A stretch of DNA of 64,000 nucleotides, from contig NZ_CP053439.1 in NCBI RefSeq assembly GCF_000769405.2, positions 1,674,001 to 1,738,000 of the forward strand. The letters are read 5' to 3'. This stretch comes from Rhizobium brockwellii (lineage in GTDB: Bacteria > Pseudomonadota > Alphaproteobacteria > Rhizobiales > Rhizobiaceae). Both the position numbers and the translations under genes were made by a program. The notes under the pieces are model-generated. The model saw only the letters and a program-made list of their open reading frames with translations, searched no databases and had not been told where the DNA came from. Shown piece after piece: positions 1 through 64,000 of the stretch (its first letter is position 1; each line of letters starts with the position of its first letter).

Positions 1-290
1 AAACTGGACGCGGCGAAGGCAATCGACAGACCGAAGACGATCTGGATCAGTTTGCGTGCGCCGCCCGACGTGTCGCCAAAAGCGAGTGTCAGGCCGGTAA
101 TGATAATGATCATGACCGCGATGATCTTGGAGACCGGACCCTCGATCGAATCGAGAATTTTCTGCAGTGGTGCTTCCCACGGCATCGAGGATCCCGTGGC
201 GTGGGCGGCGGGGGCGAGCGCCAGCGTGAGAAAGGTGACTGACACCGCCGTGGCGATGTGGCGGCGGATGCGCAGGGTATGCTGGATCAT
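1..290 (-). CDS. trbC: TrbC/VirB2-like conjugative pilin, partial
   Basis: This frame starts at an ATG at 290 and is still open at the window edge, giving about 96 residues. It has a basic N-terminus, a hydrophobic signal-like segment ending in an AxA-type site (HAT-G around residue 33), and then a second hydrophobic stretch rich in I, V and M (IIAVMIIIITGLTLAFG). Those two segments are the standard layout of TrbC/VirB2 pilins of type IV secretion systems, which are processed and assembled into the mating pilus. Its ATG overlaps the trbB stop by ATGA, so the two are translationally coupled. The 3' end is missing only because of the window edge. Confidence 0.85.
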   Translation of the reverse strand, partial: MIQHTLRIRRHIATAVSVTFLTLALAPAAHATGSSMPWEAPLQKILDSIEGPVSKIIAVMIIIITGLTLAFGDTSGGARKLIQIVFGLSIAFAASS

Positions 291-1270
291 GACGGGTCTC
301 CTGTGAGGGGCTGGCGTGCGGGGGTGACGCGGTAGTCGCCGTCGGGGCCAAGACCCTCGATACGGGCGAGTTCGGTGAGGCGGCGCGACGCGCCGCGACC
401 GGACAGCACGGCGACCAGGTCAATCGTCTCGGCGATCAGAGCGCGCGGGACGGTGACCACGGCTTCCTGGATCAGCTGCTCCATGCGGCGCAGCGCGCCG
501 ATGGCCGTGCCGGCGTGGATCGTTCCGACGCCGCCGGGATGTCCGGTGCCCCAGGCCTTCAGCAGATCGAGTGCCTCAGCGCCGCGCACCTCGCCGATCG
601 GGATGCGATCGGGGCGCAGGCGAAGCGAGGAGCGGACGAGATCGGAGAGCGAGGCGACGCCGTCCTTTGTCCGCATCGCGACCAGATTGGGCGCGGCGCA
701 TTGCAGCTCGCGAATGTCCTCGATCAGGACGACCCGGTCCGAGGTCTTCGAGACCTCGGCGAGCAGTGCGTTGGTGAGGGTCGTTTTGCCGGTGGATGTG
801 CCTCCGGCAACGAGGATGTTGCGCCGTCCGGCGACGGCTTGGCGCAGCGTCTCGGCCTGATCCGCCACCATGATCCCGGCGGCGACATAATCGTCGAGCG
901 TAAACACGGCGACGGCAGGCTTGCGAATCGCGAAGGCCGGCGCGGATACCACCGGCGGCAACAATCCCTCGAACCGCTCCCCCGTTTCGGGCAGCTCGGC
1001 CGAGACACGCGGGGCGCCGGGATGAACCTCCGCGCCGACATGGTGGGCGACGAGACGGATGATCCGCTCGCCGTCCGAAGGCGATAGCACTTCGCCTGTG
1101 TCGGAAAGCCCTTCGGAAAGACGGTCGACCCAGAGCCGCCCATCGGGGTTGAGCATCACCTCGACGATCGCGGGGTCTTCCAGAAACCGGGCGATCGCCG
1201 GCCCGAGGGCGGTGCGCAGCATGCGCGCGCCGCGAAGGATCGCCTGCGATTTCTGGTGATTGGCCGCCAC
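287..1270 (-). CDS. trbB: TrbB/VirB11-type conjugal transfer ATPase
   Basis: A hexameric traffic ATPase of the type IV secretion system, acting at the inner membrane in pilus assembly and DNA transfer. The 327-residue protein has a Walker A motif GGTSTGKT at about 156-163, a Walker B-like stretch [10 protein letters not shown], and the Asp/His-box region ([20 protein letters not shown]) seen in VirB11 proteins. Length is normal for TrbB. The start is a GTG at 1270, preceded by an AGGACGGGGA ribosome site. It overlaps trbC by 4 bases, the first step of a trb operon that continues off the left edge. A gap of 169 bases separates it from the upstream CopG-like gene and may hold the trb promoter. 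Confidence 0.95.
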
Positions 1271-1439
1271 GTCGTCCCCGTCCTTTTGCGGGTCCGCGAA
1301 GCGCGGCCCTGGATCGGGGATGAGTAGGAGAGGCAGAAATCATGGCTTGACAACAACCATGATGTGGTCGTCGTACTGTGGCGTACAAAGACAAGGAAAC
1401 GGCGGAATGGCGGAATACTTGCGGCAGACGCAGCCGTGA

Positions 1440-1874
1440 TTATTCCGCGTCATGCGCGGGCGCGATGTCTTCCGAAATCTCTTGCCGAAGCTTCGGCCCG
1501 TGAGCGAGTCGGCGGCCGAGCGCGGTGACGAACGCCTCGTAGCGCTCGCCGGCTTTGGCGCGCGCCGCAGTCTGGGCAGGCTCCGGTAGCGGCGGGTTCG
1601 TCGTCAGCCAGAAGCGGATGAAGACGGCCAGCGTTTCGACGGCGATGCCAAGGTCGCGCTCCATGCGTGCCATCCGCCGGTCGAGCTGATCGAGCCGCTT
1701 CGTCGTCGCCGCCTCCTGCCGTTCGGAGGCGTCAGGCGAGAGGAAAGAGGCGATGCCGGCTTCCGCGATCAGGGAGAGGGATTGATCGCGCCGGGCGGCG
1801 TGCGCGGCGAGCGCTTTCATGACGTCCGGTTCGAGATACACGGATAGCCGCTGCTTTTTGGGAGGCTTTGCCAT
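1440..1874 (-). CDS. CopG-like ribbon-helix-helix protein of the transfer region
   Basis: A 144-residue protein. Its first 45 residues (PPKKQRLSVYLEPDVMKALAAHA) look like a ribbon-helix-helix DNA-binding fold: a basic strand followed by two helices. A charged, probably helical segment with Arg-rich heptads follows (RLDQLDRRMARMERDL). Such proteins sit between traG and trbB in related ICEs and are usually annotated CopG-family regulators, possibly nicking accessory factors or trb repressors. It starts 8 bases after the traG stop, so it is probably in the traG transcript. The exact role is inference; the fold is fairly clear. Confidence 0.8.
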   Translation of the reverse strand: MAKPPKKQRLSVYLEPDVMKALAAHAARRDQSLSLIAEAGIASFLSPDASERQEAATTKRLDQLDRRMARMERDLGIAVETLAVFIRFWLTTNPPLPEPAQTAARAKAGERYEAFVTALGRRLAHGPKLRQEISEDIAPAHDAE

Positions 1875-1882
1875 GGTGCCTC

Positions 1883-3868
1883 CTAAAGCTCGATGCCGTC
1901 GTTGGGATCGAGCGAGGCTTGGCGTGCCACCTGGCGCATGGTCTGGCTCATGCGCGAGAGACGTGCGGCATCCTCGTCGGCGTCGTCGCGGGGGTCGATC
2001 TCGAATTCGTTTTCGATGGGTTGCTTAGTCTCGACGGGTTTTGAGCGGCTCAGTTCCGGCTGGTGCCGGCGCTCGGAGTCGGTCGTGTCCTCATCTTCCG
2101 ATCCGCCGCCGCCGGTAGCCGTCGCCACCGCCGGCTTCACCGGAAGGGGCAGCGTGCTCCAGTCGTCCGGTCGGGCGGCTGTTGGCTTCAAAAGGTTTGG
2201 CGGCGGCAAGATGCGCTCCTGAAACCGGCGATCCTCATAATATCGCGCCTTCTTCGCGCGGATCGGCGGGGTGCCGGCGACCATGACGATTTCGTCGGAT
2301 GGCGGAAGCTGCATGATTTCGCCGGGCGTCATCAGTTGCCGGGCCGTTTCCGAGCGCGAGACCATCAAGTGGCCGAGCCAGGGCGACAGGCGATGACCGG
2401 CATAGTTCTTCATCGCGCGCATCTCAGTCGCGGTGCCAAGCGCATCCGAGACACGTTTGGCGGTCCGCTCATCGTTGGTCGCGAAGCTGACGCGCACATG
2501 GCAGTTGTCGAGGATCGAGTTGTTCGGCCCGTAGGCCTTCTCGATCTGGTTCAGCGACTGGGCGATGAGGAAGGCTTTGAGGCCGTATCCCGCCATGAAG
2601 GCGAGCGCACTCTCGAAAAAGTCGAGGCGGCCGAGGGCCGGAAATTCGTCGAGCATCAGGAGAAGACGATGGCGGTTGCCGTTCGCCTTCAGATCCTCCG
2701 TGAGCCGCCGGCCGATCTGATTGAGGATCAGGCGGATCAGCGGCTTAGTCCGATTGATGTCCGATGGTGGCACGACGAGGTAGAGCGTCGTTGGATGCTT
2801 GCCGCCCACGATATCGACGATGCGCCAGTCGCAGCGGCGTGTGACCTCTGCCACTACGGGATCGCGGTATAGGCCGAGGAACGACATCGCGGTGGACAGC
2901 ACGCCCGACCGCTCATTGTCTGATTTGTTCAGCAGCTCGCGTGCGGCGCTGGCGATCACCGGATGCGGTCCGGCCTCGCCGAGATGCGCCGTCTTCATCA
3001 TGGCGGCGAGGGTCGAATCGATCGGCCGCTTTGGATCGGAGAGGAAGGCGGCCACGCCCGCGAGGGTCTTGTCGGCCTCGGCGTAGAGGACGTGCAGAAT
3101 GGCGCCGACCAGCAACGCGTGGCTAGTCTTCTCCCAATGATTCCGTTTCTCGAGCGAGCCTTCCGGGTCGACCAGGATGTCGGCGATGTTCTGGACGTCG
3201 CGGACCTCCCATTCACCGCGGCGCACCTCGAGCAGCGGATTGTAGGCGGCCGACTTTGCGTTGGTCGGATCAAATAGCAGGACGCGGCCGTGCCGGGACC
3301 GGAAGCCGGCCGTCAGCGTCCAGTTCTCGCCCTTGATGTCATGGACAATCGCCGAGCCGGGCCAGGTGAGTAGCGAGGGCACGACCAGGCCGACGCCCTT
3401 GCCGGATCGCGTGGGCGCAAAGCACAGCACATGCTCGGGACCATCGTGGCGGAGATAGCCGCGCTCGAACTTCCCCAGGATGACGCCATCCGGGCCCAGC
3501 AGGCCGGCGGCGCTCACTTCGGGTGCAGCGGCCCATCGGGCGGAGCCGAACGTCTCGGCATTCTTGGCTTCACGTGCTCGCCAGACGGACATGCCGATCG
3601 CGACCGCGATCGAGATGAAGCCGCCTGACGCGGCGATGTAGGCGCCCTCGATGAAGATCGGCGGGGCATAGGCATCGTAAAAGTACCACCACCAGAAGAA
3701 GGCGGGCGGATAGTAGATCGGCCAGCCGGCCAACTCGAACCACGGGAGTCCGAGCTGCGGCTGGAAGCCGAGTCGGTAGGCCGTCCACTGCGTCGCCGCC
3801 CAGGTCGTCATGAGCACGATCAGAAAGACGGTGAGGATCTGGCCCCAGAGGATTTTGGTCGCCGACAT
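1883..3868 (-). CDS. traG: TraG/VirD4 type IV coupling protein
   Basis: Membrane ATPase that links the relaxosome to the type IV secretion channel. The 661-residue protein has N-terminal membrane segments (about 8-27, 52-66 and 78-95), a Walker A APTRSGKG at about 151-158, the Walker B motif LLLMLDEFPALG, and C-terminal Asp/Glu-rich tails usual in this family. An earlier in-frame start exists at 3940, but 3868 has a good AAGAAAGGAG ribosome site seven bases upstream and starts outside the relaxase 3' end, so it was chosen. The gene follows the relaxase gene with a short 25-base gap and precedes the CopG-like gene by 8 bases, so all three are likely co-transcribed. Confidence 0.95.
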   Translation of the reverse strand: MSATKILWGQILTVFLIVLMTTWAATQWTAYRLGFQPQLGLPWFELAGWPIYYPPAFFWWWYFYDAYAPPIFIEGAYIAASGGFISIAVAIGMSVWRAREAKNAETFGSARWAAAPEVSAAGLLGPDGVILGKFERGYLRHDGPEHVLCFAPTRSGKGVGLVVPSLLTWPGSAIVHDIKGENWTLTAGFRSRHGRVLLFDPTNAKSAAYNPLLEVRRGEWEVRDVQNIADILVDPEGSLEKRNHWEKTSHALLVGAILHVLYAEADKTLAGVAAFLSDPKRPIDSTLAAMMKTAHLGEAGPHPVIASAARELLNKSDNERSGVLSTAMSFLGLYRDPVVAEVTRRCDWRIVDIVGGKHPTTLYLVVPPSDINRTKPLIRLILNQIGRRLTEDLKANGNRHRLLLMLDEFPALGRLDFFESALAFMAGYGLKAFLIAQSLNQIEKAYGPNNSILDNCHVRVSFATNDERTAKRVSDALGTATEMRAMKNYAGHRLSPWLGHLMVSRSETARQLMTPGEIMQLPPSDEIVMVAGTPPIRAKKARYYEDRRFQERILPPPNLLKPTAARPDDWSTLPLPVKPAVATATGGGGSEDEDTTDSERRHQPELSRSKPVETKQPIENEFEIDPRDDADEDAARLSRMSQTMRQVARQASLDPNDGIEL

Positions 3869-3893
3869 GGCGGGCACTCCTTTCTTGATTGGG

Positions 3894-5630
3894 CTACATG
3901 CCGAGACCGCGATTGCGGCCGAAGCTCCAGTCGACGCCACCGGCGCCGCGCGACACGCCGGAGACGTGCTGACCGATCTGGCGTTCGAGGGACGGCGACC
4001 AGGGCACGAGCTGGAAGCCGAGGCCGTCGTCGATCATGGCGAAGCGGCCGGAAGCGAGCGTGAAGCGCTGGCGATAGGTGCCCGCCACATACTCGCCCGG
4101 TGCGGCCTTGGAGAACTGGCGCCCGGTCTCGTTCGCGAGCTTCTCGCCAAGGGCTTCCACCTCGCGCTGCCGCAACGTGTCGATCAGCCCCGGGGAGAAA
4201 CTGACGCCGCGCGCTTGCCGCTCGGCGAGGCCCTGACCGACGAGATGATCGGCCCGCCGGACCATCGCCTGGCGAACCTCCGCGCCGAAGCCGCCGCCGA
4301 GTGCGACGGGATCGCGGGCGATGGCCTGTCGGTCGAGCCAGGTCGCGCCGGTCGCGTTGACCTGGGCGGAGATGTCGAGATCGGAGCGGACGGCGAGTGC
4401 GACTCGCCTACGTCCCTGCGCGTCGTCGAATTTGCGCAGCTCCACGATCGAACCCGGCGCGCTGTCGCCGGCGGCGTCGAGGTCGGGCAGCTTGATGTGA
4501 TGGGTTCGCCCGTCCGTGCCGTCGACCACGGCATAGGCCGTGCCCTTCAGCTCATCGTCGAGACCGCGATCGACCAGTCGGCCGACGACGGGATCGTTGA
4601 TGCTCTCGCCGGCGAGGACATATCTCGCCGCGCCGCGTTCGATGCCGCGTTCGGTCAGGCCGCGGTGGATGCGTTTGATGATGTCGCCGCGTTCGCCCAG
4701 CTCGCGCAGGGTCGCCTCGGCATTCTCGGACACGGCCCATTGGCCGGGGCCAACCTGATCCGCGAGGCCGAGCGTCTCGAGCTTGCGCAGCCGCCCAACC
4801 TTCATCGCGTGGAATTCGTCCGGCTGGCGATCGGGGTGCGGGGCGAGATCGACGACGCCGGTACGGTAGCTGTCCCTGGCAAGCTGCCGGTCGAGATTGG
4901 TCCAGCGCTCCGCCTCGATCTGCCGCTCCAGATTGCGGCGGATTTCGTGATCGGTGCGCCGCCCCAACTCCTGGGTGACGAGATCCTGCGCGCGGGCGCG
5001 CATGCCTTCCTTGATGTAGTCGCGCGAGATGACGAGGTCCTGGCCGTCATCGGTGCGCCCGCGCAGGATGATATGGACGTGCGGATTGTCCGTATTCCAG
5101 TGATCGACGCCGACCCAGTCGAGCTTGGTGCCGAGGTCCTTCTCCATCTGCCCCATCAGGTCGCGGGCATATGTCTTGAGGTCGGACATCTCGGTCGCGT
5201 CCTCGGGCGAGACGATGAAGCGGAAATGATGGCGGTCGTCCTGGGTCCGCTCGGCGAAGGCCTTGGGATCGGCGTCCTCGGTCTCCGGACCGAACAGCCG
5301 CGCCTTCTCCCCATCGCGGGTGACGCCCTCGCGCCGGAGATAGCTGAGGTGGGCGGAGAGCGGCGCGGCGCGAGCGGTGTGCCGGACGACGCGCGTCTTG
5401 ATCACCGTATTGCGCGATCGGCTGGTGAGCAGACGATTGGCCTGCACCGTCGCGCGCTGACCGCGACCGAAACGCGAGCGGTTGCCCGAGCTGATCTTGC
5501 CGGACCGCGAGACGCTGCCGCCGGCGCGCTGGGCGGCCGCCAGCGCCTGGGCGATGAAGGGCCGCGCCTGCTGTGCGCGGGTCGAGCGAATGCGGCCCGG
5601 CCGGATGCGGAAATCGTCCTCGCCGCTCAT
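3894..5630 (-). CDS. DUF3363 relaxase (VirD2/TraI-like mobilisation nuclease)
   Basis: Nicks one strand at oriT and stays bound to the 5' end during conjugal transfer. The 578-residue protein contains the HUH metal site HWNTDNPHVHI at about 177-187, with the paired histidines at 184 and 186. Its long C-terminal half is the DUF3363 region known from relaxases of Tn4371-like ICEs and rhizobial plasmids. The start at 5630 (MSGEDDFRIRP) was preferred to an upstream ATG at 5648 because the sequence from here matches the usual family N-terminus. A strongly basic N-terminal 80 residues precede the catalytic part. The gene is directly upstream of traG, which agrees with a relaxase-coupling protein pair. 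Confidence 0.92.
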   Translation of the reverse strand: MSGEDDFRIRPGRIRSTRAQQARPFIAQALAAAQRAGGSVSRSGKISSGNRSRFGRGQRATVQANRLLTSRSRNTVIKTRVVRHTARAAPLSAHLSYLRREGVTRDGEKARLFGPETEDADPKAFAERTQDDRHHFRFIVSPEDATEMSDLKTYARDLMGQMEKDLGTKLDWVGVDHWNTDNPHVHIILRGRTDDGQDLVISRDYIKEGMRARAQDLVTQELGRRTDHEIRRNLERQIEAERWTNLDRQLARDSYRTGVVDLAPHPDRQPDEFHAMKVGRLRKLETLGLADQVGPGQWAVSENAEATLRELGERGDIIKRIHRGLTERGIERGAARYVLAGESINDPVVGRLVDRGLDDELKGTAYAVVDGTDGRTHHIKLPDLDAAGDSAPGSIVELRKFDDAQGRRRVALAVRSDLDISAQVNATGATWLDRQAIARDPVALGGGFGAEVRQAMVRRADHLVGQGLAERQARGVSFSPGLIDTLRQREVEALGEKLANETGRQFSKAAPGEYVAGTYRQRFTLASGRFAMIDDGLGFQLVPWSPSLERQIGQHVSGVSRGAGGVDWSFGRNRGLGM

Positions 5631-5874
5631 GGCCGAGGCCCCGCACATCGTGCAAAGCCAAGGAAATCCTTGCAGAAATCGCGATAGCGCAGGCTGCGCC
5701 GATCAGGCGCACCTCGCGCAAATGCGCCATAAGTCTCTGAAAACACACGACCGCACCAAGCCGCACATCGCGCGCTTTTATCTCGCCATCGTTCGGTTGT
5801 GCTGCCTGCTTTTCCCGCCTCTGACGCCAACTCCACGCCAGAACCCGACAATGCCGCATGGAGTGCGAAGCCAC
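5631..5874. other. Candidate oriT region upstream of relaxase
   Basis: This non-coding stretch lies between the relaxase and lytic transglycosylase genes, a common place for oriT. It contains a perfect inverted repeat CAAGGA-AA-TCCTTG near 5659-5672, whose right arm ATCCTTG resembles the ATCCTG nick region of IncP/VirD2-type oriTs, followed by several GCGC-rich short repeats. No functional evidence is available and the match is short, so this is only a pointer. Confidence 0.25.
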
Positions 5875-6639
5875 TCATCGCGGCCCCGCAGTATCAGTCC
5901 GCGCCACGAATAGGCCGTCCGATCGCGGTGCAGGCAGGTCCGGATCGCGAGCAGACTCCCGCGCAGAGGGTGCGGCCGGATCGCCGTCCCGCTGCCGCTG
6001 GACTGCACCCGCGCTGCTGTCGACCTGCACGATGAAGAGTGGCGCACGGGTCCAGGCGAGCGGATCGGCGGTCGCCACCGTGACGGGGGCAGCGAGATCG
6101 CCGCCGCCGATGATCGGTGCGAGGGCGGCGACATAGGCGCGTGTTTCGGCTGGCAACGGGCGGCCGGTCGCCCGATATTCCTCGTAGCGGCCGGGACCAG
6201 CGTTATAGGCCGCCAGAAAGCCGGGCGAGCCGTAGCGATCGTGCATCTCGCGCAGATACGCCGCGCCCGCCATGATGTTATCGCGCGGGTTGTAGGGGTC
6301 GTCGCCGAGACCATGTCGAGCGCGCAAATTCGCCCAGGTCGCGGGCATGATCTGCATCAGGCCCATCGCGCCGGCCGATGAGATGGCGCGCATGTCGCCG
6401 GCGCTTTCGACGCGCATGACCGCACGAATCCAATGTTCGGGAACGCCAAATCGTCGCGCAGCCTCGGCGATCAAGACGGCGTAGGGATCGACGCGAGAGA
6501 GGCGTTCGCCCGACACGGTCTGTGCATTCGCGTCGGCGCAAAGCGGCGCGGCGGTCAGCAGGCCGGAAAGGAGAAGGAAGGCTGTGCGCCGGACGGTGGA
6601 ATGCCGGCCGGCGACAGCGGGATGGCGGCGGGCCGACAT
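5875..6639 (-). CDS. VirB1-like lytic transglycosylase
   Basis: Opens peptidoglycan for assembly of the transfer apparatus. The 254-residue precursor has a basic N-terminus and hydrophobic core (AFLLLSGLLTAAPL) with a likely cleavage after ANA at about 39, so it is exported. The SLT domain shows the catalytic Glu in RVESAG (E78), the GLMQIMP motif and AYNAGPG. After about residue 165 the sequence is low-complexity and Pro/Asp/Arg-rich. It starts 3 bases after the DUF736 stop, so it belongs to the same transcript. Confidence 0.92.
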   Translation of the reverse strand: MSARRHPAVAGRHSTVRRTAFLLLSGLLTAAPLCADANAQTVSGERLSRVDPYAVLIAEAARRFGVPEHWIRAVMRVESAGDMRAISSAGAMGLMQIMPATWANLRARHGLGDDPYNPRDNIMAGAAYLREMHDRYGSPGFLAAYNAGPGRYEEYRATGRPLPAETRAYVAALAPIIGGGDLAAPVTVATADPLAWTRAPLFIVQVDSSAGAVQRQRDGDPAAPSARESARDPDLPAPRSDGLFVARTDTAGPR

Positions 6640-6642
6640 CGC

Positions 6643-6981
6643 TCAGTCCCGCTCGCTGCGCCGAGGCGGGCGGTTCCAGTGCAGACCCCAGTCGGACTTG
6701 TCGTCGGCCGACTGGAACAGGTTAGCGCGGACAGGCTGGCTGAAGGTCGGATCGTCTATCTGCAACGAAACGTACTCGCCGGCCTTCTCACCGGTGCGCT
6801 TCCAGCCCGCTCCAACTTCGGGACCGTCCTCATCCGATCCGAGATGGACGCGGTAGTCGGGCGCGTTCTCCGTGTCGGATTGCTCTACCGGCACGAGCAC
6901 CAACTCGGCGTCGAGCGTGAGCGTTCTGAGCCGCCCGGCATAGCCCGATTTGGTGCGGCTGAATTGACCGATTAGGGACAT
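6643..6981 (-). CDS. DUF736 family protein (copy 1)
   Basis: A 112-residue soluble protein of the DUF736 family, which occurs almost only on alphaproteobacterial plasmids and ICEs and has no proven function. It begins MSLIGQFSRTKSGYAG and contains the family's features: LTLDAEL, ENAPDYRVHLG, GAGWKRTG, YVSLQIDDPTF and RANLFQ. The start at 6981 has a GGAGAC ribosome site, and a start four codons earlier was rejected for lacking one. It sits between traF and the transglycosylase. A second member lies at 12,186-12,509. Confidence 0.9.
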   Translation of the reverse strand: MSLIGQFSRTKSGYAGRLRTLTLDAELVLVPVEQSDTENAPDYRVHLGSDEDGPEVGAGWKRTGEKAGEYVSLQIDDPTFSQPVRANLFQSADDKSDWGLHWNRPPRRSERD

Positions 6982-7026
6982 GATTGTCTCCATTGATGTG
7001 CGGTGAGATTGGGAATGGGCATGTCG

Positions 7027-7572
7027 TCACCGCGTCGGCGCGCCCCAGACGAAGCGGCCATCGCCGTCCTCGTCGGTGTAGAGAGGGATGGCCCGGCCGA
7101 TCACGGCGGAGGCGGGAAGCGGGCCGAAGTAGCGGCCGTCGAGGCTGTCGCTGACCTGCCAGTTCATCAGGAACAGCTCGCCCTCGGCGACGACGCGGCA
7201 GCCTTGCCAGACGGGCAGCAGATTGCCGCGACGATCGCGATCAAGCGCGTCGCCCATCGGCACGGCGTCGACGGTGATGGCGAGGCCGGTCCTGCAAACG
7301 CGTTCACCGGGAAGCGCTACGACGCGCTTCATCAGCGGCACGCCGCGCGGCAGATAGCCGCCCTCGGCGAGGAAGCTCGCGAGCGGCTCGGGCGCACGCA
7401 CGGCGACCAGATCGGTGACCTCGGGGGACGGGTCTGGCGCGATGGCATAGAGGCCGATCGGCGTGCTGGCCGACGCATTCCAGATCAGCTTCGGCGCGAA
7501 GGAAACGATCGATAGGATGCCGAGCAACGACACGGCGCCCGTCGTGGTGACGGCGTAGCCGAGCCGGGTCAT
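7027..7572 (-). CDS. traF: TraF-type S26 signal peptidase
   Basis: A membrane serine protease of the S26 family, known in conjugation systems for maturing and cyclising TrbC pilin. The 181-residue protein has an N-terminal membrane segment (about 7-25), the nucleophile Ser at about 36 in the NASASTPIGLY motif, and the general-base Lys at about 82 in LMKRVVALPGE. The C-terminal part has the expected NWQVSDSLDGRYFGPLP box. A longer frame extends upstream, but the ATG at 7572 overlaps the DUF2840 stop by ATGA and fits the family N-terminus. Its likely substrate, TrbC, is encoded at the left edge of this window. Confidence 0.92.
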   Translation of the reverse strand: MTRLGYAVTTTGAVSLLGILSIVSFAPKLIWNASASTPIGLYAIAPDPSPEVTDLVAVRAPEPLASFLAEGGYLPRGVPLMKRVVALPGERVCRTGLAITVDAVPMGDALDRDRRGNLLPVWQGCRVVAEGELFLMNWQVSDSLDGRYFGPLPASAVIGRAIPLYTDEDGDGRFVWGAPTR

Positions 7573-8087
7573 GCGCCGATCCTCCGCGCCAGGAGGAAGG
7601 CGCGATGGCGCTGCGTCGTGTAGGCGCGCGGCGTCTCGCCGACGGCCAGGCGATTGTGAACGTGCCGCCAGTAATCGGGCGCGACCTCGGCCGGATCGAT
7701 GCCGATGGCCTCGATCGCGTCGATGAGCTGGAGCATGCGCTCCACCCTCGGCCAGCCGTCGACGCGCAGCAGAATGTCGCCGCCGGGCGTCACGGTCGGG
7801 ATTGTCTGGCAGGGTTCGCCAGGACCCACCGCGCGCAGAATGTCGAGGCGGGAGAGCATGGTGCCGTGCTCGTTCGCGGCCCAGCGCACCAGCGCGAAGA
7901 CCGCGCCGGAAGGGAAGAAGAGGATACGTCGGCGACGGTCGAGGACCTGTTCGCGGACCTCGCGGCCGAAACGAATCCAGTGCTCGATTTGCTTCTCGAT
8001 CCAGACGAGTTCGACTTTGGTGAGATCCGCAGGCGGCGTGGGAGGTGCGCGACCGGCGCGCGCGGATACGGCAGCAAGGCCGGACAT
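7569..8087 (-). CDS. DUF2840 domain protein
   Basis: A 172-residue protein of the DUF2840 family, a constant neighbour of traF in this ICE family and of unknown function. Visible family features include VELVWIEKQIEHWIRFGR, FALVRWAANEHGT, and a C-terminal DYWRHVHNRLAVGETPRAY segment. No membrane helix or signal peptide is evident. It overlaps traF by ATGA at its 3' end, and its ATG overlaps the upstream ribbon-helix-helix gene's stop (TGATG). The whole parA-RHH-DUF2840-traF set is therefore one tightly coupled operon. Confidence 0.88.
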   Translation of the reverse strand: MSGLAAVSARAGRAPPTPPADLTKVELVWIEKQIEHWIRFGREVREQVLDRRRRILFFPSGAVFALVRWAANEHGTMLSRLDILRAVGPGEPCQTIPTVTPGGDILLRVDGWPRVERMLQLIDAIEAIGIDPAEVAPDYWRHVHNRLAVGETPRAYTTQRHRAFLLARRIGA

Positions 8088-8338
8088 CAGTCGTCTCCTT
8101 GGGATTGTGGGAATTCGCGTTCGAGCAGCGTGCGGAGCATGTCGGCGACAGTCTGGCCGCGCTGGAAGGCCGCAATCTTGATGCGGCCGCGCATATCGGC
8201 GGTGACGTCGATGGTCAGCCGAGCCGAGAAGTCGTCGGCGGATTGCGGTCGCTGTGTCTGGCGATCGGGCGCCTTGATCCAGTTTTCTGGATCGCCTGGC
8301 CGAGATGCGAACCCACGCCTGGGAGATCGTTCGCTCAT
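8087..8338 (-). CDS. Small ribbon-helix-helix-like protein, ParA partner
   Basis: An 83-residue protein. After a basic, polar N-terminal 35 residues it has a strand-helix-helix segment (SARLTIDVTADMRGRIKIAAFQRGQTVADMLRTLLEREF) like ribbon-helix-helix DNA-binding proteins that accompany ParA-type ATPases. It overlaps parA upstream by ATGA and DUF2840 downstream by one base, so it is coupled to both. A role as the centromere-binding partner of ParA is plausible from position, but the element also encodes a large ParB-like protein at 24-26 kb. The start at 8338 was chosen over an upstream one because of the ATGA junction. Confidence 0.8.
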   Translation of the reverse strand: MSERSPRRGFASRPGDPENWIKAPDRQTQRPQSADDFSARLTIDVTADMRGRIKIAAFQRGQTVADMLRTLLEREFPQSQGDD

Positions 8339-8973
8339 GCGCCGATCCTCAAGATTTCGGCCGCGAGCGCGGTGATCTCGCGCGCGCCCGGACAATCCTG
8401 GTCCTGCTCCGCGGCGATCCGGCCGGTCTGCACGACATCGGCGAAGACGATGCGCTGACCGATGGTCGTCGCGAGCAATGGCGGGTCGTGGTCGGCGAGC
8501 GTCTCGACGGTTTCGCGGGCGAGCACGGTGCGCGCCGCGCAGCGGTTCAGCACGAAGCGAGCGGCAAGCTCTGGGCGGTAGATACGTGCTTCATTGAGCA
8601 GCGCGAGCATCTCGGCCGACGCCCAGCCGTCGAGCGGCGACGGCTGCACTGGGATCAGCACGAGGTCGGCGGCGAGCAGCGCCGAGCGCATCAAACTGGC
8701 GACGCGCGGCGGTCCGTCGATGACGACATGGTCAGCGTCACGCGCCAGCTCCGGCGCTTCGCGGTGGAGCGTGTCCCGGGCCAGACCGACAACACCGAAC
8801 AGCCGCTGCAATCCCTCCCGGCTGCGTTGCTGCGACCAATCCAGCGCAGACCCTTGAGGATCGGCGTCGATTAGCGTGACGCGCTTACCGCTCCGAGCCC
8901 ATTCACCGGCGAGATGGAGGGCGAGCGTCGTCTTGCCGACGCCGCCCTTCTGGTTGAGGAGCGCGACGATCAT
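8335..8973 (-). CDS. parA: ParA family partition ATPase
   Basis: A 212-residue ATPase for segregation of the excised or replicating element. It begins MIVALLNQKGGVGKTT, with a deviant Walker A (KGGVGKTT) at residues 9-16. It also has the Walker A' region LIDADPQGSALDW and a Walker B-like VVIDGPP. The size is that of small ParA proteins without an N-terminal HTH. It starts the parA-RHH-DUF2840-traF operon. The 208 bases upstream hold a 17-bp palindrome and three iterons shared with the repA end. Confidence 0.93.
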   Translation of the reverse strand: MIVALLNQKGGVGKTTLALHLAGEWARSGKRVTLIDADPQGSALDWSQQRSREGLQRLFGVVGLARDTLHREAPELARDADHVVIDGPPRVASLMRSALLAADLVLIPVQPSPLDGWASAEMLALLNEARIYRPELAARFVLNRCAARTVLARETVETLADHDPPLLATTIGQRIVFADVVQTGRIAAEQDQDCPGAREITALAAEILRIGA

Positions 8974-9034
8974 GACGGTCTCCCGGCGATCGGGGACTCG
9001 TCCACACCGCACGAAAAAGCGGGTTGCGTTAGAA

Positions 9035-9051
9035 AGATTCCGTAGGAATCT
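9035..9051. promoter_or_regulatory. Palindrome upstream of parA (candidate operator)
   Basis: A perfect inverted repeat AGATTCC-GTA-GGAATCT lies about 60 bases upstream of the parA start, in an AT-richer patch between parA and the iterons. Its size and place suit autoregulation of parA or partition-protein binding. No binding data are available, so this is inference from symmetry and position. Confidence 0.45.
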
Positions 9052-9111
9052 AGGTTAGATAAGTTACGGGGCTCGCAAGCTGCTGATTCAGCGCAATGAA
9101 TCGGCGATTTA

Positions 9112-9176
9112 GGTCCCCGATAGCACGAGGGTCCGGTCCCCAATGGCACGATAGCCCCGGTCCCTGATAGCACGAG
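9112..9176. repeat. Three iterons, candidate replication origin
   Basis: Three 18-base direct repeats are visible: GGTCCCCGATAGCACGAG at 9112-9129, GGTCCCCAATGGCACGAT at 9135-9152 and GGTCCCTGATAGCACGAG at 9159-9176. Their starts are 23 and 24 bases apart, about two helical turns, as expected for iterons that bind a replication initiator on one face of DNA. They lie just after the repA stop codon and upstream of parA. With repA beside them, they suggest a vegetative origin that works when the ICE is circular. Confidence 0.75.
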
Positions 9177-9181
9177 ATGAT

Positions 9182-10069
9182 TCACAGCTTATCCCCAGGT
9201 CGAGTTATCGAGCGGCGACGGCGGCGCGGAATGCCGAGTGCGTCGGGATCGGTGGGTACAAAAGACAGGATTTCGGGGCCGCCGAAGCATTGCTCGATGG
9301 TCAGGCGATAGCCGGGCAGCGGCTGGCGGCGGACGATCTCGCGCAGGTCGTAGGCGAAGTGTTTGAGCGGCGAGAGGCTGCCGGATTTCGCGTGGAGGTG
9401 CGGGAAATCGAAGCTCCAGCCGTGTTCCTGCTTGCCGCCGTGCTTGCGCACCAGGCGATAAAGCCAGCGCTCCAGCCCGCCTGTGAGATCGAAGTATTTG
9501 CGGTCGATCGTCAGCACGAGCGCATCGTCAAGGACGGCGCCGTAAAACCAGTCGGGAACGATCAGCTCGAGGCCGAGCGGACGGCCGCGGTGATCGGCGC
9601 GCTCCTTCCATTCGTTGATCCAAGAGAAGCGGTGCATCCGCCGCTCGGTCGGCTGGCGGATCGAGGTCGCGACCGTGGTCGACTGCAGCCGGTCGAGCGC
9701 GGCCTTCAGGCGGTCGTAGTCGCGTAGCGACACGCCGCGGCCGATGAAGTTCAGAATTTCATAGGGGGTGGTCGCCATCAGGCGCGACGGACGCAAGCCG
9801 ACATCGCGCGCTTCGACAATCTGGGAGGCTGCCCAGATGAGGACATCGGCGTCCCAAATCGTGGCCATGCCATGTTCGGGGACGGCTTCGACGCGGATCT
9901 TCACCGAACCCGCCTTGAAGTCGATCGGTGCCAGGCGCTTCGACTTGGCGAGCGAGAAGAACGGATAAGCCATGAGGTCCTGGGCATCGCGGGGTGCGAG
10001 ATCGCCGGGCAGCGCCCGGAACAGATCGAGCTGCGCGCGCTCCTCGCGATTGTGGGGGTGGAACGACAT
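9182..10069 (-). CDS. repA: Replication initiator protein RepA
   Basis: A 295-residue protein of the plasmid replication initiator A family, which binds iterons and starts replication. It begins MSFHPHNREERAQLDLF and contains family segments YPFFSLAKSKR, TTPYEILNFIGRG, a WINEWKE core and PDWFYGAVLDDALVLTIDRKYFDLTGGLERWLYRL. The C-terminus is basic. The start at 10,069 was preferred to an upstream in-frame site because upstream sequence lies inside the HTH gene and reads as an Arg-rich out-of-frame translation. The gene lies 11 bases after the HTH gene stop, and three iterons follow its stop. Confidence 0.93.
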   Translation of the reverse strand: MSFHPHNREERAQLDLFRALPGDLAPRDAQDLMAYPFFSLAKSKRLAPIDFKAGSVKIRVEAVPEHGMATIWDADVLIWAASQIVEARDVGLRPSRLMATTPYEILNFIGRGVSLRDYDRLKAALDRLQSTTVATSIRQPTERRMHRFSWINEWKERADHRGRPLGLELIVPDWFYGAVLDDALVLTIDRKYFDLTGGLERWLYRLVRKHGGKQEHGWSFDFPHLHAKSGSLSPLKHFAYDLREIVRRQPLPGYRLTIEQCFGGPEILSFVPTDPDALGIPRRRRRSITRPGDKL

Positions 10070-10080
10070 GGCCGGTCGTC

Positions 10081-10365
10081 TCAGCGGGGGAACCGAGCGC
10101 CGGCCGTGGCGGGCACGGCGGTCTGGCGTTTGGCTGGCAGCACCGTGCCGCCGCGCGGGTCGGAGGTGGAGGTGACGAGACCGCGATCCGCCCAAGCCTG
10201 GAGGTCATCGACGGAATAGACGACGCGGCCGCCGAGCTTGCGATAGGTCGGACCCGTGCCGTAGGTGCGGTGCTTTTCGAGGGTGCGTTCGGACAGGCCG
10301 AGGAAGCGCGCCGCCTCCTGCGTTCGCAGGTAGCGTGGCGGTAAATTGGCGGCTTTTTCGGCCAT
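10081..10365 (-). CDS. Excisionase/MerR-like helix-turn-helix protein
   Basis: A 94-residue protein with a helix-turn-helix of the AlpA/MerR type near its N-terminus (YLRTQEAARFLGLSERTLEKHRTYGTGPTYRKLGG, ending VVYSVDDLQAWAD). Members of this family act as excisionases or as activators of transfer and replication genes. The C-terminal 25 residues are basic and probably disordered. It directly precedes repA in the same direction, so it likely governs repA or forms part of the same transcript. Confidence 0.85.
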   Translation of the reverse strand: MAEKAANLPPRYLRTQEAARFLGLSERTLEKHRTYGTGPTYRKLGGRVVYSVDDLQAWADRGLVTSTSDPRGGTVLPAKRQTAVPATAGARFPR

Positions 10366-10490
10366 GATCGAACCTCCGTGGTCTCGCGGGTGGCCGCTGC
10401 GAATGAGCGGCGGGTTGCGAGCACGGTGGCGCGAAGACGGCGCCCCGGACGATGTCGAAGTAATCCGCTAAAATCGACACCCAAACGGTA

Positions 10491-11256
10491 TCAGCGATCC
10501 CGGCGTGGGCGGCGCAGCAATGTCCGGTAGCCGCCGCGAACCAGCTTCATGCCGTCGCGGGCGAGACGGATGGTGATTTCCCGGATCGGGTCGCCGACCC
10601 AGGATGCTGCGTCGATTTTGTGTTGGGGGAAGAGCTGCTCGGCAACGACACGGTAGATGGCGCCGGCGTGTCGCGCGTCTATAGCGCGCAGCATCTGCCG
10701 GGCCCGCTGGTGTCGTTGCGGCGTCATGCGCGGATCGGCGGACACTGGCCGACCTGTTGCCGCCGCCCAGAATCGTCCCAGCGCGGTCAGGCGGTCGGGT
10801 GTGAGTTCGTCGAGAGGGATCACGGCGGCGAGTGCCTTGTCCTCCATCGGGCCCGCAAGCGTGAGGTCGAAGCGCGCGCCGATCATATCCAGCCGAAGTT
10901 GCGCGGCCTCTCGCTGAAGGACGGCGTGAATCCGAAGATCGTCAACGGTAAGGTGCGATCCTTCGGCCGGAGCCGGGCCGGTTTGGAGGATGATCGCCGC
11001 CGGATCGGTTTGCGGTGTCCAGAAGATCGGCTGGGCGAGAGCCGTGATGCGTGGGTCGGCTGCGAAAACACAACCCCCATTGCTCGGCGAACGATGTCGC
11101 CGTTTCATCGCTCAATCGTCCGGAGGACAGTAGTTCTTGAAAGGCGACCCTATAATCCGGGTTGCGCCGCAGGAATTCCCAGGCGAGGTCACTCGTCGTA
11201 AGCTGGTCAATATAGTCATAGGCGGCTTCGGACCGCCAACTCTCTTCTTCGGACAT
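10491..11256 (-). pseudogene. DUF6499-DUF2285 (RovC-like) regulator, split by a frame break
   Basis: In related ICEs one protein joins an N-terminal transcriptional-regulator-like domain (DUF6499) to a C-terminal DUF2285/RovC DNA-binding domain. Here the first part reads from the ATG at 11,256 (MSEEESWRSEAAYDYIDQLT, ending EQWGLCF). The second part reads in another frame from AADPRITALAQPIFW to a stop at 10,491, ending in the DUF2285 motif (RQMLRAIDARHAG, RLARDGMKLVRGGYRTLLRR). The switch falls at 11,061-11,080, near a T4 run on the coding strand. Removing one T would rejoin both parts into one frame. This may be a real mutation, a sequencing error or programmed frameshifting; alternatively the second part may be translated alone from 11,108. 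Confidence 0.75.
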
Positions 11257-11374
11257 CTCCAACGCCTCCGCGAACTTGTTGCTCAACGCGAGTTTTGTGG
11301 TCGTCACGATTCCAAGTTGAGTCGGTGCTGGGAAGAACGAAGTCGGGTCAACGTGATGCAGATTCTGCATCACC

Positions 11375-11653
11375 TCAATGTAGACGGGGGCCGAGAAGCT
11401 CGCAGTAGCCGCTTGTCGTCATCCATTTTGCACGGGCGAGATGGGCGGTGTGGACGCGCGCGGCGCGCTCTGGTTCGGATTCGGGACAGATTCCGAACAA
11501 CGCTTCGACGACCGCTTTCCAGTCCGCACCTTCGGCATCTGCATCAAGAAGGCGCAGGTATAGCTTCAGGTGAGCACGGTCATAGGCCGTGAGTGCTGCG
11601 CCGCCAGGCGGCTGGTCCAGAAAGTCTTCTATGGTCACCGCATCCCCCGACAA
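11375..11653 (-). CDS. Small DUF2285/RovC-type DNA-binding protein
   Basis: A 92-residue protein with features of the DUF2285 DNA-binding domain: a YDRAHLKLYLRLLDADAEGADW helix-rich core, VVEALFG, and a terminal RAKWMTTSGYCELL. This resembles the C-terminal domain of the split regulator just downstream. Such paired regulators are typical of the region between repA and the XRE gene in Tn4371-like ICEs and control transfer genes. It begins 280 bases after the XRE gene stop and precedes the DUF6499 gene in the same direction. Confidence 0.8.
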   Translation of the reverse strand: MSGDAVTIEDFLDQPPGGAALTAYDRAHLKLYLRLLDADAEGADWKAVVEALFGICPESEPERAARVHTAHLARAKWMTTSGYCELLGPRLH

Positions 11654-11758
11654 CAGATGTATCCATTTTGAAGGGGATTGTTAACGATGTTTTGAATGAA
11701 TTGCATCCCGGCAGCGCCGTCGCGTGAAGGCCGAGCGGTGTGGGCATGCGCCCCTATG

Positions 11759-12001
11759 TCAGGCATCTCTCTTTGCATCGACCAGCATTAACCCCACGCC
11801 TTGGTCGGAGTTGAGGAAAACAATCCCGCCACGTTCGAAGGCGCGCCTGACCTCATCCCGCGTGCTCTCATACACCTCAAGCCCGCTTGCGGATTCGAGG
11901 CGCTTGAGCGCGGTCAATGATACTCGGGCCTTGTCAGCGAGCGTCTCCTGCGTCCAACCCAGCAACGCGCGTGCGGCCCGCGATTGTCGGGCGGTGATCA
12001 T
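11759..12001 (-). CDS. XRE-family transcriptional regulator
   Basis: An 80-residue protein with a Cro/CI-type helix-turn-helix at its start (SRAARALLGWTQETLADKARVSLTALKRLES), followed by the short C-terminal FERGGIVFLNSDQGVGLML segment seen in a common class of ICE and prophage regulators. It is probably a repressor of ICE transfer or excision functions, judging from its position upstream of the DUF2285 regulators in the same direction. The ATG is at 12,001. The 180 bases upstream are AT-richer than the surroundings and would suit a promoter. Confidence 0.88.
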   Translation of the reverse strand: MITARQSRAARALLGWTQETLADKARVSLTALKRLESASGLEVYESTRDEVRRAFERGGIVFLNSDQGVGLMLVDAKRDA

Positions 12002-12185
12002 GCATGATCACCTCCCACTCAGACCTACGCGCACGCCAGAACTACGACTATTATAGTCGTTCTTGTTTCGTCTGACCACTCAAAAGCTGCTGCTGGGGCA
12101 TCGCCGGGGCATCTTCGGCAAGAACTGATTCGGTCGCCTCGCGTGCCGAAGGCCCCGGCCTTCCGGCCGGGGCCTTGCGCGGGCC

Positions 12186-12509
12186 TCAGTCGCCGCGCCG
12201 CCCGGTGGGGCGGGACCAGATCAGCGAGAAGCTCTCGTCCTCGTCCTCGAAGAGGTTGGCGTAGATGGGGGCGTTGAAGCTCGGATCGTCCAGTTTGAGG
12301 CCCAGGTAGTCGCGGCCTTCGTTGGAGCGCTTCGACCAGGCAGCGCCGATTTCCGCGCGGCCGACCAGGACCCGGTGGCTGGGGGCGTTCTCGCCAGTGG
12401 CACGCTGGTCGGGGACGATGCGCACGCCCTTGGCCTGCACGCTGAGGGTGACGATTTCGCCGGTGAATTCGTTCGCGCCGGTCTTCTTGAAGGTGCCGAT
12501 GGTCGCCAT
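12186..12509 (-). CDS. DUF736 family protein (copy 2)
   Basis: A 107-residue DUF736 protein beginning MATIGTFKKTGANEFTGEI, with IVTLSVQAKGVRIVPD, ENAPSHRVLVG, GAAWSKRS, YLGLKLDDPSF and YANLFEDEDE segments. It aligns by eye with the copy at 6,643-6,981 along its whole length but is clearly diverged, so the two are old paralogues and not a recent duplication. The start at 12,509 fits the family N-terminus. It appears to be a single-gene unit, with no close neighbour upstream. Confidence 0.9.
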   Translation of the reverse strand: MATIGTFKKTGANEFTGEIVTLSVQAKGVRIVPDQRATGENAPSHRVLVGRAEIGAAWSKRSNEGRDYLGLKLDDPSFNAPIYANLFEDEDESFSLIWSRPTGRRGD

Positions 12510-13067
12510 TGTAAGTCTCCGTTTTCCGTTCCCGAGCCCGCACCATTGCGGTCTCGATGGCGATCGGCAGGCCGGAGGCGATCGACGGCGCACCCCGAAG
12601 GGGCCTGACAGCTAAGGAGGGCTTTCTTGTCTCGCGAGGAATGGCGGCGCAGCCGGCAGGGGAAGAAAGCTTGACGCGGCTGTTGCGTCATAGGCGATCG
12701 AGGCGCAGCCGGCCTTCGGCCAGATCACGCCATTGAAGAGGCCGTTTGGAGCGGTTGAGGCACTGTCAGATAACGGAGAAAATGGTGGCCGTCCCGCACC
12801 GGCAGTCGGCGTCGGCAACACTCCCCGGCTTCGTCTCCTCCCGGCGGGCATCGGCGCTGCATCCTGACCCGCACCGCTAATTGAGATCGCCGCGCCGGAT
12901 CTCCGGTGTGTCGCCGAGACATAGTCTTGCCACGACAGCCGCTCCAACGAAGGCCGCTTCCCGGGCCCAGCGTCTATTCGCAGTGCAAGCTTCAATCCCA
13001 ACAGCCTCAGACGAGGTGCGGTTGCCGCCTATCGCTGGTCTTGCCCTCGCAACGACGACAATAGCGA
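12510..13067. other. Non-coding or degenerate stretch, no gene supported
   Basis: Frames open here on both strands, including a minus-strand frame at 12,612-13,001. Their translations are Arg/Ser/Pro-rich, lack recognisable domains, and have no convincing ribosome site. A purine-rich AAGGAGGG lies at 12,614-12,621, but no suitable start follows it. The minus-strand stretch ending in NGVIWPKAGCASIAYDAT could be a decayed small ICE gene. I see no firm feature. Confidence 0.4.
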
Positions 13068-13511
13068 TCAGGTTCGCGCGAGGTCCCGCCCGGACGGACC
13101 CGGGGCCGCTGCCGTTCCTGCGACCCGTATGAAGGCGGTTATGCCGACCGCGATCGCGCCAATGACGGAGAAGGTGATCTGCCATCCCTCGGAAGGCATG
13201 AGGTGTCTCGCAATGCCATGCGCGGCGTGGAAACCTGCGATCGCCGCCGGCGCGACGAAGACGATGGCCACGATCAGCTTCAGCCACATCGGCCGGACGA
13301 AGGTGATCAGCAGGTGACCGGCCGCCAGTGTGAGGGCGGCGGCGACGGCCCCGACGAGGATCGCACCGGGAATGCCGGCGCCGGTGCCGTGCGCCCAGGC
13401 CCCTGCGGTCACGCCGACGAAAGCCGGCAATGCGAAGACGGCCAGCGTGAACAGCAGCCAGCAAAGCAGGCCGATGGCTGCGAGGGATGTAAGTATTGCG
13501 AGGATGATCAT
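13068..13511 (-). CDS. Membrane protein of unknown function
   Basis: A 147-residue, very hydrophobic protein. From its ATG at 13,511 it shows about four membrane segments: ILAILTSLAAIGLLCWLLF, then IPGAILVGAVAAALTLAA, LIVAIVFVAPAAIAGFHAA, and FSVIGAIAVGITAFI. No family is recognised. A longer frame exists upstream, but its extra residues are Arg-rich and uncharacteristic. The ribosome site GGAGGACACCACC precedes the chosen ATG. Small membrane proteins at this place are usual backbone genes of this ICE family, of no known role. Confidence 0.7.
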   Translation of the reverse strand: MIILAILTSLAAIGLLCWLLFTLAVFALPAFVGVTAGAWAHGTGAGIPGAILVGAVAAALTLAAGHLLITFVRPMWLKLIVAIVFVAPAAIAGFHAAHGIARHLMPSEGWQITFSVIGAIAVGITAFIRVAGTAAAPGPSGRDLART

Positions 13512-13650
13512 GGTGGTGTCCTCCGAGAGAAAAGGTCTGACGGTCGCGCCTCCACCACCACCGCGGCGCGCTCTAACTATAGTTGAAAATAGACCGCGCC
13601 GGGAGCGGAAATCGCGGGCGACTTCCGCGCGGCGACGCCAATTCGCCCGG

Positions 13651-13818
13651 TTATGGGGCGAAGGGATCGATCTCATGGACGATCGCGGCCGTGTCGCCGT
13701 CGTACTCACTGGCGGGCGTTACCGAGAGGGTGCCGTCACCGGCCTGGAAGATGATGATGGCGGCCATCAGGGTGGTGGCGAGGCTGAAGGCGAAGGCGTG
13801 CGCGTCGTTGAGGGACAT
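13651..13818 (-). CDS. Small membrane-anchored protein (55 aa)
   Basis: The short frame starting MSLNDAHAFAFSLATTLMAAIIIFQ has one hydrophobic segment (about 9-25) and an acidic tail ending EIDPFAP. A CAGGAG ribosome site lies about eight bases before the ATG at 13,818, which is the main support. No family is recognised. It lies 139 bases upstream of the membrane protein at 13,068-13,511 on the same strand. Confidence 0.5.
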   Translation of the reverse strand: MSLNDAHAFAFSLATTLMAAIIIFQAGDGTLSVTPASEYDGDTAAIVHEIDPFAP

Positions 13819-14114
13819 CGATCCGGCTCCTGTTTGAGCGGAGGACCATCCCCCGCTGACAGGCGCCCGAAGTGTCGGGCTGAACGCTGCAATCACCGCG
13901 CAGGCGTAGCCGAAGCGGCGGCATGCTCGCATAGCCGACCCTTTACGGGTTGATGGCGTCAGGCGGTCAGTCTGACCAAGGATCAGCGCAGATAAGCGGG
14001 GGTGCGTCTGCCGACTGGAAATGGTAGTCGTGATGCTCTCAACAACAGCCTTGCCGCCAAGACCTCAGCCGGACGTCTCGCGCATACGAGGCGACAACTT
14101 CGTCTGGGAGGACC

Positions 14115-14867
14115 ATGGCAAGCGGATTCCATGTGCCGGATGGCAACGAGGCCCTGCGGTCGGATATTCCTGCCATCGTCGAACTAATCGAGCGGACGGC
14201 ACGTTGGGTACACCCTGACACGTTTCGCGCGCTGCCTGTGTGGGCACCGCATACAGCGCGCGGTCGTCCACTCTTTGATGCCGGATGGACGCGGCGTTAC
14301 ACGAACACGCGGAAGTTGACCGGCGTAACGGCAGAGAAGTTCGAAGGAAATGTGGCCGCGCTCAACGCCCTTATCGCCGCGCTCGACGTAGCGTCCCCAA
14401 AGCCGAAAAACTGGACCGTCTGTCACATCTGGGGTTACGACGATCCATCGTTCGCGCAGGGCAGCAGCGTGGTGCAGGATTCGCGCTACTTCTCCTGTGT
14501 CGCAAACATGGTGTGGCTGCCCACCTCGTTGAAGGGTTTCACGGACACCCTCCCAGAGATCAAAGCCATGCTGCGGGTATGCTCCTTCCATCTGTACGGA
14601 TGGGCATGTGAGCACGAGGCGGTCGCTGCCCAGGCTGAGCAGGTGCGGTCCGGATGGACACCGACCGACTATCCGAAGAGTTGGCCCAAGTCGGATCGGC
14701 TTGGCGTCCTGCCGCCGGGAACAGCGCCGTTCACGCCGCGTATCGAACGTGAAATCGCAAAGCGGAAGGCGAAAATCCGGTCCAATCTCGCCAACGCCGA
14801 TTTTCTTCACTATCCGAGGACCGAGGTCGAGGATGTGCTGAAGTTCTGGAAAGTCGATCTGGGATAG
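14115..14867 (+). CDS. Hypothetical protein, possibly HNH-like
   Basis: A 250-residue soluble protein running against the direction of its neighbours. I do not recognise its family. Notable is the central CHIWGYDDP...YFSCVANMVWLPTSL region (about 98-137), where a His, an Asn and a Leu-Pro pair are spaced somewhat like an HNH nuclease core. The C-terminal third contains a basic helix (EREIAKRKAKIRSNLA). An AGGACC-type site lies before the ATG. It converges on the DUF2493 gene, with 7 bases between the stops. The composition resembles the ICE backbone less than its neighbours do, so it may be cargo. Confidence 0.6.
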   Translation: MASGFHVPDGNEALRSDIPAIVELIERTARWVHPDTFRALPVWAPHTARGRPLFDAGWTRRYTNTRKLTGVTAEKFEGNVAALNALIAALDVASPKPKNWTVCHIWGYDDPSFAQGSSVVQDSRYFSCVANMVWLPTSLKGFTDTLPEIKAMLRVCSFHLYGWACEHEAVAAQAEQVRSGWTPTDYPKSWPKSDRLGVLPPGTAPFTPRIEREIAKRKAKIRSNLANADFLHYPRTEVEDVLKFWKVDLG

Positions 14868-14874
14868 GCGGCGC

Positions 14875-15798
14875 TCACGCGCCGCCGAATTTCCAGACGG
14901 AAATGCCGAGCTTCTTGGCTTTGTCGGCGAGGTTGTCGTTGATGCCGGTGCCGGGGAAGTGCATCACGCCCTTGGGCAGGATTTCCAGCATCTCGTCGTT
15001 GCGCTTGAAGGGCGCTGCGCGGCCGTGCTTCGTCCAGTCCGGTGCAAAGCCAATCTGCGGCACATTCCGGTTCGTCGCCCAAAGGGATGCGATCTTCTCG
15101 GCGCCCTTCGGTGACTTGCCGTGCATCAGCACCATGTCCGGGTGCTTTTCGTGCACCTGGTCGAGCTTGGCCCAGATCAGCCGGTGATCGTTGAAGTCTA
15201 GCCCGCCGGTGACGAGGATTTTCGGACCAGGGGGAAGAAGAATCGTCTGCTCGGCACGCCGCTTCGCTGCCAGGAAGTCGCGGCTGTCGATCATCGCCGA
15301 GGTGAGATTGCGGTGGTTGACCCTTGACCCGCTGCGCGGAAGCCAAGTCTTGCCGACGTGGCGCTCATAATGTTCGGCCGCCTGGTCGCGCATTAGCTCG
15401 AAGGCGTTCTGGCGTTCGATCAGGGTTTGGCCTTCGGCGATGTGGCGCTCGAGTTCGACCGACTTCACCTCGCTGCCGTCCTGTTCACGCTGCCCGCGGC
15501 GTTGCGCCTGCTCGTTGTCGTCCAGTTCGCGCGCGATCCGGTCGGTGGCGCGGTGAAAGACGTTGACCGTCGACCACAGGAGATCGTCGAGGTCGGGTTC
15601 GAGGCGAGTGTCCTCCAACGTTCCGATCAGAGCGTCGAAGATGTCGGAGATCGCGCCTGCGACAGCATTGCCGTCTGGGAGGAGCCGCTGGTCGGGTTCA
15701 TCCTCAAAGGGACGATAGCCGTGAAGCTGGAGTTCATTGAGGACATGGTCGGTGGGTGATGAGGCGTGATGCGGTTCGAAGTCGTCGTGCTCGCTCAT
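14875..15798 (-). CDS. DUF2493 domain protein
   Basis: A 307-residue protein of the type usually annotated DUF2493, present in most ICEs of this family. The N-terminal 190 residues are acidic and helix-rich. The C-terminal part carries the DUF2493 fold, which resembles a Rossmann nucleotide-binding domain: KILVTGGLDFNDHRLIWAKLD, VLMHGKSPKGAEKIA, a WTKHGRAAPFKRNDEML segment and MHFPGTG. A nucleotide-processing or DNA-related role is inferred only from the fold. The start at 15,798 has the usual family MSEHDDFEPHHASS. Confidence 0.88.
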   Translation of the reverse strand: MSEHDDFEPHHASSPTDHVLNELQLHGYRPFEDEPDQRLLPDGNAVAGAISDIFDALIGTLEDTRLEPDLDDLLWSTVNVFHRATDRIARELDDNEQAQRRGQREQDGSEVKSVELERHIAEGQTLIERQNAFELMRDQAAEHYERHVGKTWLPRSGSRVNHRNLTSAMIDSRDFLAAKRRAEQTILLPPGPKILVTGGLDFNDHRLIWAKLDQVHEKHPDMVLMHGKSPKGAEKIASLWATNRNVPQIGFAPDWTKHGRAAPFKRNDEMLEILPKGVMHFPGTGINDNLADKAKKLGISVWKFGGA

Positions 15799-16148
15799 AG
15801 GATGCTCCGTCGGTTGGACCGCGACCGTCGCGGCCTTCATGGCGACGAAAGCCGGCGGGCGGGCCGGCCCTGCACCCGGAGCGAAGCGCAGGGCCGAAGC
15901 GTCAGCGGAGGATGGCGGAGGCCGGCGATTTTGCCTCGCGATGGAAAGGCGCGGATCCGGGGTCCCCACGCGGCCTGCCGCGTGGGGTGGTGAGGCGCCG
16001 CCGGAAAATCGTCGGCCGCAGCCATTGCTGGGCGGGCCCGTTTGCTGGCCGATCGCCCTCTCGAAGGCTGAGGCGCGGTCCCCCTCCGACGTTGGGGCAT
16101 CTGCGAGCACGACGACGCACCGTCTCAATGCCGCTCTCGCGTGCCGGT
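15799..16148. other. Intergenic region with a perfect 11-bp hairpin
   Basis: No gene is supported between the DUF2493 and Toprim genes. A plus-strand frame at 15,839-16,168 has Ala/Gly/Arg-rich translation without domains and no ribosome site. At 15,964-15,987 the sequence forms a perfect hairpin, CCCCACGCGGC-CT-GCCGCGTGGGG. It has no T-run on either side, so it is not a standard intrinsic terminator, though it could act on the Toprim-DUF2493 transcript. Confidence 0.5.
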
Positions 16149-16700
16149 CTATGCCGCCAGCGCCATGAACTTTCCGACGTCCTGGGGTGCGATCTGCATC
16201 CGCGACTGCTGTCGGAGATGCTCGATGCCCAAGGTGCGGAGATCTTCGTTGAAGTCGCCGAGCGCTGGCGAGATGACAATCGCCTCGATCCCGACGACGT
16301 TCGCCCGTTCGATCAGGCTGTCACGCGCACCGTCACCGGCCGGATCATTGTCGCGCACGATGTAGAGCCGTCGCAGCGCATCGGGGAACAGGATGGCGGC
16401 GAGATGTGCTGCGGAGAGCGCCGCCAGCATCGGCATGTCGGGAAGCACCTGTCGGAGCGACAGGACGGTCTCGATGCCTTCGCCGGCCGCCATGACCTCA
16501 CCGCCGATGCCGAAGCGCACTGCGTTGCCGAGAAGGTCACCCATTGCTCGCCTCGGCGTGTCGATCGGCGCCTTGTCACGCGATCGGGGATCGAGCCAGG
16601 TTCGGTGCGCGCCCGTGATCTTGTCGTGATGGGGTGGACGCCCCCCGACGGCATCGATGTGCCATAGTGGAGGTGTTGAACACCACTTGAGGAGGCGTCC

Positions 16701-17732
16701 GTGTCGGAAGTTACCACAATCGGTTTGGATATCGCCAAGAATGTTTTCCATGCGCATGGCGCGGATGCGAGTGGGCGAGCGCTGTTCAGTCGCAAGATCA
16801 GTCGCGCCAAGCTGCTGGAATTCTTTGCGCAGCAGCCGCGGTGCACGGTAGCGCTGGAGGCCTGCGGAGGCGCGCACCACTGGGGCCGCGAGCTCACGCA
16901 CCTGGGTCATGACGTGAAGCTGATCCCGCCAGCTTACGTGAAGCCGTTCGTGAAGCGGCATAAGAACGATGCGGTGGATGCCGAGGCGATCTGCGAGGCA
17001 GCGCAGCGTCCCAACATGCGGTTCGTGGCGATCAAGAGCGAGGAGCAGCAGGCATCCGCCCTGGTGTTCCGCACCCGCGATTTGCTGGTGCGTCAGCGCA
17101 CCCAGTTGATCAACGCGATCCGCGGTCATCTCACCGAGTATGGCTGGGTAGCACCAAAAGGCCCGTCGCATGTGGCGATGCTCGGCGACCTGCTTGAGGA
17201 CGAGATCGGCTCGTCGCTTCCTGAGGCAGCCCGGGCAATGTTTCGCACGATGCTCGCCTTGCTGGAGGAGCTGAACGACAGGATTGGAGATCTCGACAAG
17301 GAGATCGCACGGCGAGCACGCGAGGATGCGATCGCAAGACGGCTCATGACGATCCCTGGCGTTGGACCGATCACGGCCACCGCGATCGCCGCGCTGGCTC
17401 CAGCGGCCGAGACTTTCGCCAAGGGTCGCGACTTTGCGGCCTGGCTCGGCTTGGCACCTCGGCAGCTGTCGACAGGAGGCAAACAGAAGCTGGGCTCGAT
17501 CACGAAGATGGGCGAGCGAACGCTCAGGCGTTTGCTCATCATTGGCAGTAGCGCGGTCGTGCTGCAGGCGAGCAAACGAGGCGCGCCCGCAGGATCATGG
17601 CTCGAGCAAATGCTGGCCCGGAAGCCGCGAATGCTGGTGACCGTCGCGCTTGCCAACAAGACGGCGCGGATCATCTGGGCGCTGCTTACAAAGAACGAGG
17701 ATTACAAAGCTCCGGTCGCAGCTGCGGCGTAA
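16701..17732 (+). CDS. IS110-family DEDD transposase
   Basis: A 343-residue recombinase that, with a bridge RNA, joins donor and target DNA. The N-terminal RuvC-like domain has GLDIAKNVFHAHG with the first Asp (about 10), the ALEACGGAHHWGREL stretch with the Glu, and KNDAVDAEAICEA with the two Asps. The C-terminal Transposase_20 domain has the helix-hairpin-helix-like IPGVGPITATAIAAL and a GKQKLGSITKMGERTLRRLLI stretch next to the catalytic Ser region. The start is a GTG at 16,701 with a GAGGAGG ribosome site at 16,689-16,695. It appears full length. Confidence 0.95.
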   Translation: MSEVTTIGLDIAKNVFHAHGADASGRALFSRKISRAKLLEFFAQQPRCTVALEACGGAHHWGRELTHLGHDVKLIPPAYVKPFVKRHKNDAVDAEAICEAAQRPNMRFVAIKSEEQQASALVFRTRDLLVRQRTQLINAIRGHLTEYGWVAPKGPSHVAMLGDLLEDEIGSSLPEAARAMFRTMLALLEELNDRIGDLDKEIARRAREDAIARRLMTIPGVGPITATAIAALAPAAETFAKGRDFAAWLGLAPRQLSTGGKQKLGSITKMGERTLRRLLIIGSSAVVLQASKRGAPAGSWLEQMLARKPRMLVTVALANKTARIIWALLTKNEDYKAPVAAAA

Positions 17733-17986
17733 GCCAAGGCGGACCAGGGGTCGTCGGAAGACGTAGTCGGTCGAAGGAGGGTATGGCACAACAGTCGGCG
17801 AGACGGGGCCGGAAGAACCAGGGCTTTCCACCGTGCCGTGAGCACGCTGTCGTGAAGTGGTTCCGGTCCGCGAACTCCCATACGGGCCCGCAGCCTCCGG
17901 TGCTGCATCAGAGGCCGGACAGATGGCAGCATCCGACTACGTGCCAATCCCCCAAATACCACTTGCGTCTTTTGGGGCGTCCACAG
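17733..17986 (+). ncRNA. Candidate bridge RNA region of the IS1111-type element
   Basis: The 254-base right end has no gene. It shows small stems such as CGTC-GGAA-GACG (near 17,752-17,764) and GTGC-CGTGA-GCAC (near 17,833-17,845). It also contains TGTCGTGA at 17,848-17,855, identical to eight bases of the target immediately left of the insertion (16,622-16,629). Known IS1111-group elements encode a structured bridge RNA here whose loops match target and donor. The assignment is inference; no fold was computed. Confidence 0.45.
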
Positions 17987-18546
17987 ATGGAGATCGGTGA
18001 CAGCGGCGATCATCGCCGGCCAGGTCTCGGTCGGCGCGTGCTCGTCGGGCCGATAATAGCAGCGTGGATGGAAGCGAAGGTTTCCGGTTCCGCGTAAATC
18101 CGTAATGCCGCGTTCTCGTAAATACGCTTGCACGATTGTGCCCGTTATCGGCTGCGACATGCCGATGAGACGGCGCGCTGCTTCCGGCGAGCCGCTTGGT
18201 GCTGGCCGCTGGCGCTCCTGAAATCGTGGCCCCGGCTCGGGCGGCGGCATGCTGAGGAAGGTCCGAGCCTCGTCGGCCACGTCCTTGAAGTCGACCAGGC
18301 CGCAGCTTTCCCGGATGACGTCGAGGAGATCGCCGTGTTCGCCGGTGGCGGCGTCGGTCCATTTGCCCGCGACACCTTTGGGCGAATCCTTGAGCCGGAC
18401 ATACATCGAGCGGCCGGGCGTGTTGCGCACGTCGCCGATCAGCCAGTAGCGGCCCTCGCGACGTCCGCTCGACAGGTAGTGGCGGCACACCGCCTCGGCC
18501 TGCCGGCCGAGACTGCGCGCGAGATCGGAGGCGTCCTGCCGGGCCA

Positions 18547-21500
18547 TCACGCAGCCTCCCGCTCGGAGATGCGCGCGACGGGGAAGGTGTCGAGCAGCTT
18601 GGCGAGAATGGCAGGTCCCGACGTATCGACCGGCACGAAGAAGCGCAGCTTCCACGAGATGATCTCGCTGAACAGGCCATAGGCTCGCAGCCGATCGCGC
18701 ATCGCGTCGGTGAAGCCCGACAGTTCGATGCGGTTGGTTCCCATCAAACGGGCCCGGCGCAGCTGCATGCCCTCAGTGAGATCGAGGATGGTGGCGCCGT
18801 CGATCAGCGCTGTGAACGCGCCTTCCGGCGTCAGGGTGCTAGCTCCCATGGCGCCGGCGTTCGCGGCCCAGGCGGGGGAGACGCGGCGACCGATGATGCG
18901 CTCGCCCGCGTCGGTCTGGAGCCGGTAGACCCGCGTCGACTCGTTGGGCAGCCGCTTCCAAATCGGCAGCAGCAGGCCCGCGACGATGTGAATGGTGCTG
19001 TCGGAAAACTCCGGCACCTCGGCCAGCTCAGCGTCCCAGGCGGCCCCAAAACTGTCGCGATCGACTTCCTCCCAATGGCTCTCGCCCATCATGCGCAGCG
19101 GCGCGTAGTGCTGCTCCATCGGCCGGATCAGGCAGACGCGCCGTTCGATCTCGCCATCGTCGAGCATCATGGATGGTGCCGGGATCTGCACGGCGGCCCG
19201 GCCGGATCGGCCGTTGACGACGAGCCGCGCGCGGGGATCGGCGAGATGGTCGATCGCCATGTCCAGCGTGGTCGGCCGGTTGCGCTCGCGCCGCGTGATG
19301 TTGAGCAACCGCGTCTCCGCAGCCGTGCCCGGATGGGTATGGATCACTTGGCTGTCGGTGATGATGAAGCTTTCGGCCTGCAGCGTCTCCAACCCGAGAT
19401 CATAGACACCGCTGCGGATCGCGCCCTCGACCTTGGCGGTCAGCAGCTGTTCGAACGCCGTGAACAGGATGCCCTGCAACTCGATCGTCAGCGCCAGGAG
19501 CCTGTTGAGGAAGGTGGTGATCGGCGGCAGCTCGTCCTTGATGCCGGTGTCGTCCATCAGCTTCAGGCCGGTCGCCGACTCGAAGCGGTCGAGCGAGCAG
19601 CCGTCGACCTTGCCGCGCACTAGCAGAAGATAGAGCTGCCGGAGCGCATCGCGCCCATAGTGCGATTCCAGATTGTCCTCGGGCCGGAAGAGGCCCTGGC
19701 CGCCGGTCTGGCGTTGGCCGCGTGTGATCGCGCCGAGCGTGTCGAGCCGGCGCGCGATCGTCGAGAGGAAGCGCTTCTCGGCCTTCACGTCGGTGGCGAT
19801 CGGCCGAAACCGGGGCGGCTGTGCCTGGTTCGTCCGGTTGGTGCGACCCAGGCCCTGGATGGCGGCGTCGGCCTTCCAGCCCGGTTCGAGCAGATAGTGG
19901 ACGCGCAGGCGCTGGTTCCGCGCCGCGAGATCGGCGTGGTAGCTGCGGCCGGTGCCGCCGGCGTCCGAGAAGACGAGCACGCGCTTCTGGTCATCCATGA
20001 ACGCGGCGGCTTCGGCGAGATTGGCGGAGGCGGCTCGGTTCTCCACGGCAAGGCGGTCGCCCTTGCGCACCACGCGGCGCGAGCGGCCGGTCACCTCGGC
20101 CACCGTGTCGGAGCCGAAGCGCTGAACGATCTGGTCGAGCGCGCCGGGTACGGGCGTCATCGACGCGAGCCGCTCGATCAGCTCATCGCGCCGGGCGGCG
20201 GCCTCGCGGCTTTCGACGGGCTGGCCGTCGCGAAAGACGGGGCGCGATGACAGATTGCCCTCGTTGTCGGTGAACGGCTCGTAGAGCTGCACCGGGAAGG
20301 AATGCGCGAGGTAATCTAGGACATATTCGCGAGGAGTGATGTCCACCCGGACGTCGTTCCACTCCTCGGTCGGGATCTCGGCGAGGCGTCGTTCCATCAG
20401 CGCTTCGCCGGTCGAGACGATCTGGATCACAGCCGAATGGCCCTCGGCGAGGTCCTGCTCGATCGAGCGAACCAGCGTCGGCGTCTTCATGCTGGTCAGC
20501 AAATGCCCGAAGAAGCGCTGCTTGGCGCTTTCGAACGCCGAGCGTGCGGCCGATTTCGCCTGCCGGTTCAGCGTGCCGCTGTCGCCGGTGATGTTGGCGG
20601 CCTGCATCGCCGCGTCGAGATGGTTGTGAATGACGGCGAAGGCGCCGGCATAGGCGTCGTAGATGCGGGTCTGCTCAGGCGTAAGCTGGTGTTCGAGCAA
20701 TTCATATTCGACGCCGTCGTAGGACAGCGATCGTGATGTGTAGAGGCCGAGGGAGCGCAGATCGCGCGCCAGCACTTCCATGGCCGCGACCCCGCCATTC
20801 TCGACCGCCTCGACAAATTCCGCACGGTTCGCGAACGGGAAATCCTCGCCACCCCACAGGCCGAGCCGCTGGGCATAGGCGAGATTGTGGACGGTCGTGG
20901 CGCCGGTTGCAGAGACGTACACGACGCGCGCGTTCGGCAGGGCGTGCTGGAGGCGCAAGCCCGCACGGCCCTGCTGCGAGGGGGCGACATCGCCCCGTTC
21001 CCCCTTGCCGCCACCGGCGTTCTGCATGGCGTGGCTTTCGTCGAAAATGACCACTCCGTCGAAATCGGAGCCCAACCATTCGACGATCTGCTTGACCCGC
21101 GAAAGCTTCTCGCCGCGGTCGTCGGACCGTAGCGTGGCGTAGGTGGTGAAAAGGACGCCTTCGCCGAGACGGATCGGGGTGCCTTGCGGGAAGCGCGACA
21201 GCGGCGTGACCAGCAGCCGCTCCATGCCGAGCGCCGACCAGTCGCGCTGGGCGTCCTCGAGCAGCTTGTCGGACTTGGAGATCCAGACCGCCTTGCGCCG
21301 GCCCTGGAGCCAGTTGTCGAGGATGATCCCGGCCGACTGGCGGCCTTTGCCGGCGCCGGTGCCGTCGCCGAGCATGAAGCCCTTGCGGAAGCGGACGGCG
21401 TTTTTCGCATCGTCGGGCGCGGACGAGACGAGATCGCAGGTCTCGTCCACGGTCCAGGCGCCCGCGAGATATTCGGCATGGGACTCACCGGCATAGATCA

Positions 21501-22875
21501 CCGTCTCGAGCTGAGCGTCGGAGAGCACGCCATCGCTGACGATGTGGGCGGGGAGCAGCGGCCGATAGCTGGGCTTCGGCGGTGCGACCGACGCCATCGC
21601 GGCCGATTGCACCAGCTTGGTGGGATGCGGCTGAGCGTCGGGGACGCGGATCGACTGGAGCGCATAGGTCTCGTAGATCGAGTCCGACAGGCGACCACCC
21701 TCCGGCGGCTTCCAGTCGATCGTCTCATAATGGAGGAGCACGCCTTCGGGCTGGGCGATTCGGCGCGCGGGCGCTGCGGACGCGGCTTGGGCGAGATAGC
21801 CGCGCACGGTGCGGGGAGCGACCGCCGCGTCGGCGTGCGTTGTCGGTAGCAATACCGGCAACCTGGCCGGAACCTGCTGGTCGATCCATGCGAGCAACGT
21901 CGCAACATCTGGCGCGAGGCCGGCAGATTCCGGAAAGCATGCGGGATCGTCGGCCGGGGCCTTGTCGATGACGGTCAGGCGCGTCTCGATCGTCGTGCCA
22001 TGCTTGGCATAGACGGAGCCCGCAACGGCGGCTGTGAACACGACACGCCCGCGCTCCTGCAGGCGGATGAAGCCGTCGCGCCAGGCAGGCGCATCGGGTG
22101 AGAGGTTCGCGCCGGTGATCGCGACCAGGCGGCCGCCATCGGCGAGACGTGCCAGCGCCGAGGCGACATGGCGATAGGCGGCGTCAGCGACCCGCCCGGT
22201 GACGTTCGCCATCACGGAGAAGGGCGGGTTCATGAGGATGACGCTGGGAACGGCCGTCCGATCGAGATGATCGTCGATCTGGGCGCCATCGAAGCGCGTG
22301 ACGGGGATGGCCGGAAAGAGGGAGGTGAGGAGATCGGCGCGGGTTTCGGCAAGCTCGTTGAGGATGAGCGCGGAGCCCGTGATCTCAGCCAGGATCGCAA
22401 GCAGGCCGGTGCCGGTCGAAGGCTCCAGCACGCGGTCGGCCGGGGTCAGCGATGCTGCGGTCAGGGCGGCTAAACCGAGCGGGACCGGGGTCGAGAATTG
22501 CTGGAAAGCCTGCGCTTCCTCGGAGCGACGGGTGTGCGTCGGCAAAAGGCTGACGATCTTGGTCAGCGCGGAAAGGCGTGAAGCCGGCGAAGCGGCTTTG
22601 CGGAAAAGCGCCTTCCCGTATTTGCGCAGGAACAGGACGGTCGCGACCTCGCAGGCGTCATAGGCCGTCTTCCAGTCCCATGCGCCGGCAGCGTCGGACG
22701 CGCCGAAGGCCGCTTCCATGGCGGTGCGCAGTGACCCTGCGTCGACCGCTCGGCCCTGTTCAAGATGAGGGAGGAGATGCTCGGCGGCGGCCAGCACGGC
22801 GGAGGCCGGCGGCGGCGCTGGCGCGAGCGGGAGCGAGACTGCCGGGGCGGCAGCCGGAAGCGGAGCGTGGAGCAT
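18547..22875 (-). CDS. Giant methyltransferase-like/strawberry-notch helicase protein
   Basis: A 1,442-residue protein of the strawberry-notch-like family carried by alphaproteobacterial ICEs and plasmids. Residues about 150-330 look like an N6-adenine methyltransferase core: LEPSTGTGLLAILAE (SAM site) and ILMNPPFSV (NPPF, about 211). From about 480 follows a superfamily 2 helicase: Walker A variant GDGTGAGKGRQ (about 503), DESH box in VVIFDESHAMQN (about 610), and GRTNRTNQ motif VI (about 1,008). The C-terminal 400 residues form the family-specific helicase part. Function in ICE biology is unknown. The start at 22,875 fits the spacing to the shared leader upstream. Its stop overlaps the Toprim gene start. 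Confidence 0.9.
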   Translation of the reverse strand: MLHAPLPAAAPAVSLPLAPAPPPASAVLAAAEHLLPHLEQGRAVDAGSLRTAMEAAFGASDAAGAWDWKTAYDACEVATVLFLRKYGKALFRKAASPASRLSALTKIVSLLPTHTRRSEEAQAFQQFSTPVPLGLAALTAASLTPADRVLEPSTGTGLLAILAEITGSALILNELAETRADLLTSLFPAIPVTRFDGAQIDDHLDRTAVPSVILMNPPFSVMANVTGRVADAAYRHVASALARLADGGRLVAITGANLSPDAPAWRDGFIRLQERGRVVFTAAVAGSVYAKHGTTIETRLTVIDKAPADDPACFPESAGLAPDVATLLAWIDQQVPARLPVLLPTTHADAAVAPRTVRGYLAQAASAAPARRIAQPEGVLLHYETIDWKPPEGGRLSDSIYETYALQSIRVPDAQPHPTKLVQSAAMASVAPPKPSYRPLLPAHIVSDGVLSDAQLETVIYAGESHAEYLAGAWTVDETCDLVSSAPDDAKNAVRFRKGFMLGDGTGAGKGRQSAGIILDNWLQGRRKAVWISKSDKLLEDAQRDWSALGMERLLVTPLSRFPQGTPIRLGEGVLFTTYATLRSDDRGEKLSRVKQIVEWLGSDFDGVVIFDESHAMQNAGGGKGERGDVAPSQQGRAGLRLQHALPNARVVYVSATGATTVHNLAYAQRLGLWGGEDFPFANRAEFVEAVENGGVAAMEVLARDLRSLGLYTSRSLSYDGVEYELLEHQLTPEQTRIYDAYAGAFAVIHNHLDAAMQAANITGDSGTLNRQAKSAARSAFESAKQRFFGHLLTSMKTPTLVRSIEQDLAEGHSAVIQIVSTGEALMERRLAEIPTEEWNDVRVDITPREYVLDYLAHSFPVQLYEPFTDNEGNLSSRPVFRDGQPVESREAAARRDELIERLASMTPVPGALDQIVQRFGSDTVAEVTGRSRRVVRKGDRLAVENRAASANLAEAAAFMDDQKRVLVFSDAGGTGRSYHADLAARNQRLRVHYLLEPGWKADAAIQGLGRTNRTNQAQPPRFRPIATDVKAEKRFLSTIARRLDTLGAITRGQRQTGGQGLFRPEDNLESHYGRDALRQLYLLLVRGKVDGCSLDRFESATGLKLMDDTGIKDELPPITTFLNRLLALTIELQGILFTAFEQLLTAKVEGAIRSGVYDLGLETLQAESFIITDSQVIHTHPGTAAETRLLNITRRERNRPTTLDMAIDHLADPRARLVVNGRSGRAAVQIPAPSMMLDDGEIERRVCLIRPMEQHYAPLRMMGESHWEEVDRDSFGAAWDAELAEVPEFSDSTIHIVAGLLLPIWKRLPNESTRVYRLQTDAGERIIGRRVSPAWAANAGAMGASTLTPEGAFTALIDGATILDLTEGMQLRRARLMGTNRIELSGFTDAMRDRLRAYGLFSEIISWKLRFFVPVDTSGPAILAKLLDTFPVARISEREAA

Positions 22876-22887
22876 GATAGAGACCTC

Positions 22888-22975
22888 GGAGAGCGGAGAC
22901 GGGACGAGCCGGCCCGGCGCTCTCTCTCGACCGGACGGGCTCAAACCCGTCCCGGCCATCCTCTCACTCTGGCGC
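22888..22975 (-). promoter_or_regulatory. Structured leader of the strawberry-notch gene (variant copy)
   Basis: Between the ATG at 22,875 and 22,975 the sequence resembles the leaders of parB and the DUF932 gene. It has outer GACGGG (22,898-22,903) and CCCGTC (22,946-22,951) arms on the plus strand, a CT-rich loop CTCTCTCT between them (GAGAGAGA on the transcript), and CTCTCACTCT at 22,961-22,970. A second GACGGG at 22,934 could make an alternative stem with CCCGTC. This copy is longer and its inner stem is less perfect. Confidence 0.5.
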
Positions 22976-23103
22976 GGGCTGGGCCCGGCTCATCGCGCCG
23001 CCTTTCGGCGGCGGCGATCTGACGCTAAACTCTCCCGGGAAAAGAAGCCGCGGCGCCTCAGCTCGCTGGAGTTCGCCGTGCCGGTAAGGAAGAGGCAGGC
23101 GAG

Positions 23104-23460
23104 ATGAAGGGAAGCGCGATCGGCATTATTGCGGCGGGTTGCCTGGCGGTCGGGTTTGGCACGGGGTTTGTCCTGCGGCCTGTGATTGCGCCGGTGTCCG
23201 CGTCGCCGGCTGTCGCGGCCGGGGTCGCGCTGCCGACGGAGGGTGAGGCGACGGCGGCGGTCCGGCGTCACCGCCTGTTCACGGGACCGCTGACCAATGC
23301 GACGCTGAAGCTCGGCGACTGTTCGCCGGGAGGCGTCGGCCCGGGCGTGACCTGCATGACGCAGATCGTGATGGATTCGACGAAGCCAAAAGCGACGCCG
23401 CAGAACCGGCCGATCGGCTTCGCCCGCGTCAATGGTCAGTGGGAGGTCGCGGTTTGGTAG
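23104..23460 (+). CDS. Hypothetical exported or membrane-anchored protein
   Basis: A 118-residue protein with one N-terminal hydrophobic segment (IGIIAAGCLAVGFGTGFVL) that could be a signal anchor; the Cys in this segment does not make a clear lipobox. The rest is soluble, with two Cys (GDCSPGG, VTCMTQ) and a C-terminal FARVNGQWEVAVW strand. No family is recognised. It is transcribed away from the strawberry-notch gene, with a GAGGCAGGCGAG ribosome site before the ATG. Similar small exported proteins occur at this position in relatives, but the role is unknown. Confidence 0.65.
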   Translation: MKGSAIGIIAAGCLAVGFGTGFVLRPVIAPVSASPAVAAGVALPTEGEATAAVRRHRLFTGPLTNATLKLGDCSPGGVGPGVTCMTQIVMDSTKPKATPQNRPIGFARVNGQWEVAVW

Positions 23461-23726
23461 ACTGCAGAGATGATCTCTAAATCAGACTCGCATGACGCCG
23501 AAGCTTGAAACGTCTGCGCGCGAACTCCATATCCCAAGACATTCAGGGTCGCCGCAAATAACGCGGCATTGAGAAGAACCGCCTGCAGCAAGAGCTGTAG
23601 TAGCTGAACTGCCCGGTCAACGGGCCGCCGCTGATCTGTCCCGCACTTGCGCGGGCGGGTCTCGGCTGTGCGGTTCACCGATCCCGTAAACACCATTGAA
23701 CCGCTTCACTAGCGAAGGAGGTTCTG

Positions 23727-24065
23727 ATGGCTCAGATCCTAAAATTTCCATCTAAGAAGATTGAACCGGTCACAATCAGGTCCCGGCTAAAGCATCGCGT
23801 CGCTGTCGAAATTCTCGACGACGTGCGGCCAAGGCGCACGCGCTGGATCGTGCAATTCGAGATCCAGGAGGCTGCGGGTTACGACGCCTTGAAGGGGTTC
23901 AAGGATGCTGCGGTTGCCGTCGGATATCGTCACCGCTTTTGGGTGAGCGGGACGCATCCCCTGCGGCAGTTCGTGGCGGAGACGGCTGGACTTGTCGCAA
24001 CTGGGAAGGTCGCCCTCTGGGTGGACGGTGTGCGAGTGCAGCCGCGCATTAAGCGCAGCGCATAA
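23727..24065 (+). CDS. Hypothetical protein (112 aa)
   Basis: A soluble, basic 112-residue protein beginning MAQILKFPSKKIEP. It has a predicted alpha/beta composition (RWIVQFEIQEAAGYDALKGFKDAAVAVGY) and no recognised family. The start is well supported by a perfect AAGGAGG ribosome site at 23,714-23,720. It converges on parB, and the strong hairpin at 24,069-24,101 begins at its stop codon, so it may end both transcripts. The 266 bases before it hold no supported gene; a minus-strand frame there lacks a ribosome site. Confidence 0.7.
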   Translation: MAQILKFPSKKIEPVTIRSRLKHRVAVEILDDVRPRRTRWIVQFEIQEAAGYDALKGFKDAAVAVGYRHRFWVSGTHPLRQFVAETAGLVATGKVALWVDGVRVQPRIKRSA

Positions 24066-24101
24066 AAAAGGGGCTGGAGCGCGCTCGTCGCTCCAGCCCC
24101 T
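24064..24101 (-). terminator. Strong intrinsic terminator after parB
   Basis: A perfect 13-bp stem AGGGGCTGGAGCG / CGCTCCAGCCCCT with a 7-base loop spans 24,069-24,101. On the minus strand it is followed by six T residues (A64-A69 on the plus strand), the full form of a Rho-independent terminator for parB. It starts four bases beyond the parB stop codon and overlaps the end of the convergent gene. Confidence 0.9.
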
Positions 24102-24104
24102 AGC

Positions 24105-26252
24105 TCACTCGGCCGCTACGAGGTGGTGTTCATCGTCTTCGCCATCGGCTGTGATTTCCTCGTCGTCGTCGGCGAGGAAGTCGGGCAGCTCAGCTCCTTC
24201 GTCCTTGCCGCTGGCGTCGGTGTCCGGTGTGGCCGCCTCGGGCTCAGCGACCAGGCGCAACGGCTCCGGCAACCAGCCGGTGTCCGCCAGCAGGCGTTCT
24301 GCCTCCTTGGCCATATCACCCTTCTTCATATGGTCGATGAGCTGCGCGGCCTGGTCGCCGGCGCCTTCGCGGACTGCCTGAAGGATGCGGGGCTTGGTGA
24401 CGCGGCCCAGATAGTTGCCAACCGTCGGACGCCAGCCGACGTCCACCATGTCAAGGCCGGTGGCGCGCGCCAGTCGGTCCGCCTGGCCGAGCCGCATGTC
24501 GAGGCCATGCTGCGAGACGCCGTTGCCGCCGTAAGGGTTCGGCTTTTCGTAGAGCGCGTTGACGCCGTAGCTGACGCAATGGGCCAGGAGCGCTATGCGG
24601 CTGGCGTCATCGAGCGCCGTCAGCCAGTCCCAGAGCGCGCCGTCCTCTGCGGGAATGTCGCCCGCCCAGGCTTCGTGACGACCGTGCACTGCGCGAGCAG
24701 ACGGGCTGTCCTTCAACCCATCGTCCTGCACCGGGAAGAAGACGTGGCTGACGGAGGCCTCCATCGCGCCCTTGTACATGCGGTGCTGGAAGGCGTCGGA
24801 GACCAGCTTGTGCAGGAGCGCGGTCATGGCGACGTGCGGATTGTCGGCCAGCGCATTGCGCAGCGCCAGCGTGCGATGGGCCGTCAGCTCGGTGACGAGG
24901 CGATCGGGCAGCGGCTTGATCGCATCGTCCTCGTCGTCCTCCGGCTCGGCGGGCTGGCCGCCGATCATGATGACGGCCCGCTGCACGGCCGGTTCGGCCG
25001 GATCGCCGCCGACTTCCACATCGCCGCCGGCTTCCACGCCAATCTCGCCCTCGGGGAGGATCGGTGCTTCATCCTCGGAACGGACATAGCCGCGATCGAT
25101 GTCGAGACTGCCGTCATGGGCGATGCTGATGAAGACGCCCGCGCGAGCGATATCATCGGTCTCGTAACGGACCGGTCGCGACTCGAGGGCGACGAGCGCC
25201 GTCTCGATCTCACCGAGCCGCTGGTCGACCTCGTCCGGCAGCTCGTCGGCGTCCTGATATTCGGCCTCGAGCTTCTGCTGCTCCCCGGTTAGGGCGTCGA
25301 TCGTCGCCTGTTCCTCGGTCGTAAGGTCGAGGGCCTCGCCCTGCAGTTCACGCAGGCCGCGGGTCGCGTCATAAGGGAAGCTGACAGCGACCTCGATCCA
25401 CTTCCAGCCTTCGGCGGCGACCTCGTCGGCGGTGGCCTTCAGCTTCTCAGCGGCCAAGCGGTCGAGCAGCGCCGGATCCTGCAGCCAGCCGCCATCGTCG
25501 GACTGGAAGAGATCGCGCATGGTGACACCGCCGGCGGCCTCATAGGCGTCGAGGCCGACAAAGACGGCGCGCTTGTCGGAGGCGCGCACCGTGGTCTCGG
25601 TGAGCATGCGACGGATCTGATAGGGCTCCTTCGACCAGGCGTCCTTAATCGCGTCCCAGACCTGTTCCTGGCGGGCGTGGTCGTTCGACACGGTGAAGGC
25701 CATGAGCTGCTCCAGCGTCATGCCGTCCTCGGCATAGACGTCGAGCAGCGCGGGCGATGCCGATGCCAGACGCAGCCGCTGTTTCACGACGGCGACCTGC
25801 ACGAAGAATGCGGCCGCGATTTCCTCCTCGGTCATGCCCTTGTCACGCATGTCTTGGAAGGCGCGGAACTGATCCAGCGGATGCAGTGGGGCGCGCTCGA
25901 TATTCTCGGCCAGCGACACCTCCTCGGGGAGGATGGCGCCATCGCGCTCCCGGACAATGCAGGGCACGGGCGCGACCTTGGCGAGGCGCTTCTGCTTCAC
26001 CAGCATCTCAAGCGCACGGAAGCGCCGGCCGCCGGCCGGAACCTCGAACATGCCGGTCTCAGCGCCCACGGCGTCGATCACCGGGAAGACGCTGAGGCTC
26101 TGGATCAGGCCGCGTCGGGCGATCGAGGCCGCAAGATCCTCGATCGAGACGCCGGCCTTCACGCGCCGGACGTTGGACTGGCTGAGCACCAGCTTGGTGA
26201 AGGGGATGTCGCGCGAGGACGACAGGATGATCTTCTGAACAGCAGTAGCCAT
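24105..26252 (-). CDS. parB: Large ParB/RepB-like nuclease-domain protein
   Basis: A 715-residue protein with an N-terminal ParB domain: QSNVRRVKAGVSIEDLAASI, GGRRFRALE at 74-82, and the AENIERAPLHPLDQFRAF box at about 114-131. A ParB-type HTH region follows (MTEEEIAAAFFVQVAVVKQRLRLA). It is about twice the length of chromosomal ParB. The rest has a long charged, coiled-coil-like middle (about 300-360), an acidic stretch (about 395-450), and a C-terminal domain of unknown function ending in Asp/Glu repeats. It is probably a partition or regulatory protein partner to ParA. A structured leader precedes it and a strong terminator follows it, so it is its own transcript. Confidence 0.9.
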   Translation of the reverse strand: MATAVQKIILSSSRDIPFTKLVLSQSNVRRVKAGVSIEDLAASIARRGLIQSLSVFPVIDAVGAETGMFEVPAGGRRFRALEMLVKQKRLAKVAPVPCIVRERDGAILPEEVSLAENIERAPLHPLDQFRAFQDMRDKGMTEEEIAAAFFVQVAVVKQRLRLASASPALLDVYAEDGMTLEQLMAFTVSNDHARQEQVWDAIKDAWSKEPYQIRRMLTETTVRASDKRAVFVGLDAYEAAGGVTMRDLFQSDDGGWLQDPALLDRLAAEKLKATADEVAAEGWKWIEVAVSFPYDATRGLRELQGEALDLTTEEQATIDALTGEQQKLEAEYQDADELPDEVDQRLGEIETALVALESRPVRYETDDIARAGVFISIAHDGSLDIDRGYVRSEDEAPILPEGEIGVEAGGDVEVGGDPAEPAVQRAVIMIGGQPAEPEDDEDDAIKPLPDRLVTELTAHRTLALRNALADNPHVAMTALLHKLVSDAFQHRMYKGAMEASVSHVFFPVQDDGLKDSPSARAVHGRHEAWAGDIPAEDGALWDWLTALDDASRIALLAHCVSYGVNALYEKPNPYGGNGVSQHGLDMRLGQADRLARATGLDMVDVGWRPTVGNYLGRVTKPRILQAVREGAGDQAAQLIDHMKKGDMAKEAERLLADTGWLPEPLRLVAEPEAATPDTDASGKDEGAELPDFLADDDEEITADGEDDEHHLVAAE

Positions 26253-26260
26253 CGGGATTT

Positions 26261-26349
26261 ACTCCGCGACGGGCGCCGAGAGCCTCTCTCTCAACCTCCA
26301 ACCCGTCACAAAGCGAAGCGCCGCCCTCTTCCTCTAAAGGGGGCGGCGC
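26261..26349 (-). promoter_or_regulatory. Structured leader of parB
   Basis: On the transcript strand the leader has an outer stem made of GACGGG and CCCGTC (plus-strand arms 26,268-26,273 and 26,302-26,307). Inside it lies a hairpin GAGAG-AGAGG-CTCTC (26,278-26,292). Further upstream lies CCTCTTCCTCT-AAAGGGGGCG and another hairpin with arms GCGCCGCCC (26,318-26,326) and GGGCGGCGC (26,341-26,349). The same arrangement precedes the DUF932 gene, with one compensatory base-pair change in the inner stem. The last element could instead end the DUF932 transcript, although it lacks a clear T-run. Confidence 0.6.
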
Positions 26350-26425
26350 CACGGACCGTGGACCAGAGAAACACGGAAGCGCAAAGCCGGAGGCACGGAA
26401 AACCGCTTTCCCGGCTTCGCGGAAA

Positions 26426-27619
26426 TCAGGCGGCTCGATCGAGCAGCTTCTTGGCCTTGGCTTCCATGTCGAGGCGGGCGTCCTGATGCGGCTTGTCGCG
26501 GGCGACGGCGGTGATGCCCTGAACGAAGTCGAAGATGCTCTCGGGCGGGCGGCATTCCTCGGCCAGCACCGTGTCGATGATCTTCCCTGCCTCGGCCTTG
26601 GAGAAACCGCGACGGCGCAGGAAGTCGGTGCGGTCTTCGTCCGTTTTCGCCACGATCCGCTCGCGCGCCGCCTTGATGCCGTTGACGAAGGGCAGAGGCG
26701 AGGAGTTCGCGAAGTTCAACAGTGCCGGGGCCGCCTCATGCGCAAACCGGTTGGCGGCGTATTTGCTGTGGCGGATGGTGATTTCCTCGAAATCCTCCAC
26801 GCCCCACAAATTCCGATTTTGGCAGACCGCGCGGAGATAGAAGCTCGCCATGCCGAGGGTCTTGGCGCCGACCTCGGAATTCCAGCAATAGAAGCCCCGG
26901 AAATAGAGGTCGGGCGATCCGTCAGGTAGGCGACCAGCCTCGATCGGATTCAGGTCGTCGACCAGGAACAGGAAGACGTCGCGATCGGAGGCATAGAGGG
27001 TGGTCGTATCCTTGGTGATGTCGACGCGGGGGTTGTAGATCCCGGTCGACCAGTCGAGCACACCCGGCACCTTCCAGCGGGTGTCGCCCGTGCCGTTGCC
27101 GGCGATGCGCTGCACGGCTTCCACCAGTTCTGCGTCGAATATCCTCCCATAATCCGGCCCGGTGACGGCGCGCAGTTCCATCCGGCCGTCGTCGGTTTCC
27201 AGCGTCTTGATCTGCTCGGCGCGATTGGAAGTCAGGCCATATTGCAGATTGATGGCGGCGAGCGCGGCCGGGAGCTGGCGTAGATAAGCGGCGGGTGCGC
27301 CGACCAGGCCGGCGAGTTGGCCGAAGGACCAGTGTGTGGGCGCGATTGCAGCATCCGTGCCCGGCAGGATCAGGGCCAGCCGCTCTGCATCGTTGCGGTT
27401 TGCCTCCACATGGATGAGCGCGCTTTCCACCACGCGCGTCTTGCTGCGATCGGCGCGGTCGCGCACCGATCGCGCCAGTTCGGTGAGCGATAGGTAACGT
27501 TCGTCAGCCGGACGCGAGAACCACTCAGACGAGACGCGGCCGACCCGCTCGCCGCGCCTGACATCCACCTTGTAACCGCCGGGCGCGGCACGGCGCGTAT
27601 CGAGAACTTGCATGTTCAT
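26426..27619 (-). CDS. DUF932 domain protein
   Basis: A 397-residue protein of the DUF932 family, common on plasmids, phages and ICEs and of uncertain function; some members are annotated near anti-restriction genes. Typical features include YLSLTELARSVRDRAD, TPHW-like APTHWSFGQLAGLVGAPAAYLRQLP, a FYCWNSEVGAKTLGMASFYLRAVCQN core, and IRHSKYAANRF. The start at 27,619 has a GGAG site nine bases upstream; a second ATG lies two codons on. It is preceded by the shared leader and followed by a possible hairpin terminator before parB. Confidence 0.9.
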   Translation of the reverse strand: MNMQVLDTRRAAPGGYKVDVRRGERVGRVSSEWFSRPADERYLSLTELARSVRDRADRSKTRVVESALIHVEANRNDAERLALILPGTDAAIAPTHWSFGQLAGLVGAPAAYLRQLPAALAAINLQYGLTSNRAEQIKTLETDDGRMELRAVTGPDYGRIFDAELVEAVQRIAGNGTGDTRWKVPGVLDWSTGIYNPRVDITKDTTTLYASDRDVFLFLVDDLNPIEAGRLPDGSPDLYFRGFYCWNSEVGAKTLGMASFYLRAVCQNRNLWGVEDFEEITIRHSKYAANRFAHEAAPALLNFANSSPLPFVNGIKAARERIVAKTDEDRTDFLRRRGFSKAEAGKIIDTVLAEECRPPESIFDFVQGITAVARDKPHQDARLDMEAKAKKLLDRAA

Positions 27620-27627
27620 GGAACCAA

Positions 27628-27707
27628 TCTCCACGACGGGCGCGGGAGCCTCTCTCCCAGCTACTCACCCGTCACGGAAACCGGTCCGCACTCTCACTCT
27701 GAGGGGG
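27628..27707 (-). promoter_or_regulatory. Structured leader of the DUF932 gene
   Basis: It mirrors the parB leader: plus-strand arms GACGGG (27,635-27,640) and CCCGTC (27,668-27,673). Between them is an inner hairpin GGGAG-CCTCT-CTCCC (27,644-27,658), read as GGGAG-AGAGG-CTCCC on the transcript. CTCTCACTCT-GAGGGGGCG follows at 27,691-27,709. Relative to parB, the inner stem differs at one base pair (G-C here, A-T there) while pairing is kept, which supports an RNA structure. Confidence 0.6.
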
Positions 27708-27825
27708 CGTTGCGGGTCTCCCGCAGAAGGGGTCGGTCGAGACCGCAGGGCTCGGACGCAGGGGAAGGCTTTCCCCAAAAAGCTGTGGGCTCAATTCTGC
27801 GGCAATTGTCGAGTGTCGATTATCA

Positions 27826-27848
27826 CTATAGGGTTCCGCTATAGGGTT
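27826..27848. promoter_or_regulatory. Tandem CTATAGGGTT repeats, candidate operator of the defence operon
   Basis: CTATAGGGTT occurs at 27,826-27,835 and again at 27,839-27,848, a 13-base period, about 20 bases before the start of the XRE-type gene at 27,869. The TATA-like sequence could include the -10 region. Direct repeats at a promoter next to an HTH gene suggest autoregulation, much as restriction-modification control proteins act. No binding data exist. Confidence 0.5.
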
Positions 27849-27868
27849 TAAAGCGAGTCGATTGGGCG

Positions 27869-28171
27869 ATGCATCCAGGATCAGTGGTTCGGCAGGAATG
27901 CCTCGAAAAGCACGGGCTGAGCGTGACCGACGCAGCACGCGTTCTTGGCGTGGATCGGCAGACCCTCAGCAACTTGCTGAACGCGCGATCGGGCATCTCG
28001 CCTGAAATGGCGATCCGGCTTGAGAAGGCGTTCGGGTTGCCGGCCCGCGAGTGGTTGATGCGTCAACTCGATCACGAACTGGCCGAGGCGATGCACAAGG
28101 CCGACGGCATTGACGTCCAACCGTTCGCTGGCACCCCGCACGACAGACAGGGCGCTCATGAACGCGGTTGA
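27869..28171 (+). CDS. XRE/HigA-like regulator heading the defence operon
   Basis: A 100-residue protein of the HigA-type XRE family: a helix-turn-helix at about 17-45 (LSVTDAARVLGVDRQTLSNLLNARSGISPEMAIRLEKAFG) and the characteristic AREWLMRQLDHELAEA helix. HigA proteins are antitoxins, but no toxin gene is adjacent. Its 3' end overlaps the methyltransferase start by 14 bases, so it more likely works as a control protein, timing expression of the modification and restriction genes. Tandem repeats upstream are its probable operator. Confidence 0.8.
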   Translation: MHPGSVVRQECLEKHGLSVTDAARVLGVDRQTLSNLLNARSGISPEMAIRLEKAFGLPAREWLMRQLDHELAEAMHKADGIDVQPFAGTPHDRQGAHERG

Positions 28172-30911
28172 AATCGAAGAAGCCATCTCGGCGCTCGCGG
28201 AGCGGCCGTTCGACGCCGACGAGTTTCCCTACGCGTTTCTCGAGGCCTTCGGGAACAAGGAGACCACCCTTAAGCGCCTGCGCAAAGGCGAATCAAACAA
28301 GTCCGATCTGGGCGGCGTGCTTCAGACCAACAACATTCACATCGCTACCTGCAAGCCAGGTGAGGTGACGCGCACGCTCATAGCGTTGAAGACCAGCCCG
28401 GCTACGGCGCGGGCGAAGGCGCGCTTCGTGTTGGCGACCGACGGCGAGCTGTTCGAAGCCGAAGACCTAACGATCGACGATGCGCCGGTCTCGTGCACCT
28501 ATGCGGATTTCCCCAACCACTTCGGCTTCTTTCTACCGCTGGCTGGCATCACCACGGTCAAGCAGGTCCGCGAAAGCTCGTTCGACATTCGAGCGACCAG
28601 CCGCCTCAACCGGCTCTATGTCGAGCTGCTGAGGGACAACCCCGAATGGGGCACCGCGCAGCGCCGCCACGACATGAACCACTTTATGGCGCGATTGATC
28701 TTCTGCTTCTTCGCGGAGGATACCGACATCTTTAACGGCATCGGCGTTTTCACGTCGGCCATCGAGAAGATGAGCGCGAAGGGTTCGTCCAACACCCATG
28801 AGGTGATCAGCGAACTGTTCCGCGCTATGAACACGAAGGCAACGGAACGAGTTGCAGCGGGTATCCCGCGCTGGGCCGATGGCTTCCCCTATGTGAACGG
28901 CGGGCTGTTTTCCGGCAGCACGGATGTGCCGCGGTTCAGCCGCATCGCTCGGTCCTATCTGCTGCATATAGGCAGCCTGGATTGGAAGAAGATCAACCCG
29001 GATATTTTCGGTTCGATGATCCAGGCGGTGGCCGACGATGACGAGCGCGGCGCGCTTGGCATGCACTACACTAGCGTGCCGAACATCCTAAAGGTGCTGA
29101 ACCCGCTATTCCTCGATGATCTGCGCGAGAAGCTGGCGGAAGCCGGCGACAATGCACGCATGTTGCTCAACCTGCGCAAACGCATGTCGAAGATCCGTGT
29201 GTTCGATCCCGCCTGTGGCTCGGGCAATTTCCTTGTCATCGCCTACAAGGAGATGCGGGCTATCGAGGCGGAAATCAACCGCCTCCGTGATGAAGCCGAT
29301 CAACGCACGGAAATTCCTCTGACCAATTTTCGCGGGATTGAACTGCGCGATTTTCCGGCCGAGATCGCGCGCTTGGCGCTCATTATCGCCGAATACCAGT
29401 GCGATGTGCTCTATCGCGGCCAGAAAGAGGCCCTGCGAGATTTCCTGCCGCTTGATGCCCAGAACTGGATCACCTGCGGAAACGCCCTGCGGCTCGATTG
29501 GCTGAGCATCTGCCCGCCGACGGGAACGGGAGTGAGGCACCACGCCGACGATTTGTTTCATACGCCGCTCAATCAAGCGCAGATCGATTTCGAGAATGAG
29601 GGCGGCGAGACCTACATCTGCGGAAATCCGCCGTACATCGGCGGAAAGAAACAAAGTGCTGAACAGAAAAGCGACCTCGCTGCCATTTTTTCCGGGGGGC
29701 AGCATAAGAACTTAGATTACGTATGCGGGTTCGTTGTTAAAGCTTGCAGATTTATAGATTCATTTGACAAGGCTGCATTGGTTACTACTAATTCGATCAA
29801 TCAGGGCACCCATGTCCCCGTGCTCTGGCCGGAGGTTTTCCGAGCCAATTGCGAGCTTGAGTTTGCATACGCACCGTTCAAATGGGCGAACAACGCAGCG
29901 AACAACGCCGGAGTTTCCTGCACAATTTTGGGTTTGAGAGTACGGAAGCCGGGCGCAAAATACATCTATAACGGAAATACGCGGCGCGAAGTGTCCAATA
30001 TCAGTCCTTATCTCGTCGAGGGACCGGATCGGATCGTGCAGTCGGAAACGAAGCCGATTTCTGGTCTTTCCAAGATGATCACTGGCAATGCGGCATACGA
30101 CGGCGGTCACCTTTTTCTGGATAGCCATGAGGCCCAAGCACTTAGAGGCAGCTTCCCAGAAATTAGCGGCAACATCCGGCCTGTCCTGGGCACGTCGGAG
30201 TTCATTGACGGCATTTTGCGGTTTTGCCTTTGGTTTAACGACGACGAACTCGACTTCGCTGCCTCGCATCCCGCCGTGGCCCCTCGCATTGCATCTGTGC
30301 GCTCCTATCGCGAGACCGGTGGCGATGTCGCCAGGACATTAATTTCCCGTCCTCACCAATTCAGGTATCGACACGAAGCAACGCGCTGCCAAATACTTGT
30401 GCCGCAGGTATCGTCGGAGCGCAGAGAGTACTTGCCAGTTGGGTATATGAGCGGTGACGCTATAATAACGCATCTCGGACACGCGATTTACGATCCAACG
30501 TTAGTCGATCTGTCGGTGCTGAGTTCAAAGCTCCATTTGACGTGGGTCTCGACGATATGTGGGAAGCTGGAAACGCGACTGCGCTACGCTAGCAACCTGG
30601 GCTGGAATACGTTTCCGGTACCGATATTGACTGACAAGAACAGAGTGGACCTCATTCGCTGCGCAGAAAATATCCTGCTGGCCCGGGAGGCCCATTTCCC
30701 AGCGACGATCGCCGAACTTTATGATCCAGCGACCATGCCCGACGACCTCCGTGCAGCTCACGACCGTAACGACGAGGTGCTCGAGCGCATCTATATCGGC
30801 CGTCGATTCAAGAACGACACCGAAAGGCTTGAAAAGTTATTCGACCTTTACATCAAAATGATGACAGGATCGAGCAACGCCACCAAGCGACGTATGGCGG
30901 CGACAGCATGA
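28158..30911 (+). CDS. MmeI-like N6-adenine DNA methyltransferase
   Basis: A 917-residue methyltransferase of the class I, MmeI-like group. It has an N-terminal region of about 340 residues, including RRHDMNHFMARLIFCFFAEDTDIF, then the SAM-binding motif VFDPACGSGNF at about 347 and the catalytic NPPY (CGNPPYIGG) at about 487. A target-recognition region and helical C-terminus follow. No PD-(D/E)xK nuclease motif is visible in the N-terminus, unlike single-chain MmeI enzymes, so cutting is presumably done by other subunits. The ATG at 28,158 was chosen over one at 28,110 because it matches the family start and lies at the end of the regulator gene. Its stop overlaps the next gene by ATGA. DNA from about 29,650 to 30,700 is more AT-rich than the flanks. 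Confidence 0.9.
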   Translation: MNAVEIEEAISALAERPFDADEFPYAFLEAFGNKETTLKRLRKGESNKSDLGGVLQTNNIHIATCKPGEVTRTLIALKTSPATARAKARFVLATDGELFEAEDLTIDDAPVSCTYADFPNHFGFFLPLAGITTVKQVRESSFDIRATSRLNRLYVELLRDNPEWGTAQRRHDMNHFMARLIFCFFAEDTDIFNGIGVFTSAIEKMSAKGSSNTHEVISELFRAMNTKATERVAAGIPRWADGFPYVNGGLFSGSTDVPRFSRIARSYLLHIGSLDWKKINPDIFGSMIQAVADDDERGALGMHYTSVPNILKVLNPLFLDDLREKLAEAGDNARMLLNLRKRMSKIRVFDPACGSGNFLVIAYKEMRAIEAEINRLRDEADQRTEIPLTNFRGIELRDFPAEIARLALIIAEYQCDVLYRGQKEALRDFLPLDAQNWITCGNALRLDWLSICPPTGTGVRHHADDLFHTPLNQAQIDFENEGGETYICGNPPYIGGKKQSAEQKSDLAAIFSGGQHKNLDYVCGFVVKACRFIDSFDKAALVTTNSINQGTHVPVLWPEVFRANCELEFAYAPFKWANNAANNAGVSCTILGLRVRKPGAKYIYNGNTRREVSNISPYLVEGPDRIVQSETKPISGLSKMITGNAAYDGGHLFLDSHEAQALRGSFPEISGNIRPVLGTSEFIDGILRFCLWFNDDELDFAASHPAVAPRIASVRSYRETGGDVARTLISRPHQFRYRHEATRCQILVPQVSSERREYLPVGYMSGDAIITHLGHAIYDPTLVDLSVLSSKLHLTWVSTICGKLETRLRYASNLGWNTFPVPILTDKNRVDLIRCAENILLAREAHFPATIAELYDPATMPDDLRAAHDRNDEVLERIYIGRRFKNDTERLEKLFDLYIKMMTGSSNATKRRMAATA

Positions 30912-31684
30912 GCGACTATGTGTTGTTCCAGATGTGGGATCCATTTCGGCAGTCTCTGATTGCCGGCCACCTCTTCTATGTCGAGCAAGCGAGAAGGCGC
31001 TTGCTCTCGCAGTTTGAAGACATCGAGTCCGAAGCCGACAAGGCTGCCGAAGAATGGCTTCAGCGAAGTAGCGGAAGGTTTGATCCTGATCGGCATGATG
31101 CTGGCGACCTCTACGAAGCTGCCAACGACGCCGGTATTGAGTTCTATACTCTTCTCAGTGACATGCGAGACCAGACGCGCTTGAGCGTCGTCGCGGGTAT
31201 GTTCCATGAATGGGACAAGCAACTGCGCGATTGGCTGGTACGAGAAATTCAGCATTGGCACCGAGGTGACGCCGCCGCGCTCAAAGTGTGGTCGGCTGAC
31301 TTCGTGCAGATCGCCGAATTGTTGGAAAGCATTGGGTGGGAAGTGCGTAGCACGGACTACTTCAAAACGCTTGATGCGTGCCGTCTTGTTGTTAACGTCT
31401 ATAAGCACGGTAAGGGGAAGTCACTTGAGGATCTCAAGCAAAAGTATCCTGAATATTTCGATGACCCGTTTCACGGCGCCGCGTTCTCAAGCGTGGAGTA
31501 TCGCGACCACACGCATCTAAAGGCGAGCGACGAGCAGTTTCAAGCATTTTCAGATGCGATCGTCGCGTTCTGGCAAGCGGTGCCAGAGAACATATTCGAT
31601 TCAAAGATCGATGACGTGCCCGACTGGTTCGGCAAGGCCATCCTGAAAGACCGCACCGGCCACAAACAGGCGAGCAAGCAATGA
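30908..31684 (+). CDS. Unrecognised protein of the defence operon with a KHG motif
   Basis: A 258-residue soluble, helix-rich and acidic protein. I do not recognise its family. The conspicuous part is CRLVVNVYKHGKGKSLEDLKQKYPEYF at about 158-184; N(x)nKHG segments with an upstream Arg occur in HEPN-like domains of RNases and Abi proteins, though the usual R-x4-6-H spacing is not exact here (R then H eight residues on). It overlaps the methyltransferase by ATGA at its start and the helicase by ATGA at its end, so it is made in fixed proportion with both. Likely an adaptor or effector subunit, by context only. Confidence 0.8.
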   Translation: MSDYVLFQMWDPFRQSLIAGHLFYVEQARRRLLSQFEDIESEADKAAEEWLQRSSGRFDPDRHDAGDLYEAANDAGIEFYTLLSDMRDQTRLSVVAGMFHEWDKQLRDWLVREIQHWHRGDAAALKVWSADFVQIAELLESIGWEVRSTDYFKTLDACRLVVNVYKHGKGKSLEDLKQKYPEYFDDPFHGAAFSSVEYRDHTHLKASDEQFQAFSDAIVAFWQAVPENIFDSKIDDVPDWFGKAILKDRTGHKQASKQ

Positions 31685-33741
31685 TCGATAATACGCCAAA
31701 ATCAGTCCCCTCCGTTTCGGTTAAGTATGCCAGCAACGGCAGCTCGACCAAGGCGAACGAGTTCGGCATGCGGCCTATGCAGGAGCGCGCCTTCGAGAAG
31801 CGGGGCGAGCAATATCTGCTGATCAAGTCACCGCCAGCCTCGGGCAAGAGCCGCGCATTGATGTTTATCGCGCTCGACAAGCTGACCAATCAGAGCGTCA
31901 AGCAAGCCATCGTCGTCGTGCCGGAAAGATCCATCGGCTCTAGCTTCCATGACGAGCCGCTGAGCAAGCATGGCTTCTGGGCGGACTGGCACGTCGAGCC
32001 GATGTGGAATCTCTGTGACGCGCCCGGTAACGACAATGGCGGCAAGGTCAATTCGCTCGGCGCGTTCCTTGAAAGCGACGACAAGGTGCTAGTCTGCACC
32101 CATGCGACATTCCGCTTCGCCGTCGACAAATTCGGGATCGGAGCTTTTGATGACCGGCTGATCGCGGTGGACGAATTCCACCACGTCTCGGCTAATCCCG
32201 AAAACAAGCTCGGCATCCATCTGGGCGATTTGATCACCCGCGACCGCGTGCATATCGTCGCGATGACCGGATCCTACTTCCGGGGCGACGCCGAGGCGGT
32301 GCTGGCGCCGCAGGACGAAGGCAGGTTTGAGAGCGTCACTTACACCTATTATGAGCAGCTCAACGGCTATCAGTATCTGAAGCAGCTCGACATCGGTTAT
32401 TTCTTCTATTCGGATTCCTACGCCGACGACATTCTGAAGGTGTTGAATCCGACAGAGAAGACGATCATCCACATACCGAACGTGAACTCGCGCGAGAGCA
32501 CGAAGGACAAGATCAAAGAAGTTGAGCACATCATCGAGGAGCTGGGCACGTGGCAGGGCACCGATCTCTCCACGGGGTTTCAACTGGTCAAGACGCCGGA
32601 AGGCCAGATACTGCGCATCGCTGATCTCGTCGATGACGATTCAGTCAAGCGGGATCGCGTGTCCGCCGCGCTGAAAGACCCTACGCAGAAGAACAACCGC
32701 GATCACGTCGACATCATCATTGCGCTCGGAATGGCAAAGGAAGGCTTCGACTGGATCTGGTGCGAACATGCGCTGACGGTTGGCTACCGCTCCAGCCTGA
32801 CCGAGATCGTGCAGATCATTGGCCGCGCCACCCGTGATGCACCGGGCAAGACCCGCGCCCGCTTCTCAAACCTGATTGCCGAGCCTGCCGCCGCCGACGA
32901 CATCGTGACCGAAGCGGTGAACGACACGTTGAAAGCGATCGCGGCAAGCCTACTGATGGAGCAGGTGTTGGCTCCTCGCTTCGAGTTCAAGCCGAAGAAT
33001 CCGCAAAACGAGCCGACGCCTGGCTTCGACTATGGTGAGGGCGGCTACGATCCGAATAAGTGCAACGTCGGCTTCAACGAGGAATCCGGCAAGTTCCAGA
33101 TCGAGATCAAAGGCCTTGCGACGCCCAAGAGCGAGGAAGCGACGCGGATCTGCCAAGAGGACCTGAACGAGGTGATCGCTGCCTTCGTGCAGGATAAGAC
33201 GACGATCGAGCGCGGCCTCTTCGACGAGGAACTCGTCCCCGAGGAACTGACCCAGGTGCGCATGGGTAAGATCATCAAGGACAAGTTCCCGCATCTCGAC
33301 GCGGAGGATCAGGAGGCCGTGCGTCAGCATGCTGTGGCGGCGTTGAATCTGACCCAGAAGGCCAAGGAAGTCGCGGCGGGCAGCTCGCTCGGCGAGGAGA
33401 GTGCGAATACCGCCTTTGTCGATGGTGTGCGCAAGTTCGCGATGGACGTGCGCGAGTTGGACATCGACCTGATCGACCGGATCAATCCGTTCGGGGAGGC
33501 CTATGCGATCCTCGCCAAGACGATGAGTGAGGAAAGCTTGAAGCAGGTCGCCGCGGCGATTGCCGCCAAGCGGACCAGCCTGACTCCCGAAGAGGCGAAG
33601 GTGATCGCCAAGCGCGCCGTTGAGTTCAAGCGGGAGCGGGGGCGGCTGCCATCGATCAGCTCGGCCGACGCTTGGGAGAAGCACCTAGCTGAAGGCGCTG
33701 CCGCGTTCGTCCGCTTCAAGGACGAGGGTCGCTATGAGTGA
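31681..33741 (+). CDS. DExH-box superfamily 2 helicase of the defence operon
   Basis: A 686-residue helicase. Motif I reads PPASGKSRA at about 51-59, motif II VDEFHH at about 163-168, motif III-like MTGSYFRGD at about 193-201, and motif VI QIIGRATRDAPGKTRAR at about 378-394. The C-terminal 280 residues have no recognised domain and are rich in charged helices (EEAKVIAKRAVEFKRERGRL). No nuclease motif is visible, so it resembles the translocating motor of type I/III restriction enzymes with cleavage supplied by the next gene. It overlaps its upstream neighbour by ATGA and the GIY-YIG gene by 8 bases. Confidence 0.9.
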   Translation: MIDNTPKSVPSVSVKYASNGSSTKANEFGMRPMQERAFEKRGEQYLLIKSPPASGKSRALMFIALDKLTNQSVKQAIVVVPERSIGSSFHDEPLSKHGFWADWHVEPMWNLCDAPGNDNGGKVNSLGAFLESDDKVLVCTHATFRFAVDKFGIGAFDDRLIAVDEFHHVSANPENKLGIHLGDLITRDRVHIVAMTGSYFRGDAEAVLAPQDEGRFESVTYTYYEQLNGYQYLKQLDIGYFFYSDSYADDILKVLNPTEKTIIHIPNVNSRESTKDKIKEVEHIIEELGTWQGTDLSTGFQLVKTPEGQILRIADLVDDDSVKRDRVSAALKDPTQKNNRDHVDIIIALGMAKEGFDWIWCEHALTVGYRSSLTEIVQIIGRATRDAPGKTRARFSNLIAEPAAADDIVTEAVNDTLKAIAASLLMEQVLAPRFEFKPKNPQNEPTPGFDYGEGGYDPNKCNVGFNEESGKFQIEIKGLATPKSEEATRICQEDLNEVIAAFVQDKTTIERGLFDEELVPEELTQVRMGKIIKDKFPHLDAEDQEAVRQHAVAALNLTQKAKEVAAGSSLGEESANTAFVDGVRKFAMDVRELDIDLIDRINPFGEAYAILAKTMSEESLKQVAAAIAAKRTSLTPEEAKVIAKRAVEFKRERGRLPSISSADAWEKHLAEGAAAFVRFKDEGRYE

Positions 33742-34933
33742 TCTCGGCCTTGATGAACTGCGTGCGGAGCTCGACGATTTCGCGCAACCTGAAAAGAAGG
33801 GCGGCCGTTCGCCCCAGGAGGAGCGCATCATCGCGGGCTTTGAGGAGATTCAGCGCTTCGTCGAGAAAAACGGCCACGCTCCAAGCCACGGCGAGGATGG
33901 CGACATACTTGAACGGCTCTATGCCGTTCGGCTCGACCGACTGCGCGCTCTCGAAGAGTGCCGGTCCGTCCTTGCGCCCCTTGATAACCGGGGGCTGTTG
34001 ACGGGCGCGCCGGTCACGTCTTCTGCGCCGCCGGACACAATGGACGACGATGAGCTGCTTGCCGAACTGGAAGGTGCTGCGGGTTCATCTGACATCACCA
34101 AGCTGCGCCACGTGCGCACCAGCGCCGAAAAGCGCGAGGCCGAAGAAATCGCGAGCCGGGAAAAGTGCCCCGATTTCGAAACGTTCAAACCGCTATTCGA
34201 ACAGGTACAGAGTGACCTCGAAAGGGGGCTCCGCACCACAAGGCCGTTCGTCAAGGATGCCGGGTTCCTCAAGGCCGACGTTCAGGCGGGCCAGTTCTTC
34301 ATCCTTGGCGGCCAGACCGCCTATGTCGCCGAGGTCGGAGAGACGATAAAGGCGCCGAACGGCGAAACCGACGCGCGGCTCAGGGTTATCTACTCCAATG
34401 GCACCGAAAGCGACCTGCTGCTGCGGTCGCTCCAGCGCGCACTTTATAAAGATGAGGCTGGCCGGCGGATCACCGAGCCGAGCGCCGGACCATTGTTCGA
34501 CGACCAGACTGGCGATGGCGATCAAGCGAGCGGAACGATTTACGTGTTGCGCAGCAAAGCCGACCATCCGTTGGTCGCTGCGAACCGTGAAATCCTGCAC
34601 AAGATCGGTGTGACGGGCGGCAGCGTGGAGCGGCGTATCGCCAACGCTCGCCTCGATCCAACCTACCTCATGGCCGATGTCGAGATCGTCGCTACTTACG
34701 AGCTTTACAACGTCAACCGCGGGAAGCTTGAAACCTTGATCCACAAGGTCTTTGGCGCGGCGCGGCTGGATGTCGAGATCAAGGATCGCTTCGGCCAGCC
34801 GATCGTGCCTAAGGAGTGGTTCTTGGTGCCACTATTTGCCGTCGATGAGGCGGTGAGCCGGATCAGAGACGGAACGATCACCGGACACGTTTATGATCCG
34901 AAAACTGCCCGTTTGGTCCGTTTAGAACGTTGA
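33734..34933 (+). CDS. GIY-YIG (T5orf172-type) nuclease of the defence operon
   Basis: A 399-residue protein. The N-terminal 265 residues are charged and contain a beta-rich segment (GQFFILGGQTAYVAEVGETI, RLRVIYSNGTESDLLLRSLQRALY) of a kind seen in several GIY-YIG proteins. The C-terminal GIY-YIG fold runs TIYVLRS (about 267), KIGVTGGSVERRIANA (about 288-303) and ELYNVNRGKLETLIHKVF, with a final WFLVPLFAVDEAVSRI. This is the T5orf172/Mug113-like branch. It is the only visible nuclease in the operon. It ends the operon and converges with the 3' end of the next module, overlapping it by 43 bases. Confidence 0.88.
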   Translation: MSDLGLDELRAELDDFAQPEKKGGRSPQEERIIAGFEEIQRFVEKNGHAPSHGEDGDILERLYAVRLDRLRALEECRSVLAPLDNRGLLTGAPVTSSAPPDTMDDDELLAELEGAAGSSDITKLRHVRTSAEKREAEEIASREKCPDFETFKPLFEQVQSDLERGLRTTRPFVKDAGFLKADVQAGQFFILGGQTAYVAEVGETIKAPNGETDARLRVIYSNGTESDLLLRSLQRALYKDEAGRRITEPSAGPLFDDQTGDGDQASGTIYVLRSKADHPLVAANREILHKIGVTGGSVERRIANARLDPTYLMADVEIVATYELYNVNRGKLETLIHKVFGAARLDVEIKDRFGQPIVPKEWFLVPLFAVDEAVSRIRDGTITGHVYDPKTARLVRLER

Positions 34934-35727
34934 CTTCCCGAACGTGATTGCCTGGGCCCTTCCTGACCTGCTCGGTCGAGGCTCGGAGATGATCTCGAAC
35001 TTGCCGGGCTGATTGTTGGGAGCCAGAGGTGCCAGACGGCTATTGATCCTGGGTCGTCTCTCGGAGCGGTGCGCGTCGGATAACGAAATGCCCGTCCATG
35101 GCGCGATCTTGCCAAATCAAGTAAGGGAACCCCGCCCGAAGCGGGCAATTCCTCGATGGCATAGGGTTGCGGGCGCCGCTGTTGGCTTGCGATAAGGAAG
35201 GGCGAGAGTGCTGAAGTGATCGTCGAGTTGTCTCGGACATATCCAAGCATGAACGCTTCGCGCGTGGCCCAGGCGTACTCTCCGGTGAGAAAGCGCTTCA
35301 GGCCGTTGTCACAATACAGATCGTGACCCTTTCGAGTTGCGGCGTCGATAAGCTTGCATTCAACAACTAGCGGGAAAGCAGGTGTTCTGGCCGACAGGTG
35401 TATCGAAATATCGGGTCGCTTTTCCAGATGACTGCCGTCGTAGCTGAGGGTTTCCTTACCTCTCGTGACCGTGCGGACCAGTTGCTCCCAGATTGGATGC
35501 TCTTCAAGCATCTGCGTAAGTCGCGTTTCCATCAGCGCATTGACCTCGGCCTCGGACCCGGTCAGCAGCGTCGTTGCTTGAGTGCGACTGAGTTCTGCCC
35601 ATGCTGCCGCGAGCACTTCGGCGATTACGGTAAGATGCTCGTCGTGGAGCGCCGCGAAGGGTAGTTCCAACCCTCGGGTCAATTCGTCAATCTGATTGAG
35701 GCGGGGCGACGAGGCTAAAGAGGTCAC
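34891..35727 (-). CDS. PD-(D/E)xK restriction endonuclease-like protein
   Basis: A 278-residue protein with a clear nuclease core: RPDISIHL (Asp about 106) and VVECKLI (Glu 123, Lys 125), the PD-(D/E)xK pattern. It is coupled to the upstream methyltransferase (GTG start at 35,727, GTGA overlap), so it is probably the cutting partner of a type II-like system. After HLWLP (about 235) the sequence becomes Ser/Arg/Gly-rich and looks out of character; the native stop may have been lost near 35,020, with the frame running on into the end of the GIY-YIG gene. That tail is inferred to be an artefact of module joining. Confidence 0.8.
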   Translation of the reverse strand: MTSLASSPRLNQIDELTRGLELPFAALHDEHLTVIAEVLAAAWAELSRTQATTLLTGSEAEVNALMETRLTQMLEEHPIWEQLVRTVTRGKETLSYDGSHLEKRPDISIHLSARTPAFPLVVECKLIDAATRKGHDLYCDNGLKRFLTGEYAWATREAFMLGYVRDNSTITSALSPFLIASQQRRPQPYAIEELPASGGVPLLDLARSRHGRAFRYPTRTAPRDDPGSIAVWHLWLPTISPASSRSSPSLDRAGQEGPRQSRSGSQRSKRTKRAVFGS

Positions 35728-38700
35728 GCGGTCTCTCGCCCCTTCAAAATATCCATGTGTTCCCAGGCAACCCGCTGGGCGACTTGTCTCGCCTGGCTTT
35801 CCGACCAGTAGCGTGCTTGATCAAGGCGACCGAGGCATAGACAACCGGCTTCATCGACAAATGAGACCTCTGTCGCTGCGAAATGGTCAGCCAGCGGCAG
35901 GAATTTGTGCCAGTTTAGGCTCGTCCCATCAGCGGCGAGGCCGCTTCTACCGCTCGAGCTTATACACAAAGTTCGCCAGGGCGATGCGTCGAGGCGTCTG
36001 GCAGGCTTTGCCTCAATGGCTCGTCCGAAGCGCTTGGCCCATGGCTTAAGCTCGACATTAAGCACGGCGCAAAAATCTTGCACGGCTTGTTCGCTAGGTT
36101 GTGCCTGTGCTCGGTTCCTATTCTTAGCGAAGGGTAGATTGAATTCGAGAGTATCCAGGATAACTTGAAGGTCGCGTGAGCGCAGGCCGTAGAGAGTTGC
36201 GACCCACTCATCGATATTAGCCCAAGCGTCCTCTTCACCCGACTGAGCGCCCTCGAACAAGCGATCGAGGTCGATCCGATCACTGGCTGACAGGTCTTCG
36301 AGCGTCGGGATCAGCAAGCCATCGATTGTAGCTTTTTCAATAGTGTCACGTTCAAAACCGAACTCGCCGCTCGTGATCAGTACCTGCCAAAGAGCGACTT
36401 TGCTGCCGATGAGTAAGCTGAGATATCGGGCAAGTGTGCTGCCCTCCTGGTGATGACGCGCACTGTAGCCATAGAAGCTCGTGTTAAAGACTGCGTCACT
36501 CAACGTGACGGCGGTCTTTATTCTTCCGATTGCCGCCGGTGGGGCTTTTTGAACCACAAGGAGGGGGCCCTCGAACAAGGAACGCGGCCGCGGATCGTGG
36601 ATTCGCTCGTGTTTGAACAGTGGAAGCTGACTGGCATCGACAAGGATGCTCGACATCGATTCGGATGAAATTTCGTGCAAATCATGAAGGTATTTGGCCG
36701 AGACACCGGGGAGACCGTCGCCGTTCTTGCGAACGCGGCTGCTCTTGCGCAGGTTTTGATATCCATTACCGGCATACTTCGCGCGACCCGCTTCAGACCC
36801 GAAGAGTTGGCGCCAATAGTCACCTAGTCTGAGCGGCGTCTGAACCCTTATGCGATCGTAGACTTGAAGATCTGCCCTAGTGCCGCGGAACAGGGTCTTC
36901 AAAATTTCCGGTCTCTCTGCGATCTCGTCGGAGGTGACCATCTCCGCGTTTGCAGCGTCGATACGCATGCTCCCCGCGCTATTTAGCGAGCCTTCGAGCC
37001 TGGGACTGACCAACCGAAATCCGGCCCCTTGGGGCGGAACCTGGTTTCTTGCGTAAAGAATGCAGAAGGGCGCGGCAATCTCTGGCCAGACGCGCGTCTG
37101 TCGCAGCTCGACGCCATTCACGATTGCGGTGACGTCGAGCGCGCGGAACAGAGCGCGGCGAGCATCCTGCATGCCGTCACCTTGCTGGAACAACACGCGG
37201 GCGTGCAGTGCAAACACGATCTGGCCCTGCGGTTTTGCCCACTCCATCGCTCTCCATACGAACGGTAGGTCGAGCACCTCATTGGGAATAGGTGGGGGAG
37301 GAACTTCCGCAGGGAGACGGGTTCGCGCTATTCGCTTGATGATCGATTGTACCTCGCCCCAATTTGGAAGTTGCGTTGCACTTGCCCAGGGCGGATTGCC
37401 GATCACCAAGTCGTACCGATTTACATGCTCATCGCCGACGTTCGGTCCGAGGCTTCCCAAGCTTCGCTCGGCGCTGGTTTCATCACCCACCTTCAGCAAG
37501 ACGCGGTCACGCAGATTCTCAAACCTGAGTTTCCGAACAGGCTCGGGGTGGGGGTCCAGTTCGATTGAAATCAAATAGAGGCCCAGTGCTGCAAATCGAA
37601 GCGCAGCCTCGTTGATGTCGAAGCCGGTTATCTGGTCATAAAGGATCCGGCGAAGCACTTCAGTTTCAGGCCGAGCGCCATCGCGCCGCCAGCGTTCAGC
37701 GACAAGCTGACGGAAAGCGGTGAGGAGGAAGACGCCTGCTCCTGCAGCAGGGTCAAGAATGCGCGCGTCAGCGGCGTGTCCATCGCGCGCTAGTGCGCCA
37801 AGTGCCCCTCTGACCATCAGGTCGGCAATTGGCCGAGGGGTATAATAGCCGCCTTCGCGCCGTTGACGTTCTGGTGCATGCCGATGCAAATAATGCTCAT
37901 AGGCTTGGCTGAGCACGCCTACCGGAATGTGCGCGAAATCTAAGTTGTCCCAGCGTTCCGCCCAACCGAGAAATAGTTGGCCGTCCGGTGCTCGGCGTAA
38001 AATATCTCCCAGAACCTTGAACGCCTCGGGAGGTAGCTGCTTGTAGATCCCCGAAGACATCGGCAAAAAATCACCGTTAAAGGTCGAGTCCAACCACTCG
38101 GACGTTGCTTCCGCTCGCCTTATGTCATCGAACAGTTCAGCTGCGCCGTGGGCGTCTACGCCGAGTGGCCCCAGCAAATGACGGTCGCCAAGGAAGCGCG
38201 TGAAGAGCGCACGTCCGACTAGCGAGATGGCGTCATCATCGCCGACGCTACAATTTTCCTTAAGAGTATCGATGGAGGAACTCAGAAGTTTAAGAACGAC
38301 CTGCGAAATCCATTGCCGCTGGCCGGTTGGCAGCCCGGGGCGCGCGTTGGCCAAGTGGGCAAAGGTCGCGATCTCTTGCCCTTCGGGGATGCCGACAGTG
38401 ACTTGCGCCTGCTCGGGTGAACAGGAATCTAAACCAACGTGATATACGTCCAAACGCCCTGGTCTGACGACGCCGAGATAGGGGGCATCGCCGCGCATAG
38501 CGATGAGGCGTCGGATCCTGTGCAATCGCTGATGGTCGTCCTGGAGCCGATCATCGGCCACCAAGAATATCAGCGGAGTGTTCTGCCACTCGTAGACTGC
38601 ACCGATCGCTTGTAAATCTTCGTTCCCGCCCTCTCGGGCAGTGAGAAGGGTCGCGTAAGGCAGCAAATCGGGACCATCGACGTCCAGTAACCGCAACGCG

Positions 38701-38762
38701 GCCTCGTCTGCCCCATATCGCCTAAGCTCCTGACCGAGTCTGTTTTTCACTATTGTGGTCAT
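35724..38762 (-). CDS. Eco57I-like N6-adenine DNA methyltransferase
   Basis: A 1,012-residue methyltransferase. The N-terminal 320 residues contain a beta-rich part that may be an N-terminal nuclease-like or HTH domain without clear motif. The SAM site LDPAAGAGVFLL lies at about 331-342 and the catalytic NPPW (LVIGNPPWAS) at about 454, as in Eco57I-type enzymes; the C-terminal half would be the target-recognition region. The ATG at 38,762 was chosen; a TTG at 38,786 would overlap the antitoxin stop. It shares a GTGA junction with the downstream nuclease. Confidence 0.88.
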   Translation of the reverse strand: MTTIVKNRLGQELRRYGADEAALRLLDVDGPDLLPYATLLTAREGGNEDLQAIGAVYEWQNTPLIFLVADDRLQDDHQRLHRIRRLIAMRGDAPYLGVVRPGRLDVYHVGLDSCSPEQAQVTVGIPEGQEIATFAHLANARPGLPTGQRQWISQVVLKLLSSSIDTLKENCSVGDDDAISLVGRALFTRFLGDRHLLGPLGVDAHGAAELFDDIRRAEATSEWLDSTFNGDFLPMSSGIYKQLPPEAFKVLGDILRRAPDGQLFLGWAERWDNLDFAHIPVGVLSQAYEHYLHRHAPERQRREGGYYTPRPIADLMVRGALGALARDGHAADARILDPAAGAGVFLLTAFRQLVAERWRRDGARPETEVLRRILYDQITGFDINEAALRFAALGLYLISIELDPHPEPVRKLRFENLRDRVLLKVGDETSAERSLGSLGPNVGDEHVNRYDLVIGNPPWASATQLPNWGEVQSIIKRIARTRLPAEVPPPPIPNEVLDLPFVWRAMEWAKPQGQIVFALHARVLFQQGDGMQDARRALFRALDVTAIVNGVELRQTRVWPEIAAPFCILYARNQVPPQGAGFRLVSPRLEGSLNSAGSMRIDAANAEMVTSDEIAERPEILKTLFRGTRADLQVYDRIRVQTPLRLGDYWRQLFGSEAGRAKYAGNGYQNLRKSSRVRKNGDGLPGVSAKYLHDLHEISSESMSSILVDASQLPLFKHERIHDPRPRSLFEGPLLVVQKAPPAAIGRIKTAVTLSDAVFNTSFYGYSARHHQEGSTLARYLSLLIGSKVALWQVLITSGEFGFERDTIEKATIDGLLIPTLEDLSASDRIDLDRLFEGAQSGEEDAWANIDEWVATLYGLRSRDLQVILDTLEFNLPFAKNRNRAQAQPSEQAVQDFCAVLNVELKPWAKRFGRAIEAKPARRLDASPWRTLCISSSGRSGLAADGTSLNWHKFLPLADHFAATEVSFVDEAGCLCLGRLDQARYWSESQARQVAQRVAWEHMDILKGRETA

Positions 38763-38782
38763 GTTTTTACGTGCCGCACAGC

Positions 38783-39181
38783 TCAACCCGCCTTCGCGGC
38801 GAGCTTTCCAGCGGCTCCGCTCTTTGTGCGACTATGCGTTCTCGACTTGCCCGAAACAGGGGCGGATCCGATGTCGCCGAGGCTCTGAAGGCGGATCGCC
38901 GCCCGGGCGGGAAGCCTGACTACAAGTTCCAAATTGCCCCCGACGGCTTCGACATAGCTGCGTAGCGTCGAGAGATACATGTCGGCCTGCTTCTCTATCT
39001 TGGAGACCGACGGCTGCTTTATATTAAGCGCGGTGGCGATCTCGGCCTGCGCCTTGCCGGCGATCTGGCGCAACTCGCGCAGACCCTCAACCTCCTGCTT
39101 CAGGTCCCGATACCGCGCGTTGATCGCCGCCTGCTCTTCCGCAGGCAGCGCGGCGATTAACTCATCCAGGCTCCGGCCCAT
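38783..39181 (-). CDS. HigA-type XRE antitoxin
   Basis: A 132-residue protein with an XRE helix-turn-helix (LRQIAGKAQAEIATALNIKQPSVSKIEKQAD) and the YLSTLRSYVEAVGGNLELVV strand-helix of HigA-2 antitoxins. The C-terminus is a basic Ser/Arg/Lys/Ala-rich tail. It follows the HigB-like toxin gene by one base, the toxin-first order typical of higBA. It also directly precedes the Eco57I-like methyltransferase, so it could repress the restriction genes as well. Confidence 0.88.
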   Translation of the reverse strand: MGRSLDELIAALPAEEQAAINARYRDLKQEVEGLRELRQIAGKAQAEIATALNIKQPSVSKIEKQADMYLSTLRSYVEAVGGNLELVVRLPARAAIRLQSLGDIGSAPVSGKSRTHSRTKSGAAGKLAAKAG

Positions 39182-39182
39182 C

Positions 39183-39548
39183 TTACATTCCCTTCTTCGC
39201 GGCTTTCAGGCTTTCCAGATGCAGGGAAAACCGCAAATCCGCTTTCGCGATAAGCTGCTTGTAGAAGCGCTTCTGGCTACCGCCAGATTTATCACCCGCC
39301 ACCAGCAGGATTGCCTTCCTCTCCGGGTCGAAGGCGAAGGCGGCACGCCATTCGCCATCAGAGGCCCCGAAGCGCATTTCTTTCATGTTGGCGTGCCTTG
39401 ACCCTTTGAGCGTGTCGACGTGCGGGCGACCAAGCTGTGGGCCATAATCGGCAAGCAGCTTGGCGATCGCCAGCAATTCGGTTTGCACCCCTTGCTCGAA
39501 GGCCAGAAACTCCACCTCAAAGGCGTCATCAAGTCTAACTTCCCACAT
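39183..39548 (-). CDS. HigB/RelE-type mRNA-interferase toxin (Gp49-like)
   Basis: A 121-residue protein of the phage-derived Gp49-like HigB family: MWEVRLDDAFEVEFLAF, the LGRPHVDTLKGSRHANMKEMRF core, EWRAAFAFDPERKAILLVAGDK, and a C-terminal FYKQLIAKADLRFSLHLESLK. Such toxins cleave mRNA on the ribosome unless bound by their antitoxin, encoded next. A palindrome lies seven bases upstream of its start. Toxin-antitoxin pairs stabilise ICEs and may also guard the defence island. Confidence 0.88.
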   Translation of the reverse strand: MWEVRLDDAFEVEFLAFEQGVQTELLAIAKLLADYGPQLGRPHVDTLKGSRHANMKEMRFGASDGEWRAAFAFDPERKAILLVAGDKSGGSQKRFYKQLIAKADLRFSLHLESLKAAKKGM

Positions 39549-39554
39549 GTCGAT

Positions 39555-39570
39555 ATAGCCTTGGAGCTAT
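39555..39570. promoter_or_regulatory. Palindrome upstream of the higBA-like pair
   Basis: ATAGC-CTTGGA-GCTAT forms an inverted repeat with 5-bp arms immediately before the toxin start codon at 39,548. This is the usual position and size for the operator bound by a HigA-type antitoxin. It is inferred from symmetry. Confidence 0.5.
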
Positions 39571-39630
39571 GTTTGGTCAATAGGAATGACATGCGAAGCG
39601 GCCGCGGCGCCGTCATCGCGAAGCGGCACG

Positions 39631-39699
39631 GTGCAACAACGTGTTGCACAAATTCGCCGTTGGCCCATGGCCCCGCGCTCCGCCGCGATGCCATGGGCC
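39631..39699. repeat. Two strong inverted repeats between integrase and higBA
   Basis: GTGCAACA-ACG-TGTTGCAC (39,631-39,649) is a perfect 8-bp-arm palindrome. GGCCCATGG (39,662-39,670) and CCATGGGCC (39,691-39,699) form a perfect 9-bp-arm hairpin with a 20-base loop. They lie in the 185-base gap after the integrase stop. The hairpins may end the integrase transcript, though no T-run follows, or be protein-binding sites. Confidence 0.5.
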
Positions 39700-39733
39700 G
39701 TCGCGGCGGCGGCAGTCACTAGAGTCCGCACGC

Positions 39734-40987
39734 TCAGGCCGCCTGTTTCAGCGTGCCGCTGCCTTTCTTCTTAGTCAGCAGCATCCGGGCGAACTTGTCC
39801 CACTTTGCCATCGCCGCGCGCTTCTCCGGCATGTAGTTCCATCGGTCATAGCTCTTGGAGCTGACGTCCTGCAGCGTGTGGTTCTGCAAGCGATCCCGGA
39901 TCTCCTTGGACAGGCCGGCTTTGCCAGCGAGCGTTTTCCATGTCCGCCGCAGATCGCGGTTTGTCACGTATGGGATGACCTCGCGGTCCCGCTGGCGCCA
40001 CATGAACGAATAGAGGGTTCCGTGGCTCACCGGCTTGGACGGATCGGTGGCCGAGGGGAAGAACCAGCCATGAGCGTTGGGTGTGATTGACTCGATGAGT
40101 TCGGCGGCGATTTTCGGCACTGGGATCGCGTGGGGTTTCCCGTTTTTAGTCTTCGACCAGTCGATGATGCGTTCTCTCGCGTCCCATTGATCGACGTGCA
40201 GGCGTGCTATCTCCTCGACACGCTGTCCCGTCAGCATCAGAATTCTGACCGCGCGGGTGTATGGCGGATGCACTGGGGCATCGGGGCATTCGAGCCAGCG
40301 GTAAAGACGAAGGAACTCATCCTCGTCCAGCCAGCGCGTTCCGACCTTCTTGGGTTCCGTCGGTATGCCCGCAGCAGGATTGTAGACCAGACGGAAGCGT
40401 CGCGCGGAGACCGAGCGGTAGTCGTGCTCAGATTTCAGGCCCCAGCTGAAAGCCGATCGGATGTAGCTTCGCACATGATCCGCCATCGATCGCTTGCCGC
40501 GTTCATAGATGGGGCGGAGGATGGCGGTGATCTCGTCCGGTTCGATGTCGCGGGCAGGGCGATTCCGCCCGAGCGTGTCGGCGATCTTGTTGAGCCCTTT
40601 CTCTGCCTCCTTCCAGGACGACTTCCCCGCGTCCTTTAGATAGGCGACGTACGCTTCGAAGAGATCAGCCACGGTGCCTGGCCGCGTGTCGCCGGCGATC
40701 TTGATGCTGCGGCCCTTCTGGATCATGTCCGCGAAGTCGCGGCTGAATACCTCTCGCGCCTTGCTGAGCGGCATCGAGGGATATGACCCGAGCTTCTTTT
40801 TGATGCGCTTTTGATCGCGCCACTGCTGGGCCATCCAGTCGGCAGTGATGCGGGTGGGCATCGGCTTCATCACAAGGATGAGGCGCCCGGTTCCATGTCC
40901 TTCGCCATCGACGAGGCTGAGCTGTTTTCCGGTCTGCTCGACCTCTTTCAGGGCGCGGCGAATTTCTCCATCGGTAAGGCTTGGCAC
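39734..40987 (-). CDS. int: ICE tyrosine integrase
   Basis: A 417-residue tyrosine recombinase that inserts and excises the ICE. An arm-binding/DUF4102-like N-terminus (KKLGSYPSMPLSKAREVFSRD) is followed by a core-binding domain (about 105-210) and the catalytic domain: Arg 256 (TGQRVEEIARL), Lys in WSKTKNGKPHAIPV (about 279-284), the NRDLRR box (344-347), His 370 in LQNH and nucleophile Tyr 380 in KSYDRW. It is the last gene before the radC junction and points into the element, as expected for an ICE end. Target preference for radC is inferred from position only. Confidence 0.95.
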   Translation of the reverse strand: MPSLTDGEIRRALKEVEQTGKQLSLVDGEGHGTGRLILVMKPMPTRITADWMAQQWRDQKRIKKKLGSYPSMPLSKAREVFSRDFADMIQKGRSIKIAGDTRPGTVADLFEAYVAYLKDAGKSSWKEAEKGLNKIADTLGRNRPARDIEPDEITAILRPIYERGKRSMADHVRSYIRSAFSWGLKSEHDYRSVSARRFRLVYNPAAGIPTEPKKVGTRWLDEDEFLRLYRWLECPDAPVHPPYTRAVRILMLTGQRVEEIARLHVDQWDARERIIDWSKTKNGKPHAIPVPKIAAELIESITPNAHGWFFPSATDPSKPVSHGTLYSFMWRQRDREVIPYVTNRDLRRTWKTLAGKAGLSKEIRDRLQNHTLQDVSSKSYDRWNYMPEKRAAMAKWDKFARMLLTKKKGSGTLKQAA

Positions 40988-41011
40988 TGGGGTTCTCCAT
41001 CGGCTTCCTAG

Positions 41012-41086
41012 TGGGGTCGCCAGACGGATTTGTGGGGTCGGCGACTGGGGTCAAAAGAGGCTCTGATCCCCCTAAAACCGACCCCA
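41012..41086. repeat. TGGGGTC repeats beside the ICE end (candidate arm sites)
   Basis: TGGGGTCG occurs at 41,012-41,019 and 41,033-41,040, TGGGGTCA at 41,046-41,053, and the inverted CGACCCCA at 41,079-41,086. They fill the gap between the integrase start and the junction with radC. Repeats of this type and place are typical of arm-type integrase or excisionase binding sites, or of an integrase operator. They are visible directly; the role is inferred. Confidence 0.55.
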
Positions 41087-41142
41087 ATATGCCATGATAT
41101 CCTATTGCACGACAACCCCAAAAATCCTTGTGAATCAGCGGT

Positions 41143-41185
41143 ATCCAGCGTGATCCAGCGTGATCAACAGAGGTGAGTGGGATGG
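41143..41185. other. Right attachment junction (attR/attL) of the ICE in radC
   Basis: ATCCAGCGTG is repeated in tandem at 41,143-41,152 and 41,153-41,162, followed by ATCAACAG and then GGGATGGTTGTG, the complement of the radC codons for HNHP. The family sequence of RadC is lost to the left of about 41,182. The crossover is therefore within or just beside the HNHP codons. The matching half-site lies beyond the left edge of the window. Confidence 0.6.
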
Positions 41186-41859
41186 TTGTGGACGAGGATC
41201 ATCGCCGTGGCCGAAAGCTCGAGCGCGCGTTTGACCACCTCGCGCGGATAGACCGGCGTATGGTCGACTGTGCCGCGGCCCTGCACCTCGTCGGCGATCA
41301 GCACATTGCGCTTGTCGAGGAAGAGGATGCGGAACTGTTCGCGTGTCTCATGCGCCATGGCGGCATGGCAATACTGGATGACAGAAGACCACGAGGACAG
41401 GACCTGTTTGGTCCTGAGCTCGCTCTTCAGGGTCCGATGGGCGACAGTCGAGATCAGCTTCAGGTCGAGCGCCACGGCCTCTCCGACGCCCTTGACTTCC
41501 ATCAGCAGCGCCTGAGGCGCACCGAAAACGCCGGCGAGCGAGCCGAACCGTTCGATCAGCGCCTTGGCGATCGGCTTGGTGTCGCGCCGCGGGATCAGGC
41601 GGAAAAGCAGCAGTTCGAGGATTTCGTAGTCGGCAAGCGCGGTGTCGCCGAGCTCCCGGAAGCGGTCACGCAATCGCTCGCGATGGCCGTGATAATGCTC
41701 TTGGCCGGCAAGCGAGGCGGGCAGGGCGGCCCTGGCATTTGGTGCGGACGGTTTCTGCGGCTGTCCGCCAAAGAACGAACGTTCATCGGCGGCAATCGGT
41801 TCTTCTGTCTCGAAAGGCAGTTCGTCGTCGGAAGATGTCGAAACAGGCCCCTTTGCCAT
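41164..41859 (-). pseudogene. radC: radC, 3' end displaced by the ICE
   Basis: RadC/JAMM-domain protein. The frame runs from the ATG at 41,859 ([10 protein letters not shown]), seven bases after the map stop, for 231 residues, through typical RadC segments ([70 protein letters not shown]). It then ends in the foreign THLC and a stop. Normal RadC goes on with SGDPTPS and about 45 more residues holding the rest of the JAMM metal site. So the protein is truncated in its catalytic motif and probably inactive. A start at 41,952 would lie inside map and was rejected. Confidence 0.9.
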
Positions 41860-41866
41860 CAGACCG

Positions 41867-42703
41867 TCACCCGTTGTGCGACGGCAGGCCGGGGCGGTCG
41901 AGCCCGCCAGGCGACAGCGTGAAGATCTCGCAGCCATCGGAGGTGACGCCAACCGTATGTTCGTACTGCGCCGACAGCGAGCGGTCGCGGGTCACTGCCG
42001 TCCAGCCGTCGGCCAGCACCTTCACATGCGGCCGGCCGAGGTTGATCATCGGCTCGATGGTGAAGATCATGCCTTCGCGCAGCTCCGGCCCCTCATTGGC
42101 GCGGCCGTAATGCAGGATATTCGGCGAATCGTGGAACAGCCGGCCAACGCCGTGGCCGCAGAAATCGCGCACCACCGAACAGCGCTCTGCTTCGGCATAG
42201 GTCTGGATCGCCTCGCCGATCGCGCCGGTGCGGGCGCCGGGCCTGACGGCGGCAATGCCGCGCATCAGCGATTCATAGGTAACCTCGAGCAGCCGCTCGG
42301 CAGCACGCTTGACGACGCCGACGGGATACATCCGGCTGGAATCGCCGTGCCAGCCGTCGAGCACGAAGGTGACATCGATATTGACGATATCGCCGTCACG
42401 CAGCGGCTTGTCGTTCGGAATGCCATGGCAGACGACGTGGTTGATCGAGGTGCAGGTCGATTTGGTATAGCCGCGATAGTTCAGCGTCGCCGGATAGGCG
42501 CCGTGATCCATGCCGAAATCGAAGACGAACCTGTCGATCTCATCGGTCAACAGGCCGGGCTTGACGATGTCGGCAAGCGCATCGAGGCAGCGCGCGGTCA
42601 GCTGACATGCCCTGCGCATACCCTCGAATGCTTCAGCATCATAAAGCCGGATGGCGCCCGTATTCTTCGGGGGCGCGGTAGAGGCTTCGATATAGTTCAC
42701 CAT
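41867..42703 (-). CDS. map: Methionine aminopeptidase, type I
   Basis: Removes the initiator Met from new proteins in the cytosol. The 278-residue protein has the pita-bread fold motifs: [22 protein letters not shown] with the metal-binding Asp, [29 protein letters not shown] with the active-site His, and [11 protein letters not shown] with the Glu ligand. It is the upstream gene of a map-radC pair. Length and motif spacing are those of the rhizobial type I enzyme. Confidence 0.97.
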
Positions 42704-42909
42704 TGCAGGGCCTTAGCGGAGATTGTTAGATTTGTTCATAATGCAGCTATGCCGGGTTCGTCCATCACGATCAACCGCCAGGACGAGATTTCTGAGCGGA
42801 TCCGATCCGCCCAGCGTGCAGCTTTCCAGATCCGTTCGACGTGCAATCAACCGTCCGGCTCGAATATCCACAATCTTCCCAAAGGGATAGGATTGATTGC
42901 ATGAAGTCT

Positions 42910-42940
42910 CCCCGCTACTCACCGATTGGTGACAGCGGGG
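42910..42940 (+). promoter_or_regulatory. Hairpin in the leader of the TetR gene
   Basis: CCCCGCT (42,910-42,916) pairs with AGCGGGG (42,934-42,940), and inside them TCACC pairs with GGTGA around a GATT loop. This composite stem ends 11 bases before the TetR start at 42,952. Being nearly palindromic, it could be the TetR operator or a structured mRNA leader. Confidence 0.45.
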
Positions 42941-42951
42941 AAGGGTCGATC

Positions 42952-43611
42952 ATGCTGAATGAAGCCGTAAATCTTGAGAACTCACCCGGGGCCGTCGCAG
43001 AGCCGGAACGGCGGGTGCGTGATCGCGGCGCCACCGAGCGCGCCATCCTTGCCGCGGCCAAGGGGCTGCTCGCCGAGGAAGGCTTCCAGAATTTCGGCAT
43101 CAACGCGGTCGCCCGCCGCGCCGGTTGCGACAAGCAACTGATCTATCGTTACTATGGCGGCCTCGACGGCTTGATCGAGGCGATCGGCACCGATCTCGGC
43201 ACATGGGTGAAGGATCGCATTCCGGAAGACGCCGGCGGCATGTTCCTGCTCACCTATGGCGACCTGATGGAGCGGCTGTCGCTTCTCCTCCTCGACGCTT
43301 TGAGAAACGATCCGCTGATGCGCCGCATCCTCGCCTGGGAGATATCGGAAAACACCGAGCAGGTGAGGCGGTTGTCCGAGGCGCGTTCGAAGGCGCTTGC
43401 GCTCTGGCTCGAGCGTATGCGTGGCTCGCTGGCGCCGCCGAAGGGCGTAGATGCAACAGCCGTCAACGCTATCGTCATCGCCGCGATCCAGCACCTTGTG
43501 CTCGCCGCCGCGGCCGGCGGCCAATGCGCCGGCCTGTCGCTGAAAACGCCCAAGGACTGGGAGAAGGCGGCGACCGCGCTGAAGCGCATCGTGCGCGGCG
43601 TCTATGGCTGA
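42952..43611 (+). CDS. TetR-family transcriptional regulator
   Basis: A 219-residue regulator. The N-terminal DNA-binding domain has ATERAILAAAKGLLAEEGFQNFGINAVARRAGCDKQLIYRYYGGLDGLIEAIG (positions about 31-85), with the QLIYRYYG recognition helix. The C-terminal ligand domain has no clear ligand clue. The start at 42,952 (MLNEAVNLENSPG) was chosen because of the GGGGAAGGG site upstream; in-frame starts at 42,841 and 42,901 exist. It is divergent from map, with a structured leader between. Confidence 0.85.
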   Translation: MLNEAVNLENSPGAVAEPERRVRDRGATERAILAAAKGLLAEEGFQNFGINAVARRAGCDKQLIYRYYGGLDGLIEAIGTDLGTWVKDRIPEDAGGMFLLTYGDLMERLSLLLLDALRNDPLMRRILAWEISENTEQVRRLSEARSKALALWLERMRGSLAPPKGVDATAVNAIVIAAIQHLVLAAAAGGQCAGLSLKTPKDWEKAATALKRIVRGVYG

Positions 43612-43649
43612 TACCTGCCTCATCCACAGGGGCGGGGCCTGCGTTAACC

Positions 43650-43664
43650 TTAACAAATGGTTTA
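43650..43664. promoter_or_regulatory. Possible CtrA-like box
   Basis: TTAA-CAAATGG-TTTA matches the TTAA-N7-TTAA core for CtrA in alphaproteobacteria at seven of eight positions. It lies about 77 bases before the start of the small membrane-protein pair. A single near-match in a short AT-rich patch could arise by chance. Confidence 0.25.
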
Positions 43665-43740
43665 CGTTGCGTGGGGGTGGTTAACCCGACAGTGTGGCGG
43701 TGAGCAGATATGGTATGAGTAGAAGCCCCGAGTGACGCCC

Positions 43741-43914
43741 ATGGGAACCAAGATCGCTAAAGTCGCGTTTCTGGTGACGGCGATGATGTTTTTCGCAGTC
43801 CTGGCGCTGGATATCGCAATTCCCGCGCTGGTGCTTTGCATCATGGCATTGTCGGTCTGGTTGGTCTCCCTCGATCTGCCCGTGGCGCGCAAGCATGGAG
43901 GAGAGGCCGCATGA
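43741..43914 (+). CDS. Small membrane protein (57 aa)
   Basis: A 57-residue protein with a strongly hydrophobic body (KVAFLVTAMMFFAVLALDIAIPALVLCIMALSVWLVSL), enough for two short membrane passes, and a charged tail. No family is recognised. The ATG at 43,741 was chosen; a GTG at 43,732 in frame is an alternative. Its stop overlaps the next gene's ATG (ATGA), so the two products are probably used together in the membrane. Confidence 0.7.
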   Translation: MGTKIAKVAFLVTAMMFFAVLALDIAIPALVLCIMALSVWLVSLDLPVARKHGGEAA

Positions 43915-44243
43915 AGTGGTTTCTGATCTTCTGGGCCGGCCCCATCGTCTTTCTGGGCGGATGGTACTGGCTCTCCTATTACGACATGAGTTTCGGCATC
44001 TTCATGCTGAGCCGGCAGGTCCATGACCTGACCTTTGAGCTTTATGGCAAGGCGCTCGGCATTCCGCCGGAGACCATCCCGCCGCTGGTTGCCCGCGCGA
44101 TCGCCGTCGACAGCCTCGTCGTTTTCGCCATTATCGGTCTGCGGAAGCGCAAGTCGATCATCGCCTGGTGGAAGGCGCGTCAGGCGCTGAATTCGTCTCC
44201 ATCAGACCTTGCCAGCAAGGAAAGCCTGTCGAGCGCGCCCTGA
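43911..44243 (+). CDS. Membrane protein of unknown function (110 aa)
   Basis: A 110-residue protein with two membrane segments: [22 protein letters not shown] at the start and [15 protein letters not shown] near residue 70, followed by a basic stretch ([14 protein letters not shown]). No family is recognised. It is translationally coupled to the upstream small membrane protein (ATGA). Its last 64 bases overlap the end of ruvX on the other strand. A GAGGAGAGG ribosome site lies within the preceding gene. Confidence 0.75.
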
Positions 44244-44674
44244 AGGATGAAGCTTGCCGCGGCCGAATCGATCCGTTCGGCCCGCTTGGCGCGCGAAACG
44301 TCCATTTCGAGCAGCGTCCGTTCAGCCGCAACCGTCGAAAGCCGCTCATCCCAATAGACGAAGGGCAGCGCCGTCTTCTGCTCCATGTTGCGCACGAAGG
44401 CGCGCGTCGCCTGTACGCGCGGACCCGCAGATCCGTCCATGTTCATCGGCAGGCCGATAACGAAGCCTGCGACCTTTTCCGATTGTGCGAAGTCCAATAG
44501 CGCCCGCGCATCGATGGTGAACTTGACGCGGCGGATCACGGTGCGCGGCGTGGCGAAGCGCCGCCCGAGATCGGACATCGAAAGACCGATCGTCTTGGTG
44601 CCGAGATCGAGGCCGGCAATTGCCTGTCGCGGGACAAGCGTCTCAGCCATTTCCTCGATCGTCAACACCGTCAT
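44180..44674 (-). CDS. ruvX: Putative pre-16S rRNA nuclease (YqgF/RuvX)
   Basis: A 164-residue RNase H-fold protein of the YqgF family, which trims the 16S rRNA precursor end. Visible motifs are [18 protein letters not shown] (first Asp), [16 protein letters not shown], and [24 protein letters not shown] followed by [15 protein letters not shown] (last Asp). The start at 44,674 gives about 18 residues before the core, usual in rhizobia. Nearby gatC/gatA are on the other strand. Confidence 0.92.
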
Positions 44675-44745
44675 CGCCGTTTCATCCCGTCAAAAGAAAT
44701 TGAAGTCGCCGCTGCTTTTCTTTGCGGCCGCATAAGATATGTCCT

Positions 44746-44853
44746 TAAAGCATGTCGCGCAAAAGTGTGCCGCGGTTTTGCGATGACGACATGCGTAAAA
44801 ACAAAGATCTAAAATGCTGGAGCGAATCTGAAAGATTGCGACGCGTTTTAGGG
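44746..44853. repeat. RIME-type rhizobial intergenic repeat (copy 1)
   Basis: This stretch starts AAGCATGTCGCGCAAAAG, contains imperfect stem arms (GTCGCGCAAAA and TTTTGCGATGAC), then AAAACAAAGATCTAAAA, and ends near GATTGCGACGCG. The same blocks occur in reverse at 52,821-52,913 and in short form at 56,004-56,036. They match the mosaic palindromic repeats known from Rhizobium intergenic regions (RIME). The rest of the 281-base gap has no gene. Confidence 0.7.
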
Positions 44854-44955
44854 CATGACGCCGAAAAATGTGAGCGGTTTCGGATGACATCACGCTCTCA
44901 TTCTTTGATGTGGCATCGAAACCGGCTTTGCATCCCATAAAGAAGGAGACATTTC

Positions 44956-45660
44956 ATGAAGATCACCTGGCTCGGCCATTCCGCCTTCCGCATCGAGACA
45001 GCAAAGGCGAAGATCCTGCTCGACCCATTCCTCAGCTATAACGCCTCCTTTTCCGGCCAGGATATCAAGGATGTGTCCGCAGGCATTACCCACATCCTGC
45101 TGACGCATGGCCATGGCGATCATGTCGGCGATACCGTCGCACTCGCCAAGGAAACCGGCGCCGTCGTTCTCGCCAATGCCGATCTCGCCGCTTGGCTCGG
45201 CTCCAAGGGCGTCGACAAGATCGAGATGGGCAATACCGGCGGCACGATCGCGCTCGGCAGCTTCTCGGCGACCTTTACCAATGCGCTGCACTCCTCCGCC
45301 CAGATCACCGAGGACGGTGTCTCGCACGCGCTCGGCAACGCCAACGGCCTGATGCTGCATTTCGACGACGAAGCCTCGATCCTTGCCATGGGCGATACCG
45401 ACATCTTCTCCGACATGGCGCTGATCAATGAATTGCACCAGCCTGATATCGGCTTCGTGCCAATCGGCGACCGCTTCACCATGGGCGGCGCGGTGGCAGC
45501 CCTTGCCTGCCGGCGCTACTTCAACTTCAAGACCGCAATCCCCTGCCACTATGGCACCTTTCCGATCATCGACCAGACGGCCGAAAAATTCGTTGCCGGC
45601 ATGGACGGATCGAAGACGGATGTGAAGGCGATCAGGCCTTCCGAGAGCCTGTCGATCTGA
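44956..45660 (+). CDS. UPF0173 metal-dependent hydrolase
   Basis: A 234-residue beta-lactamase-fold hydrolase of the UPF0173 family; the physiological substrate is unknown. The metal site [10 protein letters not shown] lies at about 50-59, with further ligands in MGDTDIFSD and PCHYGTFPI. The start ATG at 44,956 has an AAGGAGA ribosome site. The next gene, gatC, starts 69 bases downstream on the same strand, so it may be co-transcribed. Confidence 0.93.
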
Positions 45661-45729
45661 CGAAACCCCGTTGCGTCAGGCGGACATGGCCTTTATAGCG
45701 GGTAGGAAAAATCCTATCCGGAGAATGTC

Positions 45730-46017
45730 ATGTCCGTCGATCTTGCCACCGTGAAGCGCGTCGCCCGCCTTGCCCGTATTGCCGTCTCCGAGGACGAGGC
45801 AAATCGCATGGTCGGCGAGCTGAACGGCATCCTTGGCTTCGTCGAGCAACTCTCCGAAGTGAATGTCGACGGCGTCGAGGCGATGACCTCGGTAACTCCG
45901 ATGGCGATGAAGAAGCGGACCGATGAGGTGACCGACGGCAGCAAGGCAGCCGATATCGTCGCCAATGCGCCCGTCACCGAGCACAATTTTTTCCTGGTGC
46001 CGAAAGTCGTCGAATAA
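45730..46017 (+). CDS. gatC: Glutamyl/aspartyl-tRNA amidotransferase subunit C
   Basis: A 95-residue subunit of GatCAB, which converts misacylated Glu-tRNA(Gln) and/or Asp-tRNA(Asn) to the amidated forms. It begins [23 protein letters not shown] and has [22 protein letters not shown] and a C-terminal [21 protein letters not shown], all typical. A GGAGAAT site precedes the ATG. gatA follows 57 bases downstream; gatB lies further off at 49.5 kb. Confidence 0.96.
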
Positions 46018-46074
46018 GGCTTCGAAGCCTCTTTCCGACCCTGTTGCCATTTCCAGATCTGAAGCGAAAACACG

Positions 46075-47556
46075 ATGAGCGAACTCACCAGCCTGACCAT
46101 TGCCGAAGCCCGCCAGAAGCTGCGCGCCAAGGAAATCACCGCGATCGAACTGACCGAAGCCTATATCTCGGCGATCGATGCGGCCAATGGCCGGCTGAAC
46201 GCCTATATCAAGGTCACGCCGGATCTCGCCCGCGTCATGGCGAAGAACTCCGACGAGCGTATCGCCACCGGCAAGGCCGGTGACCTCGAAGGCATTCCAC
46301 TCGGCATCAAGGATCTCTTTGCCACCGTCGGCGTTCACACCCAGGCCTGCAGTCACATTCTCGATGGTTTCGAGCCGCGTTATGAATCGACCGTGACGCA
46401 GAACCTCTGGGATGACGGCGCCGTCATGCTCGGCAAGCTGAACATGGACGAATTCGCCATGGGCTCCTCCAACGAGACCTCGCATTACGGCCCGGTGATC
46501 AATCCCTGGCGTGCCACAGGTTCCAACCAGCAGCTCGTTCCGGGCGGCTCGTCGGGTGGTTCGGCTTCAGCCGTCGCCGCGCATCTTTGCGCCGGTGCGA
46601 CCGCGACCGATACCGGCGGCTCGATCCGCCAGCCGGCCGCTTTCACCGGCACCGTCGGCATCAAGCCGACCTATGGCCGCTGCTCGCGCTGGGGCACCGT
46701 TGCCTTTGCCTCTTCGCTCGACCAGGCAGGCCCGATCGCCCGTGACGTCCGCGATGCCGCCATCCTCTTGAAGTCGATGGCAAGCGTCGACGCCAAGGAC
46801 ACGACATCTGTCGATCTGCCGGTGCCGGATTACGAAGCAGCCCTCGGCCAGTCGCTGAAGGGCATGAAGATCGGCATTCCGAACGAATACCGTGTCGACG
46901 GCATGCCGGATGAGATCGAAACCCTCTGGCGCCAGGGCATCGCCTGGCTGAAGGATGCCGGCGCCGAGATCGTCGACATCTCGCTGCCGCACACCAAATA
47001 CGCCCTTCCGGCCTATTACATCGTCGCTCCCGCCGAAGCATCCTCGAACCTCGCGCGCTACGACGGCGTGCGCTACGGCCTGCGCGTCGACGGCAAGGAT
47101 ATCGTCGACATGTATGAGAAGACGCGTGCCGCGGGCTTCGGCAAGGAAGTCAAGCGCCGCATCATGATCGGCACCTATGTGCTGTCGGCCGGCTATTACG
47201 ATGCCTATTACATCCGCGCCCAGAAGGTCCGCACGCTGATCAAGCGCGATTTCGAACTCGCCTTCGACGCCGGCGTCGATGCCATCCTGACGCCGGCAAC
47301 GCCGTCGTCCGCCTTTGGCGTTGCCGATGAGAACCTCGCCGCCGATCCGGTGAAGATGTATCTGAACGACATCTTCACGGTGACGGTCAACATGGCGGGC
47401 CTGCCCGGCATTGCCGTGCCGGCCGGCCTCGACCATAAGGGCCTGCCGCTCGGTCTGCAGCTGATTGGCAAACCCTTCGATGAAGAAACCCTCTTCAAGA
47501 CCGCCCATGTCATCGAGCAGGCGGCCGGCCGGTTTGCGCCCGCCAAGTGGTGGTAA
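46075..47556 (+). CDS. gatA: Glutamyl/aspartyl-tRNA amidotransferase subunit A
   Basis: A 493-residue amidase that releases ammonia from glutamine for GatB. The amidase signature is complete: [10 protein letters not shown] with Lys 79, the [11 protein letters not shown] loop (about 156-166) with the cis-Ser, and [15 protein letters not shown] with the nucleophilic Ser. Length and motifs are normal. The preceding gene is gatC and a small hairpin follows at 47,586-47,606. Confidence 0.97.
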
Positions 47557-47585
47557 CGGACCTAACGATCCGAAGAATAGCGGCC

Positions 47586-47606
47586 GCCGACCATGAAGCG
47601 GTCGGC
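47586..47606 (+). terminator. Hairpin after gatA
   Basis: GCCGACC-ATGAAGC-GGTCGGC is a perfect 7-bp stem 29 bases after the gatA stop. It lacks a T-run, so it is a weak or factor-assisted terminator candidate, with the next gene starting at 47,664. Confidence 0.4.
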
Positions 47607-47663
47607 GCCGTCGGCTTTGCCGCATGGTTGACTGATTGATAGCCGGAACCAGGAGAAGGTTTT

Positions 47664-47939
47664 ATGGCCAGCAATGATCTTGCGCAATTGATCGAGGCCG
47701 TTGATCGCCTTGCTGCCGGTGGTTTCACCATGGGCGCGGATTGGCAGGCGGTCCACGACATCTGCCAGGGCCACGAAGGCGAACAACCGTTCGACTGGGG
47801 CCACGCGCTTTGCCATCGCATCGAGGGCGATGACTGGAACGCCGATTATTGGTATCGCCGCGCCGGAAAGGCGCGCGGCACTGGCACGATGGTCGACGAG
47901 TGGTCGGCGATGCGGACGGAACTCTCGGCAAAGGCTTGA
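47664..47939 (+). CDS. Hypothetical protein, conserved-looking (91 aa)
   Basis: A 91-residue soluble, acidic protein beginning MASNDLAQLIEAVDRLAAGGF, rich in Trp and His (HEGEQPFDWGHALCHRIEGDDWNADYWYRRAGKAR). The pattern looks like a stand-alone conserved rhizobial protein, perhaps related to helical-repeat proteins, but I do not recognise a domain. A CAGGAGAAGG ribosome site precedes the ATG. A long hairpin follows its stop. Confidence 0.8.
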   Translation: MASNDLAQLIEAVDRLAAGGFTMGADWQAVHDICQGHEGEQPFDWGHALCHRIEGDDWNADYWYRRAGKARGTGTMVDEWSAMRTELSAKA

Positions 47940-47940
47940 G

Positions 47941-47990
47941 GCGGTACCCCCCGATCGCGCCCGTTCGAGACGCGATCGGGGGGGTACCGC
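47941..47990. terminator. Long hairpin between convergent genes
   Basis: GCGGTACCCCCCGATCGCG pairs with CGCGATCGGGGGGGTACCGC across an 11-base loop, with a single unpaired G. The stem of about 19 bp ends two bases before the convergent yjhX-like gene. It may end transcription from both sides, although no T-run is present. Confidence 0.6.
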
Positions 47991-47993
47991 TAT

Positions 47994-48251
47994 TTACCTG
48001 TTGTTCAACTGCGACCTGACCAAGCTCAGCCCTCTTTCGGTGATCCGGTAGGGGTGGCCGCCTGAGGATTTGATTGCCCTCAGCCGCTTCAGCCTGCGGA
48101 AGAGATCGAGGTCGACGCCGGGATAGAGCCAGCCGTCGCGAGTGAAGCAACTGACCGCCTCGATCTTCCTGTCGTCGTCGCGGGTAATTTCAATGCGGCC
48201 GCCTTGGGCCATGAGATGCAGGATGCGCTGCTCCGTGCGAGAAATGTCCAT
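47994..48251 (-). CDS. YjhX/UPF0386 family protein
   Basis: An 85-residue protein beginning MDISRTEQRILHLMAQGGRIE, followed by ITRDDDRKIEAVSCFTRDGWLYPGVDLDLFRRLKRLRAI and a C-terminal GGHPYRITERGLSLVRSQL, which is the UPF0386/YjhX pattern. A winged-helix-like fold is likely. E. coli YjhX has been discussed as a toxin, but no antitoxin gene is apparent here, so the role is open. The start at 48,251 fits the family; a longer frame upstream does not. Confidence 0.85.
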   Translation of the reverse strand: MDISRTEQRILHLMAQGGRIEITRDDDRKIEAVSCFTRDGWLYPGVDLDLFRRLKRLRAIKSSGGHPYRITERGLSLVRSQLNNR

Positions 48252-48555
48252 GTGTTGAGATCCGGTATCGCGCCCGGCAGGGCGCACAAAAACGATCTGG
48301 CGCTCATTCGAACGTCAGGGCTTCGTTTTTTCGGGCCCATGCGCGCAAGCGGACTTGCGGGCAGGGCCTTTACCGGGTCTCAGGCAGGCTCAACATAAAA
48401 CACCTCGATAAGACCTATTATTCAGCCTGGAAAATTCGGTCAAGAGCGTGGTCTCAGGTCAAAACCAGTCGAAAACCTTGTTTTTGGCCGATCATCCCTT
48501 TGGAGGTACTGGTAAATTCCGCGACTCAATGGTCTAGTTGAGGGGTAACGCGGAG
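48252..48555. other. Intergenic stretch without a supported gene
   Basis: About 300 bases separate the divergent yjhX-like and acetyltransferase genes. The right half (48,395-48,540) is AT-richer and suitable for promoters. Short frames at 48,204-48,398 lack a ribosome site and domains. No repeat or hairpin of note is seen. Confidence 0.5.
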
Positions 48556-49071
48556 GTGTCGTTGATCCACATTCGCAATGCCCGCGACGGTGAAGCGGAG
48601 CTATTGAGCGAGATCGGGCTGAGGGCCTGGCAAAATGCGATGGCGTCGATCGGCGAATCGGACGCGATGATCGACGCAGCGCGCAACGCCTTCAGGAACT
48701 TCGTGGAAAACGACTGGCTGACCATTACCGTCGTCGAGCAGAACGGTCAGGTCGCAGGCTGGGCGGCGCGCGAGGGATTGGACGAAACCATCTCGGATTT
48801 CTGGATCGATCCCGCCTTCACCCGCCAGGGCCTCGGTTCGGCCCTTCTCGTCCGCATCGAAAAGGAGATCGCCGATCAGGGCCTCGAGAAGGCGGCGATG
48901 CAGACCCATTCCGGCAATAGCGAGGCGATCGGCTTCTTCCAGAAGCACGGCTACAGCATTCACTGGCTCTCGGTTGCCTACAATCCGAAGCTCGATCGCG
49001 ACGTGCCCTCCGTTGGACTGACGAAACAGCTCGTTTCGGATGGCCAAGGTGGCTATGGGCTGGAATTCTGA
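48556..49071 (+). CDS. GNAT-family N-acetyltransferase
   Basis: A 171-residue acetyltransferase with the GNAT layout: an N-terminal HIRNARDGEAELLSEIGLRAW strand-helix, AGWAAREGLDETISDFWIDPAFTRQGLGSALL with the acetyl-CoA binding QGLGSA loop (motif A), and GNSEAIGFFQKHGYSIHW (motif B). The substrate is unknown. The start GTG at 48,556 was chosen over a TTG at 48,538, since it has a GAGGGG-type site and matches the family start. Confidence 0.88.
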   Translation: MSLIHIRNARDGEAELLSEIGLRAWQNAMASIGESDAMIDAARNAFRNFVENDWLTITVVEQNGQVAGWAAREGLDETISDFWIDPAFTRQGLGSALLVRIEKEIADQGLEKAAMQTHSGNSEAIGFFQKHGYSIHWLSVAYNPKLDRDVPSVGLTKQLVSDGQGGYGLEF

Positions 49072-49084
49072 TGCTTCAAGAATC

Positions 49085-49381
49085 TTAAAGAAGGAGAGGG
49101 CTCCATTGCGGCAAGAAGGCCAGCACAGCAATCAGTGCGCCGTGCAGGATCAGGATTGCCGCCAGGATTGACCGGAACGGCTCCTTTCTCGTCTTGTGCC
49201 GCAGCAGCTGCTGTGCAGCCAGCGCGCCCAGGCTGCCGCCGATCAGCGCAACGAGGAGAAGCGTGCGTTCGCTGATACGTCGCCTGCCGTGGCGCGCCGC
49301 CTGCTTGTCGAAGAAATAGATCGAGAACACCAAGAGGTTCAGCGCCAGAAACAGCAAGGCCCATTTGATAATATCGGTCAT
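49085..49381 (-). CDS. DUF1294 membrane protein
   Basis: A 98-residue inner-membrane protein: LLFLALNLLVFSIYFFDKQAARHGRRRISERTLLLVALIGGSLGALAAQQLLRHKTRKEPF is the DUF1294 pattern of a membrane segment, the FDKxxA box and a second membrane segment, with a last segment near the C-terminus. Function is unknown. It converges on the acetyltransferase gene with 13 bases between the stops. Confidence 0.9.
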   Translation of the reverse strand: MTDIIKWALLFLALNLLVFSIYFFDKQAARHGRRRISERTLLLVALIGGSLGALAAQQLLRHKTRKEPFRSILAAILILHGALIAVLAFLPQWSPLLL

Positions 49382-49516
49382 CGTCGTCGGGGAACCCTAC
49401 CGTGGCTCCGTTAACGGACGGCAAAACCGCGATGCAGCCGATGGCGAAAGCCTTGCACCGGCACGCCATTTCCTTTACCTCACCAGTGGAAAAGAACAGC
49501 CTGCAAAGAGCATCAG

Positions 49517-51019
49517 ATGACCCTTGTCGACGTCCGCACGCCTGATCCGAAACGCTTCATCCCCGGCGCCACCGGCGACTGGGAAGTCATCGTCGGCATG
49601 GAAGTGCATGCCCAGGTGCTGTCCAATTCGAAGCTCTTCTCCGGCGCCTCGACGGAATTCGGCAAGCCGCAGAATTCGAACGTCTCGCTGGTCGACGCCG
49701 CCATGCCCGGCATGCTGCCCGTCATCAACGAGGAATGCGTCAGGCAGGCGGTGCGCACCGGCCTCGGCCTGAAAGCCCAGATCAACAAGCGCTCGCTCTT
49801 TGATCGCAAGAACTATTTCTATCCCGACCTGCCGCAGGGCTATCAGATCTCGCAGTTCAAGGATCCGATCGTCGGCGAGGGCAAGATCGTCATTTCACTC
49901 GGGCCGGACCGCCAGGGCCAGTTCGAGGATATCGAGATCGGCATCGAGCGCCTGCACCTGGAGCAGGATGCCGGCAAATCGATGCATGACCAGCACGCGA
50001 CCATGTCCTATGTCGATCTCAACCGTTCCGGCGTTGCGCTGATGGAGATCGTCTCCAAGCCCGACATGCGCTCGTCCGACGAGGCCAAGGCCTATATGAC
50101 CAAGCTGCGCTCGATCGTGCGTTATCTCGGCACCTGCGACGGCAACATGGACGAAGGCTCGATGCGCGCCGACGTCAACGTCTCCGTCCGCCGTCCGGGC
50201 GAGAATTTCGGCACCCGTTGCGAGATCAAGAACGTCAACTCCATCCGGTTCATCGGCCAGGCGATTGAATATGAAGCCCGTCGCCAGATCGGCATTCTGG
50301 AGGACGGTGGCAAGATCGATCAGGAGACTCGCCTCTTCGACCCGAACAAGGGCGAGACGCGCTCGATGCGCTCCAAGGAGGATGCGCACGACTATCGTTA
50401 TTTCCCCGATCCTGATCTGCTGCCGCTCGAATTCGACGACGCCTTCATCAAGGCGCTCGCAGCCGATCTGCCGGAACTGCCTGACGACAAGAAGGAGCGC
50501 TTCGTGCGCGAGCTCGGCCTGTCGATCTACGACGCCTCGGTGCTCGTTTCCGAAAAGGCGATCGCCGATTATTATGAAGCCGTCGCCGCAGGCCGTGACG
50601 GCAAGATGGCCGCCAACTGGGTGATCAACGATCTGCTCGGCGCGCTGAACCGCACCGGCAAGGACATAGAGCAGACGCCGGTTTCACCGGCCCAGCTCGG
50701 CGCCATCATTGATCTGATCAAGGCCGAAACCATCTCTGGCAAGATCGCCAAGGATCTTTTCGAGATCGTGCTCACCGAAGGTGGCGATCCTGCCGAGATC
50801 GTCGAAGCGCGTGGCATGAAGCAGGTGACGGATACCGGTGCGATCGAAAAGGCCGTGGACGAGATCATCGCCGCCAATCCCGATCAGGTCGAAAAGGTCA
50901 AGGCGAAGCCGACCATGGCAGCATGGTTCGTCGGCCAGGTGATGAAGGCGACCGGCGGCAAGGCCAATCCACAGGCTGTCCAGGCCCTCGTCAAGGCAAA
51001 GCTCGGCATCGAGGAATAA
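49517..51019 (+). CDS. gatB: Glutamyl/aspartyl-tRNA amidotransferase subunit B
   Basis: A 500-residue subunit that binds tRNA and holds the kinase/transamidation site. It has [22 protein letters not shown] at the start, the [12 protein letters not shown] box, [20 protein letters not shown], and a C-terminal YqeY-like helical domain (from about 390, [14 protein letters not shown]). Size is normal. gatB is about 2 kb from gatCA, with unrelated genes between, as in other Rhizobiales. An acetyltransferase gene starts 4 bases after its stop. Confidence 0.97.
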
Positions 51020-51023
51020 GCGG

Positions 51024-51527
51024 GTGTATTTCGTCCGCACCGCCGGCGAGCGCGACCTGGAGAAGGTGCGCGCCCTCTTGGTGGAGAGCTTTCATGCCAC
51101 CTATGACAGCCTGCATGGCAGAGCCAAGGTGGAGGATCTGATCACCCATCTCTTTTCGCCGGCGGCGCTGAAGACGCGCCTCGTGCGAAAGGATGCCGAA
51201 TTCCTCGTTGCCGATGACGGCCGCAATATCGGCGGCATGGGTTATGCGGCAATGTCGCAGCAATTGACGAAGACGGTCATGCTGCATCTCCTCTATGTCA
51301 GGCCGACTTTGCAGCGCCAGGGTATTGGCCGCGACATCTTCGCCGAACTCGAAACCTGCTTCCCCGATGCGGAGATCATGCGTCTCGAAGTCGAGCCGCA
51401 GAATGCGGCGGCGATCGCTTTCTATCTCTCGCACGGCTTCACCGAGATCGGCCGCAACGAGAATAGCGGGGCCGGGCAATCCGGCATTCCGGCGCTGATC
51501 TTCGAAAAACCGCTCGAAGGGCATTGA
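51024..51527 (+). CDS. GNAT-family N-acetyltransferase
   Basis: A 167-residue GNAT protein: YFVRTAGERDLEKVRALLVESFHATYD at the start, MLHLLYVRPTLQRQGIGRDIFAELE with the acetyl-CoA loop (QRQGIG), and EPQNAAAIAFYLSHGFTEIGR. The substrate is unknown. It starts 4 bases after gatB on the same strand, so it is probably in the same transcript. A GTG-led remnant of another GNAT gene follows. Confidence 0.88.
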   Translation: MYFVRTAGERDLEKVRALLVESFHATYDSLHGRAKVEDLITHLFSPAALKTRLVRKDAEFLVADDGRNIGGMGYAAMSQQLTKTVMLHLLYVRPTLQRQGIGRDIFAELETCFPDAEIMRLEVEPQNAAAIAFYLSHGFTEIGRNENSGAGQSGIPALIFEKPLEGH

Positions 51528-51531
51528 GGCC

Positions 51532-51764
51532 GTGGTGGTCGAGTTAGCCGACATTCGCATTCACCAGGCGCGCAAGGAAGATCTGCCGGCATTCGTGGCA
51601 ATGTCGGTGCGCTGATAATTGAATTCGCCGTTGCCGAGGCAAAAGGCCGCGGCATCAGGCGGGTAGCGTTGACCTCGAACGCGGTGCGTAGGGATGCCCA
51701 TCGTTTCTATGAAAGGCTGGGCTTCAGGCCCTCGCATCTGGGCTTCAAGATGGCTTTGAAATGA
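51532..51764 (+). pseudogene. GNAT acetyltransferase remnant
   Basis: An N-terminal piece reads IRIHQARKEDLPAFVAMSVR to a stop at about 51,615. In another frame the C-terminal piece then reads GALIIEFAVAEAKGRGIRRVALTS, with NAVRRDAHRFYERLGF and a stop at 51,764. Both pieces are GNAT hallmarks, but the central 70 or so residues are missing. So this is a deletion remnant, next to the intact GNAT at 51,024-51,527. Confidence 0.8.
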
Positions 51765-51867
51765 CCCGTGGCTGTCGTGGAATCGCTGGACAATTCGGCT
51801 TGACGACGGCATAAGCGAGGAAACGAATTCTGGTTTGGCTCGCATCTGGCGGGCACAAGGAAAAGAC

Positions 51868-52266
51868 ATGTGGAATCTTCTGGTTCAGACCTTTACTTGG
51901 TGGAACGGTCAGACGATGGGCACGCGTTTTGCGACCTGGCGTTTTGGCAAGCGCGTCGGCGAGGATGAATTCGGCAACGTCTATTACGAAGGCGGCATGT
52001 CTTCCTATGGTCTGCCGAAGCGCTGGGTGATCTACAAGGGTTATGCCGAAGCCTCCGCCATTCCGCCGGGCTGGCATGGCTGGATGCATCATCGCACCGA
52101 TGTTCCCCCGTCCAAAGAAACCTACGTCGCCAAGGAATGGCAGAAGGCACACCGTCCCAACCATACCGGTTCGCCGCAGGCCTATCGTCCGCCGGGCTCC
52201 ATCGCCGTTCCGGGCGAACGTCCGCGCGTCACCGGCGATTACGACGCCTGGACGCCCGGCAACTGA
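51868..52266 (+). CDS. NADH:ubiquinone oxidoreductase NDUFA12-like subunit
   Basis: A 132-residue protein homologous to the accessory NDUFA12 (B17.2) subunit of complex I, which sits on the peripheral arm. It begins MWNLLVQTFTWWNGQTMGTRFATWRFG, contains VGEDEFGNVYYEG and RWVIYKGYAEASAIPPGWHGWMHHRTDVPPS, the family signature, and ends in a Pro-rich tail. The ATG at 51,868 has an ACAAGGAAAAG site. DUF2155 follows on the same strand. Confidence 0.95.
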   Translation: MWNLLVQTFTWWNGQTMGTRFATWRFGKRVGEDEFGNVYYEGGMSSYGLPKRWVIYKGYAEASAIPPGWHGWMHHRTDVPPSKETYVAKEWQKAHRPNHTGSPQAYRPPGSIAVPGERPRVTGDYDAWTPGN

Positions 52267-52381
52267 GACGGCCCGACCGGGCAAACCCAAGACCCGGCTT
52301 TTGGCCACAATTGACCTTTACCCGCAGGTTGGCCGCGCTTGACCGCGGCCGCGAACTGAAAATGTCTGGAGACGGGTACAC

Positions 52382-52822
52382 ATGAAGCTCTTCACGCGGA
52401 ACAAGGTGCTGCGTGCCGCCGGATCGCTGCTGGCGCTCTCGGCCCTGCTTCCGCCGGCTGCGGCACATGCCGCACGCATCGAAAATCCGGTTGCCGTCTT
52501 TTCCGGCCTCGACAAGATCACCGGCCGCATCACGACCTTCGACGTCTATGTCAATGAGACGGTCCAGTTCGGCGCGCTGCAGGTGACACCGAAGGCCTGT
52601 TATTCGCGCGACCAGTCGGAAGCACAGAAGATCGACGGTTTCGTCGAGGTCGACGAGATCACGCTCGACCGCAAGATCCGCCGCATCTTCACCGGCTGGA
52701 TGTTCGCCGCCAGCCCCGGCCTCAACGCCGTCGAGCACCCGATCTACGACGTCTGGCTGAAGGACTGCAAGACAAGCTCGGACGTCCCGGCTCCTGACGG
52801 CACCAAGGCGACCGCGCGCTAA
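52382..52822 (+). CDS. DUF2155 domain protein
   Basis: A 146-residue exported protein. It has a signal peptide (MKLFTRNKVLRAAGSLLALSALLPPAAAHAA, cut after AHA at about 30) and the DUF2155 domain with DKITGRITTFDVYVNETVQFGALQVTPKACYSRDQSE and FTGWMFAASPGLNAVEHPIYDVWLKDC. Often found by the NDUFA12-like gene in alphaproteobacteria; function is unknown. Ribosome site GGAGACGGG precedes the ATG. Confidence 0.93.
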   Translation: MKLFTRNKVLRAAGSLLALSALLPPAAAHAARIENPVAVFSGLDKITGRITTFDVYVNETVQFGALQVTPKACYSRDQSEAQKIDGFVEVDEITLDRKIRRIFTGWMFAASPGLNAVEHPIYDVWLKDCKTSSDVPAPDGTKATAR

Positions 52823-52913
52823 AGCGCGTCGCAATCTTCAGATTCGCTCCTCGTGCTTTAGGTCTTTGTTTTCCGCATGTCGCGCAAAACCGCGGGACAG
52901 TTTTGCGCGACAC
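52821..52913. repeat. RIME-type rhizobial intergenic repeat (copy 2)
   Basis: Copy 2 lies in the reverse orientation to copy 1, right after the DUF2155 stop. It contains GCGACGCG-, CTTTAGGTCTTTGTTTT- and CATGTCGCGC blocks. Its palindrome is perfect: GTCGCGCAAAAC (52,879-52,890) and GTTTTGCGCGAC (52,900-52,911) with a 9-base loop. It lies between convergent DUF2155 and aat and could end both transcripts. Confidence 0.75.
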
Positions 52914-52947
52914 TTCAGCGCGTGCCGCCAAGCATGCAGCGTTTGGC

Positions 52948-53562
52948 TCAAAACTGAAGGTGCGGCGATTCCATCGCTTCGGTCAGCATCGCGGCATAAT
53001 CGGCCTTCGGAACGTCGATCGCTCCGAACGTCTTCAGGTGCTCGGTGGTGAACTGCGTGTCGAGCAGGGTGAAGCCCCTTTGCCGCAGCCGGTCGACCAG
53101 ATGAACGAGGCAGATCTTCGAGGCATCCGTCCGGCGCGAGAACATGCTTTCGCCGAAGAAGGCCGAGCCGAGCGAGACGCCGTAGAGACCGCCGACCAGT
53201 TCATCGCCCTCCCAGGCTTCGACCGTATGGGCATGGCCCATGTCGAAGAGCGTCGAGTAAAGTGATCTGATCGTCTTGTTGATCCAGGTGCTCGGACGCC
53301 CGGATGTCTCCTCCGCGCAGGCGGCGATGACCTGATCGAAAGCGTGATCGAAACGGATCTCGAAGGGATTCTTGCGCACCGTCTTGGCAAGGCTTTTCGA
53401 AACATGGAAATGGTCGAACGGCAGCACGCCGCGCAGTTCCGGTTCGACCCAGAAGATCTCCGGGTCGTCGGCGGATTCGGCCATCGGGAAGAGGCCGATG
53501 GAATAGGCGCGCAGGAGAATGTCAGGGGTGATGCCTGGTGACTTCCTGCGCGATCCTGCCAT
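52948..53562 (-). CDS. aat: Leucyl/phenylalanyl-tRNA-protein transferase
   Basis: Adds Leu or Phe to N-terminal Arg/Lys for ClpAPS degradation (N-end rule). The 204-residue protein has [88 protein letters not shown], and [16 protein letters not shown], all aat hallmarks. It starts 7 bases after the accC stop, so it belongs to the aroQ-accB-accC-aat operon. Confidence 0.95.
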
Positions 53563-53569
53563 TCCTGTC

Positions 53570-54919
53570 CTATGCCGCCGGTGTGTTGGCCAGGTAGTCT
53601 TCCAACCAGTGGATGTCGTAGTCGCCGTTGGCGATATCCTGGTTGGAGACGAGATCCTGGAATAGCGGCAGCGTCGTATTGATGCCGTCGACGACGAATT
53701 CGTCGAGCGCCCGGCGCAGGCGCATCATGCATTCGACGCGGGTACGGCCGTGCACGATCAGCTTGCCGATGAGGCTGTCGTAATAGGGCGGGATCTTGTA
53801 GCCCTGATAGGCACCGGAATCGATGCGCACGCCAAGGCCGCCCGGCGCGTGGAAATGCGTGATCGTGCCGGGTGAGGGTACGAAGGTGCGCGGGTGCTCG
53901 GCATTGATGCGGCACTCGATGGCGTGACCGGAAAAATGCACTTCGTCCTGCGTCACCGAGAGACCGCCGCCGGAAGCGACGCGGATCTGCTCGTGCACCA
54001 GGTCGATGCCGGTGATCGCTTCGGTGATCGGATGCTCCACCTGCAGGCGGGTGTTCATTTCGATGAAATAGAACTCGCCATTCTCATAGAGGAATTCGAT
54101 CGTGCCGGCACCGCGATATTTCAGCTTCTTCATGGCGTCTGCGCAGATCTGGCCGATCTTCATGCGCTGCTCGACGTTAAGGGCCGGCGAATTCGCCTCT
54201 TCCCAGACCTTCTGATGGCGCCGCTGCAGCGAGCAGTCACGCTCGCCTAGATGGATGGCATTGCCTTCGCCGTCGCCGAACACCTGGATTTCGATGTGGC
54301 GCGGTTTGCCGAGATATTTTTCCATGTAGACGGCATCGTTGCCGAAGGCGGCTGCCGCTTCCGTGCGCGCCGTCGACCAGGCCTCAATCACGTCGGCCTC
54401 GCTCTTGGCGACTTTCATGCCGCGTCCGCCGCCACCGGCGGTTGCCTTGATCAGCACGGGATAGCCGATTTCGGCGGCTGTCTTCAGCGCATCTTCTTCG
54501 GTCTTCACTTCGCCGTCCGAGCCTGGAACGACGGGAATGCCGAGTTCCAGCGCCGTTGTCTTGGCAGTGATCTTGTCGCCCATGATGCGGATATGGTCCG
54601 CCGTCGGCCCGATAAAGGTGATGCCGTGGGCTTCGAGGATGTCGGCGAACTTTGCATTCTCCGACAGAAAGCCGTAGCCCGGATGCACGGCGTCAGCGCC
54701 GGTGATCTCGCAGGCGGCGACGATCTGGTGGATGTTGAGATAGCTCTCGCGCGAGGAGGGCGGGCCGATGCAGACACTTTCGTCAGCAAGGCGCACATGC
54801 ATGGCATCGGCGTCGGCGGTGGAATGAACCGCGACGCAGGCGATGCCGAGCTCTTTGCAGGCCCGGAGCACGCGAAGGGCGATTTCCCCGCGATTGGCGA
54901 TGAGGATTTTCGAAATCAT
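53570..54919 (-). CDS. accC: Acetyl-CoA carboxylase biotin carboxylase subunit
   Basis: Carboxylates biotin on AccB, the first step of fatty acid synthesis. The 449-residue length equals that of the E. coli enzyme. Motifs include [23 protein letters not shown], the ATP-grasp glycine loop [40 protein letters not shown] and [11 protein letters not shown]. The ATG at 54,919 ([11 protein letters not shown]) was chosen; in-frame starts at 54,925 and 54,979 also exist, the last overlapping accB. It follows accB by 10 bases. Confidence 0.96.
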
Positions 54920-54929
54920 GGGCATGGGC

Positions 54930-55394
54930 CTATTCGATGACGACGAGGGCTTGGCCGTATTCGACGGGATGTCCGTCATCGACGAGGATCTCGGTTACCT
55001 TGCCTGATTTCGGCGAAGGGATCTGGTTCATCGTCTTCATCGCTTCGATGATGATCAGCGTCTGGCCTTCCTTGACGGTTGCGCCGACTTCGATGAAGGC
55101 ACGCGCGCCCGGAGCCGGCGCCATGTAGACGGTGCCCACCATCGGTGCATTGACGACATTGGCCGGGTTGCGGCTGGGAGCTGCCGCAGGTGTGGCAGCG
55201 GCTGCCGCGGCAGCGGGCGCGGCAAAGGCCGGTGCCGCGATTGGCGCCTGGACATATTGCGGCGTGCCGGCGCGCGAAACGCGGATGCGCAGGTCATCCT
55301 GCTCGACTTCGATCTCCGTCAGATCCGTTTCGTTGAGAATATTGGCGAGATCGCGGATCAGTGCCTGGTCGATACCCGATTTCTTTTCAGCCAT
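54930..55394 (-). CDS. accB: Biotin carboxyl carrier protein of acetyl-CoA carboxylase
   Basis: A 154-residue carrier. It has an N-terminal helical part (residues 1-45), an Ala/Pro-rich hinge (about 50-75), and the biotinyl domain with [22 protein letters not shown] and the attachment site EAMKTMNQI (Lys 120). The AMKT form instead of AMKM is common in rhizobia. It starts 20 bases after aroQ and precedes accC by 10, in one operon. Confidence 0.95.
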
Positions 55395-55414
55395 GGTGTT
55401 GCCCTGTCTTATTC

Positions 55415-55852
55415 TTATGCCGTGATGTTCTTCAGCGCGTGAAGCGCCATGATGTAGCCGTAAGGCCCGAAGCCGCAGACCATGCCCTTTGCAGCGGGCG
55501 CGATCATCGACTCGTGGCGGAATTCTTCCCGCGCATGGATGTTGGAGATATGCACCTCCACTACCGGAATGGAAATGGCGCGGATCGCGTCGTGCAGCGC
55601 AATCGACGTATGGCCGTAGGCGCCGGGGTTGATCGCAACGCCAACAGCCTTGTCGTCGGCCTCATGGAACCAATCGACGAGCGTGCCTTCGTGGTTGCTC
55701 TGGCGGAAGTCGATATCGAAGCCGAGCTCGCGCCCTGCAGCCTTGCAATCCACCTCGATGTCCTTGAGCGTCTTGCCGCCATAAATACCGGGCTCTCGTT
55801 TACCCAGCATGTTCAGGTTGGGGCCGTTCAGGACAAAAATCGTTTGCGTCAT
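55415..55852 (-). CDS. aroQ: 3-dehydroquinate dehydratase, type II
   Basis: Third step of the shikimate pathway. The 145-residue protein has [20 protein letters not shown] (catalytic Tyr in the IYG stretch), [38 protein letters not shown] with the catalytic His, and [18 protein letters not shown]. It is the first gene of the aroQ-accB-accC-aat operon, an order common in alphaproteobacteria. Confidence 0.96.
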
Positions 55853-56003
55853 CGAATGTTCCGTAAAATGTACGACGGCAACCTATAGACTCCGCGAAGG
55901 CTGAATGAAAGCCCTTACGGATTGCCCAGCGGCAATCGTGCCACATTTGTCCACATGGTTGGAACACTTCGATTTTGACGATTTGATGGGCTGACGGTCG
56001 CTC

Positions 56004-56036
56004 AAGCATGTCGCGTAAAAGTGCGCAGCACTTTGA
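56004..56036. repeat. RIME-type repeat fragment (copy 3)
   Basis: AAGCATGTCGCGTAAAAGTG-CGCAGCACTTT resembles the first part of copy 1 and ends just before the dsbA stop. It is a fragment: only one arm of the palindrome is present. It lies in the 188-base gap between dsbA and aroQ, which otherwise holds no gene. Confidence 0.5.
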
Positions 56037-56040
56037 TTGC

Positions 56041-56799
56041 TCAGCAGGCGGTCTTGCCGCAGCTGCGCATGTTCTTGACCTTGGCTTCGAGATCGTCGAG
56101 CCCAACGGCGCCAGGCACCAGTTCGTTGCCGATCACATAGGACGGCGTGCCGCTGATGCCGAGACTGGAGGCGAGCTGGTAGGTCGCCTGGACTATACCG
56201 TCATTCGGGCTCTTTGCCATCTCGGCGCGGATCTTGTCCGCGCTGACGCCGAGCGAAGCGGCAACCGCGATCGCTGTTTCGTCGGAGGCACGGCCTTCGG
56301 TGCCGAGAAGGGCGACGTGGAAATCGGCATATTTTTCCGGTGCGAGCTTGCGGAAGGCGTCGGCCACCTTGTGGGCGGCGACCGAATCCGGCCCGAGGAT
56401 CGGGAATTCCTTGAGGACGAAACGGACGTTCTTGTCCTTTTTCAGCATCGCCTGCATGTCGGGAAGCGCATGCCGGCAATAGCTGCAATTATAATCGAAG
56501 AATTCGACGACAGTGACATCGCCCTTGGGATTGCCGAGCGTGACGTCGTTCTTCGAATCGAAGATGTCGGTGGTGTTCTCTTCGATCGCCATATTGGCCT
56601 TCACCAGACGCTGAGCTTCCTGCTTCTTCTGCAGCGCATCCTGGACTTCGAGCATGATCTCGGGATTCTCGATCAGGTATTGCTTGATGAATTCGCCGAA
56701 CTCCTTCTTCTGCTGGTCGTCGAGCGCTGCTGCCGGAAGCGGAAGGGCGATCGATGCGGCAAGCGCCAGTGCGGTGAAGGTCTTCGGGAAGAATGCCAT
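56041..56799 (-). CDS. DsbA-family thioredoxin-like protein
   Basis: An exported 252-residue thiol-disulfide protein. Signal peptide (residues 1-25, cut near AAA), an N-terminal 60-residue helical part (DDQQKKEFGEFIKQYLIENPEIML), then the thioredoxin fold with FDYNCSYCRHALPD: active-site CSYC at 105-108 and a cis-Pro in SGTPSYVIG. It is the DsbA/Com1-like type and probably oxidises or isomerises periplasmic disulfides. Confidence 0.93.
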   Translation of the reverse strand: MAFFPKTFTALALAASIALPLPAAALDDQQKKEFGEFIKQYLIENPEIMLEVQDALQKKQEAQRLVKANMAIEENTTDIFDSKNDVTLGNPKGDVTVVEFFDYNCSYCRHALPDMQAMLKKDKNVRFVLKEFPILGPDSVAAHKVADAFRKLAPEKYADFHVALLGTEGRASDETAIAVAASLGVSADKIRAEMAKSPNDGIVQATYQLASSLGISGTPSYVIGNELVPGAVGLDDLEAKVKNMRSCGKTAC

Positions 56800-57010
56800 G
56801 ATATCCTCGTCATCGGCGATGTGGTCGTCTCTTCGTCGAGAAGACCGTCGCCGGGTTAATGGACTTGAATGCGTCGCGTCAAGGTACGGTGCGTTCTGTT
56901 CTGCTCAAACAGGAATTTTTCATCCCCGCGCGGCCCTCGCGGGATTGTGATGAGCCGATTAATGCGGCAATTGTCGGGCCGTCATTGAAGAAGCTGAGCG
57001 AGAAACGAAC

Positions 57011-58168
57011 TTGTTTTCCATATCGAAACGCAGCGAAGTCGAGCCTTTTCATGCCATGGACGTCTTGGCGGAGGCGACGAAGCGGCGTGCGGCCGGCCAT
57101 CCCGTGATCTCGATGGCGGTCGGTCAGCCCTCGCATCCGGCACCTCAAGCAGCACTCGAAGCGGCGCGCACAGCCCTTACCGAAGGCCGGATCGGCTATA
57201 CCGATGCGCTGGGCACAGCGCGGCTGAAATCGGCGCTCGCCTGGCACTACAAGGATCGCCACGGGCTGGAGATCGATCCCAAGCGCATCGCCATTACCAC
57301 AGGTTCCTCGGCTGGCTTCAATCTCGCCTTCCTGTCGCTCTTCGATGCCGGCGATGCGGTGGCGATCGCAAGACCCGGTTATCCCGCCTATCGCAATATC
57401 CTCGGTGCGCTGGGTCTGAAGGTCCTCGAAGTGCCGGTAACGGCCGAGACCCACTTCACCCTGACGCCGCAAAGCCTGGAAGCGGCGCAGAGGGAAAGCG
57501 GCATGACGCTGAAAGGCGTATTGCTCGCAAGCCCCGCCAACCCGACCGGTACGGTGACCGGCCGCGATGGGCTGAAGGCGCTTTCGGATTACTGCGCCGC
57601 CCATTCCATCGCCTTCATCTCCGATGAAATCTACCACGGGCTGACCTTCGCCGGCGAGGAGGCGAGCGCGCTGGAACTGACCGACGAGGCGATCGTCATC
57701 AACTCCTTCTCCAAATATTATTGCATGACCGGCTGGCGAATCGGCTGGATGGTGTTGCCGGAACGCCTGGTGCGGCCGATCGAACGGGTGGCGCAGAGCC
57801 TCTACATCTCGCCGCCCGAACTCTCCCAGATCGCCGCCACGGCCGCTCTTGGCGCTGGCGCCGAGGTCGATCGTTATAAGGCGAGCTATGCCGCCAACCG
57901 CGACTTGCTGATGCGGCGACTGCCGCAGATCGGGTTTTCGATCGCCTCGCCGATGGACGGCGCCTTCTACGCCTATCTCGACGTCACCCGTTTCACCAAT
58001 GAAAGCATGGGCTTTGCCAAACGCATGCTCGCGGAAATCGACGTCGCCGCCACGCCCGGTCTCGATTTCGATCCGCTGGAGGGAAATCGAACGCTACGTC
58101 TGTCCTATGCGGGCTCGGAAGCGGAGATCGCCGAGGCGGTGGAGCGAATCGCAGCCTGGTTGAAGTAA
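57011..58168 (+). CDS. PLP-dependent aspartate/aromatic-type aminotransferase
   Basis: A 385-residue fold-type I aminotransferase. Family motifs are AVGQPSHPAPQAALEAA, GYTDALGTARLKSALAWHY, ITTGSSAGFNLAF, ASPANPTGTV (substrate Asn), ISDEIYHGL with the PLP-binding Asp, and NSFSKYYCMTGWRIGW with the Schiff-base Lys at 235. The start is a TTG at 57,011. The exact substrate is uncertain: possible are alanine, aspartate or an aromatic acid. Confidence 0.92.
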   Translation: MFSISKRSEVEPFHAMDVLAEATKRRAAGHPVISMAVGQPSHPAPQAALEAARTALTEGRIGYTDALGTARLKSALAWHYKDRHGLEIDPKRIAITTGSSAGFNLAFLSLFDAGDAVAIARPGYPAYRNILGALGLKVLEVPVTAETHFTLTPQSLEAAQRESGMTLKGVLLASPANPTGTVTGRDGLKALSDYCAAHSIAFISDEIYHGLTFAGEEASALELTDEAIVINSFSKYYCMTGWRIGWMVLPERLVRPIERVAQSLYISPPELSQIAATAALGAGAEVDRYKASYAANRDLLMRRLPQIGFSIASPMDGAFYAYLDVTRFTNESMGFAKRMLAEIDVAATPGLDFDPLEGNRTLRLSYAGSEAEIAEAVERIAAWLK

Positions 58169-58206
58169 CGTCCGCTGCCGGGCAAGCGGCAGTCGCTCTC
58201 CAATAC

Positions 58207-59547
58207 TCAGCTGCGTCGCGAAAACAGCGAAGCAAAGGTCGAAGATGGTTTGTTGTTCAGCCGCGGCACCACCACGAGCTGCTTGATGTCGCCGCGCTTG
58301 TAGGCGGCGAGGAAGCGGCGGTAGTCCTTGAAGGAGACGCAGCCGTTGGAATCGCCGTTTTTGCCGAGCATGTAGGTATGGGCGAGCAGGCCGACACGGT
58401 CATAGATGGCGTCCGAACCCTCGACCGGCGTCAGCCGCAACGCCTCGACGCCATGGAAAAGGCTCTCGCGCATGGTTAGGACATAGGTGTGCGGCGGCGT
58501 CGGTCCGCGCATCTTCTTGTTCACGAAACGCGGGTTGTCGCGCATCTTGCCGAGCCCGGAATGGGCCTCGAGCCGCTCGCCGTTCGGCAGATAGACGGTG
58601 CTGTTTTCGATGTCGTAGATCGCCACGCCTGCGCGCAGCTTCGGCGAGAAGACCGGCTTGTCGTAGCGCGGCACTGCATCGTCCTCGTCATCCTCGATCG
58701 GCGAGTTCGGTTGGGCGTAGGCAAGTACAGGCTCGCCAGTGCGCTGCGAACCCTTGGAGGCCGGTGTCGGTTTGCCGATGAGGCCATCGGGACGTGCCAT
58801 CGGCAGCGGCACCGAACCTTCATCCGGCGCCAGCACGAGATCGAAGGGGGGCGCGTCGTCCGCGGCGGCGACGACGTCAGGTGTGGGTGCCGAAGCGGGT
58901 ATGGAGGCGGTTCTGACAGGAGGCGCGGTTGGTTCGACCGGGGCCGGCGCGATTTGCCGGGATCCGGCATCGGCAAGCGCAAGCAGGGTCGGGAGTTCGG
59001 CTGCGGCGACCGCCTCCTTCGAGGGAACGATGATCCGGTCGCCGTCGTCTTCGTCCGTCTCTGCCGAGGCGAGCTCGACCGGCGCCGTCACGATGACGTC
59101 GTCCTTGCGGAATTTGGCGCTGTCGGAGATCGCCGCCACGACCGGTTGTTCGGCAGCCACAACGAGCCGATTGTTTTTGGCGAGAACCGCAAGCGCTGTC
59201 GCGGCGGCAGCGGTCTTTTCCGCATGGGATTGAATGAGGCTCGCCGTCAGCGGGACCTTCGGCTTCGCATCGAAGGCGGCCAGCCGATCGGCCTTGCCGA
59301 CATGGATCAGCCTCTCGTGGCGCGTTGAAGGCACCACCTTCGGCGCAGCGCCGAGCTGTGCCAGGCGATCCGGCGGAGAATACGGAGCGGCTATCGAGTG
59401 CATCGTCGCGAAGGTCGCGATCAGCCATGTAGAGGTCAGAAATCCGGCGCCAACAACACCGTAAAGGAAACCGCGAGATCTGCGCCAACGGAAAGCAGAT
59501 CCGCCAAGATGGGTGACGTTATCGAACGTCCCGACCGCAAACGCCAT
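58207..59547 (-). CDS. DUF2778/Tlde1-like L,D-transpeptidase-fold protein
   Basis: A 446-residue envelope protein. One membrane segment near residue 25-45 (GFLYGVVGAGFLTSTWLIATFA), a long disordered middle of Pro, Ala, Asp and Glu, and a C-terminal DUF2778 domain: VAIYDIENSTVYLPNGERLEAHSG, GPTPPHTYVL, and MLGKNGDSNGCVSFKDYRRFL with the catalytic Cys at about 403. In other bacteria this domain acts on peptidoglycan cross-links, including as type VI effectors; no type VI genes are near, so it may serve the host wall. Start at 59,547. Confidence 0.85.
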   Translation of the reverse strand: MAFAVGTFDNVTHLGGSAFRWRRSRGFLYGVVGAGFLTSTWLIATFATMHSIAAPYSPPDRLAQLGAAPKVVPSTRHERLIHVGKADRLAAFDAKPKVPLTASLIQSHAEKTAAAATALAVLAKNNRLVVAAEQPVVAAISDSAKFRKDDVIVTAPVELASAETDEDDGDRIIVPSKEAVAAAELPTLLALADAGSRQIAPAPVEPTAPPVRTASIPASAPTPDVVAAADDAPPFDLVLAPDEGSVPLPMARPDGLIGKPTPASKGSQRTGEPVLAYAQPNSPIEDDEDDAVPRYDKPVFSPKLRAGVAIYDIENSTVYLPNGERLEAHSGLGKMRDNPRFVNKKMRGPTPPHTYVLTMRESLFHGVEALRLTPVEGSDAIYDRVGLLAHTYMLGKNGDSNGCVSFKDYRRFLAAYKRGDIKQLVVVPRLNNKPSSTFASLFSRRS

Positions 59548-59753
59548 ACTACACTCGTCTTTCAAACTCGCTACGCAGGCCGGCGGCACTGACTGACTAA
59601 ACTTCGCCGGGGGCCGGTACAGGCGCAAATGGGCCGAATTTAGACCACCCACGATGTCCGACTGTCTCGCAAGGATGACGAATTATGGTTTCTAATTTGT
59701 TTACGCGGCGTTGCAGTTTTTCACGACGTCTCAAAAAGATGCGTTGAGGCGTC

Positions 59754-61634
59754 TCAGGCGCGCTCCATCACATAACTTCCCGGCGCTTCCTCGATCGCGT
59801 TCAGCGCGTCGCCGCCGGGTTTGCGGGCCGGCACGCGTCTGCCGTCATGCGTCTCGATCCAGGCCTGCCAATGCGGCCACCATGATCCCGGGGTCTCCGT
59901 CGCCTGCTCGAGCCAGGTCTCGTAGTCCCCCTTGGCGGGGCCGCCGGTCCAGAATTGATACTTCTTCCTGTCGGGCGGGTTGACGACGCCGGCGATATGT
60001 CCCGAGCCGGTCACGACGAATTCCACCTTGCCGCCGAAGAACCGGCTGCCGAGGAAGACGGACTTGGCAGGTGCGATGTGATCCTCGCGGGTGGCGAGAT
60101 TATAGATCGGGATCTTGACGTCCTTGAGCGACACGGACTTGCCGTCGAGGATCATCTCGTTCTGTGTCAGCGCATTCTTGAGATAACAATTGCGCAGGTA
60201 GAAGGCATGGTTTGCCGCCGCCATGCGGGTCGAATCGGCGTTCCAGAACAACAGGTCGAAGGGCAGGGGATCCTGGCCCTTGAGGTAGTTGTTGACGAAA
60301 TAAGGCCAGATCAGCTCGGAGGCGCGCAACATGTTGAAGGCCATCGACATCTTCGTGCCGTCGAGATAGCCGGCCGCCTGCATATGCTCTTCGAGCGATT
60401 CAAGCTGCTCCTCGTCGACGAAGACCTTGAGGTCGCCGGCATGGGTGAAGTCGACCTGGGTGGTGAAGAGTGTCGCGGTCTTGATGCGCTTGTTCTTCTC
60501 CTTGGCATGCAGCGCCAGTGTCGCGGCCAGCAGCGTGCCGCCGACGCAGTAGCCGACGGCGTTGACATCCTTCTCGCCGGTCGCCTTCTCGACTGTATCA
60601 AGCGCGAAATCGATGCCCTCGCGGGCATAGGCCCCCCAGTCCTTGTCGGCGTGGCGCGCATCCGGGTTGACCCAGGAAATGACGAAGACCGTCTGACCCT
60701 GGTCAACGCACCATTTGATGAAGGATTTTTGCGGGTTGAGGTCGAGAATATAGAACTTGTTGATCCAGGGCGGGCAGATCAATAGAGGCCGCTTCAGCAC
60801 CGTTTCGGTCGAAGCGTCGTACTGGATGATCTGGCAGATGTCGTTCTGGGCGATCACCTTGCCTGGCGTCAGCGCCATGTCGCGGCCGACGGCGAATTTC
60901 GTCATGTCGGTCTGGCGAAGACGAAGGTCGCCGTTTCCGGCAGCGATATCCTCGGCCAGCATCTTCATCCCGCGCACCAGATTGGCGCCACTGGTTGCGA
61001 TCGTCTCGCGGTAGAGCTGCGGATTGGTGGCGATGAAGTTGGTCGGCGAAAGCGCTGCCGTGATCTGCTTCACATAGAAACCGGCCTTGTGTTTTGTGTG
61101 CTCGTCGAGGCCATCGGTCTCCAACACCAGTTTTTCCACCCAGTCGGTCGTGACGAAATAGACCTGGCGAAGAAAATCGAAGAACGGATTCTTCTGCCAG
61201 TCCTCGTCCGAAAAGCGCTTGTCCTTGCGGGTGTCCGGCTCGGGTGGCGTGGGATCGCCTTGCATGCGCTGCATCGAGCGCACCCAGATGCCGAAGAACG
61301 AGGACATCAGCTGCGTCTGTGCCTCGAAGGTGCGGCGCGGATCGGAAATCCAGTATTCGGTGACCTTGGAAAGCGTCTTGACCATGTCGGTCATCGGATC
61401 GGCGGCGGTTTCGCTGATCTCGCCACGTTCGCGCGGCGCAAGCCAGGCAGACGCTGCTTGTCCAAGATTTTCGAGCGCCCGGGCGAAATTCATCGCCATC
61501 GCCTCGGGATCCTTCAACAGATAGGGATCGAGATCACTCGCGTCAAAGCCGGTCTTGCCGCCATTCTCCTGCTTGCTGTCGGTCACCATTTCCTCCGGCG
61601 GCAGCACCACTCTTTTTATCCATTCGTTGTACAT
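59754..61634 (-). CDS. phaC: Class I poly(3-hydroxybutyrate) synthase
   Basis: Polymerises 3-hydroxybutyryl-CoA into storage granules. The 626-residue protein has an N-terminal domain of about 190 residues and the alpha/beta-hydrolase core with GYCVGGTLLAATLAL, the lipase-like box carrying the catalytic Cys at about 363, plus DFTHAGDLKVF, FDLLFWNADSTRMA and TREDHIAP with the Asp of the triad, and the GSGHIAGVVNPP region with the His. The ATG at 61,634 (MYNEWIKRV) was chosen; upstream frames run to 61,700, and an ATG at 61,589 is an alternative. Confidence 0.93.
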   Translation of the reverse strand: MYNEWIKRVVLPPEEMVTDSKQENGGKTGFDASDLDPYLLKDPEAMAMNFARALENLGQAASAWLAPRERGEISETAADPMTDMVKTLSKVTEYWISDPRRTFEAQTQLMSSFFGIWVRSMQRMQGDPTPPEPDTRKDKRFSDEDWQKNPFFDFLRQVYFVTTDWVEKLVLETDGLDEHTKHKAGFYVKQITAALSPTNFIATNPQLYRETIATSGANLVRGMKMLAEDIAAGNGDLRLRQTDMTKFAVGRDMALTPGKVIAQNDICQIIQYDASTETVLKRPLLICPPWINKFYILDLNPQKSFIKWCVDQGQTVFVISWVNPDARHADKDWGAYAREGIDFALDTVEKATGEKDVNAVGYCVGGTLLAATLALHAKEKNKRIKTATLFTTQVDFTHAGDLKVFVDEEQLESLEEHMQAAGYLDGTKMSMAFNMLRASELIWPYFVNNYLKGQDPLPFDLLFWNADSTRMAAANHAFYLRNCYLKNALTQNEMILDGKSVSLKDVKIPIYNLATREDHIAPAKSVFLGSRFFGGKVEFVVTGSGHIAGVVNPPDRKKYQFWTGGPAKGDYETWLEQATETPGSWWPHWQAWIETHDGRRVPARKPGGDALNAIEEAPGSYVMERA

Positions 61635-61739
61635 CGTGATCGAACGAGAAAACAAGTTCCACCCGCATCGGCTCATGCTATTGCTTTGTGGCTGCGACAA
61701 ATTTAACAGTCGAAGCAGTCAAAACTGGATTTTTGAGGC

Positions 61740-62153
61740 ATGACGAAGAACGGCATTCGGCGCATCGCAATCTTCAACCGCACCGCACTAATCTGCGTCG
61801 CGGCGGCGATGGCCCTTGCCGGATGCAATCTGACGGCGGAAGAAAAGGCCGCAGCCGCCGCCAAACGAGCAGCACCCACCGCCGTCGTCATGCCGGCTAC
61901 CAAGGGCGAGGCGGCCGAGGGCGGCCTTGCAAAATACCCGGACGGCTATCCGAATTTCGGCGCGCCGCTGACGGCTGCCAATGTCCAGATGAGCGACGAG
62001 CAGGCTGCCGAACTGCAGCATCAACTGACGGCACTTGGCGCCCGGCGCAAGGCCGGCACGATCTCGGAAGCCGTATATCAGGCCAAGGTCGCCGAAATGC
62101 GGCGTCTCGCCGCCGAGCACGGCACTGATACGCTCTCCGAAATCTCCAAATAG
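61740..62153 (+). CDS. Putative lipoprotein
   Basis: A 137-residue protein with a signal sequence and lipobox LAGC (Cys about 29): ALICVAAAMALAGCNLTAEEK. The mature part is Ala-rich, then has MSDEQAAELQHQLTALGARRKAGTISEAVYQAKVAEMRRLAAEH, a helical pair. No family is recognised beyond being a small rhizobial lipoprotein. It is divergent from phaC; a short terminator follows its stop. Confidence 0.88.
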   Translation: MTKNGIRRIAIFNRTALICVAAAMALAGCNLTAEEKAAAAAKRAAPTAVVMPATKGEAAEGGLAKYPDGYPNFGAPLTAANVQMSDEQAAELQHQLTALGARRKAGTISEAVYQAKVAEMRRLAAEHGTDTLSEISK

Positions 62154-62156
62154 ACC

Positions 62157-62174
62157 TTGCCTTTCAGGCAATTT
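62157..62174 (+). terminator. Short terminator after the lipoprotein gene
   Basis: TTGCCT-TTC-AGGCAA is a perfect 6-bp stem followed by TTT, four bases after the lipoprotein stop. A weak intrinsic terminator is likely. Confidence 0.5.
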
Positions 62175-62375
62175 GGACGCAAAGCCATTCCGAATGGATC
62201 TGAAGATGCAATTTTCCTGATAATGTGCATTACGCGGCCTTTCCGTCAAAGATTTGCCGCGTGGCTTGGGTCTGATGAATACGGCGTTGCGATTCTGAAG
62301 TTCGTGTCGCAGCCGCCGGGAGACGGAACGAACTTCGACTGCGGCCCGAAATGCCGCCTTTCCATGGGGAATGAG

Positions 62376-63593
62376 ATGGAAGAGTTTCACAAAGTCCGGC
62401 GTTTGCCGCCTTATGTTTTCGAACAGGTCAACCGTTTGAAAGCAAGCGCGCGAGCGGGCGGCGCCGATATCATCGATCTCGGCATGGGAAACCCCGACCT
62501 TCCCACTCCCCAGTCGATCGTCGACAAGCTGTGCGAGGTCGTGCAGGATCCGCGCACGCACCGTTACTCGTCGTCCAAGGGCATTCCTGGGCTGCGCCGT
62601 GCCCAGGCCGCCTATTATGCCCGCCGTTTCGGCGTCAAGCTCAACCCGGATACGCAGGTCGTCGCCACCTTGGGCTCCAAGGAAGGCTTCGCCAACATGG
62701 CGCAGGCAATTACCGCGCCCGGCGATGTGATCCTTTGCCCGAACCCCACCTATCCGATCCACGCCTTCGGCTTCCTGATGGCCGGTGGCGTGATCCGCTC
62801 CATGTCGGTGGAGCCGGATGCGAGCTTCTTCGAACCGCTCGAACGTGCCGTTCGGCATTCGATCCCGAAGCCATTGGCGCTGATCCTCAACTACCCCTCG
62901 AATCCGACGGCTTTTGTCGCGACGCTCGATTTCTACAAGGACGTCATCGCCTTTGCGAAAAAGCACGACATCATCGTGCTTTCCGACCTTGCCTATTCGG
63001 AAATCTACTTCAACGGCGCCCCGCCGCCGTCGGTTCTCGAAGTGCCGGGCGCGATGGACGTGACGGTCGAGTTCACCTCGATGTCGAAGACCTTCTCCAT
63101 GCCCGGCTGGCGCATGGGCTTTGCCGTCGGCAACGAGCGGCTGATCGCGGCGCTCACCCGCGTCAAGTCCTATCTCGACTACGGCGCCTTCACGCCGATC
63201 CAGGTGGCGGCGACGCATGCGCTGAACGGCGATGGTTCCGATATTGCGGAAGTCCGCAACGTCTATAAACGTCGCCGCGATGTCATGGTCGAAAGCTTCG
63301 GCAAGGCCGGGTTCGAGGTGCCGCCGCCGGCTGCGACAATGTTCGCCTGGGCGAAGATCCCGGAAAAGTTCCGTCATCTCGGTTCGCTGGAATTCTCCAA
63401 GCTGCTGGTCGAGAAGGCCGACGTCGCCGTTGCCCCGGGCATCGGCTTCGGCGAGATGGGCGACGACTATGTCCGTCTGGCACTTGTCGAGAATGAACAC
63501 CGCATCCGCCAGGCTGCGCGCAACATCAAGAAGTTCATGTCGACGGCAGACGAGACGATGCACAACGTCATCTCGCTGAACGCACACCGCTAA
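62376..63593 (+). CDS. Alanine-type PLP aminotransferase (AlaC-like)
   Basis: A 405-residue fold-type I aminotransferase of the AlaC/LL-DAP type: MGNPDLPTPQSIVDKL, RYSSSKGIPGLRRAQAAYYARRFG, ATLGSKEGFANMA, LNYPSNPTAFVA, LSDLAYSEIYF (PLP Asp) and FTSMSKTFSMPGWRMGF with the Schiff-base Lys at 238. The frame is open from 62,157, but the ATG at 62,376 (MEEFHKVRRLPPYVF) was chosen for its GGGGA site and family start. hom follows 61 bases downstream on the same strand, so the two may form an amino-acid operon. Confidence 0.93.
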   Translation: MEEFHKVRRLPPYVFEQVNRLKASARAGGADIIDLGMGNPDLPTPQSIVDKLCEVVQDPRTHRYSSSKGIPGLRRAQAAYYARRFGVKLNPDTQVVATLGSKEGFANMAQAITAPGDVILCPNPTYPIHAFGFLMAGGVIRSMSVEPDASFFEPLERAVRHSIPKPLALILNYPSNPTAFVATLDFYKDVIAFAKKHDIIVLSDLAYSEIYFNGAPPPSVLEVPGAMDVTVEFTSMSKTFSMPGWRMGFAVGNERLIAALTRVKSYLDYGAFTPIQVAATHALNGDGSDIAEVRNVYKRRRDVMVESFGKAGFEVPPPAATMFAWAKIPEKFRHLGSLEFSKLLVEKADVAVAPGIGFGEMGDDYVRLALVENEHRIRQAARNIKKFMSTADETMHNVISLNAHR

Positions 63594-63604
63594 TCCAACC
63601 GTTG

Positions 63605-63627
63605 GGCAGCCGCGTCATGCGGCTGCC
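63605..63627. other. Hairpin between aminotransferase and hom
   Basis: GGCAGCCGC-GTCAT-GCGGCTGCC is a perfect 9-bp stem with a 5-base loop, 11 bases after the aminotransferase stop and 28 bases before the hom start. No T-run follows. It may be an mRNA processing or stabilising stem in a two-gene transcript. Confidence 0.5.
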
Positions 63628-63654
63628 GCCACACAGACATTTCAGGATCGATCC

Positions 63655-64000
63655 ATGGCAGATGCCCTCAAAATCGGCATTGCGGGCTTGGGCACCGTTG
63701 GCGCCTCGCTTGTCCGCATCATTCAGCAGAAAAGCAACGAGCTTGCCGTCACCTGCGGGCGTCCGATTACCATCACGGCCGTCTCTGCGCGTGACAGGAC
63801 AAGGGACCGCGGCATCGATCTTTCCACTGTTACCTGGTTCGACCGGCCGGAAGATCTTGCCGAAAAAGGCGATATCGACGTCTTCGTCGAGCTGATGGGC
63901 GGCGCCGAAGGGGCGGCCAACATCTCTGTGCGCGCCGCACTTCAGCGTGGTCTCCATGTGGTGACAGCCAACAAGGCGCTGCTTGCCTATCACGGCGTCG
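63655..64000 (+). CDS. hom: Homoserine dehydrogenase, partial (N-terminus)
   Basis: The first 115 residues of homoserine dehydrogenase, which reduces aspartate semialdehyde to homoserine for Met, Thr and Ile. The NAD-binding GIAGLGTVGASL and the DVFVELMGG and VTANKALLAYHG segments are typical. The frame is open at the right edge of the window. The ATG at 63,655 has a CAGGATCG stretch upstream; no internal defects are seen. Confidence 0.93.
   Translation, partial: MADALKIGIAGLGTVGASLVRIIQQKSNELAVTCGRPITITAVSARDRTRDRGIDLSTVTWFDRPEDLAEKGDIDVFVELMGGAEGAANISVRAALQRGLHVVTANKALLAYHGV

What the first reader, a model, noticed from the sequence alone, without database searches (positions are those of the whole stretch)
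27826..34933. Candidate undescribed defence operon: XRE regulator, MmeI-like methyltransferase, unknown KHG protein, DExH helicase, GIY-YIG nuclease
Five genes overlap head to tail (14, 4, 4 and 8 bases), so they are made together. The methyltransferase has SAM and NPPY motifs but no visible nuclease motif; the helicase has motor motifs but no nuclease; the only cutting domain is the C-terminal T5orf172-type GIY-YIG. That division of labour resembles type I/III restriction, yet there is no separate specificity subunit, no HsdR-type nuclease and no match to BREX, DISARM, Druantia or Zorya gene sets as I know them. It sits on a mobile element next to a second restriction module. A GIY-YIG nuclease driven by a helicase, licensed by methylation, is the inferred working model.
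Basis: partly seen in the sequence, partly recalled or inferred. Interest (0 to 1): 0.82.

Follow-up and report, generated by a model that had tools for sequence, protein, structure and literature searches.

The report
Restriction operon with swappable guard slot
A bacterial gene cluster that probably tags its own DNA and destroys unmarked invading DNA proves to be a widespread, already glimpsed three-gene system, with an apparently interchangeable slot in which a different helper gene, possibly a last-resort toxin, can be plugged in.

Summary
The five genes and their 14/4/4/8-base overlaps are real, but the unit is not five genes. Of 80 helicase-selected genome loci, 78 have the MmeI-like methyltransferase upstream and 79 the GIY-YIG gene downstream; the 3 misses lie within 1.1 kb of a contig end. 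This core is the published DnmA-YeeB-YeeC cluster, already suggested to be type I-like restriction, with phage phenotypes reported in Vibrio crassostreae but none in B. subtilis. So 'undescribed' fails for the core.

Not found in print: the methyltransferase/helicase junction is a cargo slot. It is closed in 33 of 78 loci and holds 399 bases or more in 45; the helicase/GIY-YIG junction is open in 0 of 79. Cargo includes KHG (7 of 78), RhuM, YhcG, BrnT, SLFN/AlbA, PLD-like and Tmn-like genes. KHG entered repeatedly and also occurs without the core. Its model most resembles HEPN toxins, but the HEPN motif is degenerate. The recognition domain swaps on a conserved chassis. XRE is an optional regulator with a conserved upstream element.

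Best reading: type I-like restriction whose slot carries interchangeable guard or effector genes. Guard function is inferred.

The parts
27806..27827 (+). Conserved upstream element TTGTCGAGYGTCGATTRTCACT (AGYG-N8-CACT), probable XRE operator/promoter
   Evidence: Found in 12 of 141 loci: the 10 relatives found with an XRE gene at least 70% identical, plus two copies of the window itself; once in the 7.1 Mb genome with up to 2 mismatches; 0 expected by chance in the window
27869..28171 (+). XRE/HigA-type regulator, 100 aa (TIGR02607 over cut-off); optional member
   Evidence: just upstream of the methyltransferase in 10 of 67 readable loci
28158..30911 (+). MmeI-like (DnmA-type) N6-adenine DNA methyltransferase with its own target recognition domain, 917 aa, without the MmeI nuclease motif
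   Evidence: Five MmeI Pfam domains; PADLOC PDLC03598 896 bits, a model that rings only in B. subtilis among 14 control genomes at 1e-60; nuclease motif absent
30021..30626 (+). Target recognition domain of the methyltransferase (residues 622-823)
   Evidence: PF20466; 50-residue blocks of 501-800 are 29-46% identical to 67 relatives against 69-87% for residues 1-500
30908..31684 (+). KHG protein, 258 aa, cargo of the methyltransferase/helicase slot; HEPN-like predicted fold
31391..31411 (+). Conserved VNVYKHG motif (residues 162-168), place of the HEPN Rx4-6H motif with V instead of R
   Evidence: N163, K166, H167, G168 invariant in 39 of 39; N-x-x-K-H-G in 120 of 120 listed proteins, one of them the window's own, and in 7 of 7 KHG relatives found without the core; helix 150-167 ends at H167
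31681..33741 (+). SF2 helicase/translocase (YeeB-type), 686 aa
   Evidence: Walker A, DEFHH, TGS and QIIGRATR motifs kept in at least 97% of 73 sequences, mean identity 82% over 72 relatives
33734..34933 (+). GIY-YIG nuclease protein (YeeC-type), 399 aa: helical N part, weakly SH3/Tudor-like middle, C-terminal T5orf172 GIY-YIG
34532..34867 (+). GIY-YIG (T5orf172) domain, residues 267-378
   Evidence: PF10544; Y270, K290-x-G292, R301, E333, E361-W362-F363 invariant in 56 of 56
39734..40987 (-). Tyrosine integrase at the right end of the carrying element (context, not part of the system)
   Evidence: PF00589

Best explanation
[quoted passage not shown] The MmeI-like subunit reads an asymmetric site through its target recognition domain and methylates adenine on one strand. 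On foreign DNA, unmodified sites recruit or license the helicase, which moves along DNA using ATP and delivers the GIY-YIG nuclease, the only DNA-cutting domain found. One-strand methylation leaves one daughter helix unmarked after replication, so cutting should need two unmodified sites in a set orientation, as in type III and type ISP systems (inference). The KHG gene is not a core subunit: it sits in a cargo slot that opens only between methyltransferase and helicase and holds different genes in different genomes. I read KHG as a HEPN-like guard or effector, held inactive by the restriction complex and released when a phage blocks it, as PrrC is by EcoprrI. XRE is an optional regulator acting at 27806-27827. 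Shown: anatomy, conservation, slot, recognition-domain swaps, upstream element. Inferred: restriction, guard role, two-site rule.
Confidence: 0.6

Rival explanations
1. The cluster is a restriction relic: only the methyltransferase is active and acts as an orphan gene regulator.
For: This is the published conclusion for B. subtilis.
Against: Motor and GIY-YIG catalytic motifs kept in at least 97% of the 68-73 sequences aligned; all three genes open in the window; V. crassostreae deletions of dnmA and yeeB raise sensitivity to some phages (reported in PMC9973331, passage).
Confidence: 0.12
2. KHG and the other slot genes are not toxins but adaptor or specificity-modulating subunits of the restriction complex.
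For: 4-base overlaps on both sides of KHG suggest translational coupling; HEPN motif of KHG degenerate; 8 of 17 cargo proteins scanned have no Pfam match at E 0.01.
Against: Cargo falls into families without mutual BLAST similarity and includes BrnT and Fic toxins and a Tmn-like ATPase; KHG is absent from 71 of 78 loci and also exists without the core.
Confidence: 0.2
3. The slot is a passive insertion hotspot: an internal junction at which selfish or unrelated defence genes settle because they then ride on the operon's transcript, with no functional link to the core.
For: KHG, H277, H285 and others are scattered on the helicase tree about as in shuffles; KHG relatives occur without the core on plasmids.
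Against: Of the two core junctions only this one is used (45 of 78 against 0 of 79), and 25 of 39 first cargo genes start at the methyltransferase's ATGA. Cargo strand is no evidence: families were assigned on the operon's strand only.
Confidence: 0.25
4. A type IIG (MmeI) enzyme with unrelated neighbours.
For: PADLOC labels the methyltransferase REase_MTase_IIG.
Against: The nuclease motif is missing in the window and 66 of 67 relatives, and out of register in the last; the helicase and GIY-YIG genes are constant neighbours in helicase-selected loci.
Confidence: 0.03

Closest known systems
DnmA-YeeB-YeeC cluster of Bacillus subtilis and its relatives (PMC7261158, PMC9973331; passages)
   Same: MmeI-like methyltransferase without the nuclease motif, SF2 helicase next, T5orf172 GIY-YIG protein after it; same specific methyltransferase model
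   Different: The window has a KHG gene in the methyltransferase/helicase junction and an XRE gene in front; the passages seen report neither a slot nor cargo families, though PMC9973331 notes an uncharacterized protein family near dnmA that could be a further member
Type I restriction-modification with embedded PrrC (EcoprrI)
   Same: Translocase-type restriction with a candidate guard gene inside the operon
   Different: No HsdS or HsdR; recognition domain fused to the methyltransferase; GIY-YIG nuclease as a separate protein; cargo is not PrrC and varies
MmeI (type IIL)
   Same: All five MmeI Pfam domains; only solved relative 5hr4
   Different: Nuclease motif lost; cutting moved to a helicase plus GIY-YIG pair (inferred)
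Type ISP (LlaGI, LlaBIII; recalled)
   Same: Methyltransferase and recognition domain joined to a translocase function
   Different: ISP enzymes are one polypeptide with a PD-(D/E)XK nuclease; here three proteins and GIY-YIG
HEPN-MNT toxin SO_3166 and HepS (that both are HEPN proteins is recalled)
   Same: Closest folds of the KHG model
   Different: KHG has V in place of the HEPN arginine; no MNT antitoxin among the operon genes

Membership tests
DnmA-YeeB-YeeC | MmeI-like methyltransferase lacking the PD-ExK motif | tested here: met
DnmA-YeeB-YeeC | Methyltransferase fits the same specific profile as a B. subtilis protein | tested here: met
   PDLC03598 896 bits; rings in B. subtilis only, of 14 controls, at 1e-60; that the B. 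subtilis match is DnmA is inferred
DnmA-YeeB-YeeC | SF2 helicase and T5orf172 GIY-YIG genes downstream in this order | tested here: met
   KHG intervenes
DnmA-YeeB-YeeC | Direct alignment with YeeB and YeeC of B. subtilis | not tested
   No named B. subtilis sequence was obtained; the 120 rows name none
Type IIG/IIL (MmeI) | N-terminal PD-ExK nuclease in the methyltransferase polypeptide | tested here: not met
Type I R-M | Separate HsdS and an HsdR with nuclease | tested here: not met
   None among the five genes
DISARM | DrmA and DrmB | tested here: not met
   ten proteins: only DrmMI matches of the methyltransferase, 82 bits against 896 for the type IIG model
BREX | PglZ and BrxC beside PglX | tested here: not met
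   ten proteins: weak PglX only in the rows shown; PglX models far below cut-off
HEPN superfamily (KHG) | HEPN fold | tested here: inconclusive
HEPN superfamily (KHG) | Rx4-6H motif | tested here: not met
   V162-N163-x3-H167: H and the polar residue kept, R absent
HigBA (XRE) | HigA family protein | tested here: met
   TIGR02607 77 bits, cut-off 47.7
HigBA (XRE) | HigB toxin gene beside it | tested here: not met
   The two + frames of at least 70 aa in front of XRE (78 and 79 aa) match no Pfam family at E 1; behind it comes the methyltransferase

The most novel reading that the evidence does not exclude
The DnmA-YeeB-YeeC restriction complex is a general plug-in socket: it physically restrains whatever effector gene product is encoded between methyltransferase and helicase (HEPN-like KHG, BrnT, Fic, YhcG, RhuM, Tmn-like and others) and releases it when the complex is disabled or unloaded. 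One conserved immune machine would then have two exchangeable parts, a target recognition domain that sets what is self and a slot that sets the punishment.
Probability: 0.25. Interest if true: 0.8.

Novelty: new variant of a known kind. Interest (0 to 1): 0.52.

Why it matters
Yet of its three proteins PADLOC 2.0 clearly recognises only the methyltransferase, as type IIG, and the published B. subtilis tests used a member that its authors think may have lost function. The slot offers some 16 cargo families (17 representatives, two of them BrnT, Fic seen only in a family genome) to test as guards against one constant core, which would make the old 'immunity coupled to suicide' hypothesis (PMC3506569) testable by simple swaps.

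Tried and rejected

Paper searches for the slot or a named system: (open-licence PMC only). Papers were seen as passages only (PMC9973331, PMC7261158, PMC12707154, PMC3506569, PMC3710099; also PMC7251935, PMC6712171 and PMC12839542, which gave nothing used here).

Own errors: the census misplaced the minus-strand loci among L098-L106; one search replaces it. One search has the same flaw for those loci.
Full report
WHAT IS THERE. Pfam finds HTH_3 in the first protein, all five MmeI domains in the methyltransferase, DEAD/ResIII in the helicase and T5orf172/MUG113 in the last; the KHG protein has none. NCBIfam puts the first protein in the HigA family (TIGR02607, 77 bits, cut-off 47.7), but no HigB-like frame lies in front of it. 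PADLOC clearly recognises only the methyltransferase, as REase_MTase_IIG (PDLC03598, 896 bits); the helicase has weak PbeA matches, the GIY-YIG protein one at E 0.0094 and the KHG protein none. The window genome holds one copy.

NO NUCLEASE IN THE METHYLTRANSFERASE. The only solved relative at E 0.001 is MmeI, 5hr4; the alignment there starts after the nuclease motif. In an alignment of the window protein with 67 relatives, the stretch where PD-ExK should lie keeps D50 in 68 of 68 but no E-x-K in that register in any; a loose pattern search of the N-terminal region finds one chance match, in L086. This agrees with what PMC7261158 says of DnmA (passages).

THE CORE IS CONSTANT. A helicase search of genome contigs gave 554 relatives, of which the best 80 were kept. 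Of these 80, 78 have the methyltransferase upstream on the same strand and 79 the GIY-YIG gene downstream; the three exceptions have 1,074, 599 and 0 bases to the end of the contig. Of 10 stretches taken from family genomes, 9 have the methyltransferase (L103 lacks it with 2,371 bases readable) and 10 the GIY-YIG gene; of 27 viral contigs, 21 and 25 (of the 6 without a methyltransferase 4 begin at or inside the helicase, and the 2 without GIY-YIG have partial helicase matches). In a draw of 101 family genomes, own genome included, the helicase is in 10, the GIY-YIG protein in the same 10, the methyltransferase in 11 (9 of those 10, plus G020, a weak 32% match, and G089), and KHG in 2. In a draw of 385 genomes of the class KHG is in 2, the own genome and a 38% relative. 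The 80 loci were picked through the helicase and by likeness to the window, so they say little of helicase-free or distant relatives.

IT IS A KNOWN CLUSTER. B. subtilis DnmA is MmeI-like, lacks the nuclease motif and is followed by YeeB (SF2 helicase) and YeeC (T5orf172). PMC7261158 relates that Morgan and colleagues (2009; not held, not read) suggested a type I-like system. PMC9973331 finds helicase and GIY-YIG families at positions +1 and +2 of DnmA relatives, sees no phage phenotype in B. subtilis, calls it a relic, and cites V. crassostreae deletions that raise sensitivity to some phages (the Vibrio paper was not held). My sequence test: PDLC03598 at E 1e-60 rings in B. subtilis alone among 14 control genomes, whereas the broader MmeI_TRD model also rings in Deinobacterium. 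I did not align the helicase or GIY-YIG protein with YeeB and YeeC themselves.

SIGNATURE OF SPECIFICITY SWITCHING. Over 67 relatives, identity to the window methyltransferase is 69-87% in 50-residue blocks from 1 to 500, 29-46% from 501 to 800 and 72-83% from 801 to 900; the helicase averages 82% (72 relatives) and the GIY-YIG protein 66% (67 relatives) (of the 80 loci, 13, 8 and 13 gave no copy of at least 85% of the query's length and were dropped). Against L018 the window has helicase 96%, residues 1-500 91%, residues 501-800 34%. Of 2,278 pairs, 131 have residues 1-500 at least 85% alike, and 105 of these have the 501-800 region under 50%. Such swaps are expected of a system whose methyltransferase sets what is self.

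THE SLOT. In the genome contigs the methyltransferase/helicase distance is two-peaked: -10 to -3 in 33 of 78 loci, nothing from 0 to 398, and 399 to 6,966 in 45. In the viral contigs it is less clean: 9 of 21 closed, 4 at 90-199 and 8 at 324 or more. The helicase/GIY-YIG distance is -20 to +15 in 79 of 79 genome-contig loci. Of the 45 open slots, 42 are assigned to representative families on the operon's strand and 3 are not: RhuM in 11, KHG 7, H277 6, H285 5 (named by length), BrnT 5, D137 4, YhcG, PLD and AlbA 3 each, and rarer ones including a Tmn-like ATPase. Pfam over its cut-offs confirms RhuM, YhcG/DUF1016, SLFN_AlbA_2, YobI-ATPase, BrnT and, in a family genome, Fic; the PLD matches are below cut-off. 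PADLOC lists the RhuM and YhcG proteins as candidates PDC-S05 and PDC-S02 and the ATPase as Tmn. Of 17 cargo proteins scanned (KHG not among them), 9 had a Pfam match at E 0.01 and 8 none. Gene calling on 71 loci gave 25 of 39 first cargo genes starting at the methyltransferase's ATGA; 9 of 80 loci were dropped there for want of a called gene.

EXCHANGE. On a quick helicase tree (73 tips, 71 with a state), slot contents change at least 36 times (shuffle mean 39.4; 1 of 1,000 shuffles as low). KHG needs 6 changes for 7 tips, the window included (shuffle mean 6.8; 197 of 1,000 as low), so it is scattered almost as if at random. RhuM is the exception, 2 changes for 11 tips (mean 10.4), and is clade-stable, in several loci with other cargo in front of it. 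Helicases 92-96% identical to the window's carry KHG, nothing, or H277. KHG relatives also occur without core genes in the stretch read: Nitrobacter plasmid (72%), a 6-kb viral contig (73%), and 37-46% relatives on Roseibium, Pantoea, Citrobacter and Klebsiella plasmids and in a viral contig.

REGULATION. An element TTGTCGAGYGTCGATTRTCACT ends 41 bases before the XRE start codon in the window and is present in 10 of 10 relatives found with an XRE gene at least 70% identical, in otherwise poorly alignable DNA; it is in no other locus of 141 except two copies of the window itself and once in the genome. L092, whose XRE gene is 37% identical, lacks it. XRE accompanies empty slots as well as several cargoes, so it looks like a regulator of the operon, not a partner of KHG.

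VERDICT. A member of a known but poorly characterised restriction family, with a cargo slot that I did not find described in ten paper searches (listed under Tried and rejected; open-licence papers only).

Noticed in passing
window 34891-39548, minus strand: Second module: Gp49 (HigB-like) gene, HTH_37 gene one base behind it, then a 1020-aa N6 methyltransferase and a 278-aa protein, each overlapping the gene before it by 4 bases. The last has no Pfam family but a by-eye PD-(D/E)XK pattern (PDIS...VVECK). A toxin-antitoxin-like pair heads a restriction-like operon; its 3' end overlaps the GIY-YIG gene tail to tail by 43 bases.
   Followed up: partly
window 1-40987: Conjugative integrated element: TrbB (TIGR02782 over cut-off), IncP-type TraG, RlxS-like relaxase (below that model's cut-off), RepA, ParA/ParB, strawberry-notch helicase, DUF932-like gene, tyrosine integrase; it runs off the left end of the window and ARAGORN finds no tRNA in the window.
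   Followed up: partly
window 27826-27848: Direct repeat CTATAGGGTT twice, starts 13 bases apart (27826 and 27839), between the conserved upstream element and the XRE start codon.
   Followed up: no
L024, L026, L028, L034, L043, L071, L084, L089 (genome contigs): RhuM is mostly confined to one helicase clade and in these loci has a further, variable cargo gene between the methyltransferase and itself: a slot in front of an older cargo gene.
   Followed up: partly
L068, L074, L079, L094: Broken methyltransferase (L068, L074, L079) or helicase (L094) reading frames, possible decaying copies or sequencing errors.
   Followed up: no
L014, L015, L139, L140, L141 (plasmids): KHG relatives without the restriction core on plasmids, in one case just after an AbiEii-type gene (L139): a possible free-standing plasmid gene family (134 plasmid records match KHG).
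   Followed up: partly
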